A stretch of 64,000 nucleotides of DNA from Stenocarpella maydis (lineage: Eukaryota; Ascomycota; Sordariomycetes; Diaporthales; Diaporthaceae), in the NCBI GenBank assembly GCA_002270565.1, contig NQMI01000112.1:90997-154996 (forward strand), written 5' to 3'. The position numbers and the translations under genes were made by a program. The first letter of the stretch is position 1. Every line of letters begins with the position of its first letter. The notes beneath the pieces were generated by a model. It was given only the letters and a program-made list of their open reading frames with translations. It was not told the DNA's origin and searched no databases. Below, one piece after another: positions 1 through 64,000 of this stretch.

Positions 1-1626
1 ATAGGTCGAAAGCTCGGAAGTTTATCTAGGGGTCCCCGCTTCTGGAGGGAGCTAAAGCCTCCCGGGTCACAGCCCAGCGTTGACCCGGAAGTTTCTTTGG
101 GGCTGGGTAGGTGGACATCAGACGGGCTTGAACAGCGCCAACCCGCCGGAGAGGACGCCGGTCGTGCCAGACGCGTCACTGAGGAGTTTGGAACTGGCTT
201 CATGTTGGAGTTTCAGCATCGGCTTCCATTATGGCCCTTTTTGAAGTGTGTTAAGAAGAACGTGCAAGTCCCACCACTGTCTTATCTACGCCCTATATCT
301 GATGGTGGAGGCATGAGCGCAAGCGATAGGTATGGCGAGGAGTCTGCCACCGCGTTGGCTGCTGAAGAGGTCGCGAGCATATGGGAGTGGCTCAGGCTCG
401 GACAATATTTCACTACGACTATGCAGCATGCCAATATCATCACAGGAGAGGGCGAACACCGTCGGCTCGAGCCATCATGCGGGATGCGGACCAAGCAGCC
501 TGCGATGTCTGCAGCATAGTCCTTGGCCAAACCGGCCGAGCGGTCGTTGAACACCAGCTGCCAGAAGGAGCTCTAGCATGGTGCTCAGGCAGCAGGAGGA
601 TAACTAGCATTCCCGCCTCTCTCGACTTGTTCCTTTACTTGATGACTCGTCACGTCGCACACGGTCGTCCCCTCAAATAATCCGAGCCTGCGGGTTTGCC
701 CACCCTCAGTGTGTACCACCTCCATCCGTCCTTGGTGGCCCCGCCCTGTCCTACTGGTAGACGTCTTGATGCGCTCAGAGGGGCTGCGCGCCATGTTGAG
801 TGTCATGGGCGGGGCAGTGGGAACCCCTGATATACTCGTACTTATGATCGAAGCCGTCAGCAGCCCACCCGGGGTGAGACCAGACCGTGATTACTCAAAA
901 ATGGCTTCTTGAGCAGCACACAGTCCATGATCGCCGAATCCAGGTCAAAGCACCTACGGAATGCGCGCCATGTTTCTCCCCTATACTGTCTTGTTAACAG
1001 TCAGGGTCGGATGTAAACACTCGACCTGGTGCTCGATGAGAATGGCGAAGCCGGGGAGAAGAGCCTGCTTGTCTCGCCTTGCTGCTGAGGTGCAGATGAC
1101 ACAAAGGGGCGGGAGAGGTCGGCTCGATGGTCCGAAGGCTTAGCACTCGCCGAGACGGGACAAGCAAACATCACACCCCGGCCCTCTCCGTATACACCGC
1201 GTTGAATCAACAGAGGCACGACACACCCCACGGGCCCAGGGCGGAGACCTCTGGCACGACTGCCCGGCGGGGAATGCTGAGGCCGGAGGATGGGCGCAAA
1301 GCGCACACCGCCCGGCTGAGGTGGGCATGTGTTTGTCAACCGCAGAACCTTCTATCGTGCGTCTCGCTCCATATAGCTGGGCGGGCAGATTGTATCGAGC
1401 GAGGAACCCAGCGCCAGGTCGGGGTTGTCACGGCGTGTTTCGCTGCGGACATGGCGAGCCACCTACTGGATTACTTGTGCTCGAACCTCGTTGACGATCA
1501 AGCTATACAACGCATCGAAACCTGACCTGCCAGGCAGGCAGGAAATAAAAAGATCATCAAATAACCCACTCAACTCGTCGAGAAAGCGCCTGCCCCCCCC
1601 CCTAACCCCCCGGGCCCTCCCTTCGC
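1..1626. other. no supported gene
   Basis: I see no convincing coding region here. Several open frames of 60-140 codons overlap on both strands, but none has a recognisable domain, a consistent splice pattern or family-like composition. The last part, about 1550-1626, is pyrimidine-rich and may be the promoter or leader of the low-complexity gene that follows. Confidence 0.5.
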
Positions 1627-3553
1627 ATGGAACTAGCACCGTCAAACTCGTGCAGTGGTGTGGTCTTCCAGGGACCCAGGCGGCACAGGCACCGGCGCCG
1701 CCGCCACCACCACCACTCGGACTCGGACTCCGAAACAGACTCGGCCCTCTCGTCGTCCCCGTACTCCTCCGACAGCGACGGCAGCACGTACTACCGCGTG
1801 TCATACCGCCGGCGCCCGACGGCGACGTGGAGGTGGCGGCCGCGGGGCGCAGTGGTCACGTACCCGGGCTACCCGCCGCCGCCCCGTGGATCCCAGGAGG
1901 GATCCCGGACGGCGGCGGCCTCGTACCAGCAGTGCCGGTGGTTATGCCGCAGCTGCAGGCACTGGCCGTCCAGCAGCAGCAGCAGCAGCAACCACAGCAG
2001 GCCCAGCAGCCGCGGCGGTACGGCTACCGCCGGTTCCGCTACCAGGGCGGGGAGCAGGTGCCCCGGGCCGGGTGCGGTGGTGGCCACAGCCATGGGCACC
2101 ATCACCACCGCCACCACCACCATCGTAACAATCACGGCCTTGCCAGGTCCCCGAGGCGCTGCATACTCCCGCGGTTCGGCCGGTGGCTGATCGGGGACCC
2201 GCCCGAGCGGCAGCGGTGGTACGCGCGGCGATGTCAGGACGGATGCTGTGGTGGTGACGGCTGCAGCGGCTGCGGCGTCGTGGGGACGACACCGACGGTG
2301 CACCATGAGGATGAGTACTGGGGGCCCTGGGTGCGTTTTGCGTCGCGACTGACGTTTTTCTTCTGTCCTGTTTCGAAGAACCCCCCTCCCCTTTATCATC
2401 CACTCTCCGTTACACACACATCCACACCCCCCTTTCTTGCTGACCTACATGTTCCGCCCCCCGCACTGACATGAGAGGAATCAAGCCCCCGTCGCAGCGC
2501 ACCATCTCAGTCCCCAGCTGGGCCTACGGCCCAGACGGCTCGCGCAGCCCCCCCTGGCGCTACGGCGGGCCGAACGCCCTCGGCCCGGGCGGGACCGTCG
2601 AGGAGGTCGAGGAGGGCGGCACGGCCCCCGCGGTGCCGGCCCCGACAGCGCCCCAGCAGCAGACCCTGCTCCCCGTGCCGGTGGCCACCACCACGGCCGC
2701 CGCACTCGACCCGTACGAGGCGCAGCAGCAGCCGCCGCACACGCAGTTCCACCTGAATGATGCCGGCGGGCACGGGACGAGGAGGGGGAGGCGCAGGCGG
2801 CATGGCCGTTATGATGATGATGACGACGAAGGCGGTGGCGGCGAGGATAACGGCATACTCCAACTCGTGGAGCGCGAGAGGCGGCGCGATAGCGAGAGGC
2901 AGATGGCAGAGGCGAGCCACCGGCGCGAGGCGATGATGATGGGGCTCGTGGAGCGGGCGAGGGAGAGGGAGCGCGGCCGCGGCGGCAGCATTGCTGCGGG
3001 GCTCGACGCGAGGGACGTCCTGAACCTGTTGTTGCTCGACGGGGAGGCGGAGAGGAGGCGGCGCAGCGGGGGGAGGCGGGCGGGCGACGACGACGACGCC
3101 GCGGCCGCCGAGCCAGGCTGTGACGAGTCTAGCGGCGGTGGAGGGGGAGGAGGGGATGCGTGGAAGGGCGCGTTCGACGCGCTCAGCCGCCGGGTGGACG
3201 AGATGCTCATCCGGTGCCGGGACGAGGAGGACGAGGGGAGGGGAGGGTCGTCGGGGAGGGTTGCTGCTCCGGTTTCGAGGAAGGTAGAGGGCGGGGCGCT
3301 GGGAGTTAGTCTCACTGGTGACGGCGGGGACGCCCGTGCCAGGCCTCGGATGTCTACGGGGAGGAAGAAGGGCGGAGTTGGAGTTGGCAGACGCAGGGTC
3401 GTCTTTAGCCGCGGCGGCGGTGACGACGGGGATGCTGACAGTGATGATGACGAGGCCAGCGGGCCCTCGTCAGCCAGCGGCGGCGCGCCACTCAGAACAA
3501 GGGGTCGTGCCATGAGAAGACCAGGCTCGCCGTCGACGTCTGTAGACACCTGA
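1627..3553 (+). CDS. low-complexity, intrinsically disordered hypothetical protein (multi-exon)
   Basis: Likely one gene in two or three exons; no domain recognised. The first frame opens at the ATG at 1627 and encodes Arg/His/Ser/Asp-rich sequence (a run of His, then SDSDSETDS). A second frame from about 1930 encodes poly-Gln, Pro and a long His-rich stretch (HHHHRHHHHR). The third, 2476-3553, encodes an Arg/Gly/Asp-rich acidic and basic protein with Asp repeats, ending at the TGA at 3551-3553. A plausible intron runs 2315-2475 (GTACTG donor, CTGAC branch, GAG acceptor) and joins the second and third frames in phase. The join between the first and second frames (about 1850-1940) is not resolved. 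If that join is wrong, the 360-codon frame 2471-3553 alone could be the gene. The His-rich part could bind metal, but this is inference from composition. Confidence 0.45.
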
Positions 3554-3664
3554 GTGGTCGTAAGAAAATGTATTGCTTGGTTCATCCTCGTCACGCCTAG
3601 ATGCCACACCACCCGTAGGGTTTCTACAATGCGCCGGATACCTCTATAAATAATACAAACACCC

Positions 3665-6664
3665 TCATTGCGTCGGCTTCCAACGCATGTTGATCTGCTT
3701 TCTCCGTACCTGTGGTGGGTGGCAACGTCAGCAACAAACCATTCGCAAACGCCTGTGGCGACTATAAAGGGCGGAGCGGCCTGCGCGCGGAATACTCACA
3801 ATCGGGCCCAGCACCATGACGCCGGCCGTCAGCGCCACGACCGTCCCGAGCAGGGAGACCTTGTTGAACCCCCTGCCGAGGATGTCAAACACGAAGCTGG
3901 GCGCCACGCGCGTGCCGAAGACGTCGATGCCGTACGCGAGGACGAGGCTGGTGCTCTCGACGACGGCCGGGGCGGCGAGGATGCCGCGGACCCCGAGGAC
4001 GTCGCGCTCGTGCGTGATGAGGAGCTTGGGGTCGACCTCGACGGCGGGGTTGTACCGCATGAGGCCCTCCTCGGCCTCCTGGGGCGTCGGGTCGCGGCCC
4101 ACGACGCGCCGCGGATCCAGGACGTGGCGGGGAATGCCGTAGATGGCGTGCGTCTCGGGCAGGTACGCCAGCAGCTGGCGCGTGGCGATGCCCTGCCGCG
4201 TCTCCGTGACCGTCAGCGCCGAGATGGGCGCCGCGACGATGAAGGTCTGCGAGACGACCGAGGGGAGCGCGGGGCCCGTGGGCCTGTCGATGGGCTTGAG
4301 CGACGACAAGTTGGCTGAGTCGCCCAGCGGGCCCCTGTCGTTTGCGCGGTCCGACTCGTAGAGGTCTGAGACGAACAGCTGGTAGCCCTTGAGGCTCTGC
4401 GGCGCACTGTCGCGAAGCTCGTACTGCCCGAAAAAGGAGCAGACGAACCAGTTCTCGGAGATGGCGCACTCAGCGGGCTTGCCCGTGTCAACGCCTTCAT
4501 GCGTGGCAGAGTAGAGGATCTGGCCGGAAACAGTATCCAGCAGATACGTCGTGAGGGTCGAAGCAGTGTCGTCGACGGTGGCGATGACCACTGTGTTGGG
4601 ATTAAGGTACTTGTACTTGACTGTCCGGTCACCGAGGACACGGCCGATCGAAGCAACAGGGTCATGTGGTGACCGGGTCGCAATGTCGACGATGCGCTGC
4701 GAGCCTGGGGCCGAAAAGGTCCACACAGTCTCTTCATGGGCATCCGTGCCGTCAACGACGAACCTCAAGCCCCTGAGCTCGCCGCTGGCGTGGACAACAA
4801 CAGTCTGCTTCGGCACCAGGGCAGCCGGGATGTCGCCGACCTTGCCATCAGCGCCGACAGAGAGCAGGAACGTACCCGACGGAGTATCAACCTTAACAGT
4901 GCTTAGGACAGGTGGCCGGGATCCAGGCTCTGTGGTCTCGGCGATCTTGCCAGTGTCTGTTTTGGCAACGACGTAGTCACCTGTTGAGCCGCGAACGGTA
5001 ACCAGGCCCTTGGAATCATCGACGTCAATGCCCTTGACATCCCAAGTCTCGCCGGGGGCAAGTTTTACGGCCCTGTGCGTCCAGATCATCTTCCCATGGT
5101 CCCCAGCGTTGAGCCCGTAGAGCCTGCCCCTACTTGTGGCAAGAACAATTATCTTGTTGAAGCCAAAGGTGTCCCTAGACAGTGTGTTCTTCTTGGAAGC
5201 CTCGGTGCCGAGGACACTGCCCAGGAGGCGCTCAGGGATCGAGGAAAGGTAACCCGGCAGGTATTGCAGATCGTCGAAATGCCTGGTCACGCGGTGGATA
5301 TAAGCAGACAAAGGGTTGTCGTGGGCCTCTGCCTCGAGAGTCTTGACCAGGTCCTCAGACTCGGGGATCTCAGCCCAGGCAGCAGCGACACCAGCACTCA
5401 GGCCCTCGGGGCGGGACCAGCCCAGGTTGCCATTCTGAAGCAACACCCAGTCGTCCGCATCAGTCACGACCGCCGACCGGACGGCAAACTCATCTCCTGC
5501 CTTTTTGATAACCTCGGAGACAGCGTGCACCGCACCCGCCTTGTAGTTTCCGGTCTTGACGTCCCAGCGGGCCAGGACGCCGTGCGAGCCCGAGGACACC
5601 AGCGTCATCTCGTTCTCGGTGATGCGGGTGAAGTAGACGTTGGCGCCGTCGGAGCTGGTGGAGACGGCACCGGGGCCGGCGAGGTGTGGCAGCTCGTGCG
5701 CCCGCCTGATTGCGTTGGTCTTGAGGTCGACGTGGAAGACCTCGGCCTTGGTGCCGACCTTTGTGCGACTGAGGACGAGGAAGTGTGGCTGCGACTGGGC
5801 CAGGTGCGGCGCGTGGATCTCGACCGAGGTGGTGTCGGCGATGAGCGGGAACTCCTGGGTGTTGCGGGTGCCTAGGACGTTCACGCGCAGCTTGGATAGC
5901 GACTCATCGGTCCAGGCGACGACCGGCGCGGCAGAGTTGGCGCCGACGAACATGACGTCCTTCTCGCCGTTGACGTCGCCCTTGGTGCCGATGGTGATCT
6001 CGTCCAGCCGCTTGCCCGTCAGGGTGTCGAGGATGGTGACCTTGAGGCTGTACGATAGCAGGTTGCCGTGCAGGCTGATGACGAAGACCCTCTCGACGTT
6101 GGTGCTGACCTGCAGGGGAAGGTCCTTGGTCGTCTCCTTGAACTCCCAGACCACGCTGCCGTCGCCACTATTCAGTCTCCTCAGGGTGGTGGACCCGTCC
6201 TCGTTGTACAGTGCCAGGATGTCCTTGCGGCCCTTCTCGGTCACCTCCATGACCTCCAGATCCTTGACATGCCCAGGAAAGCCCCTCCACCAGACGTTCC
6301 GGCCGCTGACTGCCTCCCAGGAATGCACCGCGCTGCCGTAGGCACCGGCGACCCAGCTCTCCCCGTCGCCGGCCCGGAGGTGCCCGCCACCAAGTGTCCC
6401 GTTGCCGCCTACAAGCTGCCTCCATACCACGCTCCCGCTGCTCGGGTTCACCGCGCCGAGGACTCCTACATCGCTGAGGGTGTACAGCAGGCTGGCCTTG
6501 TCTTCGGGGCGGGGACGGTGGAAGAATGTGGTCTCTCGCTGTGGCAGGCCGAGGAGCTCATAGTGGAAGTCGACGTCGCCGACCTCGTCCTTGAATACAG
6601 CCCGGACGGCGGCGGGGAGGGCGAGGAGGACGGTGATGGTCGTGAGGGGTGATGGGAGAAGCAT
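3665..6664 (-). CDS. emc1: ER membrane protein complex subunit 1
   Basis: EMC1 is the large lumenal beta-propeller subunit of the ER membrane protein complex, which inserts tail-anchored and multipass membrane proteins. Two exons: 6664-3800 and 3709-3665, joined over an intron 3799-3710 (GTGAGT donor, GCTGAC branch, CACAG acceptor, phase 0), giving 969 residues. A signal peptide covers residues 1-22 (start MLLPSPLTT, hydrophobic, ending AVRA). PQQ/WD-like propeller repeats follow, with an EMC1 C-terminal (DUF1620) region from about residue 730 (for example ITHERDVLGVRGI). One membrane helix lies at about 935-955 (VVALTAGVMVLGPI). The spliced last exon gives VRRKQINMRWKPTQ, the short basic cytosolic tail expected of fungal EMC1. 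Reading straight through instead gives an unrelated 23-residue tail, so the intron is well supported. Length fits the family. Confidence 0.93.
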
Positions 6665-7209
6665 CTTGCCGGTTTGCGCAGACCGGCGCCTGGTTGGTGT
6701 TTGTGGAGGGGTCTGTCTCAGTAGCTCGTCGTGTTTACTCCATGTGGGACATCCGTCTCCTTGGCGATGGCTTTGCCGTAGGTTGCAATCGGATTAGAAT
6801 GATTGCCTGGCGCAGGAGTGGGTCGAGAGCAAGGTTGTCGGAGGACGTTGGGAGCTCGAGAAGATAGATGATGGTAGATACCAGATATTAGTGTCCTGGC
6901 ACAGGAGCTTTGCGTTGCTGCTGCAGAGCTTCCTCCTCCACAAGGCTAGGCAAGCTGGGGTAGCGTGCGCACGGACCGGGTGCCGAGTGTCTCCAACTTG
7001 TCTACTGCGTACTACTGCGTACTACTTTATGCTGCGCGTACTACGGGCCCTTCTTGATTTTACATATAAACCTCAAATTCACACATCGTGACACATGCGG
7101 CCATAGGCAGTGGAGAACATGGGATCCCGTCCGCTCTCCCCTAATTAAGTCACTGACCGCTGGAGTAGTAGTTGGGTCGGTGACGACCAGCGAATGCCCG
7201 GTGTTGCAT

Positions 7210-7280
<71 letters not shown>

Positions 7281-7538
7281 ATTTGTTGTTGTTTTGCTGG
7301 CGCACCTCTTGTCCGTCTTCCTGTTCGCCCTTCTCATCATGCCTCGAACACAATGAATGCATGCTAAAAATCAGACCGCGAGAATGACATTGCGAATCAT
7401 GCTCATCCTAAGCCTGGTATCATATTCCCAACCCACATAACCAATTCTCCATTTGGAATAAATAGATACATATGTGTTCTTTCCGAACATCATCTCGTAC
7501 ATATACATGGCGTTCCTGAAATCCAGCAGCTCAGTGTA
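6665..7538. other. intergenic, EMC1 promoter side, with poly-T tract
   Basis: Space between the EMC1 start (minus strand) and the 3' end of the regulator gene. It contains a 69-nt T homopolymer and no supported gene. EMC1 promoter elements must lie immediately above 6664, but I see no clear TATA or named site. Confidence 0.6.
7211..7279. repeat. poly-T homopolymer (69 nt)
   Basis: An uninterrupted run of 69 T on the plus strand, flanked by GCATG on the left and GATTTG on the right. It lies between two minus-strand genes. It could be a nucleosome-depleting poly(dA:dT) tract or the A-tail of an old minus-strand retroposed copy. The exact length in the assembly may be unreliable. Confidence 0.9.
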
Positions 7539-10500
7539 TCAAAGCGCCAGCCCCTTGGCTCCCCTCGTCCAGCGATACAAGGAGAGAGCCCTGCGTCTCG
7601 CCTTGTGCTCCTCCCATTCCGTGGGACTTGACCCACGCACGCTGTACAGCGTCGATCGCAGCACCTTGCGGAAGTTTTTCTGGCATCAGATCAGCAACAA
7701 TATCTCTCACAGTACTGCCCCAGGGCAGCACGCAGATGTGACGCGTGGCGGCCCGGACTCACCTGGAACTCGGTGCTCAGCGTGACGACGCAGACCTCGT
7801 GCGCCCTGACGATGGTCTCACAGGCCAGCTCGACGCTCTGGTTGGGCCCCACGCGCGGCATGCGGTCCGCGAACAAGAGCAGGATGAAGCTCCCGTGCAG
7901 CAGGTAGATGCCGAAGAGGTACGGCATGAAGGTCAGCTCCGGGTCGGACTTGAGGATCTGGCTGACGGCCTGCGAGGCAGCGATGGCGTGCGAGGCGCAG
8001 CTGTTGAAGCGCGCGCTCGTGATCCAGTCGTCGTCGTCGTCCAGCATCGAGATGGCGTCCCACTTGCCGTGCAGCAGCACGTACAGCACGTGCAGGATGT
8101 GCGTCGAGTACGCCGTCACCAGCTGCAGCCGCGACCGGTCCCTGGCCCTGCTGCAGGCTGCCGCCGTCGGGGGCGGCACCGTGGCGGTGGCCCCGGGGCC
8201 CTGGCACGACGGCGAGAGGTTGGAGTAGCCCGAGATGAGGTCCTTGATGCTCGGCCCGGCCCCCGGCGTGGGCATCGGCGCGGCGTACTCGGCGATCTCG
8301 ATGTCCTGCCGCAGCTTGTCGATGCTGGCCTCGCAGTTCGCCAGGAGGTCGCCGATGATGGCCAGGGCGTGGTTGTCGTCGACCATGCCCAGGCGGGGAT
8401 GGAATCTCCGATGGTGTACTTCGATTATATCGCCGAGGATGCTCATTAGTGGCAGGAAATATTCGAAGAAGCCTGTCCCGGTGATTATGGAAGAGGCACC
8501 GACCACCCTCGGCGGGATGTCCTTGGGTGCTATCGTGTCCAGGTTCTCCCACACGTTCTCCGGCAGAGGAGCTACTGCCTGTTAGATATTTGCGCCTTCG
8601 CCCACGTGGTGGCGGCGGATCTGACTCACCGTACACCTCACAGTAGCTGTCCGGTATGTCGAGAACGCGGTTGAATGACAAGGCCAGGTGCCGGTCAAGG
8701 CAATAAAGCAGCCAGAACACCCTCCTCCGTTCCTCCCTAGCTTCCGTATCCGGCAGGGAGAATGCTTCGGGCTCGCGTTTACAGGAGCACAAGGGGTTCG
8801 CGCAAGGTGACACAGTGGCCGAACACCTCTCATCCTCCCGGTTCAGCTCCAGTGAGAAGGAGAGCCGGACCGCCTTGCTCCACCACTTGAAGCAGTCGCT
8901 TTTGAAATCGCCCCCGGACACCGCAATAGACAAGAGTATGAATGTCAGCACATCATCGATGACGCCGGCCGGCTCATTCTTGGCAGTCAGCAAAGGTTGA
9001 GTCGATGAGAACTCATAGCTCGTCTGCGGCTGATCGCTCTCGACCCGCAACCCGCCTGATCAATGTTAGCTCGCACGCTCCAGCCTCTTTCGCACAGGAC
9101 CGCCTACCGTGTATCCTCCGCCACCGGTCCGGATCTCTGTCTGATATCAGAGCGGTTGCCAGCTCATACAGTGCGTTGCATATCTTAGCCCTGGATCCAG
9201 GCACATGAAGGAGCACTATGTCGGCCGTCTGAGCGGCACACCAAAGCATGGTCGCCAAGAGGGCCGGTGTTGTCTGTCGTGGGTGTGTAGGGTGTAGTAG
9301 CGATTTCTTGCGGAATATGCGGGTGAGTATATACGGCGAGGCACAGCGGAATAGTGAGCTGCCAGGCTCTGTGAGGTACACGTCGAGGAGGTCACAGGCC
9401 ACGGACGCGGGGATGATGTCCCTCAGATAGGGGAGAACAGGGTCCAGGCACCTATAACGGCAGTCGGCCGAGGGCGCCTTGTACAGCGAGTTGTGCTGCT
9501 TCTGGCCCTCCGGTATGGAGCCCTCACGGCCGTTGGTCGTGCTGACGGACTCCCGGCCATGCGAAACAGGCGGCGGGCAGTTGCTAAAGGACTGCCTGCT
9601 GCGGCTGCTGGGCGCGCCCTGGGAAGGTGAGCCAGCGTTTGCCGGGGAGGGATAGGCCACGGTTGGGCACGACACTAATGGCTCTGCGTCACTGGGGCGC
9701 CCAGCTTGAGCAGACATCTGGGGCGGGCTCTCATGGGTCTTCCTGAGGGCTGGCGATTCGGCGCTGGGCTCTAGCAGCGAGGAAAGCTGTATCTGGGTGT
9801 TGCTGTTGCTGTTGCTGTACGCGGGCGACGACAGGTAAGAGGGTGACTGCACGGGGGCAGGGCACGGCTGGATGACCATGTGTGAGATGGAAGGGCGCCC
9901 ATCGTCATAAGGCAGGCGCTGCGGGTGAGCAGAGGACTGGCTGATGCTGTGCCTATAACGCTCGTTGGACGGGGGGAAGTGCAGAGGTGGCAGGCTTGTG
10001 TCTGGAGATGTCACCGGAGGCGAGGGCGATATTGCGCCCAGGGACTGGCGCTTGACCTTCGCGCCAGGGGTGACCGAGCCGGTCGAATCCGAGTGAGCCG
10101 CATGGTTTCCCGACGAGGTGGTGGGGGCCCGACCACGCTTCTTGATCTCGCGGTTGTAGCGGCAGGTATAGCCGTAGTCTGCAGTGCCGGGCGCAACGGA
10201 AAAGCTTCATCAACACGTGGACCCAGAGCGGCCTGGTTCGGGAGGGCGCGGAGGATGCGGGACGGGAAGGCTGAGGAAGAAGGTTCAATCTCAGACAAAC
10301 AAACGGCCATCGCCAAGCACTGGCAGGACAGACGGCCTAACCAGATGTGCATGAACAGCAAGGATCGGCAGGAGAGACTGAGTCAAGAGCCAGGCGTGGA
10401 CAGGATAAGGGGACGCAGAGATACAACATACCTTCGCATCGGCGACTGGACAACGATCGGAAGCACGCCAGGTCAGCCGGGTGGGATCCAGTGGCGGCGC

Positions 10501-10813
10501 AGTGGGCAGGTTCCGGGAGTTTGATATGGGACGGAGAAAGGGGGGTGGCCTCCCATGGGGGGGGGGAGGTGGTGGTCGTGGCGGTCTATGGGCGAAGCCC
10601 TACTCACCAGGGGTATTCACCGTCGCAGCGGGTCCTCGAGGAGGAGCACTTGTCGCAGGCTCGGCGTGTTCTCTTCCTGGGGCGGGCATGCTCCCTCGAC
10701 TCGTCACCGTCGGCGGCCACGGCCGAGAAGTCTCTGAAGGACCTCGTTTCGGCGTCGGCATCGGCGTCGCCCTCGACCTCGATGCGGCTCGGGCTCGGTT
10801 CTGTGTCCATCAT
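7539..10813 (-). CDS. XlnR/XYR1-family Zn2Cys6 transcription factor, six exons with a 14-nt micro-exon
   Basis: Nuclear zinc-cluster regulator, family of activators of plant cell wall sugar utilisation. Exons by hand: 10813-10608, 10445-10432, 10178-9108, 9055-8630, 8574-7763, 7679-7539; total 2670 nt, 889 residues, close to XlnR length. Splicing rebuilds a perfect CX2CX6CX5CX2CX6C cluster: RACDKCSSSRTRCDGEYP from exon 1, CRRCE from the 14-nt exon 2, DYGYTCRYNREIKKRGR from exon 3. The middle carries the fungal MHR region (RVFWLLYCLDRHLAL and EYFLPLMSILGDIIEVHH, as in XlnR). The spliced C-terminus ends ALSLYRWTRGAKGLAL, matching the XlnR-type end. Introns are 162, 253, 52, 55 and 83 nt, all GT-AG. 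Exon 3 encodes a Ser/Pro-rich linker. The zinc cluster differs from canonical XlnR, so it may be a paralogue (AraR- or CLR-like) and its target genes cannot be named. Confidence 0.88.
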
Positions 10814-11700
10814 CTCGGGGCTCGATGCAGGAATGGGATGGCCAGGTCGATGCTCATGAAGGGTGTATGTATGAGACGTATATGCCTTGGCTTCGCAACG
10901 GTCCAGCCACCAACAAGCTCACACCCGGTCAGTCCATCAGCACCCGGGGGAGCGGGCAGAGGCGTGGCAGGCCAGGAGATGATCCGCAGAGGTCAGTAGT
11001 CGGCGGCAGCGGCGTCCATCTCAGCCATGCCCGTGGCGCTGTGATGGTTGAGTATGGACTGGACAAGTCCGTCCTGTCAGGATGGGGTGGTGATGGAGAA
11101 AACCCCCCCGGGTCAAGGAGAGAACGCGACGTGTCAGTGTGGTGCACGGCGTCGTTCGGATAATGTCAAGGTTAAGGCCAAGGTCGAGATCGATCTCCTT
11201 TTCCCTATATCTCACTCACTTCCCTCCCTCACAAGCGCGCACTACTGGCCTCAACGGGCTTGGGCTGGGGCTCAAGTGCGGGGGACAAGGGGGGAGGACG
11301 GGGAGGATACGAGTCAGTCGGTGGTGGTGGTTTTCTGGGTTGGGCTCAAGCTTGTGTTTGGCCTTGAGTTAATACTATGTAGTACCGGGTCCGTGGTCCA
11401 ACAATAGCTAGGCACAGGCAAGGCACAATAGGAACTAGAAGGAGCTGGCAGCGGGCGTTGGCGAATTTGGTCGAGAACATCCGGGAGAACATCTACACTG
11501 CAGTGGGTTCTGCCACGCCTGTCTGTCCGTACCCAACCGGCTGGCAGGGGGTCCTCGTGTGCATGCAGGTGTCAACGCCCACCGGTACTACTCTCTTTTC
11601 GGCAATGCCCTCCCAGCTTTGTTCTTATTAGCGGATCAGTATCCGACATCACCACCACGTTTGCACATGGTTGTGTGAGTTCCGCAGCCCCGGAGTTCCT
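10814..11700. other. intergenic, regulator upstream region
   Basis: No supported gene. The stretch contains pyrimidine/purine-skewed sequence and CT-rich patches near 11190-11230, and would hold the promoter and 5' leader of the minus-strand zinc-cluster regulator. Confidence 0.5.
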
Positions 11701-12093
11701 TCACTTGCGGTGCACCGTGTAATCAATACTTGGTCCGGCATGGCCAATTGTTAGTTGCCAAGTTGACTGACATATACTCGCATGCACACAGGCCTCACAC
11801 GGGCCAGCATGTGCCGGAGGATCTTTCAGCACGACAAGGAGGGCAGTACCAAGCAACACATTTACGCTAATAAACTGGCACCCTGCAAGGGTCGCCAAGC
11901 TTAACGTCTCATTCGGCAGGGCTGGCGATAAGCCCAAAAAATATGCGCGCATGCCATCTAGGCTTGGATCCATGAGGCCTGACTCCGCCAATTGTCCAAT
12001 TACACCTTCCACAATTCCGCATGGCCTGAGACCAAGCAACTCTGGGAGTAGATACGTCCCCGGGGCGATGAACACCATCCACAACCCAGCCAT
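11701..12093 (-). CDS. possible small membrane protein (hypothetical)
   Basis: A 130-codon frame starting MAGLWMVFIAPGTYLLP. It contains two hydrophobic segments, near residues 1-20 and about 65-90 (TLSLATLAGCQFISVNVLLG), as in a small two-helix membrane protein. A possible intron near the 3' end has a GTGAGG donor and a CAACTAAC branch site, which would change the last 35 residues. A further upstream exon starting at 12163 (MMPGYRSFKLGAQ) is possible. I do not recognise the family. Support is only the protein-like composition and the splice-like signals. Confidence 0.33.
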   Translation of the reverse strand: MAGLWMVFIAPGTYLLPELLGLRPCGIVEGVIGQLAESGLMDPSLDGMRAYFLGLSPALPNETLSLATLAGCQFISVNVLLGTALLVVLKDPPAHAGPCEACVHASICQSTWQLTIGHAGPSIDYTVHRK

Positions 12094-12163
12094 AACTTAT
12101 TACGACAGCCGAGGCGGCCGCAGCTTGGGCACCGAGCTTGAAGCTTCTATAGCCCGGCATCAA

Positions 12164-13457
12164 AACAAATACATCCTTGACCTACATACAGCTAGCATCA
12201 TCACAGATACGAGGCTAGTCTCCATAAACAGGTGGCGGTTATCTCATTACCCTTTTCTAACGGGGTGGTATAAGGGCCCGGGTAATGCGTTAGCCGCCCG
12301 CCAAGCCCTCATATATTTAAGTTTTTCTCCGATTCCTTCAGTCTGCGGGTTTGTACAGGAAGCCGACTCGCGGGGTGAGGCAGAGGATTGTTTCGTTTGC
12401 TGCGAGTGTATCCAACCACAGCAATAATAAGCTTCACAACAATACAAAATCATTTCGCCTCTTCACAGATGGAAATACCAATCCACATTCGCAGGTGAAA
12501 ATTCGAGCACGTCCACTAGCACTGCGCCCCTCGCTGCTACTGCTTGTGTCTTGGTTGCCGATTGATCTGTCACACGTCAGTTGAGTGCCACAGCCGCTTT
12601 TCGACTGGATATCTTGGGGTTTTGGCCTTGGAACTTGAGCCCAAGGGCCCTTCTACCAATGAGCGGCCGACCAATGATAGACTACGGTTATTCACTGTCA
12701 CATATTCCTGAACCTTGCGTTCAGGAACGTCACACGCCTCGCTCATATTCCTTCAGAATGCATCTACGTGTATTATCACCTTGATGAAGGCCTAGACACT
12801 ACATGTACGGACCAAAACCCTGGGTTAGTAAGCAGAGGGTGGTGTAAACCCAGCTTGAGAAAGCGTCCGCAGGAGACAAGGTCCTGTAACTCGGTTGGTA
12901 TTCCGTCGAGACGGGGGCCCACCACGGCTTCAGAAGCTCGAGGGATGCGAAGGGGGGACGTTCTTGATTTCTCAGCGCATGAACTTCAGATTCATGTTTG
13001 GACTCTTATAAAAGCGCTCAGACCATGGTCGTTGGGCATATGTGGTTTGCGATGGGACATATCTTGGTCCTGTTTCTATGATTGCGTCTCAAAACCTCAT
13101 AATAACTACTGATCCGGCTCTCTGGTCCTCCCTCAAAAGTCCTGCATGGTAATATCTTTTTATGTTCGCTCCTTCGACCTTTTCACCCGTCATTCTGGAA
13201 ATGCGGCACCAGAAATGAATGGATGGTGTGGTTATGGGTCTTCCCGATCCAAGGAATGAACAAAACTACACTGTGAGGGCAACAGAACTGACAAAATGTC
13301 AAGATGTGCTCGTATCCTCCTCCTTAGTTCTTCTCAGGGCAAGCTCCATCGAAGCTCTCTTTCCTGTCCTGCAGTGCTTGGAACGAACGACTAGCCCAAA
13401 GCTTATGCCATTTCTCTAAATGTTGCAAAGCTTACACGCCGATAATTAACCATAACG
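12164..13457. other. intergenic, no supported gene
   Basis: About 1.3 kb with moderate AT content. Only short open frames without recognisable motifs on either strand. Nothing repeated elsewhere in the window was noticed. Confidence 0.5.
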
Positions 13458-15385
13458 CTACTTTCCCCCATACTTTAGCAAATTCTGCCAAGGCTCAGGA
13501 ATCCAATCATCAGGAAGGGGTATCTCAATATCCTCGATTTTATGGCAACTACATGTAGATGCAGCCCAGACGAAGTGTGCAACAATGCAGCCATCTTTAA
13601 TGAGCCATCCCGCTCCTCCGATATGTGTAAGATTGTACTTGAGTCCAGGTACGTGGTATGCCACAGCTCCCAGTAGTTGAGCAGGCAGCATCGGATCGCG
13701 ATGTATCAAGCCAACGAGTATGAGAAATCGACCGTGGCAGATGGAGCAGTCAATATAAACCATTGTCCTCTCACTACTACTGTGAATGACTTTGCCATGA
13801 AGGTTCACTTCAATGTAGGTAAGCCGTCAGCGGATCCCTTATTTCACCGTACCCACAGTAGATAGATATAAGATGAGAGATGAACACGAAATCTTACTAA
13901 ATCTCATTGCCGGTTCCTGGAAATTTCCTTCGATCCGTTTCTGCAGCATGAAAAGTCGAATGATTTCGTCCGTGATATCACACCAATCGTCTCCCGGATT
14001 TCCATTGTAGAGGACGTCGAGGTGCGTCTGCAGCAGTGATCTTCGATTCTCCTTGCCAAGATGACTGCATACTATGCCCGAATATTCGCCGAAGAACCGA
14101 TGCCAGAGGGTCTCCGCGAACACATCCGGATCAGGACCGGTGACGTCAAGGACTGACCTCACAAGTTTGTTGAATGTCTTCGAGTCTATGTGCCCCCAGA
14201 ACCTCTTCGCCATTAATGCTGTTCCGAGCTTTTAGGTTTTAAATCTCGCCCTCGACTCACCAGGGCCACAGAGAACAATCTCGGGAAATTTAGGAGAGAA
14301 TTCTTCCATACCCAAGCCAAAAACTCCAAACTCGACAAATCCTTTCACTTTGTCATCAGCGACCCTTTTCCGCGGCATCATGAACAAGGGACTGAAATCT
14401 TCACGCCGTAAGCGTGGCTTCGCTATGACAGAAATGGACTTGCGAATGTCTTGATGCGGCAAGTCGGAGAATTTCACCACTGGTTCAGTCAGCCCAAGGG
14501 GCTCAGTGAGGCCAAGCAGAGCGTGGATGAAGTCAGCCGGTACGGTGACCTGCCTCCTTGAGATGAGGTTGAAGCATTCTGCAAATGGAACAGGTTTCCC
14601 CTGAAGGCGACGGGTGCGCACTGCATGGAGGGGCCCAAAAAGAAAGGAAGGACATTTCTGCCGCCATCAAACCCGGTAACATGACTCCAACTCGTCTTTC
14701 GTATCAGTTCCCGCTAGTGAGTGACTGGCTCATCAGTGAATGGAAATCCCGGCCGAAGTTCATCCAGCAGCTTGTAATCCTGCAGCATCGGCCGCAGCTG
14801 ACTGCTTTGTAGGTACTCCATGGCTGTCCAGGTGCGATGGAACCACCTTGAATTGCATACATCGAAGATCCCCTGGGCATGCTCTTTGACGCCGGAGCCC
14901 TTACGTATCGCTTGGACAGAAGAGGTAGCCAAGTCGTAGAAATACGGGACCACGAAATATGCACTGCTATACAGCTCAGGAATATGCTGAATGATGCGGC
15001 CCTTTCGTTCATGACACCATTGTGGTACGCTGAGATAGTCATGCCAGACTTCCAAGACATCCTCCTGCTTGCTCTCGAGCTTTAATGAGTCGACAATGCC
15101 TGCATAGATATGCGCCGGGGATTCAAGAACCAGACGAGCCACGGAAGCGATCTCAATCTCGGAGTAATCTTCGAGGGCCAGTGCTTGCGCGTCCGCGATC
15201 TGTAGCTCAGACACGATCGGGTTTCACACATGGGAGACGGTGACATATTTCGTCTTGGCTGAGAGAAGGCATCGGAGATGTCGGTCGAACAGCAAAACTG
15301 TTTCGGACAACCAGGGAACTTGTACAGCGGCTACATGTTGCCTCCCTTCAGCTGTCGCGTCGTATAGGGTATCTTTGGTTGCAGC
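13458..15385 (-). pseudogene. HET-domain (heterokaryon incompatibility) gene, broken
   Basis: HET-domain proteins mediate cell death when genetically different hyphae fuse. The N-terminal part reads KYVTVSHV then an in-frame TGA at 15226-15224 where the family has Trp, then continues in the same frame for 166 codons (VWHDYLSVPQWCHERKGRI, then FHRTWTAMEYLQSSQLRP), all HET-like. Near 14620-14720 the frame is lost: NVLPFFLGP and LHAVRTRRLQG, which should be continuous, lie in different frames. Downstream frames 14621-14232, 14213-13839 and 13808-13458 join well through GT-AG introns (for example a GTGAGT donor after LCGP) and end in a plausible C-terminus. One nonsense change of G-to-A type plus a frameshift suggests a recently broken gene. 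An unusual intron at the frameshift cannot be excluded. The start is not resolved. Confidence 0.65.
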
Positions 15386-15950
15386 CTAAAGGTTCTAGCC
15401 AGCGTGTCGTCCTTGGTGGTCGGGTTTCCACACTCGCAACACTTCACATCTGCGAATTCGAGATTGGTGGGTCTCCAGAGGGTTTGAAGAATGTCCATCA
15501 TGCGACTTGTCTTGAGAAACGAAATTTGAAATCCATCTCTCTACGGCAGGCGGTGGAGGACAAGACGCCTTTCCCCTCGATTGTGGGACACTGCAGCAGA
15601 AAAGACAATGACTAACGCCAAGATCTCGACGGTGTCAGCCAACGTCAGCAGTTACCACTGCAGACCAGGTGGCGGAGGCCATGGCAAGCGGGGTCAGAGT
15701 AAATCTGACGAGACATAATAAAGTAACTTATGTAGTGAGTTCCGAGATTGATACAGCCTCGTTCAGAATATCCTTGAGGCAGATGCGACGACTTACGATA
15801 TTTAGCTTTTGAACCTTAATTTGAGCAGGTAGTCTGTCGGATACACTACGAAGACCCCATATTCCGTCAAAGGTGTAGCCTCTTCTCTCCAAAATCGCAC
15901 CCATTCTCCTTCACATTCTTCAACACACGCACCAAATATAGCCCTGGTAG
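15386..15950. other. intergenic or decayed 5' part of the HET gene
   Basis: A minus-strand frame near 15500-15380 encodes a CCECGNPTTKDD-type sequence that may be an N-terminal exon of the broken HET gene, but it is out of frame with the HET start. No other gene is supported. Confidence 0.4.
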
Positions 15951-16202
15951 TTAAGGCGCATCACCATAGTCCTTATTCTCGAACCAATCTTTCCAGTCCT
16001 CCCAGCAGCCCAGCCCAGATCCTAAGTCGCCGAGGCGACGGCCATGAATAATTTCATTGATCGAGATCTCCCATATGCGGTTTGCCTGTTCGTCCGAGTT
16101 AGTCTTCCACTCCATCATAATATGCGCAATAGCACCCTCGCCAAGTTCGGTAAGGCGTTTATATGTATCATCATCAGCACAACCGGTCACATTGGTGTCC
16201 AT
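15951..16202 (-). CDS. small hypothetical protein or C-terminal remnant
   Basis: An 83-codon frame with an ATG start (MDTNVTGCADDDTYKRLTEL) and acidic, Trp-rich C-terminal half (CWEDWKDWFENKDYGD). Composition is protein-like and typical of globular fungal hypothetical proteins. It could be the last exon of a larger, partly lost gene. No family recognised; upstream of the ATG there is no clear further exon. Confidence 0.35.
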   Translation of the reverse strand: MDTNVTGCADDDTYKRLTELGEGAIAHIMMEWKTNSDEQANRIWEISINEIIHGRRLGDLGSGLGCWEDWKDWFENKDYGDAP

Positions 16203-16679
16203 AATTCGCCGCCTATTGGTACTTAGAACGGCCTCACCCGCAGAACCACTGGCTTAGTTAGCCACCCTAGCCAATGGGACCACACGCGATCCAACAGAAC
16301 CATGGTTATTCCAACATGAGCAGACAAAATGTCACATGTAAACAGGTGATATCTACTTAGTCACTAATTCCTCCCCTTAATTCCGTGACGGCGCCATGCG
16401 GGCGCAATCCCGCAATCCAACGTGGACATTTCACCTAAGCCCCTATCCACTATCAAATTATCTCCTGAATATAGCTTCACCCTGCCCCCTCCGCATTTGA
16501 TCATATTTGGTGTTCTTCCCTTATTTCCATAACTTATCCCCTAAGTCCATAACACCTAAGGAAACCATCTGGTAAATATATTTGTCCCCTCTGCATCCTA
16601 CGATCCGCTCGTGTGCCTGCCATTACCCGCCCATAACCAATACTCAATTCTAAGCCCCTCACGTCATTCCACGCTCAAA
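16203..16679. promoter_or_regulatory. promoter region of the SDR gene
   Basis: About 480 nt without a gene, AT-leaning, becoming C- and T-rich towards the SDR start (many CCCC/CTCC tracts at 16470-16670), a common feature of filamentous fungal core promoters. No specific factor site is recognised. Confidence 0.4.
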
Positions 16680-17636
16680 ATGTCTGAAGCACACTGGGAG
16701 AATACCTTCACCTCAACATATCACCACAAGTCCTATCCCTCAATCTCACCAACTCGACTTGAGCTCTCCGCCTCCGGCAAAACAATCTTGGTCAGCGGCG
16801 GTGGACGCGGGCTCGGCATCGGCATCGTCGAGGCCTTCGCTTTATCGGGAGCTGCGCACATCATCATCATGGGCCGCAGCACCACGTCGCTGAACGAGTT
16901 AGCGGAGCACATGAGGGCTTCTTACCCCTCGAACAGGATATCCACCGTCTCCGGCGACGTTTCCATCGAAGAAGACGTCGCGCGGGCCTTTGCTGAGGCC
17001 GGGACAGGTGGTGTGGACGTTGTCGTCGCCAACGCGGGATACTTCCCGGCCCTCCAGCCCATCCCTGCCGGAAAAGGTTCCGACTTTAATAAGGACTGGT
17101 GGAAGGCCTGGGAAGTGAACGTCAAGGGCCTATTCTTCCTGGCGCGCCAGTTCCTCGCCTCCGCACCTCCCGGCGGCGTCTTCGTCAACATCTCGGCCGC
17201 CGGGGCCCACATCAACCCCACGTGGGAGGGCTTCTCCGGATACTTCGGGAGCAAGCTCGGGGCGGCGCGTGTGGTGGAGGTGCTCCAGAAAGAGAACCCC
17301 TCGCTCCGGTTCCACAACGTACATCCTGGGGTTGTGGACACGGACATGCTCACCAAGGCCAGGGTCCTGGAGAACTTCAATGCCACCATTGATGAGCGTG
17401 AGTTTTAATTTCCCACCAACTGCTCAACAGTATCTAACCTTCTTGCCTGGATGAGGCTGACCATCTCTTTAGCTAACCTCCCGGGGCACTTTGTCAACTG
17501 GGTGGCGAGCCCCGAGGGCGAGTTCTTAAAGGGGAAATATTTGTGGGTCAACTGGGACGTTGATGAGCTCAAGGCAAGGAAGGAAGAACTTACTGCACCG
17601 ACGAAGTTGGTCACAGGTCTTGTCGGTTGGCTTTAA
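16680..17636 (+). CDS. short-chain dehydrogenase/reductase (classical SDR)
   Basis: NAD(P)-dependent oxidoreductase with a Rossmann fold, probably cytosolic; substrate unknown. Two exons, 16680-17397 and 17473-17636, intron 17398-17472 (GTGAGT donor, GGCTGAC branch, TTTAG acceptor, phase 1), giving 293 residues. The start is the ATG in TCAAAATGTC at 16680. The cofactor motif SGGGRGLGIG lies at residues 39-48, NAG at 118-120, a candidate catalytic Ser at 172 (NISAAG) and YFGSK (YxxxK; Tyr188, Lys192). The second exon adds a family-like C-terminus (NLPGHFVNWVASPEGEFLKG). All catalytic residues are present, so it is probably functional. It stands alone between a broken HET gene and a decayed gene, with no operon-like partner. 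Confidence 0.9.
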
Positions 17637-18153
17637 ACAGGCGAAGTTTAGTCTTTGTAGAAGTCGAATCGAAATTTCTACATAAAACACAAGAGTCATA
17701 TCATGTATTATAACCACTGAAGCATCAGAAACTACGCAGCATGTGTTCCCGAACGTGCGGGCTACCGGCGCATAAATTTTCCAGATTCTTCAGCGCAGAA
17801 TCTTAAGGTTCGCTCCGGAATATACACCATTTGGATCTCACTGACATGATAGGGTTAATGCGGTTCCCAGAACACATGCCTGCACCATGGTTTGCATGCT
17901 TAGTTCCTCTCCCGACTGAGCTTCGTCTGAGGTAGCTGAGAAGCAGCCACTTTATCATGTCGAACATTACCGGCACCTCTGGAACTCAGCGTCTGTTCCT
18001 CAAAAATGGCCTTCATTTCTGGACTCCATTTTCTACCAGTTCAATGAATCTAGCGGTTCTTTTGTGTCGTTAATATTTCTTGCAGAAGTCGACGGCAGGT
18101 CCTCTGTCGTATCCAGAGATACTTCATGTCACAACTGCCATACCAGAAAGAAA
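17637..18153. other. intergenic, no supported gene
   Basis: 3' flank of the SDR gene and upstream region of the decayed small gene. No domain-bearing frame on either strand. Confidence 0.5.
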
Positions 18154-18633
18154 ATGAAGAACACTGCCATCGCCTTTCGTCTAGCTTATCTCTCCGTCGA
18201 ATAAGAGGCAAAGGAGCACCCACGCGAGCTAGCTATCGTGCAGGTCACCCAAGCGAAGGTAGAACTCAACAACCCTTGGCCCCTACAGATCGGAAACGCC
18301 GTGCTGGGACTGCTAGATGACGCAGGCCCTGTTGCAAATTTAAAGTGTTTATAACAAGATATTGCTGGCCAACCCTTCACTAATGCCAAGACTGCTGACG
18401 ACGCCGCAAGCAGGGCGAGTGCCCTTATGTTCTGCACCCTGGAGCGTAGTACGACGGCAGTCGTCGGCGCCTCCGAAGCCTGCGACGAGACCGCCGCCAA
18501 CCCTAAAAAGGCTACGGTCAGGCATTTTTATGATGGAGCCTAAGCTGAGGAAGCCAGCAACAAGCAAGTCATTCTCAATCTTGCAAAACTGGGCAGCTTC
18601 AGGCACCAGCACTTTTCTAATAGTTCCTGCTAA
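18154..18633 (+). pseudogene. small decayed gene (possible secreted protein), three in-frame TAA stops
   Basis: A 160-codon frame from ATG 18154 to the TAA at 18631 reads as one protein except for TAA stops at 18202, 18352 and 18541. It starts MKNTAIAFRLAYLSV, resembling a signal peptide, then a helical, Ala-rich protein (EAKEHPRELAIVQVTQ, TADDAASRASALMFC). All three stops are TAA, the product expected if CAA glutamine codons suffered CpA-to-TpA change as in RIP. Codon use between the stops is gene-like. The family is not recognised, and no intron pattern would remove the stops. Confidence 0.5.
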
Positions 18634-19151
18634 GACGCTAGTATATTATTTAGATAAGTGATTCTGATATAGAATGTAAAAGAAACCAAAGGATACTGGT
18701 TTTGATAAAGATGTTATAGTCTGAGTGGTGAGGAGGACTGGGAACCTAGGCAAAATCCCATGGATTTCTTGCAGCCAGGCAAGTAAAGCTCGGGCGTTCC
18801 GTGAACAATACCATTATCGGACCAGCAGTGGTATGGAGTGGGAAGGTGCAATGCGAGTTTTGGTTGAGCCGTCTTGAAAATATAAGAATATTCGCTAATG
18901 TATAACCCAATGCCCTTTTTCCCACCTCTGAAAATAGTGGCGCGGTCATGAGTGCCGGGGCGAGAGCATGCAGCCTGGACTGCATTCGTAGAGATGACCC
19001 ACTCAGCTGAAGCACAGCCGCCGGGGACACCGGTGCGTGCAGCTAAAAGCCTAACCAACGAACAAATGTATGAGAGGAATCGATGGGAATTTCTTCCTCC
19101 CCAAAGGCTTTTGGATCCCCAATGACAAGATATCTTTTTCATGGGTGAATT
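18634..19151. other. intergenic, upstream of HET gene
   Basis: About 520 nt with no supported gene. It would hold the promoter of the following HET gene. Confidence 0.5.
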
Positions 19152-20852
19152 ATGAGTCCCCACTTTGCAACTCGCCACCCTCATCGAGAGGAGGCGAGCC
19201 AGAAACCATCAACTCCGCAGTCTCTCGTGCAGCAAATGGAAGGCTTCACCTTCAATGACGATTTAACGCAGTCCACTCCACGCTCCCTTAAAACGCTTGA
19301 TCGCCTTTCACTGGATGAAATCAGAGAGCAAGGGGATTCCGAATCGAATACTTCAGTTACAACTTCTCCCAACAGGGCCCAGGCTGAAGTGCCACGGCGG
19401 TTCCCCTTTGACTACCAGGAGGATCACGACGGAAACCCTTCAGAAACTCTCTGGGATTTCTTCAGGAGACATAGTGAGCCACAAGAGGATTCTATGTACT
19501 CTCGGAGACGCCACCAAAGAAGTTACACACCGAGGTTCAGGCAGCGCAGTCCTCTGACCAAATTGAAGACCTTTTCAGAATGGAGCAACGGACAAGGGTC
19601 TGCGGATTTGGATGGTTGTGAAACGGCTTCACATGTTGCCGGCAAGCTCAAAGACATCGTCGATGGAGGCTCATTTCGACTGGAGCAACTCGACAGAAAA
19701 GTGTTACTCGCCATGGAAACACAGCCGTTGAACCGAAGGAGAAGCAGCGCCGAAACATCCCTCTCGAGCCAGCGCAGAGATTCGGAACAGCCCAGAGCTG
19801 TTTCCGGACATGAACCACCGATGAGATCGGCACTGGCATCTGAATATATACCATCGGACCCCAGAAGGCCTCCATATCAGCCATTGGCTCAGCCTGGAGG
19901 TCAGATCAGACTTTTCCGGCTGGAAAGAACCCAAGACAGTCAGATCAGTGGCTCATTTATTTATTCTGACATCAAGTCGTGTCCAAAGTATACTGCACTG
20001 TCATATTCTTGGGGGGAGCCGACCAAAACTCGGAAGATAACGGTGGACGGGCGAGATGACTTCGAGATTGGTGAGAATCTATGGTGGTTCCTACATTGCC
20101 GAAGTCTGACCATGAAAAAGTCTCGACTCTTCTGGATTGACGCGATCTGCATCGATCAGGAGAATATGTCTGAACGAAACCACCAAGTTGGTCTGATGAA
20201 GCAAATTTATTCGATGGCCTCGAGCGTGTACATATGGCTGGGTCGCGAATCGGGAAACAGCCACCTGGCAATGAAGTTTCTCGTCAATGAGGGGGCGAAA
20301 CCTCTCCAGCACCGGGATAATGGTTACCGCCCAATATGGAGCAGGCGAGTAGGGAATGCCATCCGAGAGCTTTGCGAAAGACCATACTGGCGACGCATGT
20401 GGATCATCCAGGAGATCATCCATGCGAACAGGATCACAGTCTGGTGCGGGTCTCAACGTCTGGGCTGGCCCGTCCTTGACAGGCTGTATCTTACGATGAA
20501 GACATTGGAGGAGGAAAACCAGATGGCGAGCCATGAGTTCCTCTCAGACGTTCTTCGAAGCCCAGCGTTTGTCATGGTTTGGCAGAGAGCTCACTGGAGG
20601 CACCCAGAAACGCCCACGCCCAAGCTGCAAACCCTCATCGAGATATTCCAAGGTTGGGAGTGCGCCGATGCTAGAGACAAGGTGTATGCTCTTGTCAGCA
20701 TGGCAGACCAGGACACCGCTGTCATACCGGATTATTCGCGGTCTCCGCAGCAGATATATCACGACGTGCTGAGCAGAGGAACAGCGTTCGATGATCGCTT
20801 CTGCAAATTGCTTGCTGGGGTTCTGGGAAATATTGTAGAGATTCCTAATTGA
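19152..20852 (+). CDS. HET-domain protein (heterokaryon incompatibility), intact
   Basis: Single-exon, 566 residues from ATG 19152. Residues 1 to about 255 are polar and probably disordered (Ser, Arg, Gln-rich). The HET domain follows from about residue 280: YTALSYSWGEPTKTRKI, FWIDAICIDQENMSERNHQV, SSVYIWLG, PYWRRMWIIQEI, then CADARDKVYALVSMA and PDYSRSPQQIYHDVL. These are the conserved blocks of the family (Pfam HET, PF06985). Family role: triggering cell death after fusion of incompatible hyphae; the partner locus is unknown. No partner gene lies immediately beside it. The C-terminus stops shortly after the HET region (NIVEIPN), shorter than many family members, so a lost 3' part is possible. 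Confidence 0.88.
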   Translation: MSPHFATRHPHREEASQKPSTPQSLVQQMEGFTFNDDLTQSTPRSLKTLDRLSLDEIREQGDSESNTSVTTSPNRAQAEVPRRFPFDYQEDHDGNPSETLWDFFRRHSEPQEDSMYSRRRHQRSYTPRFRQRSPLTKLKTFSEWSNGQGSADLDGCETASHVAGKLKDIVDGGSFRLEQLDRKVLLAMETQPLNRRRSSAETSLSSQRRDSEQPRAVSGHEPPMRSALASEYIPSDPRRPPYQPLAQPGGQIRLFRLERTQDSQISGSFIYSDIKSCPKYTALSYSWGEPTKTRKITVDGRDDFEIGENLWWFLHCRSLTMKKSRLFWIDAICIDQENMSERNHQVGLMKQIYSMASSVYIWLGRESGNSHLAMKFLVNEGAKPLQHRDNGYRPIWSRRVGNAIRELCERPYWRRMWIIQEIIHANRITVWCGSQRLGWPVLDRLYLTMKTLEEENQMASHEFLSDVLRSPAFVMVWQRAHWRHPETPTPKLQTLIEIFQGWECADARDKVYALVSMADQDTAVIPDYSRSPQQIYHDVLSRGTAFDDRFCKLLAGVLGNIVEIPN

Positions 20853-21056
20853 AAAATAATAAACAAGATCCCGTTGTTAATTTAGGCGGAATTGTGTCAG
20901 AATTTATATAAGCTTTGTACTCTGTAGGCTCATAACACTCGTGTATTCCTAGAAGTGAGCAGCACCCTACCGGGTAAAGCAGAATCTCCCCTCCCGTATT
21001 GGCCCAGGCTAGATGAATTCCATGCAACATTCAAGTCGCTGATGCCTCCATACATC

Positions 21057-21347
21057 TACCCAGTTGAATCCAGCCCCAGCTGAGGTAAAGATGCGAAGTG
21101 AGGAAGGAAGGAGCGATATCAGCTCTTCATCCCACTGTCTCATTTCTCCGCCTGACCGGAATTGTGGTCGGAATATAGCCGAGGATTTACCATACTTGTT
21201 GTCTTTCAGAGCTTTAATAAATGACTCTCGATTGAGGTCTTCATTCCAAACCACGTCAAATCGATTTGTGAACTCGTTTTCAAAGAAGTCATGTTTGTAC
21301 TTGCTCGGATCGCCAATGTGGAGCACGATGGGTTCAGCCATTCTCAT
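21057..21347 (-). pseudogene. D-2-hydroxyacid dehydrogenase fragment (N-terminal part)
   Basis: About 97 codons resembling the N-terminal substrate-binding part of fungal D-isomer-specific 2-hydroxyacid dehydrogenases: MAEPIVLHIGDPSKYKHDFF at the start, then SAIFRPQFRSGGEM, ELISLLPSSLRIFTSAGAGF and NWVDV. The NAD-binding Rossmann domain (about 250 further residues) is missing; the frame runs into unrelated sequence at about 21057 and stops at 21009. The family reduces 2-oxo acids or oxidises D-2-hydroxy acids. It is a truncated remnant, next to two other decayed redox genes. Confidence 0.6.
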
Positions 21348-21760
21348 AACGTGGAGACGCTGACCGCGATTCAGAGTGACGTCGTGCCCAGCTACTCGCT
21401 GTACTTGGCTGAACTCAAATTTCCATCAAGCATCATGGCGTCCAGCGTCACTGCTTTGCCTGTCTGTGGATGCACTTCGGCCCATTGCCGGGGGCCTGCG
21501 GAGTCGGACAAGCATCGGTGGCGTGCTCGGGCGATGATTCGGGCAGAAAGCCGATCAGACGTTGGGCCGGTCCTTCGCCCGCCAGTGGCACATCTGAGCC
21601 ACGAGAGCATTGACCAGGATGCTTGGACGCTATCATCATCAATAGATTCGACAAGACCTCGGGTATTGTGATCGCGTGTTTTGAAGTCTTCCAGCTGTTC
21701 AGAAACAGCCTCCAATTGACCGGGATAGGTTAGGCAGGCTGAGGTACACTCCACTACAAC
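21348..21760. other. intergenic between divergent decayed genes
   Basis: Lies between the minus-strand hydroxyacid dehydrogenase fragment and the plus-strand lactate dehydrogenase pseudogene. Open frames on both strands show no family motif; it was probably a shared promoter. Confidence 0.4.
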
Positions 21761-23549
21761 ATGGATACCGCAGATGTATTGCAGATATCCAGCACGGAAT
21801 TAAGTAGATATAGCACGAGAGGAGACTGCTGGGTTGCTGTTCATTCGAAGGTTTGGGACCTTACTGACTTCCTGGACGAGCATCCCGGCGGTGCCAGCAG
21901 TAAGTTCACGTCTTCAAAAGATAGCTTATTTCCCTCTACATTCGGAAGATATTGTGTGATTTAGAATTATGAGGGACTCGAAAGAAAATCAGCAAAGAGT
22001 AGTGGTTGACACGTTGAGCGAAAACTTATCCTCCGTGGCTGGTAAAAATGCAATATCTGAGTATGACCAGGTATATGCACCCGGAATCATTGAGGAGCGC
22101 TTACTAGCCGATAAATTTAAAGGCGCTTTCATTGAAGCCAGCAGTGATGTGCCACCTTAGGGAACTGTTGAAGAAGTTAAAGAATCGTAGGGCCGGAACT
22201 CATCAGAGACCTCGCCCGAGGCTAAGATTCCATTGCTTCAGTCGATCTTGAGTGCAGCAGATATTGAAGAAGTTGCAAGCAAAATTCTAACACTGAAAAC
22301 TTAGGCCTTTTATAGTAGCGCAGCAACCGACTTGGTGATGCATCACCAGAACAAGTCATTTCTCAGGCGTATAATGATTAAGCCTCGAGTGCTGAGAAAT
22401 GTGATGGAAACAGACTTCATATGGTTAATTCTTGGTTATAAGTTAGGTGCCCTATTTTTCATCAGCCCAGCGGCAATGGCTAGGCTGGCGCACCAGGACG
22501 GAGAGCTGGCATTAGCAAAAGCAGCTGGCGAGGAGGGAATTATTCAATGTGTGAGTCTCCGTTGGCTTGCAGTTTTACCTCTTTACGTGGTGGCCATGGG
22601 CTCGACACTAAAGTTGTCTCAAGATATCAAATAATGCATCTTTCCCGTCCTCGTCCATTGTTGAAGCTGGCTATGAGTAGCAACCGTTCTTCTTCCAGCT
22701 AAACGTTAACTCTGAGCACTACAAACTAATAGAAACCCTCCGGAAGGCTTGAAGCCTGGGAATTAGAGTGATATTTGTGATAGTTGACGCTCCCGTGCCT
22801 AGAAAGCGAGAGGCAGATAAGCGCCTAACCACAGAAACAGCAGTCCAGTCCGCAGTCAGCGGTGCAACCTTAAGCAACGATAAGAAAGGGGCAGGTCTGG
22901 GCCGACTAATGGCTTAGTATATAGACAAGTCATTGAAATGGTCAGATCTCGCCTGGATCAGAAAGGAGTCAGGTCTACTAATAGTGGTTAAAGGCATCCA
23001 AAGCGTGGAGGACGTAAAACTAGCCGTGTAATACGGTATGGATGGCATCCTTTTGAGCAACCATGGGGGCCGATCTCTGGATACGTATGTATCGCTCTAC
23101 ATCCATAATGTGGGTTTTCGGCAATTTACTTACATGTTGGTGTAGCGCTCAACCAGCTATATTGAACCTGCTAGAACTAAGGCTCACGTATCCAGAGGTT
23201 TTCTTTAAGCTTGAAGTCTACATCGATGGCGGATTTGAATGAGGAACAGATATTATCAAAGCAATTGCCTTGGATGCAACTGCAGTTGGTATTAGCCGGC
23301 CATTCTTATATTCGCTAGTATATGGATAGCAAGGTGCCGAGAATCTCATTCAAAGTAAGCAGTCTCCTCGAGACCACTATGGAGTCTCTTGCTAACATTC
23401 CGGTAGTTTTGAAAGATGAGATAGAGGTTTCTATGAAACTTGCGGGCTTGATAAATCTGGACCAAGTAGGCCCGGAGTTGCTAAATATGGCGGATGTGGA
23501 CCATTTCATTCAGTTCACCAGGAGGTTCCCTGCTTTAAAAAAGCGATAA
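21761..23549 (+). pseudogene. L-lactate dehydrogenase (cytochrome b2-type, FMN-dependent), RIP-like decay
   Basis: The N-terminal frame has a cytochrome b5 haem-binding domain (DCWVAVHSKVWDLTDFLDEH then PGG), followed by a GTAAGT intron donor. The FMN-dependent alpha-hydroxyacid dehydrogenase domain follows in pieces: HHQNKSFLRRIM, LGYKLGALFFISPAAMARLA, VTVDAPVPGKRE-like sequence near 22785, GMDGILLSNHGGRSLDT near 23040, and a C-terminal piece at 23400-23549. Many stops interrupt it, such as TAG just before AFYSSAATDL (Trp expected), TAG in MA-stop-YIDKS, TAA in V-stop-YGMDG and TGA near 23240; most fit C-to-T or G-to-A changes. The intact enzyme oxidises L-lactate or related 2-hydroxy acids in mitochondria. 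Clearly non-functional. Confidence 0.85.
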
Positions 23550-23957
23550 GATAAAGCACGACTATGGTATAGCATACATAGAAAAAACTTAATAAGAATT
23601 CTCAGAGCAATGGAAAGACGATGGACCTTGGGAATTATCATGCTATGGAATAAGCGGAGCTCTGCCATTATTTAATTCCACTTAATCGAACAGCCCTTGA
23701 GCCAATGTTTTAGTAGAGCAGTGCACTAGGCTGCCAGACATTGAATGATCCAGAGAATGCTAACTAGTCTACCTACCTAGGCAAGTGGACCGTTAAAATC
23801 TGTTAGGGGCAGAGTAAAATGCATCTACTCAATATCTGGTTCAATATCTGAATATCCGCAGTCAACTCATACCAACAACTAACTACAGGCGCCACTATTC
23901 ATTTTCAAAAACACAATCAATAATATAAGAGGAAGAAATTCATGCTTTATAGTCTGC
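23550..23957. other. intergenic, AT-rich
   Basis: Between the 3' ends of two convergent decayed genes. No coding signal seen. Confidence 0.5.
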
Positions 23958-25175
23958 TTACATCCCCTGGATATTCCTAGGCTTATAACCGGCTTCAAGG
24001 GCCTGTATTTACTCATCCGTAAGCTTAACCTTCGATACATCAATGGTCTTCTTCACCCTCTTCACGCTGCTCAGGCCAATAATTGGCGAGCAGCCTTTAC
24101 GCAGAACCCACGCTATAGCAACCAGTGGTATACTGATACCCTTATTCTTAGCCACCTTCTCCACGGCAGCCATAATATCCAGGTTGGCATCCGCAAATCA
24201 CCTCTGAATTTTCACATCTGAGGTGCTCCTGACGGACCTATATACTTCTTCCCCATCCTTGTCCACCGGCTTGGCTAGCATGCCACGGGCCAGCGGACTC
24301 CATAGTATTACGCCAACTCCAGTGGCGCGGCAGAAGGGCAGCATCTCCCGCTCTTCTTCCCTATAGAGCAAATTGTAGAAAGGCTGCATGCTGATGAACT
24401 CGGTCTAGTCGTGAAGCTTTGCGGTATACTGCAGGCGGGCAAACTCCTATGTATACATGCTTGAGGCTCTGATGTAGCGGACCTTACCGCTAACCACGAC
24501 CTCGTGAAGAGCTCTCATGATCTATTCAGGCTCTATCTTACGGTCCAGCCGGTGGATCTGAAGAATATCTGTCCAACTAGATTAATAAACTATTCCTAAC
24601 ACTATAGCGGAGAACTGAAACAGAGAGGGGACTGTGAATTGCTGCGGGAGAATAAATACCGATATAATCTATATCGAGTCTCTCCAGATATCTGTCAACA
24701 GCCTTAAAGACATGCTTCCGACTCAAGCCCATCTGGTTTACTAGAGGGCCATCGTTGACTGAAGCCGGTTGAGAGTTGTCGTCCATGACAGGATTAAAAA
24801 TCTTTATTATTATCACGACTTTTGTTCTAGAGTTGTTATACTTTTTTAGTGCCTTTCCAAGTATAATCTCCAATTTTCCATTGGAGTATGTGTCTGCTGT
24901 ATCCTGCAAGAAGTTCAGCATTTATTAAAAGAGTTGTTACGTAGCGCCGACCTATCTAGGTGTTGATGCTGCTGTCCTATGCTGCCTTGATGACTTTTAG
25001 ACTCTCCTCTTCGTCTAGTACCTAAGGGGACCCTTCCCATTCACTAGAACAGAAGGACATGTACCTAAGAATTATCTTGGACACCTTGAGGCCGCTCTTT
25101 CCAAGTCTGGGGCAGACAGGGATGAGTAAAAGTCCTTAAATTAGGGATAGGGTTATACTACCTTGTGTACTCCAT
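23958..25175 (-). pseudogene. aldo-keto reductase, RIP-like decay
   Basis: Reads from a start at 25175 (MEYT, then a GTAGT donor) through LGKSGLKVSKI, DEEESLKVIKAA, DTADTYSNGK, GLSRKHVFKAVDRYLERL, then QPFYNLLYREEEREMLPFCR, VILWSPLARGMLAKP, and a C-terminal NIQGM end at 23958. This is an aldo-keto reductase of the YakC/AAD group with its usual order of motifs. Several expected Trp codons (TGG) appear as TAG or TGA, for example two TAG in the stretch before DTADTYSNGK and the TGA at about 24195, all G-to-A on the coding strand. The intact family reduces aldehydes or ketones with NADPH. Not functional. Confidence 0.82.
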
Positions 25176-25596
25176 CTTGTCTCATGTGTGGTAAAGAGCT
25201 TCTTCTTGCTAGTTGCACGCTGGTGTGTCCCCTGCTATACGGGTATTGTGCTAGAGCCGCTTTAGTAATGCCTCTTGAACGATGAGAACGATGGTGACTA
25301 TTAGGAGAGATGACGTTATATTTAGAGTATTAGGTGGGAAAACAATTTACCGTTACATCGTACTGGGAACATTGGTCTTGGTCTCTTGTGTTGCGACTCG
25401 GCGATCTCTTGGAAGTCCCCTGGTTGCTACATGATAGTGCAATCCGCGTGCGGTTGGCTCTGATGCCGTGTCGGCTTTCTTTCCGATAGACTGATAGCAG
25501 AGGACGTGCTACTGCAGCCATCCTGCCCAGGTGATATGCGCCTTATATACTATAGCAATGAGAGGCACCCGAGCCCAGCTCGTTCTGCTTGTGCTA
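25176..25596. other. AT-rich gap between decayed gene and transposon
   Basis: No supported gene. A 63-codon minus-strand frame (25521-25330) has no family match and is probably chance. Confidence 0.45.
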
Positions 25597-27095
25597 AAGT
25601 GGCAGTTAGCCACTGAGATTCAAAGTTTAGGTGCGTCATTGCAAGGTTGATAATATACACGATAGTGCACCTGAAAATGTTCATATAATATTGTCGCCCC
25701 GGCTTCCGGCCGGGCCCCCCTTCCGGCCGCCTTATAACCGCGTATGCGTATGAATGCGTCTGTACCTACCCTCTGGAGAAACTTAAATATCTTAATGAGG
25801 GAGTTTATTCTTCTTACCAAACTTTTTATGCATGTTAATTAGATAATTATGAAGCAATATTAGAAGCAGAAGTTTATGACGCCATTATTGCAATCAAAGA
25901 TAGCATATCTATTAGGCGGGCCTCTAAGACATGGTATATCCCTTGTGCTTATACTATATTTAAATAATTTAGAGCCCAGAAGAGCCTGCCTACTTAGAGC
26001 TTCTTTTAATATTAAGAGGATTTATTGGCTCTATTTGTAATAAATCAGAGTCATTTAGGGCTTGCCCTTACCTGATATGATCTATAGGGTCTAGCAGCCT
26101 GCCTAGCCTTCCCGAATGAAGACCACCCTCCCCTTGGAAGGACTTGGCTTAGGGGCTTCCTTTCTCGTTACCTGGAGCTCCAATTGAGGAAGAATTAGCG
26201 TGTTGAAGCCTTGAGGATTTAAGCAGCCAATAGGAAGAATATTGAGTCTTGGTTTGACCTCCTCTAGCTACCTATCGTTAAGTCTATCAAACCAGCTAAT
26301 TGTTGGAATGCTGATGAGGGTGGAATTATGGAGGCTTGCTTAGAGCAAGCCCTTGTCTTTGGCTATGCGAAGGGAAGCCCAATTACTCAATTGGACTATA
26401 ATCTCTGAGCGTGGACCTTCTTCTTGGAGTGTATTAACGCCTAGGGGAGGGTACTGGTCTCATTGATTATTTAAAAAAGGAAAAGTGTATAGTAATAGTG
26501 GTTTCTTATAGCTCTTGAAGATCTTGAGGGCTGGCAATTTATAGCTATAAAGAAGGGGTGGATGGAGGAAGAAATAGCTATTATGTAGCTAAGGAAGGTC
26601 TTTATCCCTTAGATAGCCCTAATTGACCCAAATGAGTAGCGTTTATCAGTAATAGATAGCTACCACACCCATACTACTATAGATTTTATGTGGGAATACT
26701 TCTTATATAAAATCTATATAGTCTTCTTGCTGGTACATATAATATATGTTTTATAGCCTCTAGATGTAGCTATATTTGGCCTACTTAAGCGGGCGTTCTG
26801 GAAACATCTATACCTTCTTAAAGCCCACGATATGTTAACGATTATGGCTAAATGGAGATTCCTCTATTGCTACTATAAGGCTTGAGGAGAGGTATTTATG
26901 GTAGCAAATATTTGTTCTGGGTGGAGAAAAATAGGGTTGTGGCTAGTTAATTGAGTGAGAGTACTATTAGGCAACTATATCCTTGAAAACCGCTAGGTAG
27001 AGACTGATTTTGAAGAATCTGCTATTGGGAATAGCTTTATTGATGGAAATGGAGTATGTAGGTCTAAATCTTAGCTCTTAGATGTTATTTTCAAG

Positions 27096-27139
27096 GAAAA
27101 CGGATATTCGCACCGGCAAAAAGGGATGGCGCACCGGTG
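27096..27139 (+). repeat. left terminal inverted repeat of the Mutator-like element
   Basis: 44-bp arm starting GAAAACGGATATTCG. It matches the right arm except at about six positions, all G/A or C/T, so the mismatches are explained by RIP after insertion. Confidence 0.85.
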
Positions 27140-30055
27140 GGTCTGCTGCAGCCAATCAGAAGCATTTATTTGACCCACCTTCAACTATACTTCACCCGAA
27201 TAGTGCTTTTTGTAGCTGTACTACCTACTGCTTTGCAACGCCTCCATTATCACCAACTTCTTAACAACCACCCTTCATTAATGCTTTAATGTATTAATTG
27301 AATTTTCATTGGGATTAATCATTTTTGTATTAAAAAGACCCCCTAGTCACTTAGATATCAATTTTTTAGTATTGCGGTGATAGCGCAGCAACCTGATTAC
27401 TCAGGTCTTGAGGCGCAGTAGCAGGTTGACTGTATCAACTGGAATAACAACATTACTGCAGCAAACCATCATCAACCAGCACTTTTTAACCCTCCTAGCT
27501 ACTTGAAACTTTTTCATGATGGATATGATACCTATAAGGACCTTAAGGCTGATTTGGATGAAGCCACAAAGGCTGCTAGCTTTGTAATGGTGATTAGAAG
27601 GTTAGAGGATAAGTGGGTGATATTAGAGTGCAGCTGAGGTGCTTAGCGGCCCTTAACTGCAACCACCACTAATGCCTCTACAATTAAGGCGGGCTGCAGC
27701 TGGCGAGCCCTTGCCCATATGATAAAGGTGATATCTGGCAAATGGAAGCTTATAATCCAGAAGGGCGTATATACTTTATATAACCTTTAGGAGGTCCCCA
27801 AAGCTGAGTGAGGCTAGGTGAAGTTATTATAATAATATTATGATCTTCTCGCCTATATAGCTGCAGACCTATCTCTCACCAAGCTAAAGAAACTTAAAGC
27901 AGCCCTCCGCCAAGAGTACCCAGAGGTGCTACTGGGGCCTAATATTATGAAGAATTGGCTTGCAGACTTTTGAAGGGTGAAGCAGGGCATCTATATACCT
28001 ACCTAAGCTTTACTGGACTAGCTTGAGAAGGAGGGCTGCTGGTATTGTTAGACCGTTGATGATGAGGGCAATATCACGGGCATCTTCTGGTATATAAAGT
28101 AGCAGATTAAGTAGTTGCAAGAGCGATAATTCTTACGGGCTATCTTACTTAATTATACTTATTTAATAAATAATAAAAAGATGCCCTTCCTTTAGGTAAT
28201 AGCGGTAACCTATATGAAGAAGATACTACTGCTATTTTAAGGTATTATTGATAATGAGCGAGAATCTGGCTTCTGGTGGCTTCTTGAGTAGGTTGATAAG
28301 CTTCTCCGCTAGTGTAGAAATAACCCTCCGAGCCTCTTTATTACTAACTATGATACTGCTCTGATTAATGCCCTTAACTACTAATTCCCTAAGGCACACC
28401 ATTAGCTATATATCTTCCATATGAACATGAACCTTATCCTTAACATTAAGAAGAAGTAGTGCAAGCCGGCAACAATAAGGGCGATACCGGGAGGCCCGGA
28501 GGTAATAGCATTAGGAGCTCTGGAGGAAAATACTATAGAGGGTATAGAAGCTAAAGATCTTGAAGAGGATGATAAGGACCTTGCTTCCCTAATGGCGCTA
28601 GCGAGAGGGAAGGCTACAGTACCCTCCTAGGTGCCTAATGAGATCTTATATACTTGAATAGCCCTCTTGGACCTTATCAAGTTTATGGAGTACTCTATAG
28701 ATCGTGAGGTCTATGATATAGCTTGGCGATAGCTTTAAGAGGTCTTCTTAAACCAGATAGCAATCCTCCAGTACCTTAAGACCTAGTATATTAACGAGGC
28801 GGAGGTCATCATCACCAAATGGGCTGCCTACTCAATCTGCAGAATCCTTAACTTCAGCTTGCATACAACCTCCTCCATGGAGTGATAGCACTGCTATGTG
28901 AAGACCTATCTGGGCTATGGGATGGGCAATCTTCTTTATCTAATAGAGGCTAATAAAGCTGCTCTTAATGAGGCGGCTTATGCCTTCCATGATAAGGAGG
29001 GAAAGCAGAAGATAGCAGCACTTATAAAGTATAATAGGCAGAAGTAGCTTAGGAAGCTTATATAGTAAGTCACCAGAGCAGCATTAGACCTTCTTGCAAT
29101 AGAGCGCCAGAAGGCATTAAAGATGCTTTAAAAAGAAGCCCTATAGGGGTACTGCAGCCCTTCTAACTACTGCTGTACTATCTATAGTTAGTATAGCATT
29201 ATCTATATAAATTGTATTACTAATAAGGAGGAGGCTTCCCTTCCCCTTGAGAAGAGCGACCTTTATAAAGCTTGGTACCTTAATTATAACCTCTGTATTA
29301 ATAACCCGCTCCTTAGTATATTATTGCTAAAGAAGGTTACCACTATAAAGGGCAGGCCTTGGGATATTGCTACATTTGCTGGTGATAAGGAGGGTATCCT
29401 TAAGAAGCGTGGGAAAGCTATAATGGGCAAAAAGATAACCTCTAACACTATAAGTCTGGGTAGCAGAGCTGGGGATAAGATAAGGGTGATGATGGCTTTA
29501 GTATAGCGCGTAAATTCAGCCTTTAAGTAGAGTGATATAACCCTCTAGTCCCTGGATGAAGAGGATGCCTGTAGCGGTAATATGTAGCATGCTGGCATCC
29601 CTCTAAAGTAGCAGCTAGTGAGAAGGGTTATAAAGAAGTTAATGTAGTAGCCTTAGAAGCGGAGGGCGCTAGTAGATATTATGAAGACTTCAGAAGCTAG
29701 TACACCCTTAAGCATGAAGTTAGGGGCTAAGCAGCAGTATATAGCGGCTATTAGAAGCATTAACTAGTTGCTATGGGTAGATCTGATAGTTGGGGATATC
29801 GTTAGCGATGATGATGGCAATAGTAGTAATGGTGATGATGAGGAGGAGATACTAAATGAGATTATAGTTTGTATGGATTAGATATATAGTAAAATACTAT
29901 TAATTTGAGCGATTGGTGCTGTAGTAGGCATTATGATGGTAATATTTGCTATAGTGGTGATGGGGATATATGGCTATGTTGGCAAAAATGTTAAAATAAT
30001 AGTACATATAGTGTTTTTGGTGGTGCAAATTGTCTGTGCGTTGGGCCCCTGCATA

Positions 30056-30099
30056 TACTGGTGTACTATCCCTTTTTGCTGGTGCGAATATCCGTTTTC
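30056..30099 (-). repeat. right terminal inverted repeat of the Mutator-like element
   Basis: 44-bp arm, reverse complement of the left arm apart from transitions. It is followed directly by the second TTTTCAAG copy. Confidence 0.85.
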
Positions 30100-30717
30100 T
30101 TTTCAAGACGCTTAGGCAATTATAAGAGTTAAAGTCTATAATTGTTGAATAGCCTTTGCCATATGGCTGTTGGTATATACATACAGTGGTTGTTGAACTG
30201 GTTCTATTATTTGATGATCTATCTAGGTTCTAAAACAAGGGAGGGGAAGCATACGGTAGGGGCTTAAGGCCTTCATATGATACCTAGGTGGCTAACTAAG
30301 CCACCTTATCCCCATACTAATGTGCGATCCTAAGTGCTATTCCAATACTAGGGATCTTTTCTTTTATAATTGCATATCTTCCTTTTAGCCTCTAAGTAGG
30401 TTGAACTGCTTATATACCTTCCTTCTTAGTAAAATCCCCCTCCTCTCCTCCTACAGGTTGTGCTGCTTTTTACTTCATACACTACTTGCAACCTCCAACC
30501 ACTTGGCTGATATTAGTCGTCATTTAATATCTCTTTTACTTCTAACCACCCATACTTCCCTCATTATCCTTACTCTATAGCTCTTCATATATATAGAAGG
30601 AGCAAAAGAAGCACATCCTTAGTAAGATATCTCCTTTATGAGTTACTTACTTGCGTGACTAACTTGTTGCTAGCTAGGGATACTAGTGCTATATGCTTCC
30701 TCCCCAATATAAAACCT

Positions 30718-30752
30718 CTTCCTCTCTCTCTCTCTCTCTCTTTCTTCCCTTC
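30718..30752. repeat. CT microsatellite
   Basis: Run of CT dinucleotides (CTCTCTCTCTCTCT) with a short CTTT/CCTT continuation. Confidence 0.8.
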
Positions 30753-31799
30753 TTCCTTTCTTTATTATATAACACCTATATACCCATATATAAACCTTTA
30801 GTATATATTTATATAATTACTTCTTCTTCTTTAACTCATTTAATAAAATTTCCTTACTTATATAATATCTTCTAGCTTGCACTCTTCTTCTTACAGCCCT
30901 TATAGCTCACCTATCTTGCCTATTATACCTCCTATTGGGCCTGCATCTATTATAGCAGCACCCTCAGTTCCTCCACCAATGGGTAGTGCTTACCCACTGG
31001 AGCTACTCTTTAGTATCCTGAATTCTATACCTAGCCTAACTGCTAGCTGCTGCATTATAACTCTCCTAACTGGTAACTTTATAAATCAGACTCTTCTTAC
31101 CACCCTCTACATTAATATTTATATAAGCCCTTTCCCCTCCTTCACTATATTTCTAACCTTTATATAAATATAATAAGAGGCTAAGCATATAATTACTACC
31201 CTTCCCTTATATAATATTTACATTCTAGTAGATATTAATATATCTAGAGCTAATATTATTACCCACCTCCTTCATTATCTAAGCTACTTCTATACAATCC
31301 TGATCCAGTTACGCAATAAGCGGGTTAGCAAGAAATGCCTAAAGTATAAGCCTAAGACTTACAAATTCAAGGATTATATATAAATTCCAGGCTTCCAGGG
31401 GGGTACTTATGCAACCTATATCTAGCAGTTACTAGCTTGGAAGTATCCCTACTATAAGAAGTATAAGGCTGATACTGGTTGTATAGGGCGTGGAAATCAG
31501 TAGGGTGGTAGTTTGGGCAATAATAATAAGGGGTCCTCCTGGAATCCTATGATTATAGAGGATATTAAGCAGGAGATTAAGGCGGAGGAGGCTGAACTCA
31601 TCATTAATCCTCATGCCTTTAGCCATGTGGTAGAGTAGGTGGTTCTGAGTTATATGGTGATTTTTGGAAGGTTAGCGTTCTATATGGTGGAATAAAGGGT
31701 TAAGTTATATAATACACTTTCTATACTATACATTATGAAATTTGAACTCCCCTCTCACCACTTTTTGATTATATAGACTGCAGTCTAAGTATCAGTATG

Positions 31800-32160
31800 G
31801 GTTCTTAATGGCTTATCTTTATATATCCCAGCTTTATTTATTTTCATTTAAGGCTTATCTTGGTCTTTCTAGACCCTATTTAGCTTCATTTAAGTCCTAT
31901 CTTGCTATATTTAGGCCATATTAAGGTCCATCCGAGTCCTATCCTTGTCTATTAAGGTCCTATCCTTAGGTATCTAGGTCATATCCAGCTCCATATAGGG
32001 CCTATCCTCCTCTATTTAGGTATTATTTAGCTTTATATGAGTTAAAAATCCATCAGTCCAGCTCAGTTCCATCTCAGTTTTAGCTTCATTCTAGCTTAAT
32101 TCCATCTTAGTTCCATCTTAATTCCAGCTCCATTCTAGCTTAATTCCAACTTCCATATAA
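31800..32160. repeat. degenerate short tandem repeats
   Basis: Two neighbouring arrays: about 25-bp units of the type TTAGGTCCTATCCTTG at 31840-32040, and about 12-bp units of the type TTCCATCTTAG/TTCTAGCTTAA at 32060-32155. They follow the 3' end of the minus-strand copia coding remnant, where the 3' untranslated part or LTR of the element would be expected. Confidence 0.6.
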
Positions 32161-33421
32161 GTCTAGATCCTTAACATTTTCTTCCATATAGACCCCCTAT
32201 TTTCTACAGCCTATCCTTTATATATTTAGACTCCCTCTCTAATTCCTCCCCCTTTTCATATAAACTACCTACTTCTTCCCATCCAGGCGCTCAACATATG
32301 CCTTAACTCTGATCCTCAGGGTGTTTGTTGTGATCAGCTGCTTTAGTGCTCCATTTGGGACTTTCTTTATACAAGTATTTGCTGGGTTGTCCTTCTTATT
32401 AATCCATTATACTTCTGATATCTCCTTCCTTTTATATGCTTCTCTTAGTGATATAATATTAATTATCAGCCTCTTCTTATTAGTTATACTAAGCTTTACT
32501 AGGCATTCATATAGTGATTATAAGTCTATACAGATTACTACTGGTATTCTCAGTACCTCTAGATAGTTGAAGATTTAGTTGATTGTTATACTAAGTGCTA
32601 TGCTGCTGTTGAACCCTGTTATCATTCTGTACAGCTTGCTTGCTAGTATGCTTTATGTGATTCGCTTACACTTTATTAAGCTCTAGTGGATAATATTTCC
32701 ACAAATCTTAAAGTTAGTCTCCATATAGTCTTCTTCCATTGCTATAGTAATAATAAATCCTAGCTATAAGCTAAGGTCCTTATTATTAGTAAAGGATTCA
32801 TCTATAAAGATATAGAGCTTCATATAGCTTAAATCAAGTAGTATAAATTTAATCCCCCTATTAGGGTTCTCCTTCTGCTACTTAATTTATATATTTAAGG
32901 CTTCTATATCTTTCTCCTTAGGATCCCTGATTTATGTGGCTATAGAAAGATTATATGATAACTCTAGTTAGCAGATTAAGGCAATATATGCCCCTTAGGC
33001 TCTTTGGGTAATATACTGCTGGGCTGCATTATCTATATGGGGGTTGATTAGTTCCAATCATATAGCTTATCCTTTTTATATAAATAAGATGTTCTCTTTA
33101 TCTAACTTAATCCTTCTACTATTAAATTCTACCGGCTTTTTAGGTATTAGAACTTCCTTTAGCTTTGTATGGGACTTTTTCTTTCTTAGCTTGTCTTCCT
33201 CCCTCTTAGAGAATGTTAGTATTGTAAAGAAGAAGGTATTATGCATTTGCATTCCTAAGATGCTAAAGTTATATGGCCCGTTAGTAGTAAATAGGAGGCA
33301 TGGGTTGTATATAGAGATCTTCATTTTTAGGGCCTCTATATGGTGGGTGTGGTAGGTTTTATACTAATGCAGGCCTGCCTTAGCTAGGCTGTATAGTGGT
33401 TTCCTAATGATGAGGATTGTA

Positions 33422-33662
33422 TCTGGGGGGTATCTGTTTTTAAGCTCTAGGGGTAGTTGTATAATAATTATATGGGTTAGTATATCTTCAGCTTGGGTGT
33501 AGGCTTATGTAATATCCCGTAGTTTGCCTTAGCATCTATATAATTAAATGAGTGTTAGCCCTAGGGCTAGAATTAGTCTCTGGCTTATCCTCTGGATGGT
33601 TGGGGCTTATATTAGTATCATATGTTTCTCTTTATCCCTAAAGCCCTATATAATTAGCCTGT
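33422..33662. repeat. first copy of a duplicated copia segment beside an N gap
   Basis: About 240 bp nearly identical to 33882-34121; differences are mostly transitions. It ends at the N gap. Confidence 0.85.
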
Positions 33663-33881
33663 NNNNNNNNNNNNNNNNNNNNNNNNNNNNNNNNNNNNNN
33701 NNNNNNNNNNNNNNNNNNNNNNNNNNNNNNNNNNNNNNNNNNNNNNNNNNNNNNNNNNNNNNNNNNNNNNNNNNNNNNNNNNNNNNNNNNNNNNNNNNNN
33801 NNNNNNNNNNNNNNNNNNNNNNNNNNNNNNNNNNNNNNNNNNNNNNNNNNNNNNNNNNNNNNNNNNNNNNNNNNNNNNNNN
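33663..33881. other. assembly gap (219 N)
   Basis: Run of N. The sequence on its right repeats the sequence that begins 241 bp to its left, so the gap joins two copies of the same repeat. Confidence 0.99.
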
Positions 33882-34121
33882 TCTGGGGGGTATCTATCCC
33901 TAAGCTCCAGGGGTAGTTATATAATAATTATACGGGTTAGTACATCTTTAGCTTGGGTATAGGCTTGTATAATGTCCTGTAGTTTGCCTTGGTATCTATA
34001 TGATTGAATGAGTATTAGCCCTAGGGCTAGAATCAGTCTCTAGCTTATTCTCTAGATGGTTGGGGTTTATATTAGTATTATATGTTTCTCTTTATCCCTA
34101 AAGCCCTATACAACTAGCCTT
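33882..34121. repeat. second copy of the duplicated copia segment
   Basis: Begins TCTGGGGGGTATCT directly after the gap, as does the copy at 33422. It differs from that copy mainly by C/T and G/A changes. Confidence 0.85.
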
Positions 34122-35772
34122 AATTTCTTAATCAGCTTAGTTAACCTATTCTTAACTTCTCATATTATTTGTATGTTAAAGATTCTCAGATATCTGTATA
34201 TCTTTAGGTTATATTTTATAAATTTAAATATATCTTTATTAGCTAGAGCATTAATCTTAAGGGCATTAGATTCTTTAAATGGCTTGCCTAGGCTAGTAAT
34301 AATATTGTCTTCCCTCAGCTTAATGGCTAGATTGTATAAGTTCCTTTCTTTTTGGGTTAAGAAAGTAGTTGCTGGTAGTTATATAGTTAATAGATATGTG
34401 TATTGTGTGGTTGCTCTCCTGGGTCTGCCGTACTGATTTGGCTGCACCTGGGTAGCTTCCTTCCTAGGTCTGCCTCTCTTTCTAGCTTGGGTTGGCTGTT
34501 GTATGGTGATAGCTTCTTATATATCTAGGTTATCCCGTACAGCTGGTTTAGCTGTATGAAGGTATGGTTTGGTATGTGTAGCCCGGAATTGTACAGGTCT
34601 GTTCACCATACTGATTATTATAGTGTGCCTATGGATAGCTTCCAGCTTGTATAGTTCTCTCTAGCCTTTATTTTTTTTTAGATAAGGACTTTGCTTTAGA
34701 GGGGTAAGGATAGTATAGCATGGGTATCTAGTCCATTCCTAGTGTTAATTATATAGCTAACCTTAATTTCTATATAGATGGTTTAAAATATCTTTATAGC
34801 CTTTTATATAGCTCTTGCCCTTTGGGTAATATCTAGAGATAGTAGAGATTCATATAAGACTTAAGGGTAGATACTAAATACTAGGAGGGTTGGTATAAGT
34901 CTACTTAGTCTAGCTGTATTATTTAGAGCCTTAATTGCTATCTATAGGATTATCTTATTATCTATAGCTTTATTAATCTCTATATAAAGGATTTTTTATA
35001 CCTTTTTTAGAGGTTCATATAATTACTTAACTTTCCCTATAGCCCAGTATACCTCTACTGGTATCTTTTTACATAAGATCCCCATAATCTTTACATTTAT
35101 ATAGAACTCCTCTAATATAAAGTTTGTCCCTAGGTTGTATATAATGTAGTTAGGTGGGCTAATATAGGTGCAGATCTAGCATTTATAGAGTATATCCTAG
35201 GTATCTTATACAGATATAAATCTAAGGAATGTTGCTACTTAGAAGTTTATATTTATATTAATTATATATAAGGCATTCTTCTCTCCAAATTATATAATAT
35301 TAATTATCACTTTATAAATAAAGTAGCTTTTATCCTTAATAGAGAATTTAAATTATCTTAGGGCTGGGTTGTATATCTAGTAGTAGTGGTAGAATTTCTT
35401 AATTCTCTTTAGAATGGCTTTCTTAATATTATTATGCCCTGTACTTCTGAGAAGTCTGTATAGTTTCTCTGTATGGGGATGGCTAAAGCGCTTATGAAGT
35501 TGCTATAGCTGAGGTTTGGTAAGGAAGGCTCTGGCCTTTGCACGGTCTGAGAGTATGTCTGGGAAGACTATATGGTATTAATCCTCTTGGATTTGCAATC
35601 TTCTGTAGTACCCTATAAAGATTCATACTTTATTATATAATAGGTTATATGGCCTCCCTATATAATTATGTTCCTTCCTCTATTTCTTATGGAAGTTGGC
35701 TATAGCTTAGAGGTCAATTAGCCCGTTATAGACTATTTGGGTTGGAGGTAGGTTGTATGGAGTACCATCTAT

Positions 35773-36141
35773 TGTTCCGGGGTCTAGGGGAACCGGCATG
35801 TTTCGGAATCCGGAGGAAAACCAGCCTTGGCATCCCCCCCCCCNTATATTATTTTTGAAAAATTTCTAGTCCTATAGAATTAATCTTTTTATACCCTATA
35901 AACTTATATCTATCTAATATATATATATATATATACTGTAAAAATTTTTCTTATGCCCTTCTCTTCTGCCCTCCCCTCTTAGCACCCTTTATTCCCCTTA
36001 TAACTCTCTTATTGCATTAGGGGCTCCTCTTCTTCCCTTCCACACTCCTCTTGAGGTAGTTGCTTGATTAGGGCTCTGGCAGAACGTGTGCCTTTTTGTG
36101 TGTGTGGAGGTTTTGTCCTCACCCCCTCTGGCCCGTTTTTA
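35773..36141. repeat. LTR-like repeat, copy A (RIP-mutated, split by one N)
   Basis: Starts TGTTCCGGGGTCTAGG and matches copy B at 37443 over its length. The first 70 bp, up to the single N at 35844, are identical to copy B; the part after the N carries many C-to-T/G-to-A changes and lacks about 30 bp. It ends at TA where copy B has CA. It borders the copia remnant, whose gag and protease part should lie here. Confidence 0.7.
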
Positions 36142-37442
36142 ATATTAAGGGAGTTTTGAGATTTAACTAGAATATAGTATAGCTAGCATTCTAATACTAT
36201 TACTTAAGTACCCATCCTTATAAGTTATATTACTTATAGGTTATCTAAAGAAGTAATTCTATATATCTTTATAGAAATTAATTCTAAGTAATGTTTTCCT
36301 TAAGGTACTTTATATACTTAGTATAAATGCATAAGGCCTATAAGATTTATTTATATTTAGCATTTTTAGGGTATACCCTTACTATATCTTTTCTTCTTTT
36401 AGTTTCCTTCTTAGGGTATAAAGCTACCTATTTAAAAGTTCTATTAGCTATAGTAACTTCTATAATGTTGGTTCTAGGGGCTAAAAGAGTAGTCCGTCCT
36501 AGGTATATTTGCAATTCCTTCTATCATGCCTAAGGTACATATAGGTCTGGTAAGAGGAGTTCTGTTAGTCCTTGCAGAGGGTTAGAAGGTTTTTTCATTA
36601 CCCTATTATAAGTATCCTTACCCTTTAGAGGTATTCTTAGGGAACCAGTTAGCGCCTTCCGTTTCATTATAGTAAATAGAACAGCTATTATTAAAGCATT
36701 CTGTCCAGTTAAGAGAGGTATAGTTATTTTTTGCTTATAGAGGTTCCTTTATTAGAGGGACAAGTTACTACCTTACCTTATCCTTCTAGTATTTCTTATA
36801 CTAGGAGTCCTTATACTAACTAAAGTATAAGCTATTATATTATTCTTCCTTATTAGGGTTATAAAGTCCTTATCCTTTATTAAGGTATTATTTAAGGTAT
36901 ACTTAACATTAGTTATATATTACCACTCTATAAATATAATACTTATTCTTAAGCTCTTATTATTACTTTAAGTAAGGAGGAGATCGCAAGGCTATACTAA
37001 TTTATTATAATTCTCTTATAGCAGTATTAGCTTATTTAAGGCTTTCTAGTATAGGCTTCTAATCCTTATTTTTCTTTAAAGCCCTATATTCTAATATAAA
37101 GTATCCTATTTTATTATAATTATAGTACTTTCTGAGAATAATTTGTGCTATAAAATAGCATTCAGTTCAGCGTATGTATTTTTTTTCGACAGGGTTGCAA
37201 TATGGTGCTCTAAGGCAAATTAGGACAATTAACAATGGTCTGGACAACTTTATATTGAATTAAGTTGGGCTTCTGTAAGCCCTCCTTGTATACCCTCCGA
37301 CATCATCTCACCCGCGGGCACGCTATGGTGGGCTCTGGTGCAAGTTTGCAAAAGCCGGAAAATTCGCCCTTCCAACACACCATCTTTGGTTCCAAGCAAC
37401 TAGCCAACCATAGCCCTAGTAATGCCCAAATTAAGTACATAT
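36142..37442. other. AT-rich sequence between the LTR-like repeats
   Basis: About 1.3 kb, strongly AT-rich. One 68-codon frame (36327-36533) is hydrophobic and unrecognised; no element coding region is readable. Confidence 0.45.
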
Positions 37443-37843
37443 TGTTCCGGGGTCTAGGGGAACCGGCATGTTTCGGAATCCGGAGGAAAACCAGCCTTGG
37501 CATCCCCCCCCCCCCTCCCTCCAAGGCTATAAGAAGGGGCCTTCCTGCGTTGCTTTTGAGAAATTTCTAGTCCTAGAGAATCAATCTTTTTATACCCTGT
37601 GAATTTGTATCTGTCAGATATATACGTGTGTACTGTGAAACTATTTCTTGTGCCCTCTTTTTCTGCCTCTCCTTTTTGGCACCCTCTATTCCCCTTATAA
37701 CTCTCCTATCGCGTCAGGGGCTCCTCTTCTTGCCTTCCACGCTCCTCTTGGGGTGGTTGCTTGATCAGGGCTCTGGCAGAACGTGTGCCTTTTTGTGTGT
37801 GTGGAGGTTTTGTCCTCTCGCTCTCCCTCTTGGCCCGTTTTCA
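37443..37843. repeat. LTR-like repeat, copy B (little mutated)
   Basis: 401 bp beginning TGTTCC and ending TTTTCA, the TG...CA ends of an LTR. The interior has C tracts and a TATACCCTG box. The flanks (CATAT left, ATAAG right) do not form a clear target duplication. GC content is much higher than in copy A, so it was probably not hit by RIP or arrived later. Confidence 0.65.
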
Positions 37844-40285
37844 ATAAGTGCTATATTCCTAAGGAGATAGATACAACTAAACTTGCCCTTCCCCCTCCTC
37901 CCTCTATTCATTCTTTCTTCCCCCTTTCTTATATAAGAATCCCTCCTTACTACTTCGCTACTCTAAAGCTACTTGTAACTTACGCCTTTATAGCAGGCCC
38001 CTTTAGTATAGTCTTAGGGTAAAACCTTTAATATATAATCTTCCTTAGCACTATTTGGGCTGCCTGTTATATGCTAGTTGCTTCTTTATAGCGCCCCCAT
38101 AGGGCCTTTAGGTGCCTTAGCCTAGGGTAGCATACTGGATCCTGACACTACTTCCTGGTCCTGGCCACTTCCTGGTACCCTACGTTAAAATAAATATAAA
38201 TTTTTATTATAACTATGCTTATTCCTACTTAGAACTAGAAATCTGATTATTGGTACTATTTAATATTAGTACTACTAGCTTGTAAGTCCTAAGCTATAAA
38301 AATACTATAATTCACTATATGTGATAGCCATGATTGGAAGGCGGTGGTGATATGGGCCCTTGATGAGTACTTCTTGCTTAGCTGCAGTAGCGGGCTTGGC
38401 GAGGAGGTTACTTTGCAGGGGTCTATACTATACTGGCCTCCGTTGCCCTTCTGGCCGTAATAAGCCCTGGAAAGCCTGCATCCTTCCGCCAACTGCGATG
38501 CAAACAGAGCTCACTACCTAGGTAGTTAGATAGCCTTGGGGCAAACGGCCCGATCATGCTTACGCGCCGCAGCTGCTGGCAATAAATATTCTCCACGTCA
38601 TTCGACAGTGCGGCGCCACTGTGTTAGGTCTGCTCGCCGTTGCGTTGGCCCACGACCCAGGCAGCCACTTCTTGGCCTCAGCTGCTACTACCGCTGCCCT
38701 TACATTCTGCCAGACCAAGTGCGGAGAGTCTGTGCTCTCCCTGGACCATTTCCAGCGCCGCGCAAGTCTCCTGGAAACGGTTGATGCTCGTGGCCCTCGG
38801 GCGGACTTGTTGGGTTGGGCCCCAGGCGTGGGCTGCGCTTGGGAGAAATTCATGTTGGTCATGTGTCACGCGAGACCCGCTTTGGCGTGATTCAAACCGG
38901 GGTTGACATGGTGATTAACCAAGGGCCCGAGCTGAGGCTCAGTCTGCGCATAAATTAGTGGTTTTTATAACCTGAAGTAATGCTGGAGGATTGGGCGATG
39001 TCATCTTCAAAAATCGGCCAGAAAGGGGCTTCTATGACTCGTCTTTCGCTGAGACAAGATGATATATCATCACACTGCCTTCCAAAGCTGCTTTCACCTC
39101 GTCTGTTTACCTAGGTACATTTACGTTAGGAGCTAGCCGTGAACATTTGATGTAAGTACTGAGCTGGCTGCACTAAATCCTCTCTCAGGTCAGTAGGATT
39201 CTGCCCCCTGATTTTCCTCCAACATCAACACTGCTGGATCGCATTGTGGGGTATCAAATGACAAATGCCACGCTTAACTAGTCGATCCGAGCTGCAGTCC
39301 GAGCCTGCGTGTTAAGGTCGTCACCTTGTCATCAACTATTGATAGCCACCATAAAAACCCATCGGAACGTCGAGATTGGCACTCGCAACCCCATCGACAT
39401 GATGGTTGACATGCTGCATGTCAGCACTTGCAGAAGTGGCGTCAGTGGTGCTTTCAAGGTTGACTAGGGGCTACATTAGCTGCAGAGCATCCTTTCAGAA
39501 GCGATTGTTAAGCTTCTGGGTCCCAGAAACCATTTTGAATTTTTGATTTATCAAAACATCAGTTGCGCCATTGGAGTAACTTTCAATAACCGGGTGTCTG
39601 GTGGTAGGCGTCGTTTTCATCCATCCCAGGCTCATTGCACATTTGGTCTTCAGATCGGATGCAGAGCAACGTGTTGACTCTTTCATGAAGAGAGGCATGG
39701 ATCTAGACTTCCATGACGGCCCAACGGGGAAGCTTTGTGCCAAGGGTTTCTGCCTGTTCCAGGCCCATCAAAGGATTCGCTAACAACCCAGAATGGATGG
39801 ATTAGTGCAGCTAGAGTGGTTTGTGCGAGCTGATAATCTATGCATATGGTACCCAGGGTACTTGTGAGATCCGGTGACTTAGTGTAAGTCTCTGACATCC
39901 AGGCCATGGCGGGGAAGAATCGATGGCGAAGTAGTTTGTTTATTGCTCCTGATGCGCTACGATACAGGCAGTTATTTGTGCTGCAGCTGGGTGTGGGTGC
40001 CCACACAGCTCTTATTTGACCTGTTTGACAAGCAGTTGCTGAGAGTGGGACATTTCCTAAGCAATGTTGTAGATGGCTTCCATTCCTTCTAGCACACCAA
40101 AGCACGAATACATTTACCCCTTCTTTGCACCCCGTACGCTTTACCAGCTTCCATACCACTGTGTCAAACACCTAAGGTCTATGAGGCTACTTCTCTGCAG
40201 CTGAAGTCTGGGCTCCTGCGTTTCGCATAGAGTTCACTCGGAGAATAACCAATGGTCCAATAGTTTCGTAAACGTTCAGACAAAG
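37844..40285. other. intergenic upstream of the PKS, no supported gene
   Basis: AT-rich until about 38300, then normal composition. It holds one copy of a short dispersed repeat near 38143-38174. Open frames at 38536-38890 and 39495-40171 have no convincing family features. The last few hundred bases are the presumed PKS promoter; no TATA box or factor site is obvious. Confidence 0.5.
38143..38174 (-). repeat. short dispersed repeat, copy 1 (least mutated)
   Basis: Reverse complement reads GGTACCAGGAAGTGG then CCAGGACCAGGAAGTAG. It matches copies at 49631-49664 and 63472-63504, which carry C-to-T/G-to-A changes. Confidence 0.7.
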
Positions 40286-43200
40286 ATGTCTCGGTTGCCT
40301 CGCATCCCAGAACTACTCGCCCGCCATGCAGAAGAACGCGGCCACAAGGTGGCTTTCTCGGCACCCGGTCGTGAAATTGTACGTCTCTGTTATGAAAACC
40401 CCTTCCTTCAACTGGAGTCCACCAGCGAGATAAAACAGAGTCTTGCATAACGTTTGGCATCCTGACCTGCCATCGCACTCACAAAGGGTCTTCAATTCAC
40501 GTTCGTCGCTAACTATTTGTGCCTGCGATAGACCTACAGCGACCTAGAGACGCGAACGAGGCGCAAAGCTATTCATCTCGTGCGCTCTGGTGTCGGGAGG
40601 GGCCACTTCGTAGCCCTTGTCCTGGGCAGAGGCCTGGAGGCCGTCGAAAGCATACTCGCAATCACTCGTGCGGGTGCGGTGGGAGTCCCTCTGGATCCAC
40701 GGTCGCCTCCTGCCGAATTATCCAATGTTCTCAACCACAGTGGGGCGAAAGCCATAATCACCGACAGCCGCCACTTGAGCCAGGTGCAAGCTGCTACTGA
40801 AGGAGGATCACGGATGGTCATGGTTGTGTCGTCGTCAGACGAGGCCATCGCTGACGGCTTGGATCTCGTGCGGTATCAAGATCGGACACAAGACGAAGAG
40901 TGCACGACCTCGAGCCCTGACATAGACGAAGACCTTGGAGATGAGGCAGCCTTTCTGCACTACACCTCTGGGACGACGAGCTCCCCCAAAGGGGTCTTGT
41001 CCAGCCAGCAGAACTGGTTATGGTCTGCTCACAGCTTCGCCTCACTTTTCGGTTTGACCCAAGATGACCAGTTCTTCTGGCCTCTCCCTCTCTTCCACTG
41101 CCTTGGCCATGCGCTGTGCATCATGGCGACGGTGGCCGTCGGCGCCAGCGCTCATCTTCCCGATCCCAACGATACCCTGCTCGACAGCCTCTTCACCGAA
41201 GAGGCGCTGACAGCCACAATCATCGTCGGCGCGCCAGCAACTTACCATGAGATCATCGCCGCAGCACCGCCACTCAAGGCCTCGCTGGCCTTGCCAGCCC
41301 TACGAGTATGCATGGTTGCAGGTTCGTCGGCACCTGCGTCCCTGAGCGCCCAGGTGCAGGAGTTATTCGGCGTCCCGCTGCTGAACAACTATGGGTGCAC
41401 GGAGGCGTGTGGTGCGATTGCTGTGAACAAGCCAGGCGATCCCTATCGCGAAGGTTCAATCAGGACGATAGTCCCAGGAGTGGAACTGCAGGTTACCAGC
41501 CCCGACGGAAACGGACTTCATGGCGATCACGAGCAGGGCGAGGTCTGGATCCGCAGCCCCGGGCTCATGATCAAGTACTACAAAGAGGACGAGACACCGT
41601 TCACCGCGGAGGGCTGGTTCGCCACAGGAGACATCGGGGTCTTTTCGAATAATGGGACTGATCTCAGATTAGTCGGGCGCAAGAAAGAGCTGATCGTCAG
41701 GGGTGGTGAGAACATCCAGCCTGGCGAGCTCGAGCGAGTCCTGCTCCAGTGTCCTGGTGTTTCCGACGTGGTGGTGGCCGGGATACCACATCGCGTGCTT
41801 GGAGAAACCCCCGCCGCATTCCTCGTGAGGGAGAAGGGTGGTGGTGGAACCGATGGAGGAAGTACTGTCGACATTGATCCAAAACAACTGCTCGCCGCGT
41901 GCAGGAAAGTGCTGCCTGACTACAAGGTACCCACAGGTGAGCAACGTCGCTTTCACTTTCATCATGCCCGTCATGAGGAGTTGACATTGGCTCATGATGT
42001 TGGATGCGCTGCTGACTTTAACACCCACAGCCTTTTACGAAATCGACGACGTGCCCAGGACCTTGTTGGGCAAGCCACGACGGGCGGCTGTTAGGTCTTA
42101 CACCAGCAGGCCTTTGACTGCTCAGTCAAAATTATTGTCGAGAGAGTCAATTGAGACTTTGGTTCTCACCGAAACTGCCGGTGTGTGTGTTACAGACGCC
42201 CGGACAGGGGAGTCAAGCTCAGAATGGCTTCGTGGCCACTTTGATCAGCCGTTCAGCCTCTTGGGTCTCACATCGCTTGCTGGAGTAGTCCTTCGGGATC
42301 GCCTCTCGAGTCTCACCGGCTTGGATCTCCCCACCACACTCATCTTTGACTATCCTACTCCGGAGTCTGTGAGCACCTATATCTACCGGCGGCTAATCGA
42401 GCAGAGAACACCGCCCACTACAGTCTCAGAGTCTCCAACTGTACCCAACAGTGTTGAGCCGATTGCTATTGTTTCTATGGCCTGTCGTTATCCTGGAGGT
42501 ATCTCATCCCCGGAGGACTTATGGAGGGTTGTATCTGAGGGGGTCGATGTGACCTCCGAATTCCCAGATGATGTCAGTCATTACTCGTCTTCTCTTGCCC
42601 TTCGCTCCAACTTTCGTACAATACAGGCAGCAGTGGGCATGGCATTCTAACCACTTATTTGTTTTTTCTCTTTGGAATTCTCTTTACTGACAAAAACCAC
42701 AGCGAGGCTGGAACCTCGACGCCCTATATAATCCGGACCCCGACGCACCCGGCACGTCCACAACGCGGCGTGGCGGCTTCCTCGAGAACATGGCTGACTT
42801 CGACGCTGGACTCTTCGGTATGTCGCCCCGGGAGGCCCTCGCCACAGATCCGCAACAGAGGCTGTTGCTAGAGACGACATGGGAGTTGGCCGAGCGAGGC
42901 GGCATTGCCCCGTCATCGCTGCGCGGGAGCCAGACAGGCGTCTTTGTGGGCATTATGTACGGCGATTATGGAGATAACGGCAAGGACAACCCAGGTATGT
43001 TGCACAAGCCTTTACCCTTTCAGATCGAGGAAGTGAGTGGCTGACAATTTGTCGATAGAGTTTGAAGCACATGCTGGGCTGGGATCATCTGGCAGTCTAG
43101 TTAGCGGACGCATATCCTACTGTTTCGTGAGTGTCCTGAGAGTGGAGTTTCTGGATGAGACAAGGCTGACTAGGGATGATAGGGCCTGCACGGTCCGTCA

Positions 43201-46200
43201 ATATGCATCCACACTGGCTGTTCATCCTCGTTGGTTGGAATCCACCTAGCAGCCGCATCCCTCCGAAGCGGAGAGTCGTCGCTCGCCATCGCAGGCGGAG
43301 TCACAACCATGGCAACACCGTATTCCTTCATATCGTTCAGCAAGCGAAGGGGCCTCTCCCCAGACGGCCGCTGCCGCGCGTACTCCAGCGATGCAGCCGG
43401 CACTGGCTGGTCCGAAGGCGTGGGCCTCGTGCTCCTCGAACGACTTCAAGACGCAAGGCGCAACGGACATCGTGTGCTCGGCATAGTGCGTGGCTCTGCC
43501 GTAAACTCGGATGGGGCGTCGAACGGGCTCACGGCCCCGAGCGGGCCTGCTCAGCAACAAGTCATACAGACGGCACTGGCTCAGTCGATGCTTTCGCCAG
43601 CTGATGTTGACGTGGTCGAGGGTCATGGGACGGCCACACCTCTGGGAGATCCTATCGAGGTTCAGGCATTGATTTCAGCCTATGGCAATGGTGATGGTGG
43701 CGTTCGACGACCGATTTCGAGACCGTTGCTGCTAGGCTCGGTTAAGTCCAAGTACGTCTGCCTGTATCGCATAGCACCTACAGTAACATCGTGTGGCTGA
43801 CTTGAACTGCAACAGTATCGGCCACACACAAGCTGCAGCGGGGGTTGCGAGTATCATCAAAATGGTACAGGCGATTCAACATGGCGTGGCTCCAGCGTCA
43901 TTGCATATCGGTGAGCCCTCGCGGCATATCGAGTGGGGAGGGAGCGGTGTTGAGCTCCTCACCCAGGCAAAGCAGTGGCCCATTATCCCCTTCGACGCCG
44001 ATGAGGTCCCGAGACCAAGGCGTGCTGCAGTTTCATCCTTCGGGATAGGTGGCACAAACGCACACGTGATTCTGGAGCAGCCCTTCGAGCACGAGAATGG
44101 AAGAACGGGCGACTTTGGCCTTTTGACGCCTCCAACAAGTCCGATGACGAGAGGACTGCCATTTCCGTGGGTTATTTCAGGCACAGACGAGGCTGCTCTG
44201 CGCGGACAGGCACGGGCTTTGCTGGCATCCAATATGATCCTCAGCCAGGATCCTGCGGATGTTTCGTTCTCGCTCGCAACCACACGGTCTGTTCTTCGAC
44301 ACAGAGCTGCGATAGTTCCCGATACTGGAGGCAAGTATGAAGCCGCACTTATGGCCTTAGCCCAGGATGATCCACACCCTGATGTTGTGATGGCATTGCC
44401 TAATGAACCAGCGAGTACCACGAGACCACGTCTGGCGTTTCTTTTCCCAGGTCAGGGAGGCCGGCTGCCTGGGAAGGCTGCCCTGGAGGAGCTTTGTGCT
44501 GCCTTTCCTATCTTCTCGGCTACGTTTCAAGAGGCTTGCAGTGAAATCGACCACCACTTCGGACGTCTCCTGAAGTCTATTCTAAGCAACAGCGAGGGAA
44601 AGGGGACAAACCGCACTGACCTTGACCAGGCCTTCCTCTTCTGTTTCGAAATAGCAATGTTCCGCCTCCTCGAATCATTCAACATCCAGCCCGATTTTGT
44701 GTCCGGTCACTCCCTTGGGGAGATCACAGCAGCTCATGTTTCCGGAGCTCTGTCCCTTCGCGAAGCCGCCACCATCGTGGCCGCCAGAGGCAAGCTCATG
44801 GCTGCGCTGCCGAGCAACGGTGCCATGGTGAGCATCTGTGCTAGCGAGAAAGAGGTTGCCGAGGAGATATCAAGAAAACAGGGTCAGCTCCGGGGCGATA
44901 AGGTGACCATCGCAGCCGTGAATTCGCGAAAGTCGGTCGTCATATCTGGGAATGCCGACAGCGTCATGGCTGTTGCAGAAAGGTTTGTCAGCCGAGGACG
45001 GCGAGTGACCCGATTGCGAAACGTTCGACACGCCTTTCATTCGCCCATGATGGATCCCATACTAGGCGACCTGCAAGATCAACTCTCGTCATTGATGGAA
45101 GTTGGGATCGAGGCGACAATCCCCGTCGTTTCCACCGTTACGGGCGCCCGAGTTGTAGCATCTGAGCTCAGGTCCGCGGCACACTGGACTCGCCATGTGC
45201 GCCAACCTGTTCGCTTTTCCGACGCCGTCAGCGAGATCAAAAATGAAGGCGTTTCTGTCCTTGTTGAAGTCGGACCATCCGCAGTCATTTCTACGCATGT
45301 GCCGGGCACCATCGCCGCGCCCAGCCAGATCAACAAGCTGCTGGACGCACTTGGCAAACTCTGGGTGCAGGGCGTGCAGGTCGACTGGCGAACTGTCTTC
45401 AGAGACACTAACGCAAAAGTTGTTGATCTTCCAGTGTACGCCTTCCAGAGGCGTAGGTACTGGCTTGACCCACCAAAACCTGCGAAGGCACCACATGAAG
45501 ACATTGGGACTTTGGGGCATGGTATACTCCTCCATGCCACTTCTATGCCTGGCACAGGGAATATTATCTGCTCCGGGACCTTGTCGGCGGCCAGGCAGCC
45601 TTGGATGCTTGACCATGTGGTAGGTGGGCAAGTAATTGTTCCTGCGGCGGCATTCGTTGAACTGGTGTTGCGAGCCAGCCAGGAATGTACTGGGGCAAAA
45701 GAGTCCATGATACTCAACGAGTTGTCGTTTACAGCACCGCTGGCATTGGATACAGAGGAAGATGCTATCATACAGATCCAAGTACTCATCAAAGAGCCAG
45801 ACGAACACGGAATCCGGCCTGTCGACGTACATTCACGCCCCAATTGTGTCCCATCACAGAGCGAATGGACACTGCACGCCACAGGGACCCTCAAGTTGGC
45901 TTCTCAGGCCACCGTCATCACCGATGAAGCGATCAAGGACCTCGAGGATACCAGGGATCAGAATGCAGACCAAGAGGATGGAAAATTGGTAGACGTGTCC
46001 GGAGCATACAGTACCCTGGCCGATGTAGGCATCAGCTATGGGCCATCTTTTCGACGCGTGAGTGGCGTTTGGCGCCCGCACTCTGACAGCCAGGTGAACA
46101 ACGAGCTGCAAGCGTCCATAGACAGACTCAAGACCCACGGCGAGATGTACAACCTACATCCGGCCCTGCTCGATGCCGCGATCCATGCCCCCCTGCTCGC

Positions 46201-49069
46201 AGCACCCGATATAGGCGCCGGCGATATCCGGCTACCATTCTTGGTCCGAGGCGTGAGAGTTTACTCGCGCTCCGGTTCTGGCCCATTGATGGCACAGATA
46301 CGTCAACTCGAAGACGATCGATTTTCTGTTACACTCACAGACCAGTCGACTGGTGCACTACTGGCTGAGGTGTCCGAAGTCGCCACCCGCGCCCGGATTC
46401 GACCTCCTGCTGCTGGCCCTACACCCGGTGGGCTCTACAGCTTGAAATGGGATGAGTTTGCTCAGAACACGCCCAGTGAAGGCTTGGCCGAGCTCTCGGG
46501 TAAGAAGGACGACATATACCGCATTCATTGCAATTTCGACGATCCTGTAACGGCGGAGAGAGGTGTGACCGAGAAAAGTGTCCACAACACAGTCGCCGAG
46601 GTGCTTAGCATGATACAGAAGTGGAGCGCCAGCAAAGCATACTCGGGCGGCCGGCTGGTCATTGTGACTGAGAATGCGACGGGAGAAATCAATCCGAAAC
46701 TCGCTTCTGCCGCCGTATGGGGCTTTGTGCGCTCGGCGCAGGCTGAGCTGAGCGGGGGTCGGATCGTTCTGGTTGACCTGGACGGATCAACAGAATCAGA
46801 GAGGGCTCTGCTGTCGGCTCTCGCCTCCAAAGAGGAGACTGTCACAATCCGGAGGGGCATAATTATGACTCCCAGGTTGAGAAAAGTTCACCTCGCCTCT
46901 CAGTACCTAACTTCATTCAAGCCATCAGCTGCTCTTTCATCACTCGATGTCAGCGGAACCGTCCTGATCACTGGGGGAACAGGTGGACTCGGCGCCCTGA
47001 TCAGTCGGCACATCGCCCACGTCTACGGAGCCAAACATTTGCTCCTAGTCAGTCGATCCGGCATCAACGCAACCAATGGGAAAAAGCTCAGAGACGAGCT
47101 ATCCAGCGCAAACACGACCGTGGACATCGAGGCATGCGATTGTGGCGACCGCGAGCAGCTGGCCGGGATGTTGGCAAGCAGCACAGGCCGAGGTCGCCGG
47201 CCGATCAGCGCTATAATCCACTGTGCAGGCGTCGTCGACGACGCAGTCCTCAGCTCCCAGAGCCCAGATCGAGTATCGCGTGTCCTCGGCCCAAAGGTCG
47301 ACGCGGCCTGGCACCTGCACGAGCTCGCGCCAGCCACAGTACGGTCGTTCGTGCTGTTCTCGTCTTTTGTGGGAATCCTAGGGAACGAGGGCCAGGCCGC
47401 ATACTCGGCAGGAAACGCCTTTCTGGACGCACTGGCCCGGTTGCGTGTTTCTCGCGGGCTGCCGGCCTTGTCGCTGGCGTGGGGCCCTTGGCTGAATGAG
47501 ACCGGAATGGCCGCCGAGAACAGGCTCAAGGCGCACAACCCCCGTCTGGGTAATGCGAGGCCGCTTGCAGACCAGCAAGGGCTGCAGTTGTTTGATATGG
47601 CCATGCAGGGTTCGACATCACCGCAACCAGTCATGGTCCCGCTCCTGGTTGAGGGACCACTCCCACTGATTTCGGAGGGCCAAGGCATGACAACCGGAGT
47701 GAAAGCATCTCGCCAGGGCGGCTCAGCAGTATGGCAGCAGAAGCTTGCAAAGCTACCACCCGAACTTCGTGATGAAGAACTGTTGAGCGTGGTCAGAGGC
47801 GAGATCGCTTCAGTGCTGGGATACCAGGACCAAGGTCTACCGGACCGACCGCTGGCGGAACTTGGCTTCGACTCCTCCACCTCAGTCTTGCTCAGCAACA
47901 GGTTGAGGAGGCTCACTGGGCTGCTCGACCTCCCTGTGACTCTGGCACTCGATTACGAGACTCTCTCCGCACTGGGCCAGTACCTGTCTGGTCGGCTTGA
48001 TCTTGCTCAGCTGGATCTTCAACCAGAAGCCAAGACCGAGGGTCGGCACTCGACGACTGAAGCGGCGGTTGCATTTGCACCAACAGAAGCCCCGACCAGC
48101 AAGAATGGCAAGCAAGACGGCATGCTCAGAACCACCTACGAGAAACAGCAACTCGAGAGTGAACAAGTCGATGCTGGGGCATTCCGAGGACTGACCGCAC
48201 TTTACAAGCACTTGTGCCACCTCCAGCAGTACAAGGCAGCAGCAGGGCTATTGACATGCGCATCGTACGCACTGCCGAGGTTCAAAGTTGGGTCGGATCT
48301 GGCAAGCTATGCTGCACCACCTCAGCGTCTCGCCACAGGGCACTCGGATCTGACATTACCTCCAATACCTTTGGTATTGCTCCCCTCATTCCTCCCGCCC
48401 ATCGTTGCCGGGGGAATTAGGTGCAGCGCTTACAGCGCCATGGCAGCCGAGATGAACGGAGAGATGGAGGTCTTCGAGCTCCCTCATCCAGAAGGGATGG
48501 CTGTGCCCGAAGACCTTGAGACACTCGCTGCTGTGCATGTGGGCACAATCCAGGAGCACTTTTCCGGCCAAATCATACTCGCTGGCTACTCTGCCGGCGG
48601 CGTAGTCGCACACGCTGTGGCAAGCAAATTGATGGGAGACCACCAAACCACGTTGAAGCAGGAGGTCCAGGTCGCGGGCCTGATCCTCATCGATACTTAC
48701 ATGAGCATGGAGGGGGCACAGCATCCGGAGTGGTTGGACGCGCTGCCTGCTGAGGCCCTGACGACGCGTGACGGGGGCCTGTTGCGAATGGTTGCGGACC
48801 CCGACCTGGCGCTGGCCAAGGTTGGGGGATATTTTAGGATATTGCTGGGCTCCGAGAAATGGGAGCTTCCCGCTGACCTACCAACGCTGCTCCTGCGCCC
48901 CCTTTGCCCCACGTCAAATATGCCAACAAACGGAGAGGAGTGGCGTCCATCTTGGCCGCGAGCCGACGTCACTATTGACGTGCCTGGAAATCACCTGGAA
49001 CTTCTTGAGGGACGGTGTGCATCAATATCGACGATAAGGATTCGAAAATGGATAACAGAGGCTTTGTAG
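40286..49069 (+). CDS. bacterial-type modular type I PKS: AMP-ligase-ACP-KS-AT-DH-KR-ACP-TE
   Basis: Seven exons: 40286-40378, 40532-41936, 42031-42572, 42703-42994, 43059-43126, 43183-43751, 43816-49069; 8223 nt, 2740 residues, introns 56-153 nt. The start is ATG 40286 ([19 protein letters not shown]). Domains: acyl/aryl-AMP ligase about 1-520 ([11 protein letters not shown] at 175-185; GWFATGD); ACP1 about 540-620 (GLTSL, Ser581); KS about 641-1070 (Cys813 in [24 protein letters not shown]); AT (GHSLGE Ser1289; HAFHS about 1395, malonyl-CoA type); DH (HxxxG with His1590; LLDAAIH with Asp1776); KR (GGTGGLG 2043-2049; VDD 2130-2132; Tyr2186); ACP2 (GFDSS, Ser2343); TE (GYSAGG, Ser2582; NHLEL). 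The ligase would activate a carboxylic acid starter, load ACP1, add one malonyl unit, reduce and dehydrate it, and release the acid. Fungal PKSs rarely have this order; it resembles actinobacterial loading modules. Product and starter are unknown. Confidence 0.93.
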
Positions 49070-49713
49070 CATGCCATGGGGTAGTAAAGAAGGATGTGCA
49101 TCACATGGCTATCTCTATTTACGTGGGGCTCTAGCGGCCATCGTTCACGCACCCTAGTACAAGAAATTAAGCATGCAGCACACTACAAATTCTTGCGCCT
49201 CCCCTACTCTCAAGCCCCTCAATACGCCCTCAAAGGGCCCCTTCAAATGGCGCCGCTCTGCCTGCCCTCCATATACCTAGAGGAAGGCCCTCCAAAGGGC
49301 CCTCTGCACGCCCAGAGGAAGGCCATTTGCGTGCCCCTTTTCACGCCCCTTAAAGGCCTTTCCCCTAGTTATATGGAGGGCCCTTTAGAGGGGCATGGAG
49401 AGGGCCCGTGGATAGCCTTTTTATAGGTGAGTCAAGAGCCTTCCTCTGAGTGCATAAGCCACGGGACCTAGGCCCAGAGATTTAAGGTAGGTCTTTATGC
49501 ACCCAGTAGGCCTTCTATATATTTACTAGACTTTATGTGCACCTAGTAGCTTATATACTATTGAGTAGCCTATATACTACTAAATATAGGATTAAGAAGC
49601 TAGTAATATAAAAGAATTAAGTACAACATAGGGTACTAAGAAGTAGCTAGGACTAGGAAGTAGCTACTTTTTAGTAAATTTATTAACTTTAGGTTACCTA
49701 GCACCCACCTAGG
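49070..49713. other. 3' flank of PKS: inverted-repeat-rich, then dispersed repeat
   Basis: 49190-49440 is full of GGGCCC palindromes and has imperfect inverted arms (CCATATACCTAGAGGAAGG near 49268 against CCATATAACTAGGGGAAAGG read back from about 49376). From 49450 it is AT-rich, and it holds the second copy of the short dispersed repeat at 49631-49664. No gene. Confidence 0.5.
49631..49664 (+). repeat. short dispersed repeat, copy 2
   Basis: GGTACTAAGAAGTAGCTAGG followed by ACTAGGAAGTAG. The similarity to the 63.5-kb copy continues to 49713, where an LTR begins. Confidence 0.75.
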
Positions 49714-50207
49714 TGTTATGAACACGCACCCATCGGCTGCTAACTACCGCAGAAGACAACCCCAGGCGGCCACGTCGGAAACCCAGAAGCGTTTCCCCGC
49801 CCGAGCCAACAGTGACGCCTCAGATAACCAAGGGTTAGGGTCAGGGACCCACTGACCAGGGTGGACCGACAGGACCGACGAGCGGTCCAGTCGACTACAA
49901 GGCTGGACCGCGCAAGTCGACGAGCGGTCCATACGGTCCATCACCAAAGACGGATGAAGAGTCGAATATATATACGGACATGGTCATCACCACAATAGAT
50001 AGCTCTCATAGAACAGACTCTTCAGTCGTCAATCTAAGTATTCAGTCTTACCAACTGGATAGCCTCACAGCTTCTGATCATACCCTATTCGTGAACAGTG
50101 TCTTCGTATACTGCAACTCAGTCACGTGCCGCCTCTGCGCCGCTCTGCTAACATAAACCCTACAGGTTACCTACTGAACCCCATAAAGGTTTAGTGTGAT
50201 CATAACA
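49714..50207 (+). mobile_element. retrotransposon LTR (494 bp)
   Basis: Starts TGTTATGA and ends TCATAACA, a perfect 8-bp inverted terminus with the TG...CA ends of LTRs. The left boundary is confirmed independently, because the dispersed repeat to its left also exists uninterrupted near 63.5 kb. The right side continues CAGTGGTCTGCC without a matching 5-bp duplication, so this is a 5' LTR with a truncated interior, or a solo LTR whose flank has changed. GC content is near normal and RIP marks are weak. Confidence 0.75.
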
Positions 50208-51447
50208 CAGTGGTCTGCCTATGTCTAGAGGACGGTTTGTGCTAGGGCGCTGAACACGTGGCATTTAGTGATCCGTGCGCCTATCGATAGCACCCCGGGG
50301 GCACCTACAGCTAGAATCTTGAGGGGCTGCAGCTTTACTCAATTGACTATTGTCAGCACCACAAACCCTAGCCATCCGACAAGTTACTTAGTTTTAGTTA
50401 AGGCAAATACTAAATTAAATAACTAATTTCGGAACCAGGAGGATACCTATGTATGCTAGGAGAAATTACCGTATTAAAAGTACTGCTTGTGTTGGATGCA
50501 GTTCTTTCTCTCGGAGCACACATCCGAATAGTGGTACAGCTATCCAGGCATAAGTGCTAGTTATCTGTGACAATTGTGTTATAAACAAAGTAGTCGCGGC
50601 CAAGGGCCTCTCTATTTTTCCGAGAAAACACTTACTTGGTCAACAAGAGTGAAACTGCCTGGTGTACTCGTTGCAACGGCAATGAAGACGCCGGGAACGA
50701 TGTACACGTTACAATGTACTCGCAGGCATTAAGTACACCGACATGCAAATATTGCTAAGCTGAATTCGACTCGTATCTTTTTGTTCCCCTCGAGTTCCTC
50801 AATCGAAATCCATTGAAAGATTTGTCACGGCCAACTCACTCAAGCCAAAGCTGGAGAGCCTCAGATACGATGCCCACGTTGTCTTACCGAACGACCTACC
50901 AATGGCACTCCAGTCAAGGTGCGCTTGATTACAACCTACCTGTGAGAACCGGAGACGTGTGCTCCAGAGCGGGAACACCATCACCGGGGAGTAGCACTTG
51001 TGCCTCAGTTTCACTGAGCGCAAGCCAGTCGTGGGATTCTGCTGAAAGCCGGTCACATTAGTCAATACGTACGTCGTGAATAAACTTTGTTACCCAAGAC
51101 ATCGAGCACAACGAACAAGACACGCTTCAGGTAGAAGAGCAAAAAAGACAGGGATGTGGGACGACGCATGAAGCGAGGCCGAACCGGTGCTTATCGTTGG
51201 ACAACTATTAGCGACTACCTTCAGAGAGTGGGCAAGTGGTAGTCGTCTAGTCACCATAAAAGCCAGCTAGTGTCTAGAAAAAGTTGTTCGTTAGTGCATT
51301 TCTGCGAGTCATTACAGGATGTATGTACAACGGCCTCCCCATGCATATTTACATGGCTTCGGATGCCCTCGTCACAAACATGGGCCTTCATACGGCCCAT
51401 CCGCCCCAGGCCACCTCAGGCCACCATCACCATGAAGACCATATTAG
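50208..51447. other. possible retrotransposon leader, then intergenic
   Basis: The first 150-300 nt may be the untranslated interior of the LTR element, but no gag or pol is readable. The remainder, up to the 3' end of the minus-strand gene at 51448, contains no supported gene. Confidence 0.45.
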
Positions 51448-52705
51448 CTAAGCACCAATGCGTCTCCTGCCTCGCTGACGAAGCGTCCGTAGCTCGACCG
51501 CGGGCTTGTGGACCCGACTGGGCCTTCCACGCGACTCGTACCTCTCCCCTTGGCGGTCAGAGCTCAATCCGGCCCGTCGCAATTGTCGCGTGGTCGAATG
51601 CTGTCTGCGGAAATCCTCATGGGCGGGATGAGCGTGGTGAGGATGTACACGGCTAGATGATAGACTGTGAGCCCGCAAAGGTGATAACTTTGTGTCGAAG
51701 AGGTGTGCCGCAGGCGAGCGTGTATGTTCAGGTTTGGGCGTTGGAGTTTCAGATTCCATCGAGTTCATGGAAGAAAGTTGAGCGTGGGTAATGGATAGGT
51801 ATTCGCTGTGGGCATCATCATCGACGATTGTAGTTACTAGCGTGTCCTTCCCTTCAGACTCTTCAACATCTGACAAGTCAGATATCGATGTTGATGGAGA
51901 CTCCGGGTCATCGGACTGCGATGTGATCTCGTCATCGTGAAGAGTGGGCATCGAATCGTGCATGTGCTCGGGCTCCGATTCGGAGAAGGACATTGCCCGC
52001 TGGGATGCGTGGGCGTCGTATTGATGTTTGTGTTGAACACGATCCGAGACGGAGACGCCAGAGTCCTCAGATCGAACGGTCATGGAGCGAGTAGGCTTGC
52101 CAAGCGAGATGTCGGCGGAGTCGAAGGATTGAGAGTGCTCATTTGTATAGTATGCGTCGTCCTCCTCGGGTTCGTCGAAGAACATGGCTCTATCACAGTC
52201 GAAGACGGCAGGATGCGAACTGTCGAGGCTGCTGGTTGGCGACCCTGAGTCGCTGTGCAGAGGGTGTTCCTGAGGCAGGTAGGAGGAGAAGTAGCGGACC
52301 AGCGAGTCGAGCGACTTGGTCCGGAAGAGCTGGATGGCATACTGCCATTGCTCGGTGCCGATAAGGGAGGGGTTGCCGATGATCTCGAAGCTAGCATCCT
52401 CCAACATGCCTGTCAAGCGGGTTGTTAACGAGGCCCGTCAACCACCTCCTTGCCCTGGTTGCAATCTTGTCTCAGCCCTTACCATTCAATTCCTCCAGAC
52501 GCAATTTCTTGCGGTCCTCCATCAAATGCTCGAACTCGTCGAGGGAAGAGGCGCGGGTGGAGAGTTCGTAGACATCATGGTGGAATGCCTCGGGGTCCTG
52601 GATGGCGGAGGAGACTGTGTTGAAACGGTCGTGTAACGTGGTTGTGAGGTCGTCCTTTTGCAAGCCAAACTTCCAAAAGGGCCAGGCACAGGCAGGATCG
52701 TCCAT
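51448..52705 (-). CDS. conserved acidic hypothetical protein, two exons
   Basis: Exons 52705-52483 and 52409-51448, intron 52482-52410 (GTAAGG donor, GACAG acceptor, phase 1), 394 residues. The N-terminal 110 residues are ordered and helical (MDDPACAWPFWKFGL, HDVYELSTRASSLDEFEHLM, RKKLRLEELNG, then TEQWQYAIQLFRTKSLDSLV). The middle (about 115-300) is Ser/Asp/Glu-rich and disordered. The C-terminus is His/Arg-rich and basic (RREDF-like region, then PSRVHKPAVELRTLRQRG). The splice joins the two parts smoothly, which supports the model. I do not recognise the family; the Ser/acid-rich middle would suit phosphorylation, by inference. It is divergently arranged to the kinase gene across 2.8 kb. 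Confidence 0.75.
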
Positions 52706-55526
52706 GGTATGCGAGGCCGGGTTGCTGTAGGCTCGGTGCTCCGATGACGCCAGAAAGTAAAGGGAAAGTGGGTATCAAAAAAGGGGGGTATCACGTATCA
52801 AGTGCTTGGGTCAGAGGAAATGCGACAAGGACGAAGTCGTATTTGTGCTGAATCGGAGGCTGAGAGAGGAAACCAAAGAGAAAGAGCCGCTTGCTGTGGT
52901 TGGTGTTTGCTGACTGAAGGCTTGTGAGATGGTTGAGAGCCATTTAGACGAAGGTGATGGGACAACAAATCATTTTGACTGGTGGTGTGGTTTTCCTTGT
53001 TTGTTGGTTTTCCTGGGGTGGCAGAAACACGAATCGAAGTAAAGGTGGTTGTTGAATGGCTGGCTCGGTTGTTTTGGTGATGGGATTACGGACTGCTGTT
53101 TCTTGCCTTGTCTTGCCGGAGCGGGTTGAGGGAGTATTGTCGAAAACGGGCGGTCTCGGTGCTCTAGAGTCGGACGTGGGCAGAGTCTTGGTGGAGAGAA
53201 GGGGAGAGGGAGCAGCGCAGGGCAGGCTGGACGGGGGTCTGTGGTGGTTTTCTGGCGGTGGCGAGACCAGGAGGCGGGCTGGACTCACCATGACGGACAG
53301 GCAGTGGGCGATGGCCAGAACACCCACGAAAAGGAAGGCCGTGGCCCGCCTGGAAGGGGTGGGACCACCCTGGCACACCACTGTCGGACGATTGGCCGTT
53401 TCCGGGCCACTCACAACCGCTCCTGGCAGCCTGGTCGCCAGCAGAAGGCGCTAGTGGTGGCACATGCCGCCAATTATGCAGCTTATTTGGCTTGTGCAGT
53501 CGAGGTTACATTTCGAGCTGCAGGAGCTGGTGTGTGCAGGACCCGCGCTAGTCCGAGGTGGGCAAAGGGCCCAGATGTCCTTGCCTTGCCGATGAAACCC
53601 GGCCTACCCCAACACCAAGACAGAGGCCTGGGGAGAGGATACCCAACAGGGAATCAGGAATGAATACACTGCAAAAATCCGTTATTATTCATTAACCTTC
53701 CATGCCAGTCCACAGCATATTGCTCACTTCAAACCCATGCAGTATCCATAATAATGAGTAAGTGAGCGAGCGACTGACAACTGGTCAAGCCTTCCCAAGG
53801 CTGTCTACCTACCCGTCAGCCACACCATCTCAACCACAAGCTGACATAACTGACTGACGCCCAACGATCGCCCCCTTCGCTGTCTGTCCTCTGTTTCTCA
53901 GGCTGTTCGGGGATGGATGCTGTCCTGACCGATGCGAGGGGCGCGAGGCAATGCGAGATGGCGCAAGCCACCCAATAAACAGTTTCCAATAAGCCAACCA
54001 GGCCAGGACCTGCTCAGCCCTGCCATAGCATCAACATCAGCGTCAGCATCACGAACTCGAAGTGGGCCCAGTTGACTGGAAAATGGCCCCCAACAGGCAG
54101 ACCGATCAGCCATGTTCCTGCCAGCTGCACATCTCGAGAGCCAGCCGGCAGACAGCTGTGGTCCATGTCTGCCTTTCTACACTTTTGAGGCAGGCTCATG
54201 CAGGCTTACTCAGGATTGACAGCTCCGGGATTGTGTGCAGTCTGGCAGTCCAGCCAAGTCCACTGAGACTTGTTGTCAGCTGCTCCTGGTCTCCCATGCC
54301 TGCCTGCTCCATCCACGCTCATCCTCGTGCCTCACCAGGGCTCATCACGCAGTTGAGTTTCTTGTCTCCTGGCTGGTCACACTGTGGTCCTCTACTGCGT
54401 CCTGCTGGCACGGTCTGGTCGAGCTTGTCTCTCCTCGGCCTTGTTGCCATTCTGGACATCGTGCCCGGCACCTGGAGCCTGCATGTCGGCATATCAAGGC
54501 TTGTTCGTCGCCAGAGAACCCACCAAAAGCCGTCAGCAACTCCGGAAGACACTTGGACTGCTTCCTCCCAGACCCACCAGGCCGGCCAACAAGCACAACA
54601 GCATTCGGATAGAGGGAGGGAGAGGCTTCATCTCCGTCCTCGAAGCCATAGCATCGTGTACTGGAACCCAGCTCACACTTGGCCTACTGCAGGAAGTCGT
54701 CTGCCGTCCACATCGTGTTGACTCATGCGGCCTCCCTCACAAGGACTAGGCAGCTGCAAGTCATCTCGTTCCTGCGAGCCCGGCCTCAGGTGCCCTGTTC
54801 CAACAAACCCTCCCGCCAGCTAGCTAGCCTTCTACTGCACCTCGTAGTAGGCAGTGTCGCCAGCTGGAGGACCAAGACTCTGCCATTCACCTGTTCCTCC
54901 TCTGCTAGGGTCAGTTGAGGCTGAATTGCTAAGCACCCCCCAAGACCCCGGTCACCAGGGCCCGTCCCCCCAGTCTTGTTCTTGCTCAACTGCTCCTCCA
55001 TATCCCGCATCTGACTCTTTTTCTGAACTGCATTTCCACTATCATTTGCATTGCCAGCAAGCCAGGTGGCCTTCTTCCTTGATTTCTTGTTCCTTGGATT
55101 TTCTAGGAATATTCCCTTCCCAAGTCTTTGCCGCCGCATTTAAGTCCTCGTACACCCGCCCGGTCCAAAACCATCCGGTCAACCACCGGAACCAATCCTC
55201 GGGAGCACCCGCTACTAGGACCTCACCTTATCTTGAGCTTGGAGCCTGTGCCTGTGCCTGTGCCGGTGCCGACGAGACCCAACGGACAGTCCAAGGAAGG
55301 TGTTTTGTGTGTCATAGGCAACCGTCTCTCTGCTCGCCATCGTTTCCCATGCCCTAGGACTAGGCACCCGAGCCGCGCATAACCGCATACGTACCTCCTG
55401 ACCCATGAGCTTTCCTGCGTGACTCCTCTCCAGCCCGACCTGGTCGCCTCGTCCACATCATCGCCGGCAGCGCCAGTGTCCCAGGCTGCCCGTGGCGAAG
55501 CCGGCGAGACCGGGTCGCCCTTCGCC
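52706..55526. other. long divergent intergenic region
   Basis: About 2.8 kb between the minus-strand hypothetical gene and the plus-strand kinase. Open frames on both strands are short or low-complexity (for example 53414-52944 minus). Pyrimidine-rich stretches occur close to both gene starts. Long 5' leaders for both genes would account for much of it. No recognisable RNA gene. Confidence 0.5.
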
Positions 55527-57419
55527 ATGAGAAGCTTCCACGTCGAGCCGCCCTCGGAGGTGGCGACAGAGGAGAAGACTGAGCCCTACTCCCAGAGCGA
55601 GATCGAGGCCCGCCTCAGGAGCTTCCAGGAGCAGAAGGAGATCAGTGAGGCCATCGCCGCCGAGAACCATGCGATCCACCTGGATGACCTGGCTGTCCCC
55701 AAGGATAAAGACATTCGCATCCTCGTACGGCCCCTTACCAGGGCGCGGTCTGTGAGCCCTGGCAATCTCGACAGCTGTGAGTGGCTGCAGTTGACGGCCG
55801 AGGTCGCCGAGCCGAAACAGCCTGAGCAGAAGGTCCTCGCCGTCACGCAGACGAGCAGAGACATCAAGTTCTCCGTGCGCATCCCTGGGGAGCAGCTGGA
55901 AAATGACACGAGGCCTCCCCTGTGGTGCGAGCTCTACTACGACCCAGCCAGCGACAACCAGATATTCCTCAACCGGTCCGGAATCCCATTGTTCCTGTCC
56001 AGGGTATCCCAGCTACCACCTGCCAGCCCGGGCATTGAGTATACCATCAACCCCCATACCACCAAGGCCCTGATCCCGGGGACATGGAGAATCAAGGTCA
56101 GGAACATCAACGTCCTTGACTTCAGAATCGTCGAAAAGCGCCCCGCAATCCTGAGGTCTTCCCTGAGCCTGTCGGCATCGAACGAGTCCCTCACCAGCCT
56201 GCTCAACTCGTCAGGGAAACGGAGCCTTACGGCCGATGACACCGCGTCCTCCCCTGAGAAGCGACTGCGCGCCGATGAATCCATGGTCCGGAGTGACGCA
56301 AGAAATGATGATGGTGTGGTAATGTTTATGAGACCAGGAAGCGCCACCAACCCACTCGTCTTCCCGCTCCCCTCGGGGGAGAAGGGAAAGGAGCTCACCA
56401 CCACCAACGGCAACCCCCTGCTCGAGCTCGAGGACGGCGATACTGCTGAGATTCCCGGCGCCGAGGTTGACGTTGACCAGTACACGATCAAGAAGATCGG
56501 CCCCATCGCGTCGACGAGCCTGAGTGCTGTGGCCATGGGTGAATTCTCCCGCGAACCCGACAGCATCATTACGGTCAAGGTGCTCAAGACCCGGCTGAAC
56601 CAGAAGGCGCTGGCCACGGCAAAACCACAAGACGCAGAGCGCAACGTCATCCGCCAGGCTGACATCTGGCTGCGCGAGTTTCTCAACCACGAGGTGCTGG
56701 ACCACAAGTCGATCCCGCGCTTGTTTGGTGGCGACGCGAGGTATCTGTCGCTGTACATGGAGTACATCGACGCCAAGGATCTTTCGGCAAGAGGCACATG
56801 GCAAGACCCTCAGACTACCCTGTTCCTTGGAACCCAGCAGGACTCTGTGCGCATCCTCCGAGACGTCGCGGGTGCGCTAGACTACATGCACAGCCGTAAT
56901 ATGGTCCACAACGATATCAAGCCGGGGAACATCCTCTTTAATCGGGAGAGGGGGGCTGTTCTCTGCGACTACGGCATGATTACCGATATCCACGCCAACC
57001 AGGAGAGGATAGGCGGCACACCATTCTACATCTGCCCCGAATTTGTCGGCCAGAAGCTCCGCGGCCAGCCTGCCGACGTATGGGCCCTGGGCGTGACGAT
57101 GTTGTATGTCCTCGGCAAGATCGGTCTCCCGGACGCCCGAGGTAATAAGAATCACCCCCGCCACCTGTACTGGATGATTGCATACGTCAACACGGCACCG
57201 CAACATCAGAGGCAACTAGCAAACTTCGACGGGCACACTGCTGCCCAGAAAATGCAGGTCTGGCTCAACGAGATCCACGAGGCGAAGGCGCGCCTGGACC
57301 CAAACAACAAAGTCGAGAGGCTCGTTGCGGCCATGTTGGTCCCGAATCCAAAACAGAGGATCACGATGCGCCAGGCCATGCTGGAGCTGTCGCGGATACC
57401 GGTGGAGAAGCAAGAATAA
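55527..57419 (+). CDS. protein kinase with variant catalytic motifs (HND, DYG)
   Basis: Ser/Thr protein kinase-like protein, 630 residues from the first ATG in frame at 55527 (MRSFHVEPPSEVATEE). The open frame extends upstream to at least 55419 without an ATG and with protein-like sequence, so a further 5' exon is possible. Residues about 60-220 form a beta-rich, possibly FHA-like region (IFLNRSGIPLFLS, then GTWRIKVRNINVLDFRIVE). A disordered linker follows. The kinase domain is about 320-620: ITVKVLK with the candidate ATP Lys, MVHNDIKPGNILF near 460 (HND in place of HRD), LCDYGM near 480 (DYG in place of DFG), GTPFYICPEF, and ADVWALGVTMLYVL. The catalytic Asp, the KPxN and the metal-binding Asp remain, so activity is plausible. 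The glycine loop is degenerate. Substrate unknown. Confidence 0.8.
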   Translation: MRSFHVEPPSEVATEEKTEPYSQSEIEARLRSFQEQKEISEAIAAENHAIHLDDLAVPKDKDIRILVRPLTRARSVSPGNLDSCEWLQLTAEVAEPKQPEQKVLAVTQTSRDIKFSVRIPGEQLENDTRPPLWCELYYDPASDNQIFLNRSGIPLFLSRVSQLPPASPGIEYTINPHTTKALIPGTWRIKVRNINVLDFRIVEKRPAILRSSLSLSASNESLTSLLNSSGKRSLTADDTASSPEKRLRADESMVRSDARNDDGVVMFMRPGSATNPLVFPLPSGEKGKELTTTNGNPLLELEDGDTAEIPGAEVDVDQYTIKKIGPIASTSLSAVAMGEFSREPDSIITVKVLKTRLNQKALATAKPQDAERNVIRQADIWLREFLNHEVLDHKSIPRLFGGDARYLSLYMEYIDAKDLSARGTWQDPQTTLFLGTQQDSVRILRDVAGALDYMHSRNMVHNDIKPGNILFNRERGAVLCDYGMITDIHANQERIGGTPFYICPEFVGQKLRGQPADVWALGVTMLYVLGKIGLPDARGNKNHPRHLYWMIAYVNTAPQHQRQLANFDGHTAAQKMQVWLNEIHEAKARLDPNNKVERLVAAMLVPNPKQRITMRQAMLELSRIPVEKQE

Positions 57420-58385
57420 GCAGCACCTCGCTGCGACTGAAGATGGACATTTACGGGACAGATATGTTATTGGTAAACACGGGGAAAGGTCTCGTTTAAC
57501 AGTTTCTGGTGTTCTTGGGCACCGAGTCTCGGGAGAGGCCAAGATTACCAAGGACGAATGGTGAGTAAATTTCAATACGATCCCAACTTTGCCGTTCGTA
57601 ACGACAATCACATGTCCACGCTAAACGTGTATGCCGTCCCCAACATCTCTATCACGCCGTTCATTTATTGATTTCTCTTGTTGGACGTCTGACTGACTGA
57701 CGACCGACTGATCAGATGCCACGATTATGCAACGCGGGAAAGGTTTCCAATTTCAGTCAATGATCTGATGGTGGCACTGCCAGCAGTATCAGGTTTCATC
57801 CTCAGTACAAGTTGGCCCCCATGGCGCAGGGCCACCCCGACACGGCTGGCATGGAGACAAAAGCCTGGCTTGTCATCCAAGGCTTGCGTTGGTGTTGGAG
57901 GGTGGACCCCGGTGCCGTGGTTTTATGAATTGCGAAAGACTCGATTTTATGCTCTGCCACAAGGAATACGGTATTGTGGCACTGGCAGGCCTGGCATTAA
58001 GGCTTGCATAGAGGGGGATGTCGTGCATAAGTCATTAGATTCTTTCGAAGGGGGAAAGATTGCTGCACACAGAAAGTCATACATCTCAGGCATGGCCAAC
58101 CTAGCTCTTGCGACACTTTAACTCAACAATGATACCCATCAGGCTAGTTCCTGTTTATCACATGTCTCTGATCAGCCCCCTGACGCATATGTCTACCTTG
58201 AAAACTCGAAGGGACGGACCCCACTGCCCAGAGCAGATGATGGCCTGTAGACATGGCCCCCCCAAAAAAAACCTCTTCCCCTCGGAGTAACAAGCGGGAA
58301 GAGACTTTGCTTCCATTATATCGTATTGATGCGTAGAACTAGGTACTTGAACTCCCAGGCCAATCCCTCGCAAGACTGCACCCCA
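57420..58385. other. intergenic between convergent genes
   Basis: 3' flanks of the kinase (plus) and the GH114 gene (minus). No supported gene; open frames show no motif. Confidence 0.55.
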
Positions 58386-59192
58386 TCAGGATGTCTGGAT
58401 CCACTGGTCCAGCCTGATATTCTTGATGATAGTCGAGAACCCATGCTGCCTCCCCTTCATACACTTATCCCTCTTCTTCCCAGTCACGTCCTTCGTGTCA
58501 TTCTGCCTGTCATTATCCGGGTCCTCCCCCTTGGGGTACTCGACGTTGAACACGGGCTTCCCCTGCCTCACAAACGGCAAAAACTGCTCCTCGTCGCCGT
58601 ACTGAATCGCCTGCTCGTTGACGCACCACTGCATCTGGTCCACCACGCGGGGCACAATGTCCCCCGCGTTCTTGAGCCCGACCGACAGGCCCCTCGCGTG
58701 TGCCTCGCCGGCGAGCCACAGCACGTACTCGACAGCGTCCTTCTTGCCCAGCCCCAGCCCGTTCCTGTTGTCCCACGCGTCCACGTTGTCCGGGTCCACG
58801 CCGTCGAACCCCTTGGCGACCGCCAGGTCCAGCCGCGCCTGCATAATCCCGCGGACATTGTCCGACCCCGTGGCCAGCCACTTCTCCCCCTCCCAGTCGT
58901 CCATCTTGCGGCCCAGGTCCTCGCGCCGGAAGCGGGCCGCGTCGGGCCGCCAGTCCTCGTATGTGCCCGCCGAGAAGTACGCAACGACCTTGCGGCCCCG
59001 CTGGTGCAGCGCGGCCACGTCGGCGGCGGTGTTGTCGAAGAGGTCGATGATCCAGACCTCCTGGTCCTCGATGGTGTGGTCGAGCCTCACGCGGTGGTGG
59101 AGGACGTAGTTCCATGTTGTGTGTACCGCCGGCTGCCAGAGGGGCTGTTGGAAGAACCCCGGGGGCCGGGGAGGGAGGGGCGGTGCCGACAT
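58386..59192 (-). CDS. GH114 endo-alpha-1,4-polygalactosaminidase
   Basis: Glycoside hydrolase family 114, a TIM-barrel enzyme that cleaves alpha-1,4-linked galactosamine polymers such as fungal galactosaminogalactan. Single exon, 268 residues, ATG at 59192. Family features: VWIIDLFDN, RGRKVVAYFSAGTYEDWRPD, GSDNVRGIMQARLDLAVAKG, GFDGVDPDNVDAWDN (candidate catalytic Asp), LSVGLKNAGDIVP, and PVFNVEYPKGED (candidate catalytic Glu). Length fits the catalytic domain alone. The N-terminus (MSAPPLPPRPPGFFQQP) is Pro-rich, with no signal peptide or membrane helix. Since family members act outside the cell, an upstream signal-bearing exon may be missing, or the protein may be intracellular. No other galactosaminogalactan gene is near. 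Confidence 0.88.
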   Translation of the reverse strand: MSAPPLPPRPPGFFQQPLWQPAVHTTWNYVLHHRVRLDHTIEDQEVWIIDLFDNTAADVAALHQRGRKVVAYFSAGTYEDWRPDAARFRREDLGRKMDDWEGEKWLATGSDNVRGIMQARLDLAVAKGFDGVDPDNVDAWDNRNGLGLGKKDAVEYVLWLAGEAHARGLSVGLKNAGDIVPRVVDQMQWCVNEQAIQYGDEEQFLPFVRQGKPVFNVEYPKGEDPDNDRQNDTKDVTGKKRDKCMKGRQHGFSTIIKNIRLDQWIQTS

Positions 59193-59643
59193 CTTTTGAA
59201 TATATAACTTATATATACATAAGTTATATATAAGTTATATATTTATAAGTTATATATAAGTTATATATTTTAGTGGTGGTGGTGTTGGGTGAGTGTGTTG
59301 AGAAAGAGAAGATGCGATGTGGTTTTCAGAGATCAATTAGACCTCGGGCGCAAGAGTGGGGGGGGGGGGGAAAAATCAAGTTATAGTAGTCCAGTATGGA
59401 CGAGGCGAGGTTAAGGTGAGGTCTAAGCCATTAGTGGCTGTGCTATACGAGCTACGCCGCCTGCCTGTGCACATTTGCCGGCTGAGCCGGACAGACATGG
59501 ATTGTTCCCCGGGGCCAGGTATCGTGTACCACGACATTTTGATAATAATAGCGATGCCTTGGTGTTGAAACGATATCATCGGGGGGTATTCTCTTGTAAC
59601 AATGCTTTTGTGGTGGCGTCATCTTGTAACACCTTTGTCGAAC
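59193..59643. other. GH114 promoter with AT tandem repeat and G tract
   Basis: It contains tandem AT repeats at 59199-59271 immediately before the GH114 start and a G12 run near 59358-59369. No supported gene. Confidence 0.55.
59199..59271. repeat. palindromic AT tandem repeat
   Basis: Repeated units of ATAAGTTATAT, each close to its own inverse, ending 7 bp before the GH114 ATG on the minus strand. It could form cruciforms and would be in the 5' leader or core promoter. Confidence 0.85.
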
Positions 59644-59943
59644 TCAAACTTTTCTATCCTTCTTTGATGGTCGAACCACAGCGACGGCTGCCCTCTTCTT
59701 CGTGCTTTTTGGGGGCGACGATGGCGTGGGAGACGGTGGCAGGGCAGAGGAAGCCACGGGAACACTTGGTGGAAGGGGTGGCAGCGAAGAATCTCCGTCT
59801 TCCCATATTAGGATTGAAATGGGACTACCGATATCTGGTAGTTGCTCTTCATCACCCAATGGCAGTATCGCGCCCCGGGACTCGCGAAGGAACTGCTTGA
59901 AGCGTGCCAGAAGCCAGGCACAGCCCTTGATGAAGGCGGACAT
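59644..59943 (-). CDS. small hypothetical protein
   Basis: 99-codon frame from ATG 59943 (MSAFIKGCAWLLARFKQFLR). It has an amphipathic/hydrophobic N-terminus, an acidic middle (EDGDSS), a Pro/Ser run, and a basic tail (KSTKKRAAVAVVRPSKKDRK) resembling a nuclear or nucleic-acid-binding tail. No family recognised. Supported only by composition and a clean ATG. Confidence 0.35.
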   Translation of the reverse strand: MSAFIKGCAWLLARFKQFLRESRGAILPLGDEEQLPDIGSPISILIWEDGDSSLPPLPPSVPVASSALPPSPTPSSPPKSTKKRAAVAVVRPSKKDRKV

Positions 59944-60354
59944 TGTCGATCTAGGATATAGACAGGAGGGATGAGAACATTGAAACCTTGCACTGAGTGC
60001 CAGTTCCATCCACAGCGGACAGGTAGAGTTAGTCCGGATTGCGCCCCCCCCCCCCGGGAACAAAAAACCCGTGCGCCTTCCTCACTGGTGGAGGGGGCTT
60101 TTGCGGCCACGAAAGCATCACTTTACCCGCGATTCATGATCGAGGATAGCAATTCTCTGTAGCGGAGTGACTTCTCTGGTTCCGAATTATTGGGGTTGTC
60201 AGACTCTCCACGGTGTGTTCTGGAACCGGGTTGTCGAGACGGTGATGGACGGCGTCCAAGACAGAAGGGCAGACGCCTCGGGAGTAGACAACTTCATCGT
60301 GGTTGGTGGTTGTGCAAAGCCCGGCGATGAGAGATGTCCTGGTGAGTCAATGGA

Positions 60355-60657
60355 ATGATACTGGTACACAGGTTAACCATACTGCCATTTGCTAGCGGAT
60401 GGCTCTTTGAGTGTGCCCCGGAGAAGGCCAGGGCCCAAAATCCTACCATGTCGCGGAGGTGGTCCTACCGGAACGTCTGCAGGATTCCCATTGGCGGACA
60501 GCAGGAACAGGAAGATGACACCGTCCTGCCTGAGACCGAGCCGACTGAAAGCCAGGAGAAGATGCAGTCTGACTCTGACAGGCAGCTTGTGGATGTCGAA
60601 GAGAGCGAGGCTAACTTAGATAAAGACGAGGACGCGAAGATAGAAGATGATTACTAG
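60355..60657 (+). CDS. small acidic hypothetical protein
   Basis: 100-codon frame from ATG 60355 ending in a highly acidic tail (EESEANLDKDEDAKIEDDY). A GTGAGT donor at 60341 and a TAACC-type branch upstream suggest that it may be the second exon of a gene starting further left (about 60170). The frames on either side of that intron do not settle the model. No family recognised. Confidence 0.35.
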   Translation: MILVHRLTILPFASGWLFECAPEKARAQNPTMSRRWSYRNVCRIPIGGQQEQEDDTVLPETEPTESQEKMQSDSDRQLVDVEESEANLDKDEDAKIEDDY

Positions 60658-62225
60658 AATCCCCGGTCACGACAGCCGACCCCAGGAGCAGACTGTAGAA
60701 ACATAATTACTAGCGGATCGGGGCTGTCTTGTCGAAGAAGGACTGGTGCGTTGCCTGGTATTCGGCTTTCGTACGTGATTTCAGATCTCGACGAGAAGGG
60801 TTCTCGGGTACGAGCTTTTGCAGTCGGGAAATCTGTCGGGCTTTTCACTTTCTGTCCACGGCAAGGCCCATACCTGTAGATGTGGATTCTCAGGCAGTGG
60901 GAAGAGGATAGCTTGGGGTCTAGCTTGCCCTCAACCCAAAATCGGCTGCTCAAGTAGAGCATGAGCCTGAACGCGGTAGACTGAGCAAGGAAACACACTC
61001 TTGGCACATCTGTAAATGCTCTCTGTTAACAATCGCCCACTTTTGGTTACCCATTTTGCTTGATAATAGCTCCAAGAAACGAGTTAATTACTAAAAGGTA
61101 TTAAAAGGTTAAGATCATAGCTAACATGATATCCTCAAGCTTATTATAAGCTTAGATTGGGGTAATATAGTAAATAAACCTTAGAATTATTAAAATCTTA
61201 GGAAGTATATAATCTTTCTTATAAGCTAATCCAGCCTTCTCTTATATATAATATATATATATGCATATATATTACTTAACCTGTTATATAAACTTTAATA
61301 ATGGCTTTAGCTTTAGAATTTATAGACATTCAATAAAAGTATTCTCCTAAGTAACATACACCCCCTTATTTATTACAAGATAATTAGTCTTGTTTCTGAG
61401 CTATCTTAGAGGCGCTGGGAATCCCTGTGCTAAATAATAGCTCTAGAATAAATTGGTATACCACCTGTATTTTGGGATCAGTGTTACAGGTAGGCTCATA
61501 TTAGTGATGGCTTCCATCTTAGGAACTTTTGTTCTTCATCTGCGCAACGACCAACATCATTTATTTTTGGGACATCTCAAGCCAAAAAGACACCGGCTTC
61601 AGTTGACTGGTCTAGGCTCGAACTGTTTAGAGCAAATATTCACTATTTCATAATCAGCAGACTACCAACACATCACATCCTGGAGTCTGAGTCACTCATT
61701 CAGATGAAAGCAGCTCGAGAGACATTCAGCAGGAGTAGATGACCGTCTTGCGTCTCATCACACCGGCTCACCACCCTCCCATATTGTCATATCAACTCAC
61801 TATCCTTCTTTCTCGTAACAGAAATTTACTCTCCTTCCTTCCCATCACGCCGGCTCACACCCTTCCATCTCGTCATATCAACTCACTGCCCTTCTTTGTT
61901 GTCATAGCAGTTCCCTTTGCTTCCTCTTCTCACAGTAAGTCACCATTATCCCTTCGTGTCACAACAACTCACCCTCCTCCTTTCTCATCATAAAACCCCC
62001 CCTTCCTCACAACTCACTCTCCTCCTTATTCATCATAAAATCTCCCCCTTCTCATCTCTTTCTACCAATGCTGACAACGGACAGCAGCAATTCTTCGTCG
62101 CTAACCTGACAAGCAGCTCCCAGATCATATCCACATTCGGAACACATCATCCCCGAGGTCGACTTCTGCGCGGCAGCGGGGAATCAAACTTCTTGGACGC
62201 CGTCCAATGCCGAGGTGGTAACACG
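60658..62225. other. AT-rich then pyrimidine-rich intergenic DNA
   Basis: 60950-61400 is AT-rich with RIP-like composition and alternating TA repeats near 61250. 61700-62050 is strongly pyrimidine-rich with degenerate repeats (CATATCAACTCACT recurs twice), probably the promoter and leader of the gene at 62226. No gene recognised. Confidence 0.5.
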
Positions 62226-62994
62226 ATGGATCCACGTCGAAGCCGTGGCAGCAATCCAAGTGATTATCCCCAACAGCAACCAAAGAACCCTCAAATATCA
62301 ACCTCGGCTTCTCAACCTCGCCCAAACACAGGCCTCATAATAGAGCCTCAGCCAGTCAACGCCACCAACCCCAGTATCATGTTCGGGCTTACGCAAGCTC
62401 CACTTCCGGCAAACACTCCGAACCAAGATCAACGACCGAGGGCAGTCGTTTTCATAGGGAACTACAACGCACCTCGAGATATACCGCGGAAGGTGAGAGG
62501 TGAGCAGCTGTTTACACAGGCTTTAGCAGGTGAGAGGGGTTGGGCTTTCAAGTTCCTCACTTTCACTGGAAGCAACGGGGCTTCCAAGCACTGGGTCTGG
62601 GTGGTGGTTCCTGCCGGAGGCATTACCAAACGTGGCTGGGTCCCAAAGGGGTCACGGAGGCCCGGTGAGCCAGCGTAACTCTATTCCCATCAACATCCCA
62701 CCAAAGACGATACACCAAGCACCTCCTCAGAAGGCCACCTCCCAGCAGATAAGTACGGTGCTATATCAAACGCTACAAGGTATTTGGGACGGGATCCATA
62801 ACAACTGTGATACTTTCCTCGCACGTTTAGCCTCCCAAGAGGACATCACTCTTGCAATGAAGACGATATACGGCCCGGGTGGTAGCGGATATGCCGACCT
62901 ACTTTATAGGTCCATTTCAACCCAGCTCCGCAGTATTATGGGTAACGGCAAGTCCGATCCGAGGGAGTTTTTGAACCCGAACCGTAGTATTTAA
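62226..62994 (+). CDS. hypothetical protein, two exons
   Basis: Proposed exons 62226-62664 and 62720-62994, intron 62665-62719 (GTGAGC donor, GCGTAAC branch, CCAAG acceptor, phase 1); 714 nt, 237 residues. The start is the first ATG in frame (MDPRRSRGSNPSDYPQQQ). The N-terminus is Gln/Pro/Asn-rich and disordered. A compact middle (RGWAFKFLTFTGSNGASKHW) and a helical C-terminus (QQISTVLYQTLQGIWDGIHN, then DPREFLNPNRSI) follow. No family recognised. The intron is inferred only from signals and frame; the open frame could instead end at 62678. It lies next to AT-rich repeat DNA, so it may be an accessory gene. Confidence 0.5.
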
Positions 62995-64000
62995 TAGGTT
63001 ACTAAATCATAGCCAGGCGATAATTGTGCAGTCATCAACCTCATGATTTCGGACGGCGTCCAACACGGTATCAAGAGGATGGTCAATTCGCCACCGCGCA
63101 ATGACCTGGCCCCAACAATTGTTTGCTTAGTGCAAATAGACATGCTGGAATTATCACGAGCACGAATACAGAGCTCCAGTCCAAGAACAGCTTGAGGTAC
63201 CAGGTTGCAAGAACAGCAAAGAATAATGTGGGCGGCCCACTTTCCGCCCCCCCCCCCTGATTCGGCCCCCCTTTCCCGCCCAGACACCCATAATTCAAAC
63301 CATAAAATTATATGCAACTTAAATTCTAAAGATAAACCATTTATAATATATAACGTAGTTTACCAGTAAGTAGATTAATTTTACAATATTTACTAACTTC
63401 TATTAACCCTAGCACCTACTTAAGGCTAAATAATTAATAAAAGTTAGCACTAATCAATACTAACTAATACAAAGTACCAGGAAGTAGCCAGGACTAGGAA
63501 GTAGCTATTTTTCAGCAAATTCATTAACTTTACGCTACTCTAGCACCCTCTTAAGGTTAAATAAATAATGAAAGTTAGTACTAATTAGTACTAACTATAC
63601 TTCATTATTTAAATATAATTTAAGTTTATAAATTTAAACTAATTGAAGTAGATATAATACTAGTCTAAAGAGGGTAACTTTTAATATAAAACATATACTT
63701 TATACTAAATAATACTAACTTTACTATTAAAACTTTTGTTTACTATAGATTACTAATATAAATATGTTTATACTAATTAATGATAATTAGGCTGGATTTA
63801 TTATTATTTACTTAGAATATAGCTTACTAAATATTTTGTATTATTTTATAAGTTCTTATAATATATTTAATCTTACAATAGTTACTATGTTATTATTTAC
63901 TTAGTTTCCTATAAACTAAATTCCTAACATTACAAGCTATTTTACTAGGTAAGTAGTTTGTTTTTATTTTTAATAATTATTACTAGAGATTCCTTAATAT
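62995..64000. other. AT-rich RIP-affected repeat DNA
   Basis: No gene. From 63300 the sequence is very AT-rich. It contains the third copy of the short dispersed repeat and a local tandem duplication (two related units near 63383-63470 and 63514-63599). Confidence 0.6.
63383..63599. repeat. tandem duplication including dispersed repeat copy 3
   Basis: Two related units, each with CTAGCACC..CTTAAGG followed by TAAATAA and AGTTAG-ACTAA. They flank the third copy of the dispersed repeat (63472-63504: GTACCAGGAAGTAGCCAGG). The right unit also matches the sequence at 49665-49713, just before the LTR. Confidence 0.65.

What the first reader, a model, noticed from the sequence alone, without database searches (positions are those of the whole stretch)
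40286..49069. Single-module PKS with bacterial-type architecture and its own acid-activating loading domain in a fungal genome
Seen: seven spliced exons give AMP-ligase, ACP, KS, AT, DH, KR, ACP, TE in one 2740-residue chain. The KS start ([20 protein letters not shown], with [18 protein letters not shown] after it) has the style of actinobacterial modular PKS modules. Known: rapamycin/FK506-type bacterial assembly lines begin with a CoA-ligase-like loading domain and an ACP; ordinary fungal iterative PKSs begin with KS or SAT. Inference: an ancient bacterial gene or module was acquired and then fitted with introns.
Basis: partly seen in the sequence, partly recalled or inferred. Interest (0 to 1): 0.88.

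Follow-up and report, generated by a model that had tools for sequence, protein, structure and literature searches.

The report
Fungal flavonoid-type synthase of bacterial origin
This fungus carries one large gene, acquired whole long ago from soil bacteria of the actinobacterial kind, for an enzyme of the already described FnsA/CfoA family, which makes plant-like flavonoid precursors (chalcone, naringenin) from simple aromatic acids.

Summary
In detail: seven exons (40286-49069) with GT-AG introns join into one 2740-residue AMP-ligase/T-KS-AT-DH-KR-ACP-TE chain with intact catalytic motifs. The interpretation (bacterial gene acquired, introns added) is also supported. Actinobacterial proteins with the same domain order align over the whole chain, and in full-length trees the fungal enzymes sit at the tip of a bacterial ladder. 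A, KS, AT, DH, KR and ACP-TE each give the same nesting. AU tests reject keeping the bacteria together without the fungi. One KS-only test (of two) did not reject ordinary fungal ancestry. I read the gene as an FnsA/CfoA-like chalcone/naringenin synthase, a new member of a known kind; its product is untested. A bacterial origin of fungal NRPS-PKS hybrids, Streptomyces included, was already proposed in print (2019). Newer, as far as my searches go: domain-by-domain evidence, the closest bacterial grade, a KS signature of the fungal clade, and a halogenase gene beside 4 of 6 examined bacterial homologues.

The parts
40286..49069 (+). whole gene, seven exons, 2740-aa AMP-ligase/T-KS-AT-DH-KR-ACP-TE synthase (FnsA/CfoA-like)
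   Evidence: spliced translation, Pfam, full-length alignments, trees
40286..40378 (+). exon 1 (residues 1-31)
40532..41936 (+). exon 2 (most of the AMP-ligase domain)
42031..42572 (+). exon 3 (end of AMP-ligase, T domain, start of KS)
42703..42994 (+). exon 4 (KS)
43059..43126 (+). exon 5 (KS, 68 nt)
43183..43751 (+). exon 6 (KS with the catalytic Cys motif HTGCSSS)
43816..49069 (+). exon 7 (end of KS, AT, DH, KR, ACP, TE), 5254 nt without intron
40319..42074 (+). AMP-ligase (adenylation) domain, residues 12-514; motifs YTSGTT, NNYGCTE, GK
   Evidence: Pfam PF00501/PF13193, motifs
42240..42383 (+). first carrier (T) domain, residues 570-617; Ser581 in LGLTSLAG is the counterpart of FnsA Ser607
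   Evidence: Pfam PF00550, peptide in PMC9606254, motifs
42456..44062 (+). ketosynthase, residues 642-1072, over exons 3-7
   Evidence: Pfam, Cys/His/His motifs
44438..45313 (+). acyltransferase, residues 1198-1489, GHSLG and HAFH motifs (HAFH: malonyl-type, recalled)
   Evidence: Pfam, motifs
45518..46390 (+). dehydratase, residues 1558-1848, [11 protein letters not shown] and [11 protein letters not shown]
   Evidence: Pfam, motifs
46544..47491 (+). ketoreductase with its structural Rossmann half, residues 1900-2215, GGTGGLG
   Evidence: Pfam, motifs
47789..47986 (+). second carrier protein, residues 2315-2380, LGFDSS
   Evidence: Pfam, motifs
48407..49024 (+). thioesterase, residues 2521-2726, GYSAGG and [10 protein letters not shown]
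   Evidence: Pfam, motifs

Best explanation
It is an FnsA/CfoA-type fungal chalcone (naringenin) synthase, inherited from one ancient transfer of the complete gene from an actinobacterial lineage and later given introns. Proposed working: the N-terminal AMP-ligase adenylates a free aromatic acid (p-coumaric, p-hydroxybenzoic, or a benzoic or cinnamic acid) and loads it on the first carrier (Ser581). The KS and malonyl-type AT extend it with three malonyl units, or four when the starter is a benzoate, in which case KR and DH act in the first round to make the cinnamoyl double bond. A Claisen cyclisation, with or without the TE, releases the chalcone. Shown here: gene model, domains, intact motifs, family placement, bacterial nesting of the domains. 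Inferred from the family: starter, number of rounds, product, and whether the gene is active.
For: Same one-chain architecture as FnsA. 55% full-length identity to the A. candidus protein named chalcone synthase cfoA (P0129), 53-55% to Neopestalotiopsis/Pestalotiopsis P0130/P0131, and 63-71% to Diaporthe proteins P0121, P0122 and P0124. P0130 matches the FnsA T-domain peptide printed in the paper in 19 of 20 letters, the query in 14 of 20 (my count). The query's Diaporthe group is sister to the clade holding P0129, P0130 and P0131 with full SH-aLRT support. Catalytic motifs are present in A, T, KS, AT, DH, KR, ACP and TE. No pathway genes were recognised among ten ORFs around it; the paper says the same of fnsA. 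Bacterial origin: segment trees; full-length tree; p-AU 1.9e-47 and 9.9e-109 against bacterial groups without the fungi; p-AU 7.3e-70 and 6.7e-6 against either fungal branch alone with metaA; recoded tree 100/100 for all fungal and for fungal+metaA.
Against: No product, expression or RNA data. FnsA itself (PFICI_04360) was not among the 120 rows listed, so its place is inferred from P0130/P0131 and the printed peptide. The query group branches outside both named members, so its starter or product may differ; residues near the acid pocket differ from P0129-P0131 (pocket position recalled from 4CL work). The 96-row quick KS set did not reject one fungal KS clade (p 0.64). In the KS segment the all-fungal branch has support of only 34. 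The closest bacterial group (metaA) is unnamed; its bacterial nature rests on single long proteins, amino-acid make-up and its place in the tree.
Confidence: 0.8

Rival explanations
1. Same origin, different product: the query enzyme makes another aryl polyketide (styrylpyrone, phenyl-pyrone, cinnamoyl-type polyene acid or differently substituted chalcone) from another acid.
For: The query group lies outside the clade with P0129-P0131. Pocket-near residues differ (query FHCLGHAL, P0129 FHCIGHLL, P0131 FHILGHSL). FnsA's A domain also activates cinnamic and salicylic acid. HispS-like proteins lie in the same fungal KS group.
Against: Same full architecture incl. DH, KR and TE as FnsA and CfoA; the KS signature TGCSSS is shared with that clade only, among the rows read; the HispS-like rows lack DH, KR and TE.
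Confidence: 0.2
2. Ordinary vertical fungal iterative PKS that only looks bacterial.
For: The 96-row quick KS test did not reject one clade of all fungal KSs (p-AU 0.64).
Against: The careful 53-row test rejects it (p-AU 0.0038). Six ordinary own-genome fungal KSs are closer to bacterial modular KSs (38.1%) than to this fungal clade (34.1%). A nests in bacteria against own-genome ligases; A, AT, DH, KR and ACP-TE all show the fungi inside bacterial rows, and bacteria hold the same full-length protein.
Confidence: 0.02
3. Assembled inside fungi by joining a fungal or bacterial ligase to a separate bacterial PKS module.
For: Hybrids of other kinds in fungi have several ancestors (PMC6854747, abstract and passages).
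Against: All six segments give one history, and the same domain set exists in Nonomuraea, Streptomyces and metagenomic bacteria, aligned end to end.
Confidence: 0.02
4. Transfer went from fungi to bacteria.
For: Direction is not observed, only inferred from nesting.
Against: Fungi sit at the tip of several successive bacterial branches. Making the bacterial ingroup one clade without fungi costs 408.7 log-likelihood units. The KS belongs to the style of a very large actinobacterial family.
Confidence: 0.02
5. Bacterial contamination or a mis-assembled contig.
For: None beyond the bacterial look.
Against: Six spliceable introns, fungal-like amino-acid make-up (GARP 0.32 against 0.42-0.44 in the bacterial groups), fungal genes in the same window (HET, EMC1), and relatives in several Diaporthe species.
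Confidence: 0.005

Closest known systems
FnsA, naringenin synthase of Pestalotiopsis fici (PFICI_04360; PMC9606254, parts 1-2 of 8 of the text and found passages read)
   Same: One chain A-T-KS-AT-DH-KR-ACP-TE; no pathway neighbours reported; T-domain motif GLTS(L/M)AGVVLR; same fungal clade by way of P0130/P0131.
   Different: Different species; about 54% identity judged from P0130/P0131; product and starter of the query untested.
CfoA, 'chalcone synthase cfoA' of Aspergillus candidus (database name; chlorflavonin role recalled)
   Same: 55% identity over the full length, same Pfam domains, same KS signature TGCSSS.
   Different: No flavonoid tailoring gene among ten ORFs scanned in the window and no match to the bacterial halogenase there.
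Actinobacterial single-module A-T-KS-AT-DH-KR-ACP-TE proteins (Streptomyces, Nonomuraea)
   Same: Co-linear over the whole chain, 36-43% identity for the Streptomyces rows; the fungal genes nest within this group.
   Different: No introns in the loci read; 4 of 6 examined loci have a flavin-dependent halogenase next door; products unknown to me.
Hispidin-synthase-like A-T-KS-AT-T proteins (P0140, P0141, P0146, P0150; 'HispS-like' is my label)
   Same: Acid-activating A-T, related KS, within the same fungal group in the KS tree (support 90/91).
   Different: No DH, KR or TE by their listed Pfam domains; KS motif DAACSSS.
Fungal hybrid NPS7/PKS24 (Lawrence 2011, PMC3226686; abstract and two results sections read)
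   Same: Also an NRPS-PKS order hybrid acquired by Ascomycota from bacteria.
   Different: Reported donor is Burkholderiales, not Actinomycetota; not compared by sequence here.
Rapamycin/FK506-type loading modules (recalled)
   Same: CoA-ligase-like loading domain plus carrier.
   Different: Those feed multi-module assembly lines; here one module and a TE.

Membership tests
FnsA/CfoA-type fungal naringenin/chalcone synthase | single chain A-T-KS-AT-DH-KR-ACP-TE | tested here: met
   paper
FnsA/CfoA-type fungal naringenin/chalcone synthase | falls in one clade with CfoA and the Pestalotiopsis proteins close to FnsA | tested here: met
   (100); 99-100 in each of six segments; FnsA itself not in hand
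FnsA/CfoA-type fungal naringenin/chalcone synthase | catalytic motifs of every domain intact | tested here: met
FnsA/CfoA-type fungal naringenin/chalcone synthase | stand-alone gene without recognised pathway neighbours (FnsA; CfoA is in a cluster, recalled) | tested here: inconclusive
   ten ORFs of the window scanned; the nearest with a Pfam match are a HET gene about 19 kb upstream and a kinase about 6 kb downstream; not all genes were modelled and the contig ends with the window
FnsA/CfoA-type fungal naringenin/chalcone synthase | adenylates p-coumaric or p-hydroxybenzoic acid | not testable with these tools
   needs protein; pocket-near residues similar, not identical
FnsA/CfoA-type fungal naringenin/chalcone synthase | makes naringenin or a chalcone in a heterologous host | not testable with these tools
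   needs expression
Actinobacterial modular PKS lineage (origin) | KS and A each nest among actinobacterial sequences | tested here: met
   dissent
Rapamycin/FK506-type assembly line | loading ligase feeding several extension modules | tested here: not met
   one module, then TE
HispS-type synthase | no DH, KR or TE | tested here: not met
   DH, KR and TE present
Ordinary fungal reducing or non-reducing iterative PKS | KS in the clade of ordinary fungal PKSs | tested here: not met
   with 8 or 6 own-genome KSs as yardstick; inconclusive
Type III chalcone synthase | small homodimeric Chal_sti_synt protein without carrier domains (recalled) | tested here: not met
   no such domain in the protein
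NPS7/PKS24 (Burkholderiales-derived) hybrid | A and KS nearest to Burkholderiales hybrids | not tested
   no sequence of it in hand; the nearest named bacterial rows listed here are actinobacterial

The most novel reading that the evidence does not exclude
Flavonoid synthesis by a type I PKS is a bacterial invention: an unrecognised actinobacterial family of single-chain chalcone-type synthases, often paired with a flavin-dependent halogenase, makes (halo)flavonoids or close aryl polyketides, and fungi received the finished enzyme once, without (or later losing) the halogenase partner at this locus. Plant and fungal flavonoids would then rest on two unrelated enzymes, one plant (type III) and one bacterial (type I).
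Probability: 0.3. Interest if true: 0.68.

Novelty: new member of a known kind. Interest (0 to 1): 0.4.

Why it matters
It places a known fungal flavonoid enzyme in a Diaporthe-like genome, and gives a clean case of a finished 2700-residue megasynthase moving as one piece from actinobacteria to fungi. It names bacterial homologues that can be expressed to ask whether bacteria make chalcones with a type I PKS, and whether the neighbouring halogenase chlorinates them.

Tried and rejected
The first homologue search with the KS-AT region was swamped by multi-module Streptomyces proteins whose modules add up in the score; the search with the AMP-ligase region was the useful one. Each protein search lists only the best 120 rows. 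A search of 394 genomes of the class of the S. dysideae genome, cut at E 1e-150, found 6 A-T matches, S. dysideae itself included and best at 56% identity, so the metaA host was not identified. No chalcone isomerase of the Pfam type was found in the own genome, but its control rang nowhere, so that says nothing. No gene like the bacterial halogenase matched in the window, and only a weak 75-residue match in the own genome. Contamination, ordinary fungal ancestry, assembly inside fungi and reverse transfer were considered and set aside (see rivals). Counter-result: the 96-row KS test.

Rows chosen or left out: tree rows were picked by hand from the listed proteins, not all of them used. P0126 and P0132 (gapped or short) are in no tree; P0124 (cut N-terminus), P0134 (extra N-terminal part) and P0137 (no TE) are not in the full-length or segment trees. 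Of the Streptomyces same-architecture rows 22 entered and 17 entered; fun2 went in with 8 and then 5 rows; P0243 was left out. L095, L096 and L099 (short) were dropped from the A tree, in which the row L094 is the window's own gene and stops in locus rows read X. The 53-row KS set keeps the first rows of each group of the 96 and also drops L002, L008 (very long) and P0200. Groups for the AU tests were named after earlier trees had been seen.
Full report
What is there. Pfam gives AMP-binding, AMP-binding_C, carrier, KS, AT, DH, Rossmann half + KR, carrier, TE in that order. Motifs are intact: YTSGTT and the GK lysine motif in the ligase, LGLTSLAG and LGFDSS in the carriers, Cys/His/His in the KS, GHSLG and HAFH in the AT, HxxxGxxxxP and the DAAIH motif in the DH, GGTGGLG and the S-Y motif in the KR, GYSAGG and the late His in the TE (the meaning of the motifs is recalled). 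It is not a pseudogene by these signs. The A domain has no close paralogue in its own genome (next best 30% identity), while that genome gives 107 KS match segments, exon pieces and this gene's own included, in 53.5 Mb.

Which family. A search with the AMP-ligase region returned 1272 proteins, best 120 listed. The top rows are fungal: Diaporthe batatas, D. australafricana, D. vaccinii and D. citri, Discosia, Seiridium, Neoarthrinium, Pestalotiopsis and Neopestalotiopsis, and A. candidus 'chalcone synthase cfoA' (P0129). Full-length identities are 71.5% (P0124, from residue 126 on), 63.0% (P0121), 64.9% (P0122) and 55.3% (P0129). The host is therefore probably a Diaporthe or near relative (inference). 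The FnsA paper (PMC9606254; text parts 1-2 of 8 and found passages read) describes P. fici PFICI_04360 with exactly this domain order. It makes naringenin from p-coumaric or p-hydroxybenzoic acid, loads them on Ser607 of YADESFSHLGLTSMAGVVLR, and has neighbours judged unrelated. P0130 carries that peptide with 19 of 20 letters; the query has [20 protein letters not shown], 14 of 20 (my count). FnsA itself was not in my listing.

Neighbours. Ten ORFs of the window were scanned: SDR, HET, kinase, GH114, EMC1, one hit below its cut-off (E 0.003), and four without a hit; none is a known flavonoid gene. Genes of several exons were not modelled, and the contig ends with the window. The own genome holds one aromatic ammonia-lyase match, two type III PKS match segments, and no Pfam chalcone isomerase match, with an uninformative control.

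Origin. Bacterial-type homologues align over nearly the whole chain in one piece: metagenomic P0136, P0138 and P0139 at 49.9-51.3%, Streptomyces rows at 36-43%. By segment, metaA is closer to the query (54% overall) than the second fungal branch fun2 is (45%). In trees of six segments cut from one 48-row alignment, 'fungal', 'fungal + metaA' and 'fungal + metaA + metaB' are each one side of a branch, with SH-aLRT 97-100, except 'all fungal' in the KS segment, which has only 34. The full-length tree of 45 rows shows the ladder: Streptomyces, then Nonomuraea (P0242, P0244, P0245), a MAG whose name is cut off at 'Pseudonocardiac' (P0241, support 81), metaB, metaA, then all fungi (names). Holding the bacterial ingroup together without the fungi costs 408.7 log-likelihood units, p-AU 1.9e-47; holding only the nearer bacteria together, p-AU 9.9e-109. 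Joining metaA to only one of the two fungal branches is rejected, p-AU 7.3e-70 and 6.7e-6, so one transfer is simplest. Four-state recoding of 2500 columns keeps 'all fungal', 'fungal + metaA' and the set up to Nonomuraea at 100/100, with 98.3/100 and 88/90 for the two steps between. These groups were named after earlier trees had been seen, which makes the p-values optimistic. Fun2 contains Discula destructiva and unnamed assembled rows; that the unnamed ones are fungal is inferred from amino-acid make-up and placement. MetaA has the make-up of Streptomyces (GARP 0.42, K/(K+R) 0.07), not of fungi (0.30-0.31, 0.30-0.34).

KS against ordinary fungal PKSs. The 96-row quick tree and the careful 53-row tree put the clade inside actinobacterial KSs; the ordinary fungal yardstick is 8 and 6 KSs of the own genome. 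The one-clade test for all fungal KSs gave p 0.64 on the quick tree and 0.0038 on the careful tree. The ordinary fungal rows are very long branches. Their mean identity is 34.1% to the FnsA-like fungi and 38.1% to bacterial modular KSs, the order expected if the fungal clade is derived from bacteria. The A-domain tree (105 rows) places the query inside bacterial, mostly actinobacterial, loading ligases, with metaA forming a grade next to the fungi.

Mechanism. By the published FnsA scheme, the A-T didomain selects and loads the acid and the PKS part extends it. With a benzoate starter the KR and DH are needed once to make the cinnamoyl unit (my reading of the chemistry); with p-coumarate they are idle. 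That KR and DH motifs are intact in this gene fits a benzoate-type starter at least as an option. The FnsA-like clade has xTGCSSS at the KS active site in the query and in 10 of 15 listed relatives (P0121-P0135); in the other five the motif is not readable in the model. The other rows that I could read (bacterial, fun2, HispS-like) have an Ala before the Cys. Whether this matters for the chalcone-type programme is unknown.

Bacterial context. Six loci with a full-length bacterial homologue were examined; in four (L009, L013, L018, L110) a flavin-dependent halogenase gene follows directly (Pfam Trp_halogenase 211-215 bits for three; L110 by 66% identity; positions). In L111 and L112 none was found in the stretch held (about 5 and 9 kb downstream). 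Six loci whose matched A-T belongs to other or larger PKSs (L010-L012, L014-L016), several cut by contig ends, gave none. A flavonoid-chlorinating halogenase, DklH of Frankia alni, is in print (PMC8539768; found passages), and the fungal product chlorflavonin is chlorinated (recalled). That makes the pairing worth a test, but a link is not shown.

Prior art. Lawrence 2011 (PMC3226686; abstract and two results sections) reported transfer of another hybrid from Burkholderiales. Theobald 2019 (PMC6854747; found passages) lists A. campestris 323099, the FnsA relative named in the FnsA paper, among rare NRPS-PKS hybrids, and states that Streptomyces hybrids are sister to hybrids of several fungal genera and could have been transferred. 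Schmitt and Lumbsch 2009 (PMC2636887; authors recalled) was seen only in a search listing. The word 'horizontal' does not occur in the main text of the FnsA paper. Nine searches of an open-licence library (at most 20 titles listed each) showed no listing that describes the actinobacterial same-architecture family or its halogenase pairing; subscription papers are not held, so this is weak.

Verdict. Observation confirmed, interpretation supported, but the enzyme is a new member of a known kind, and its bacterial ancestry had been suggested in general form. The most novel open point is on the bacterial side.

Noticed in passing
L009:18121-19635, L013:17809-19281, L018:18183-19727, L110:7733-9184: A flavin-dependent halogenase gene lies directly downstream of the bacterial full-length homologue in 4 of 6 loci examined; no match to it in the fungal window.
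   Followed up: partly
window 43183-43751 (KS residues 811-818): The FnsA-like fungal clade has TGCSSS where the bacterial, HispS-like and second fungal rows that I could read have (T/A/S)ACSSS or TACSAS: a clade signature at the KS active site.
   Followed up: partly
window about 26000-38000: AT-rich block (GC 31-41%) with TpA/ApT 1.15-1.48 in 2-kb steps, RIP-like by that index, directly upstream of the synthase gene; the second RIP index agrees in only three of the six steps.
   Followed up: partly
P0133 (PFICI_15331): P. fici seems to hold a second protein of this architecture beside the published FnsA (PFICI_04360).
   Followed up: no
P0142, P0144, P0145, P0147-P0149, P0153 with P0143: A second branch of the family with Discula destructiva, whose unnamed assembled members are listed as single proteins of about 2740 aa, perhaps from intronless genes.
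   Followed up: no
P0136-P0139: Unnamed metagenomic actinobacteria-like proteins are the closest relatives of the fungal members; their host is unknown.
   Followed up: partly
window 58389-59234 (-), 19149-20849 (+), 55383-57416 (+): GH114 hydrolase, HET-domain protein and a protein kinase in the same window.
   Followed up: no
G000:C310:132049-133575: Single aromatic ammonia-lyase match in the own genome, a possible source of cinnamic or coumaric acid.
   Followed up: no
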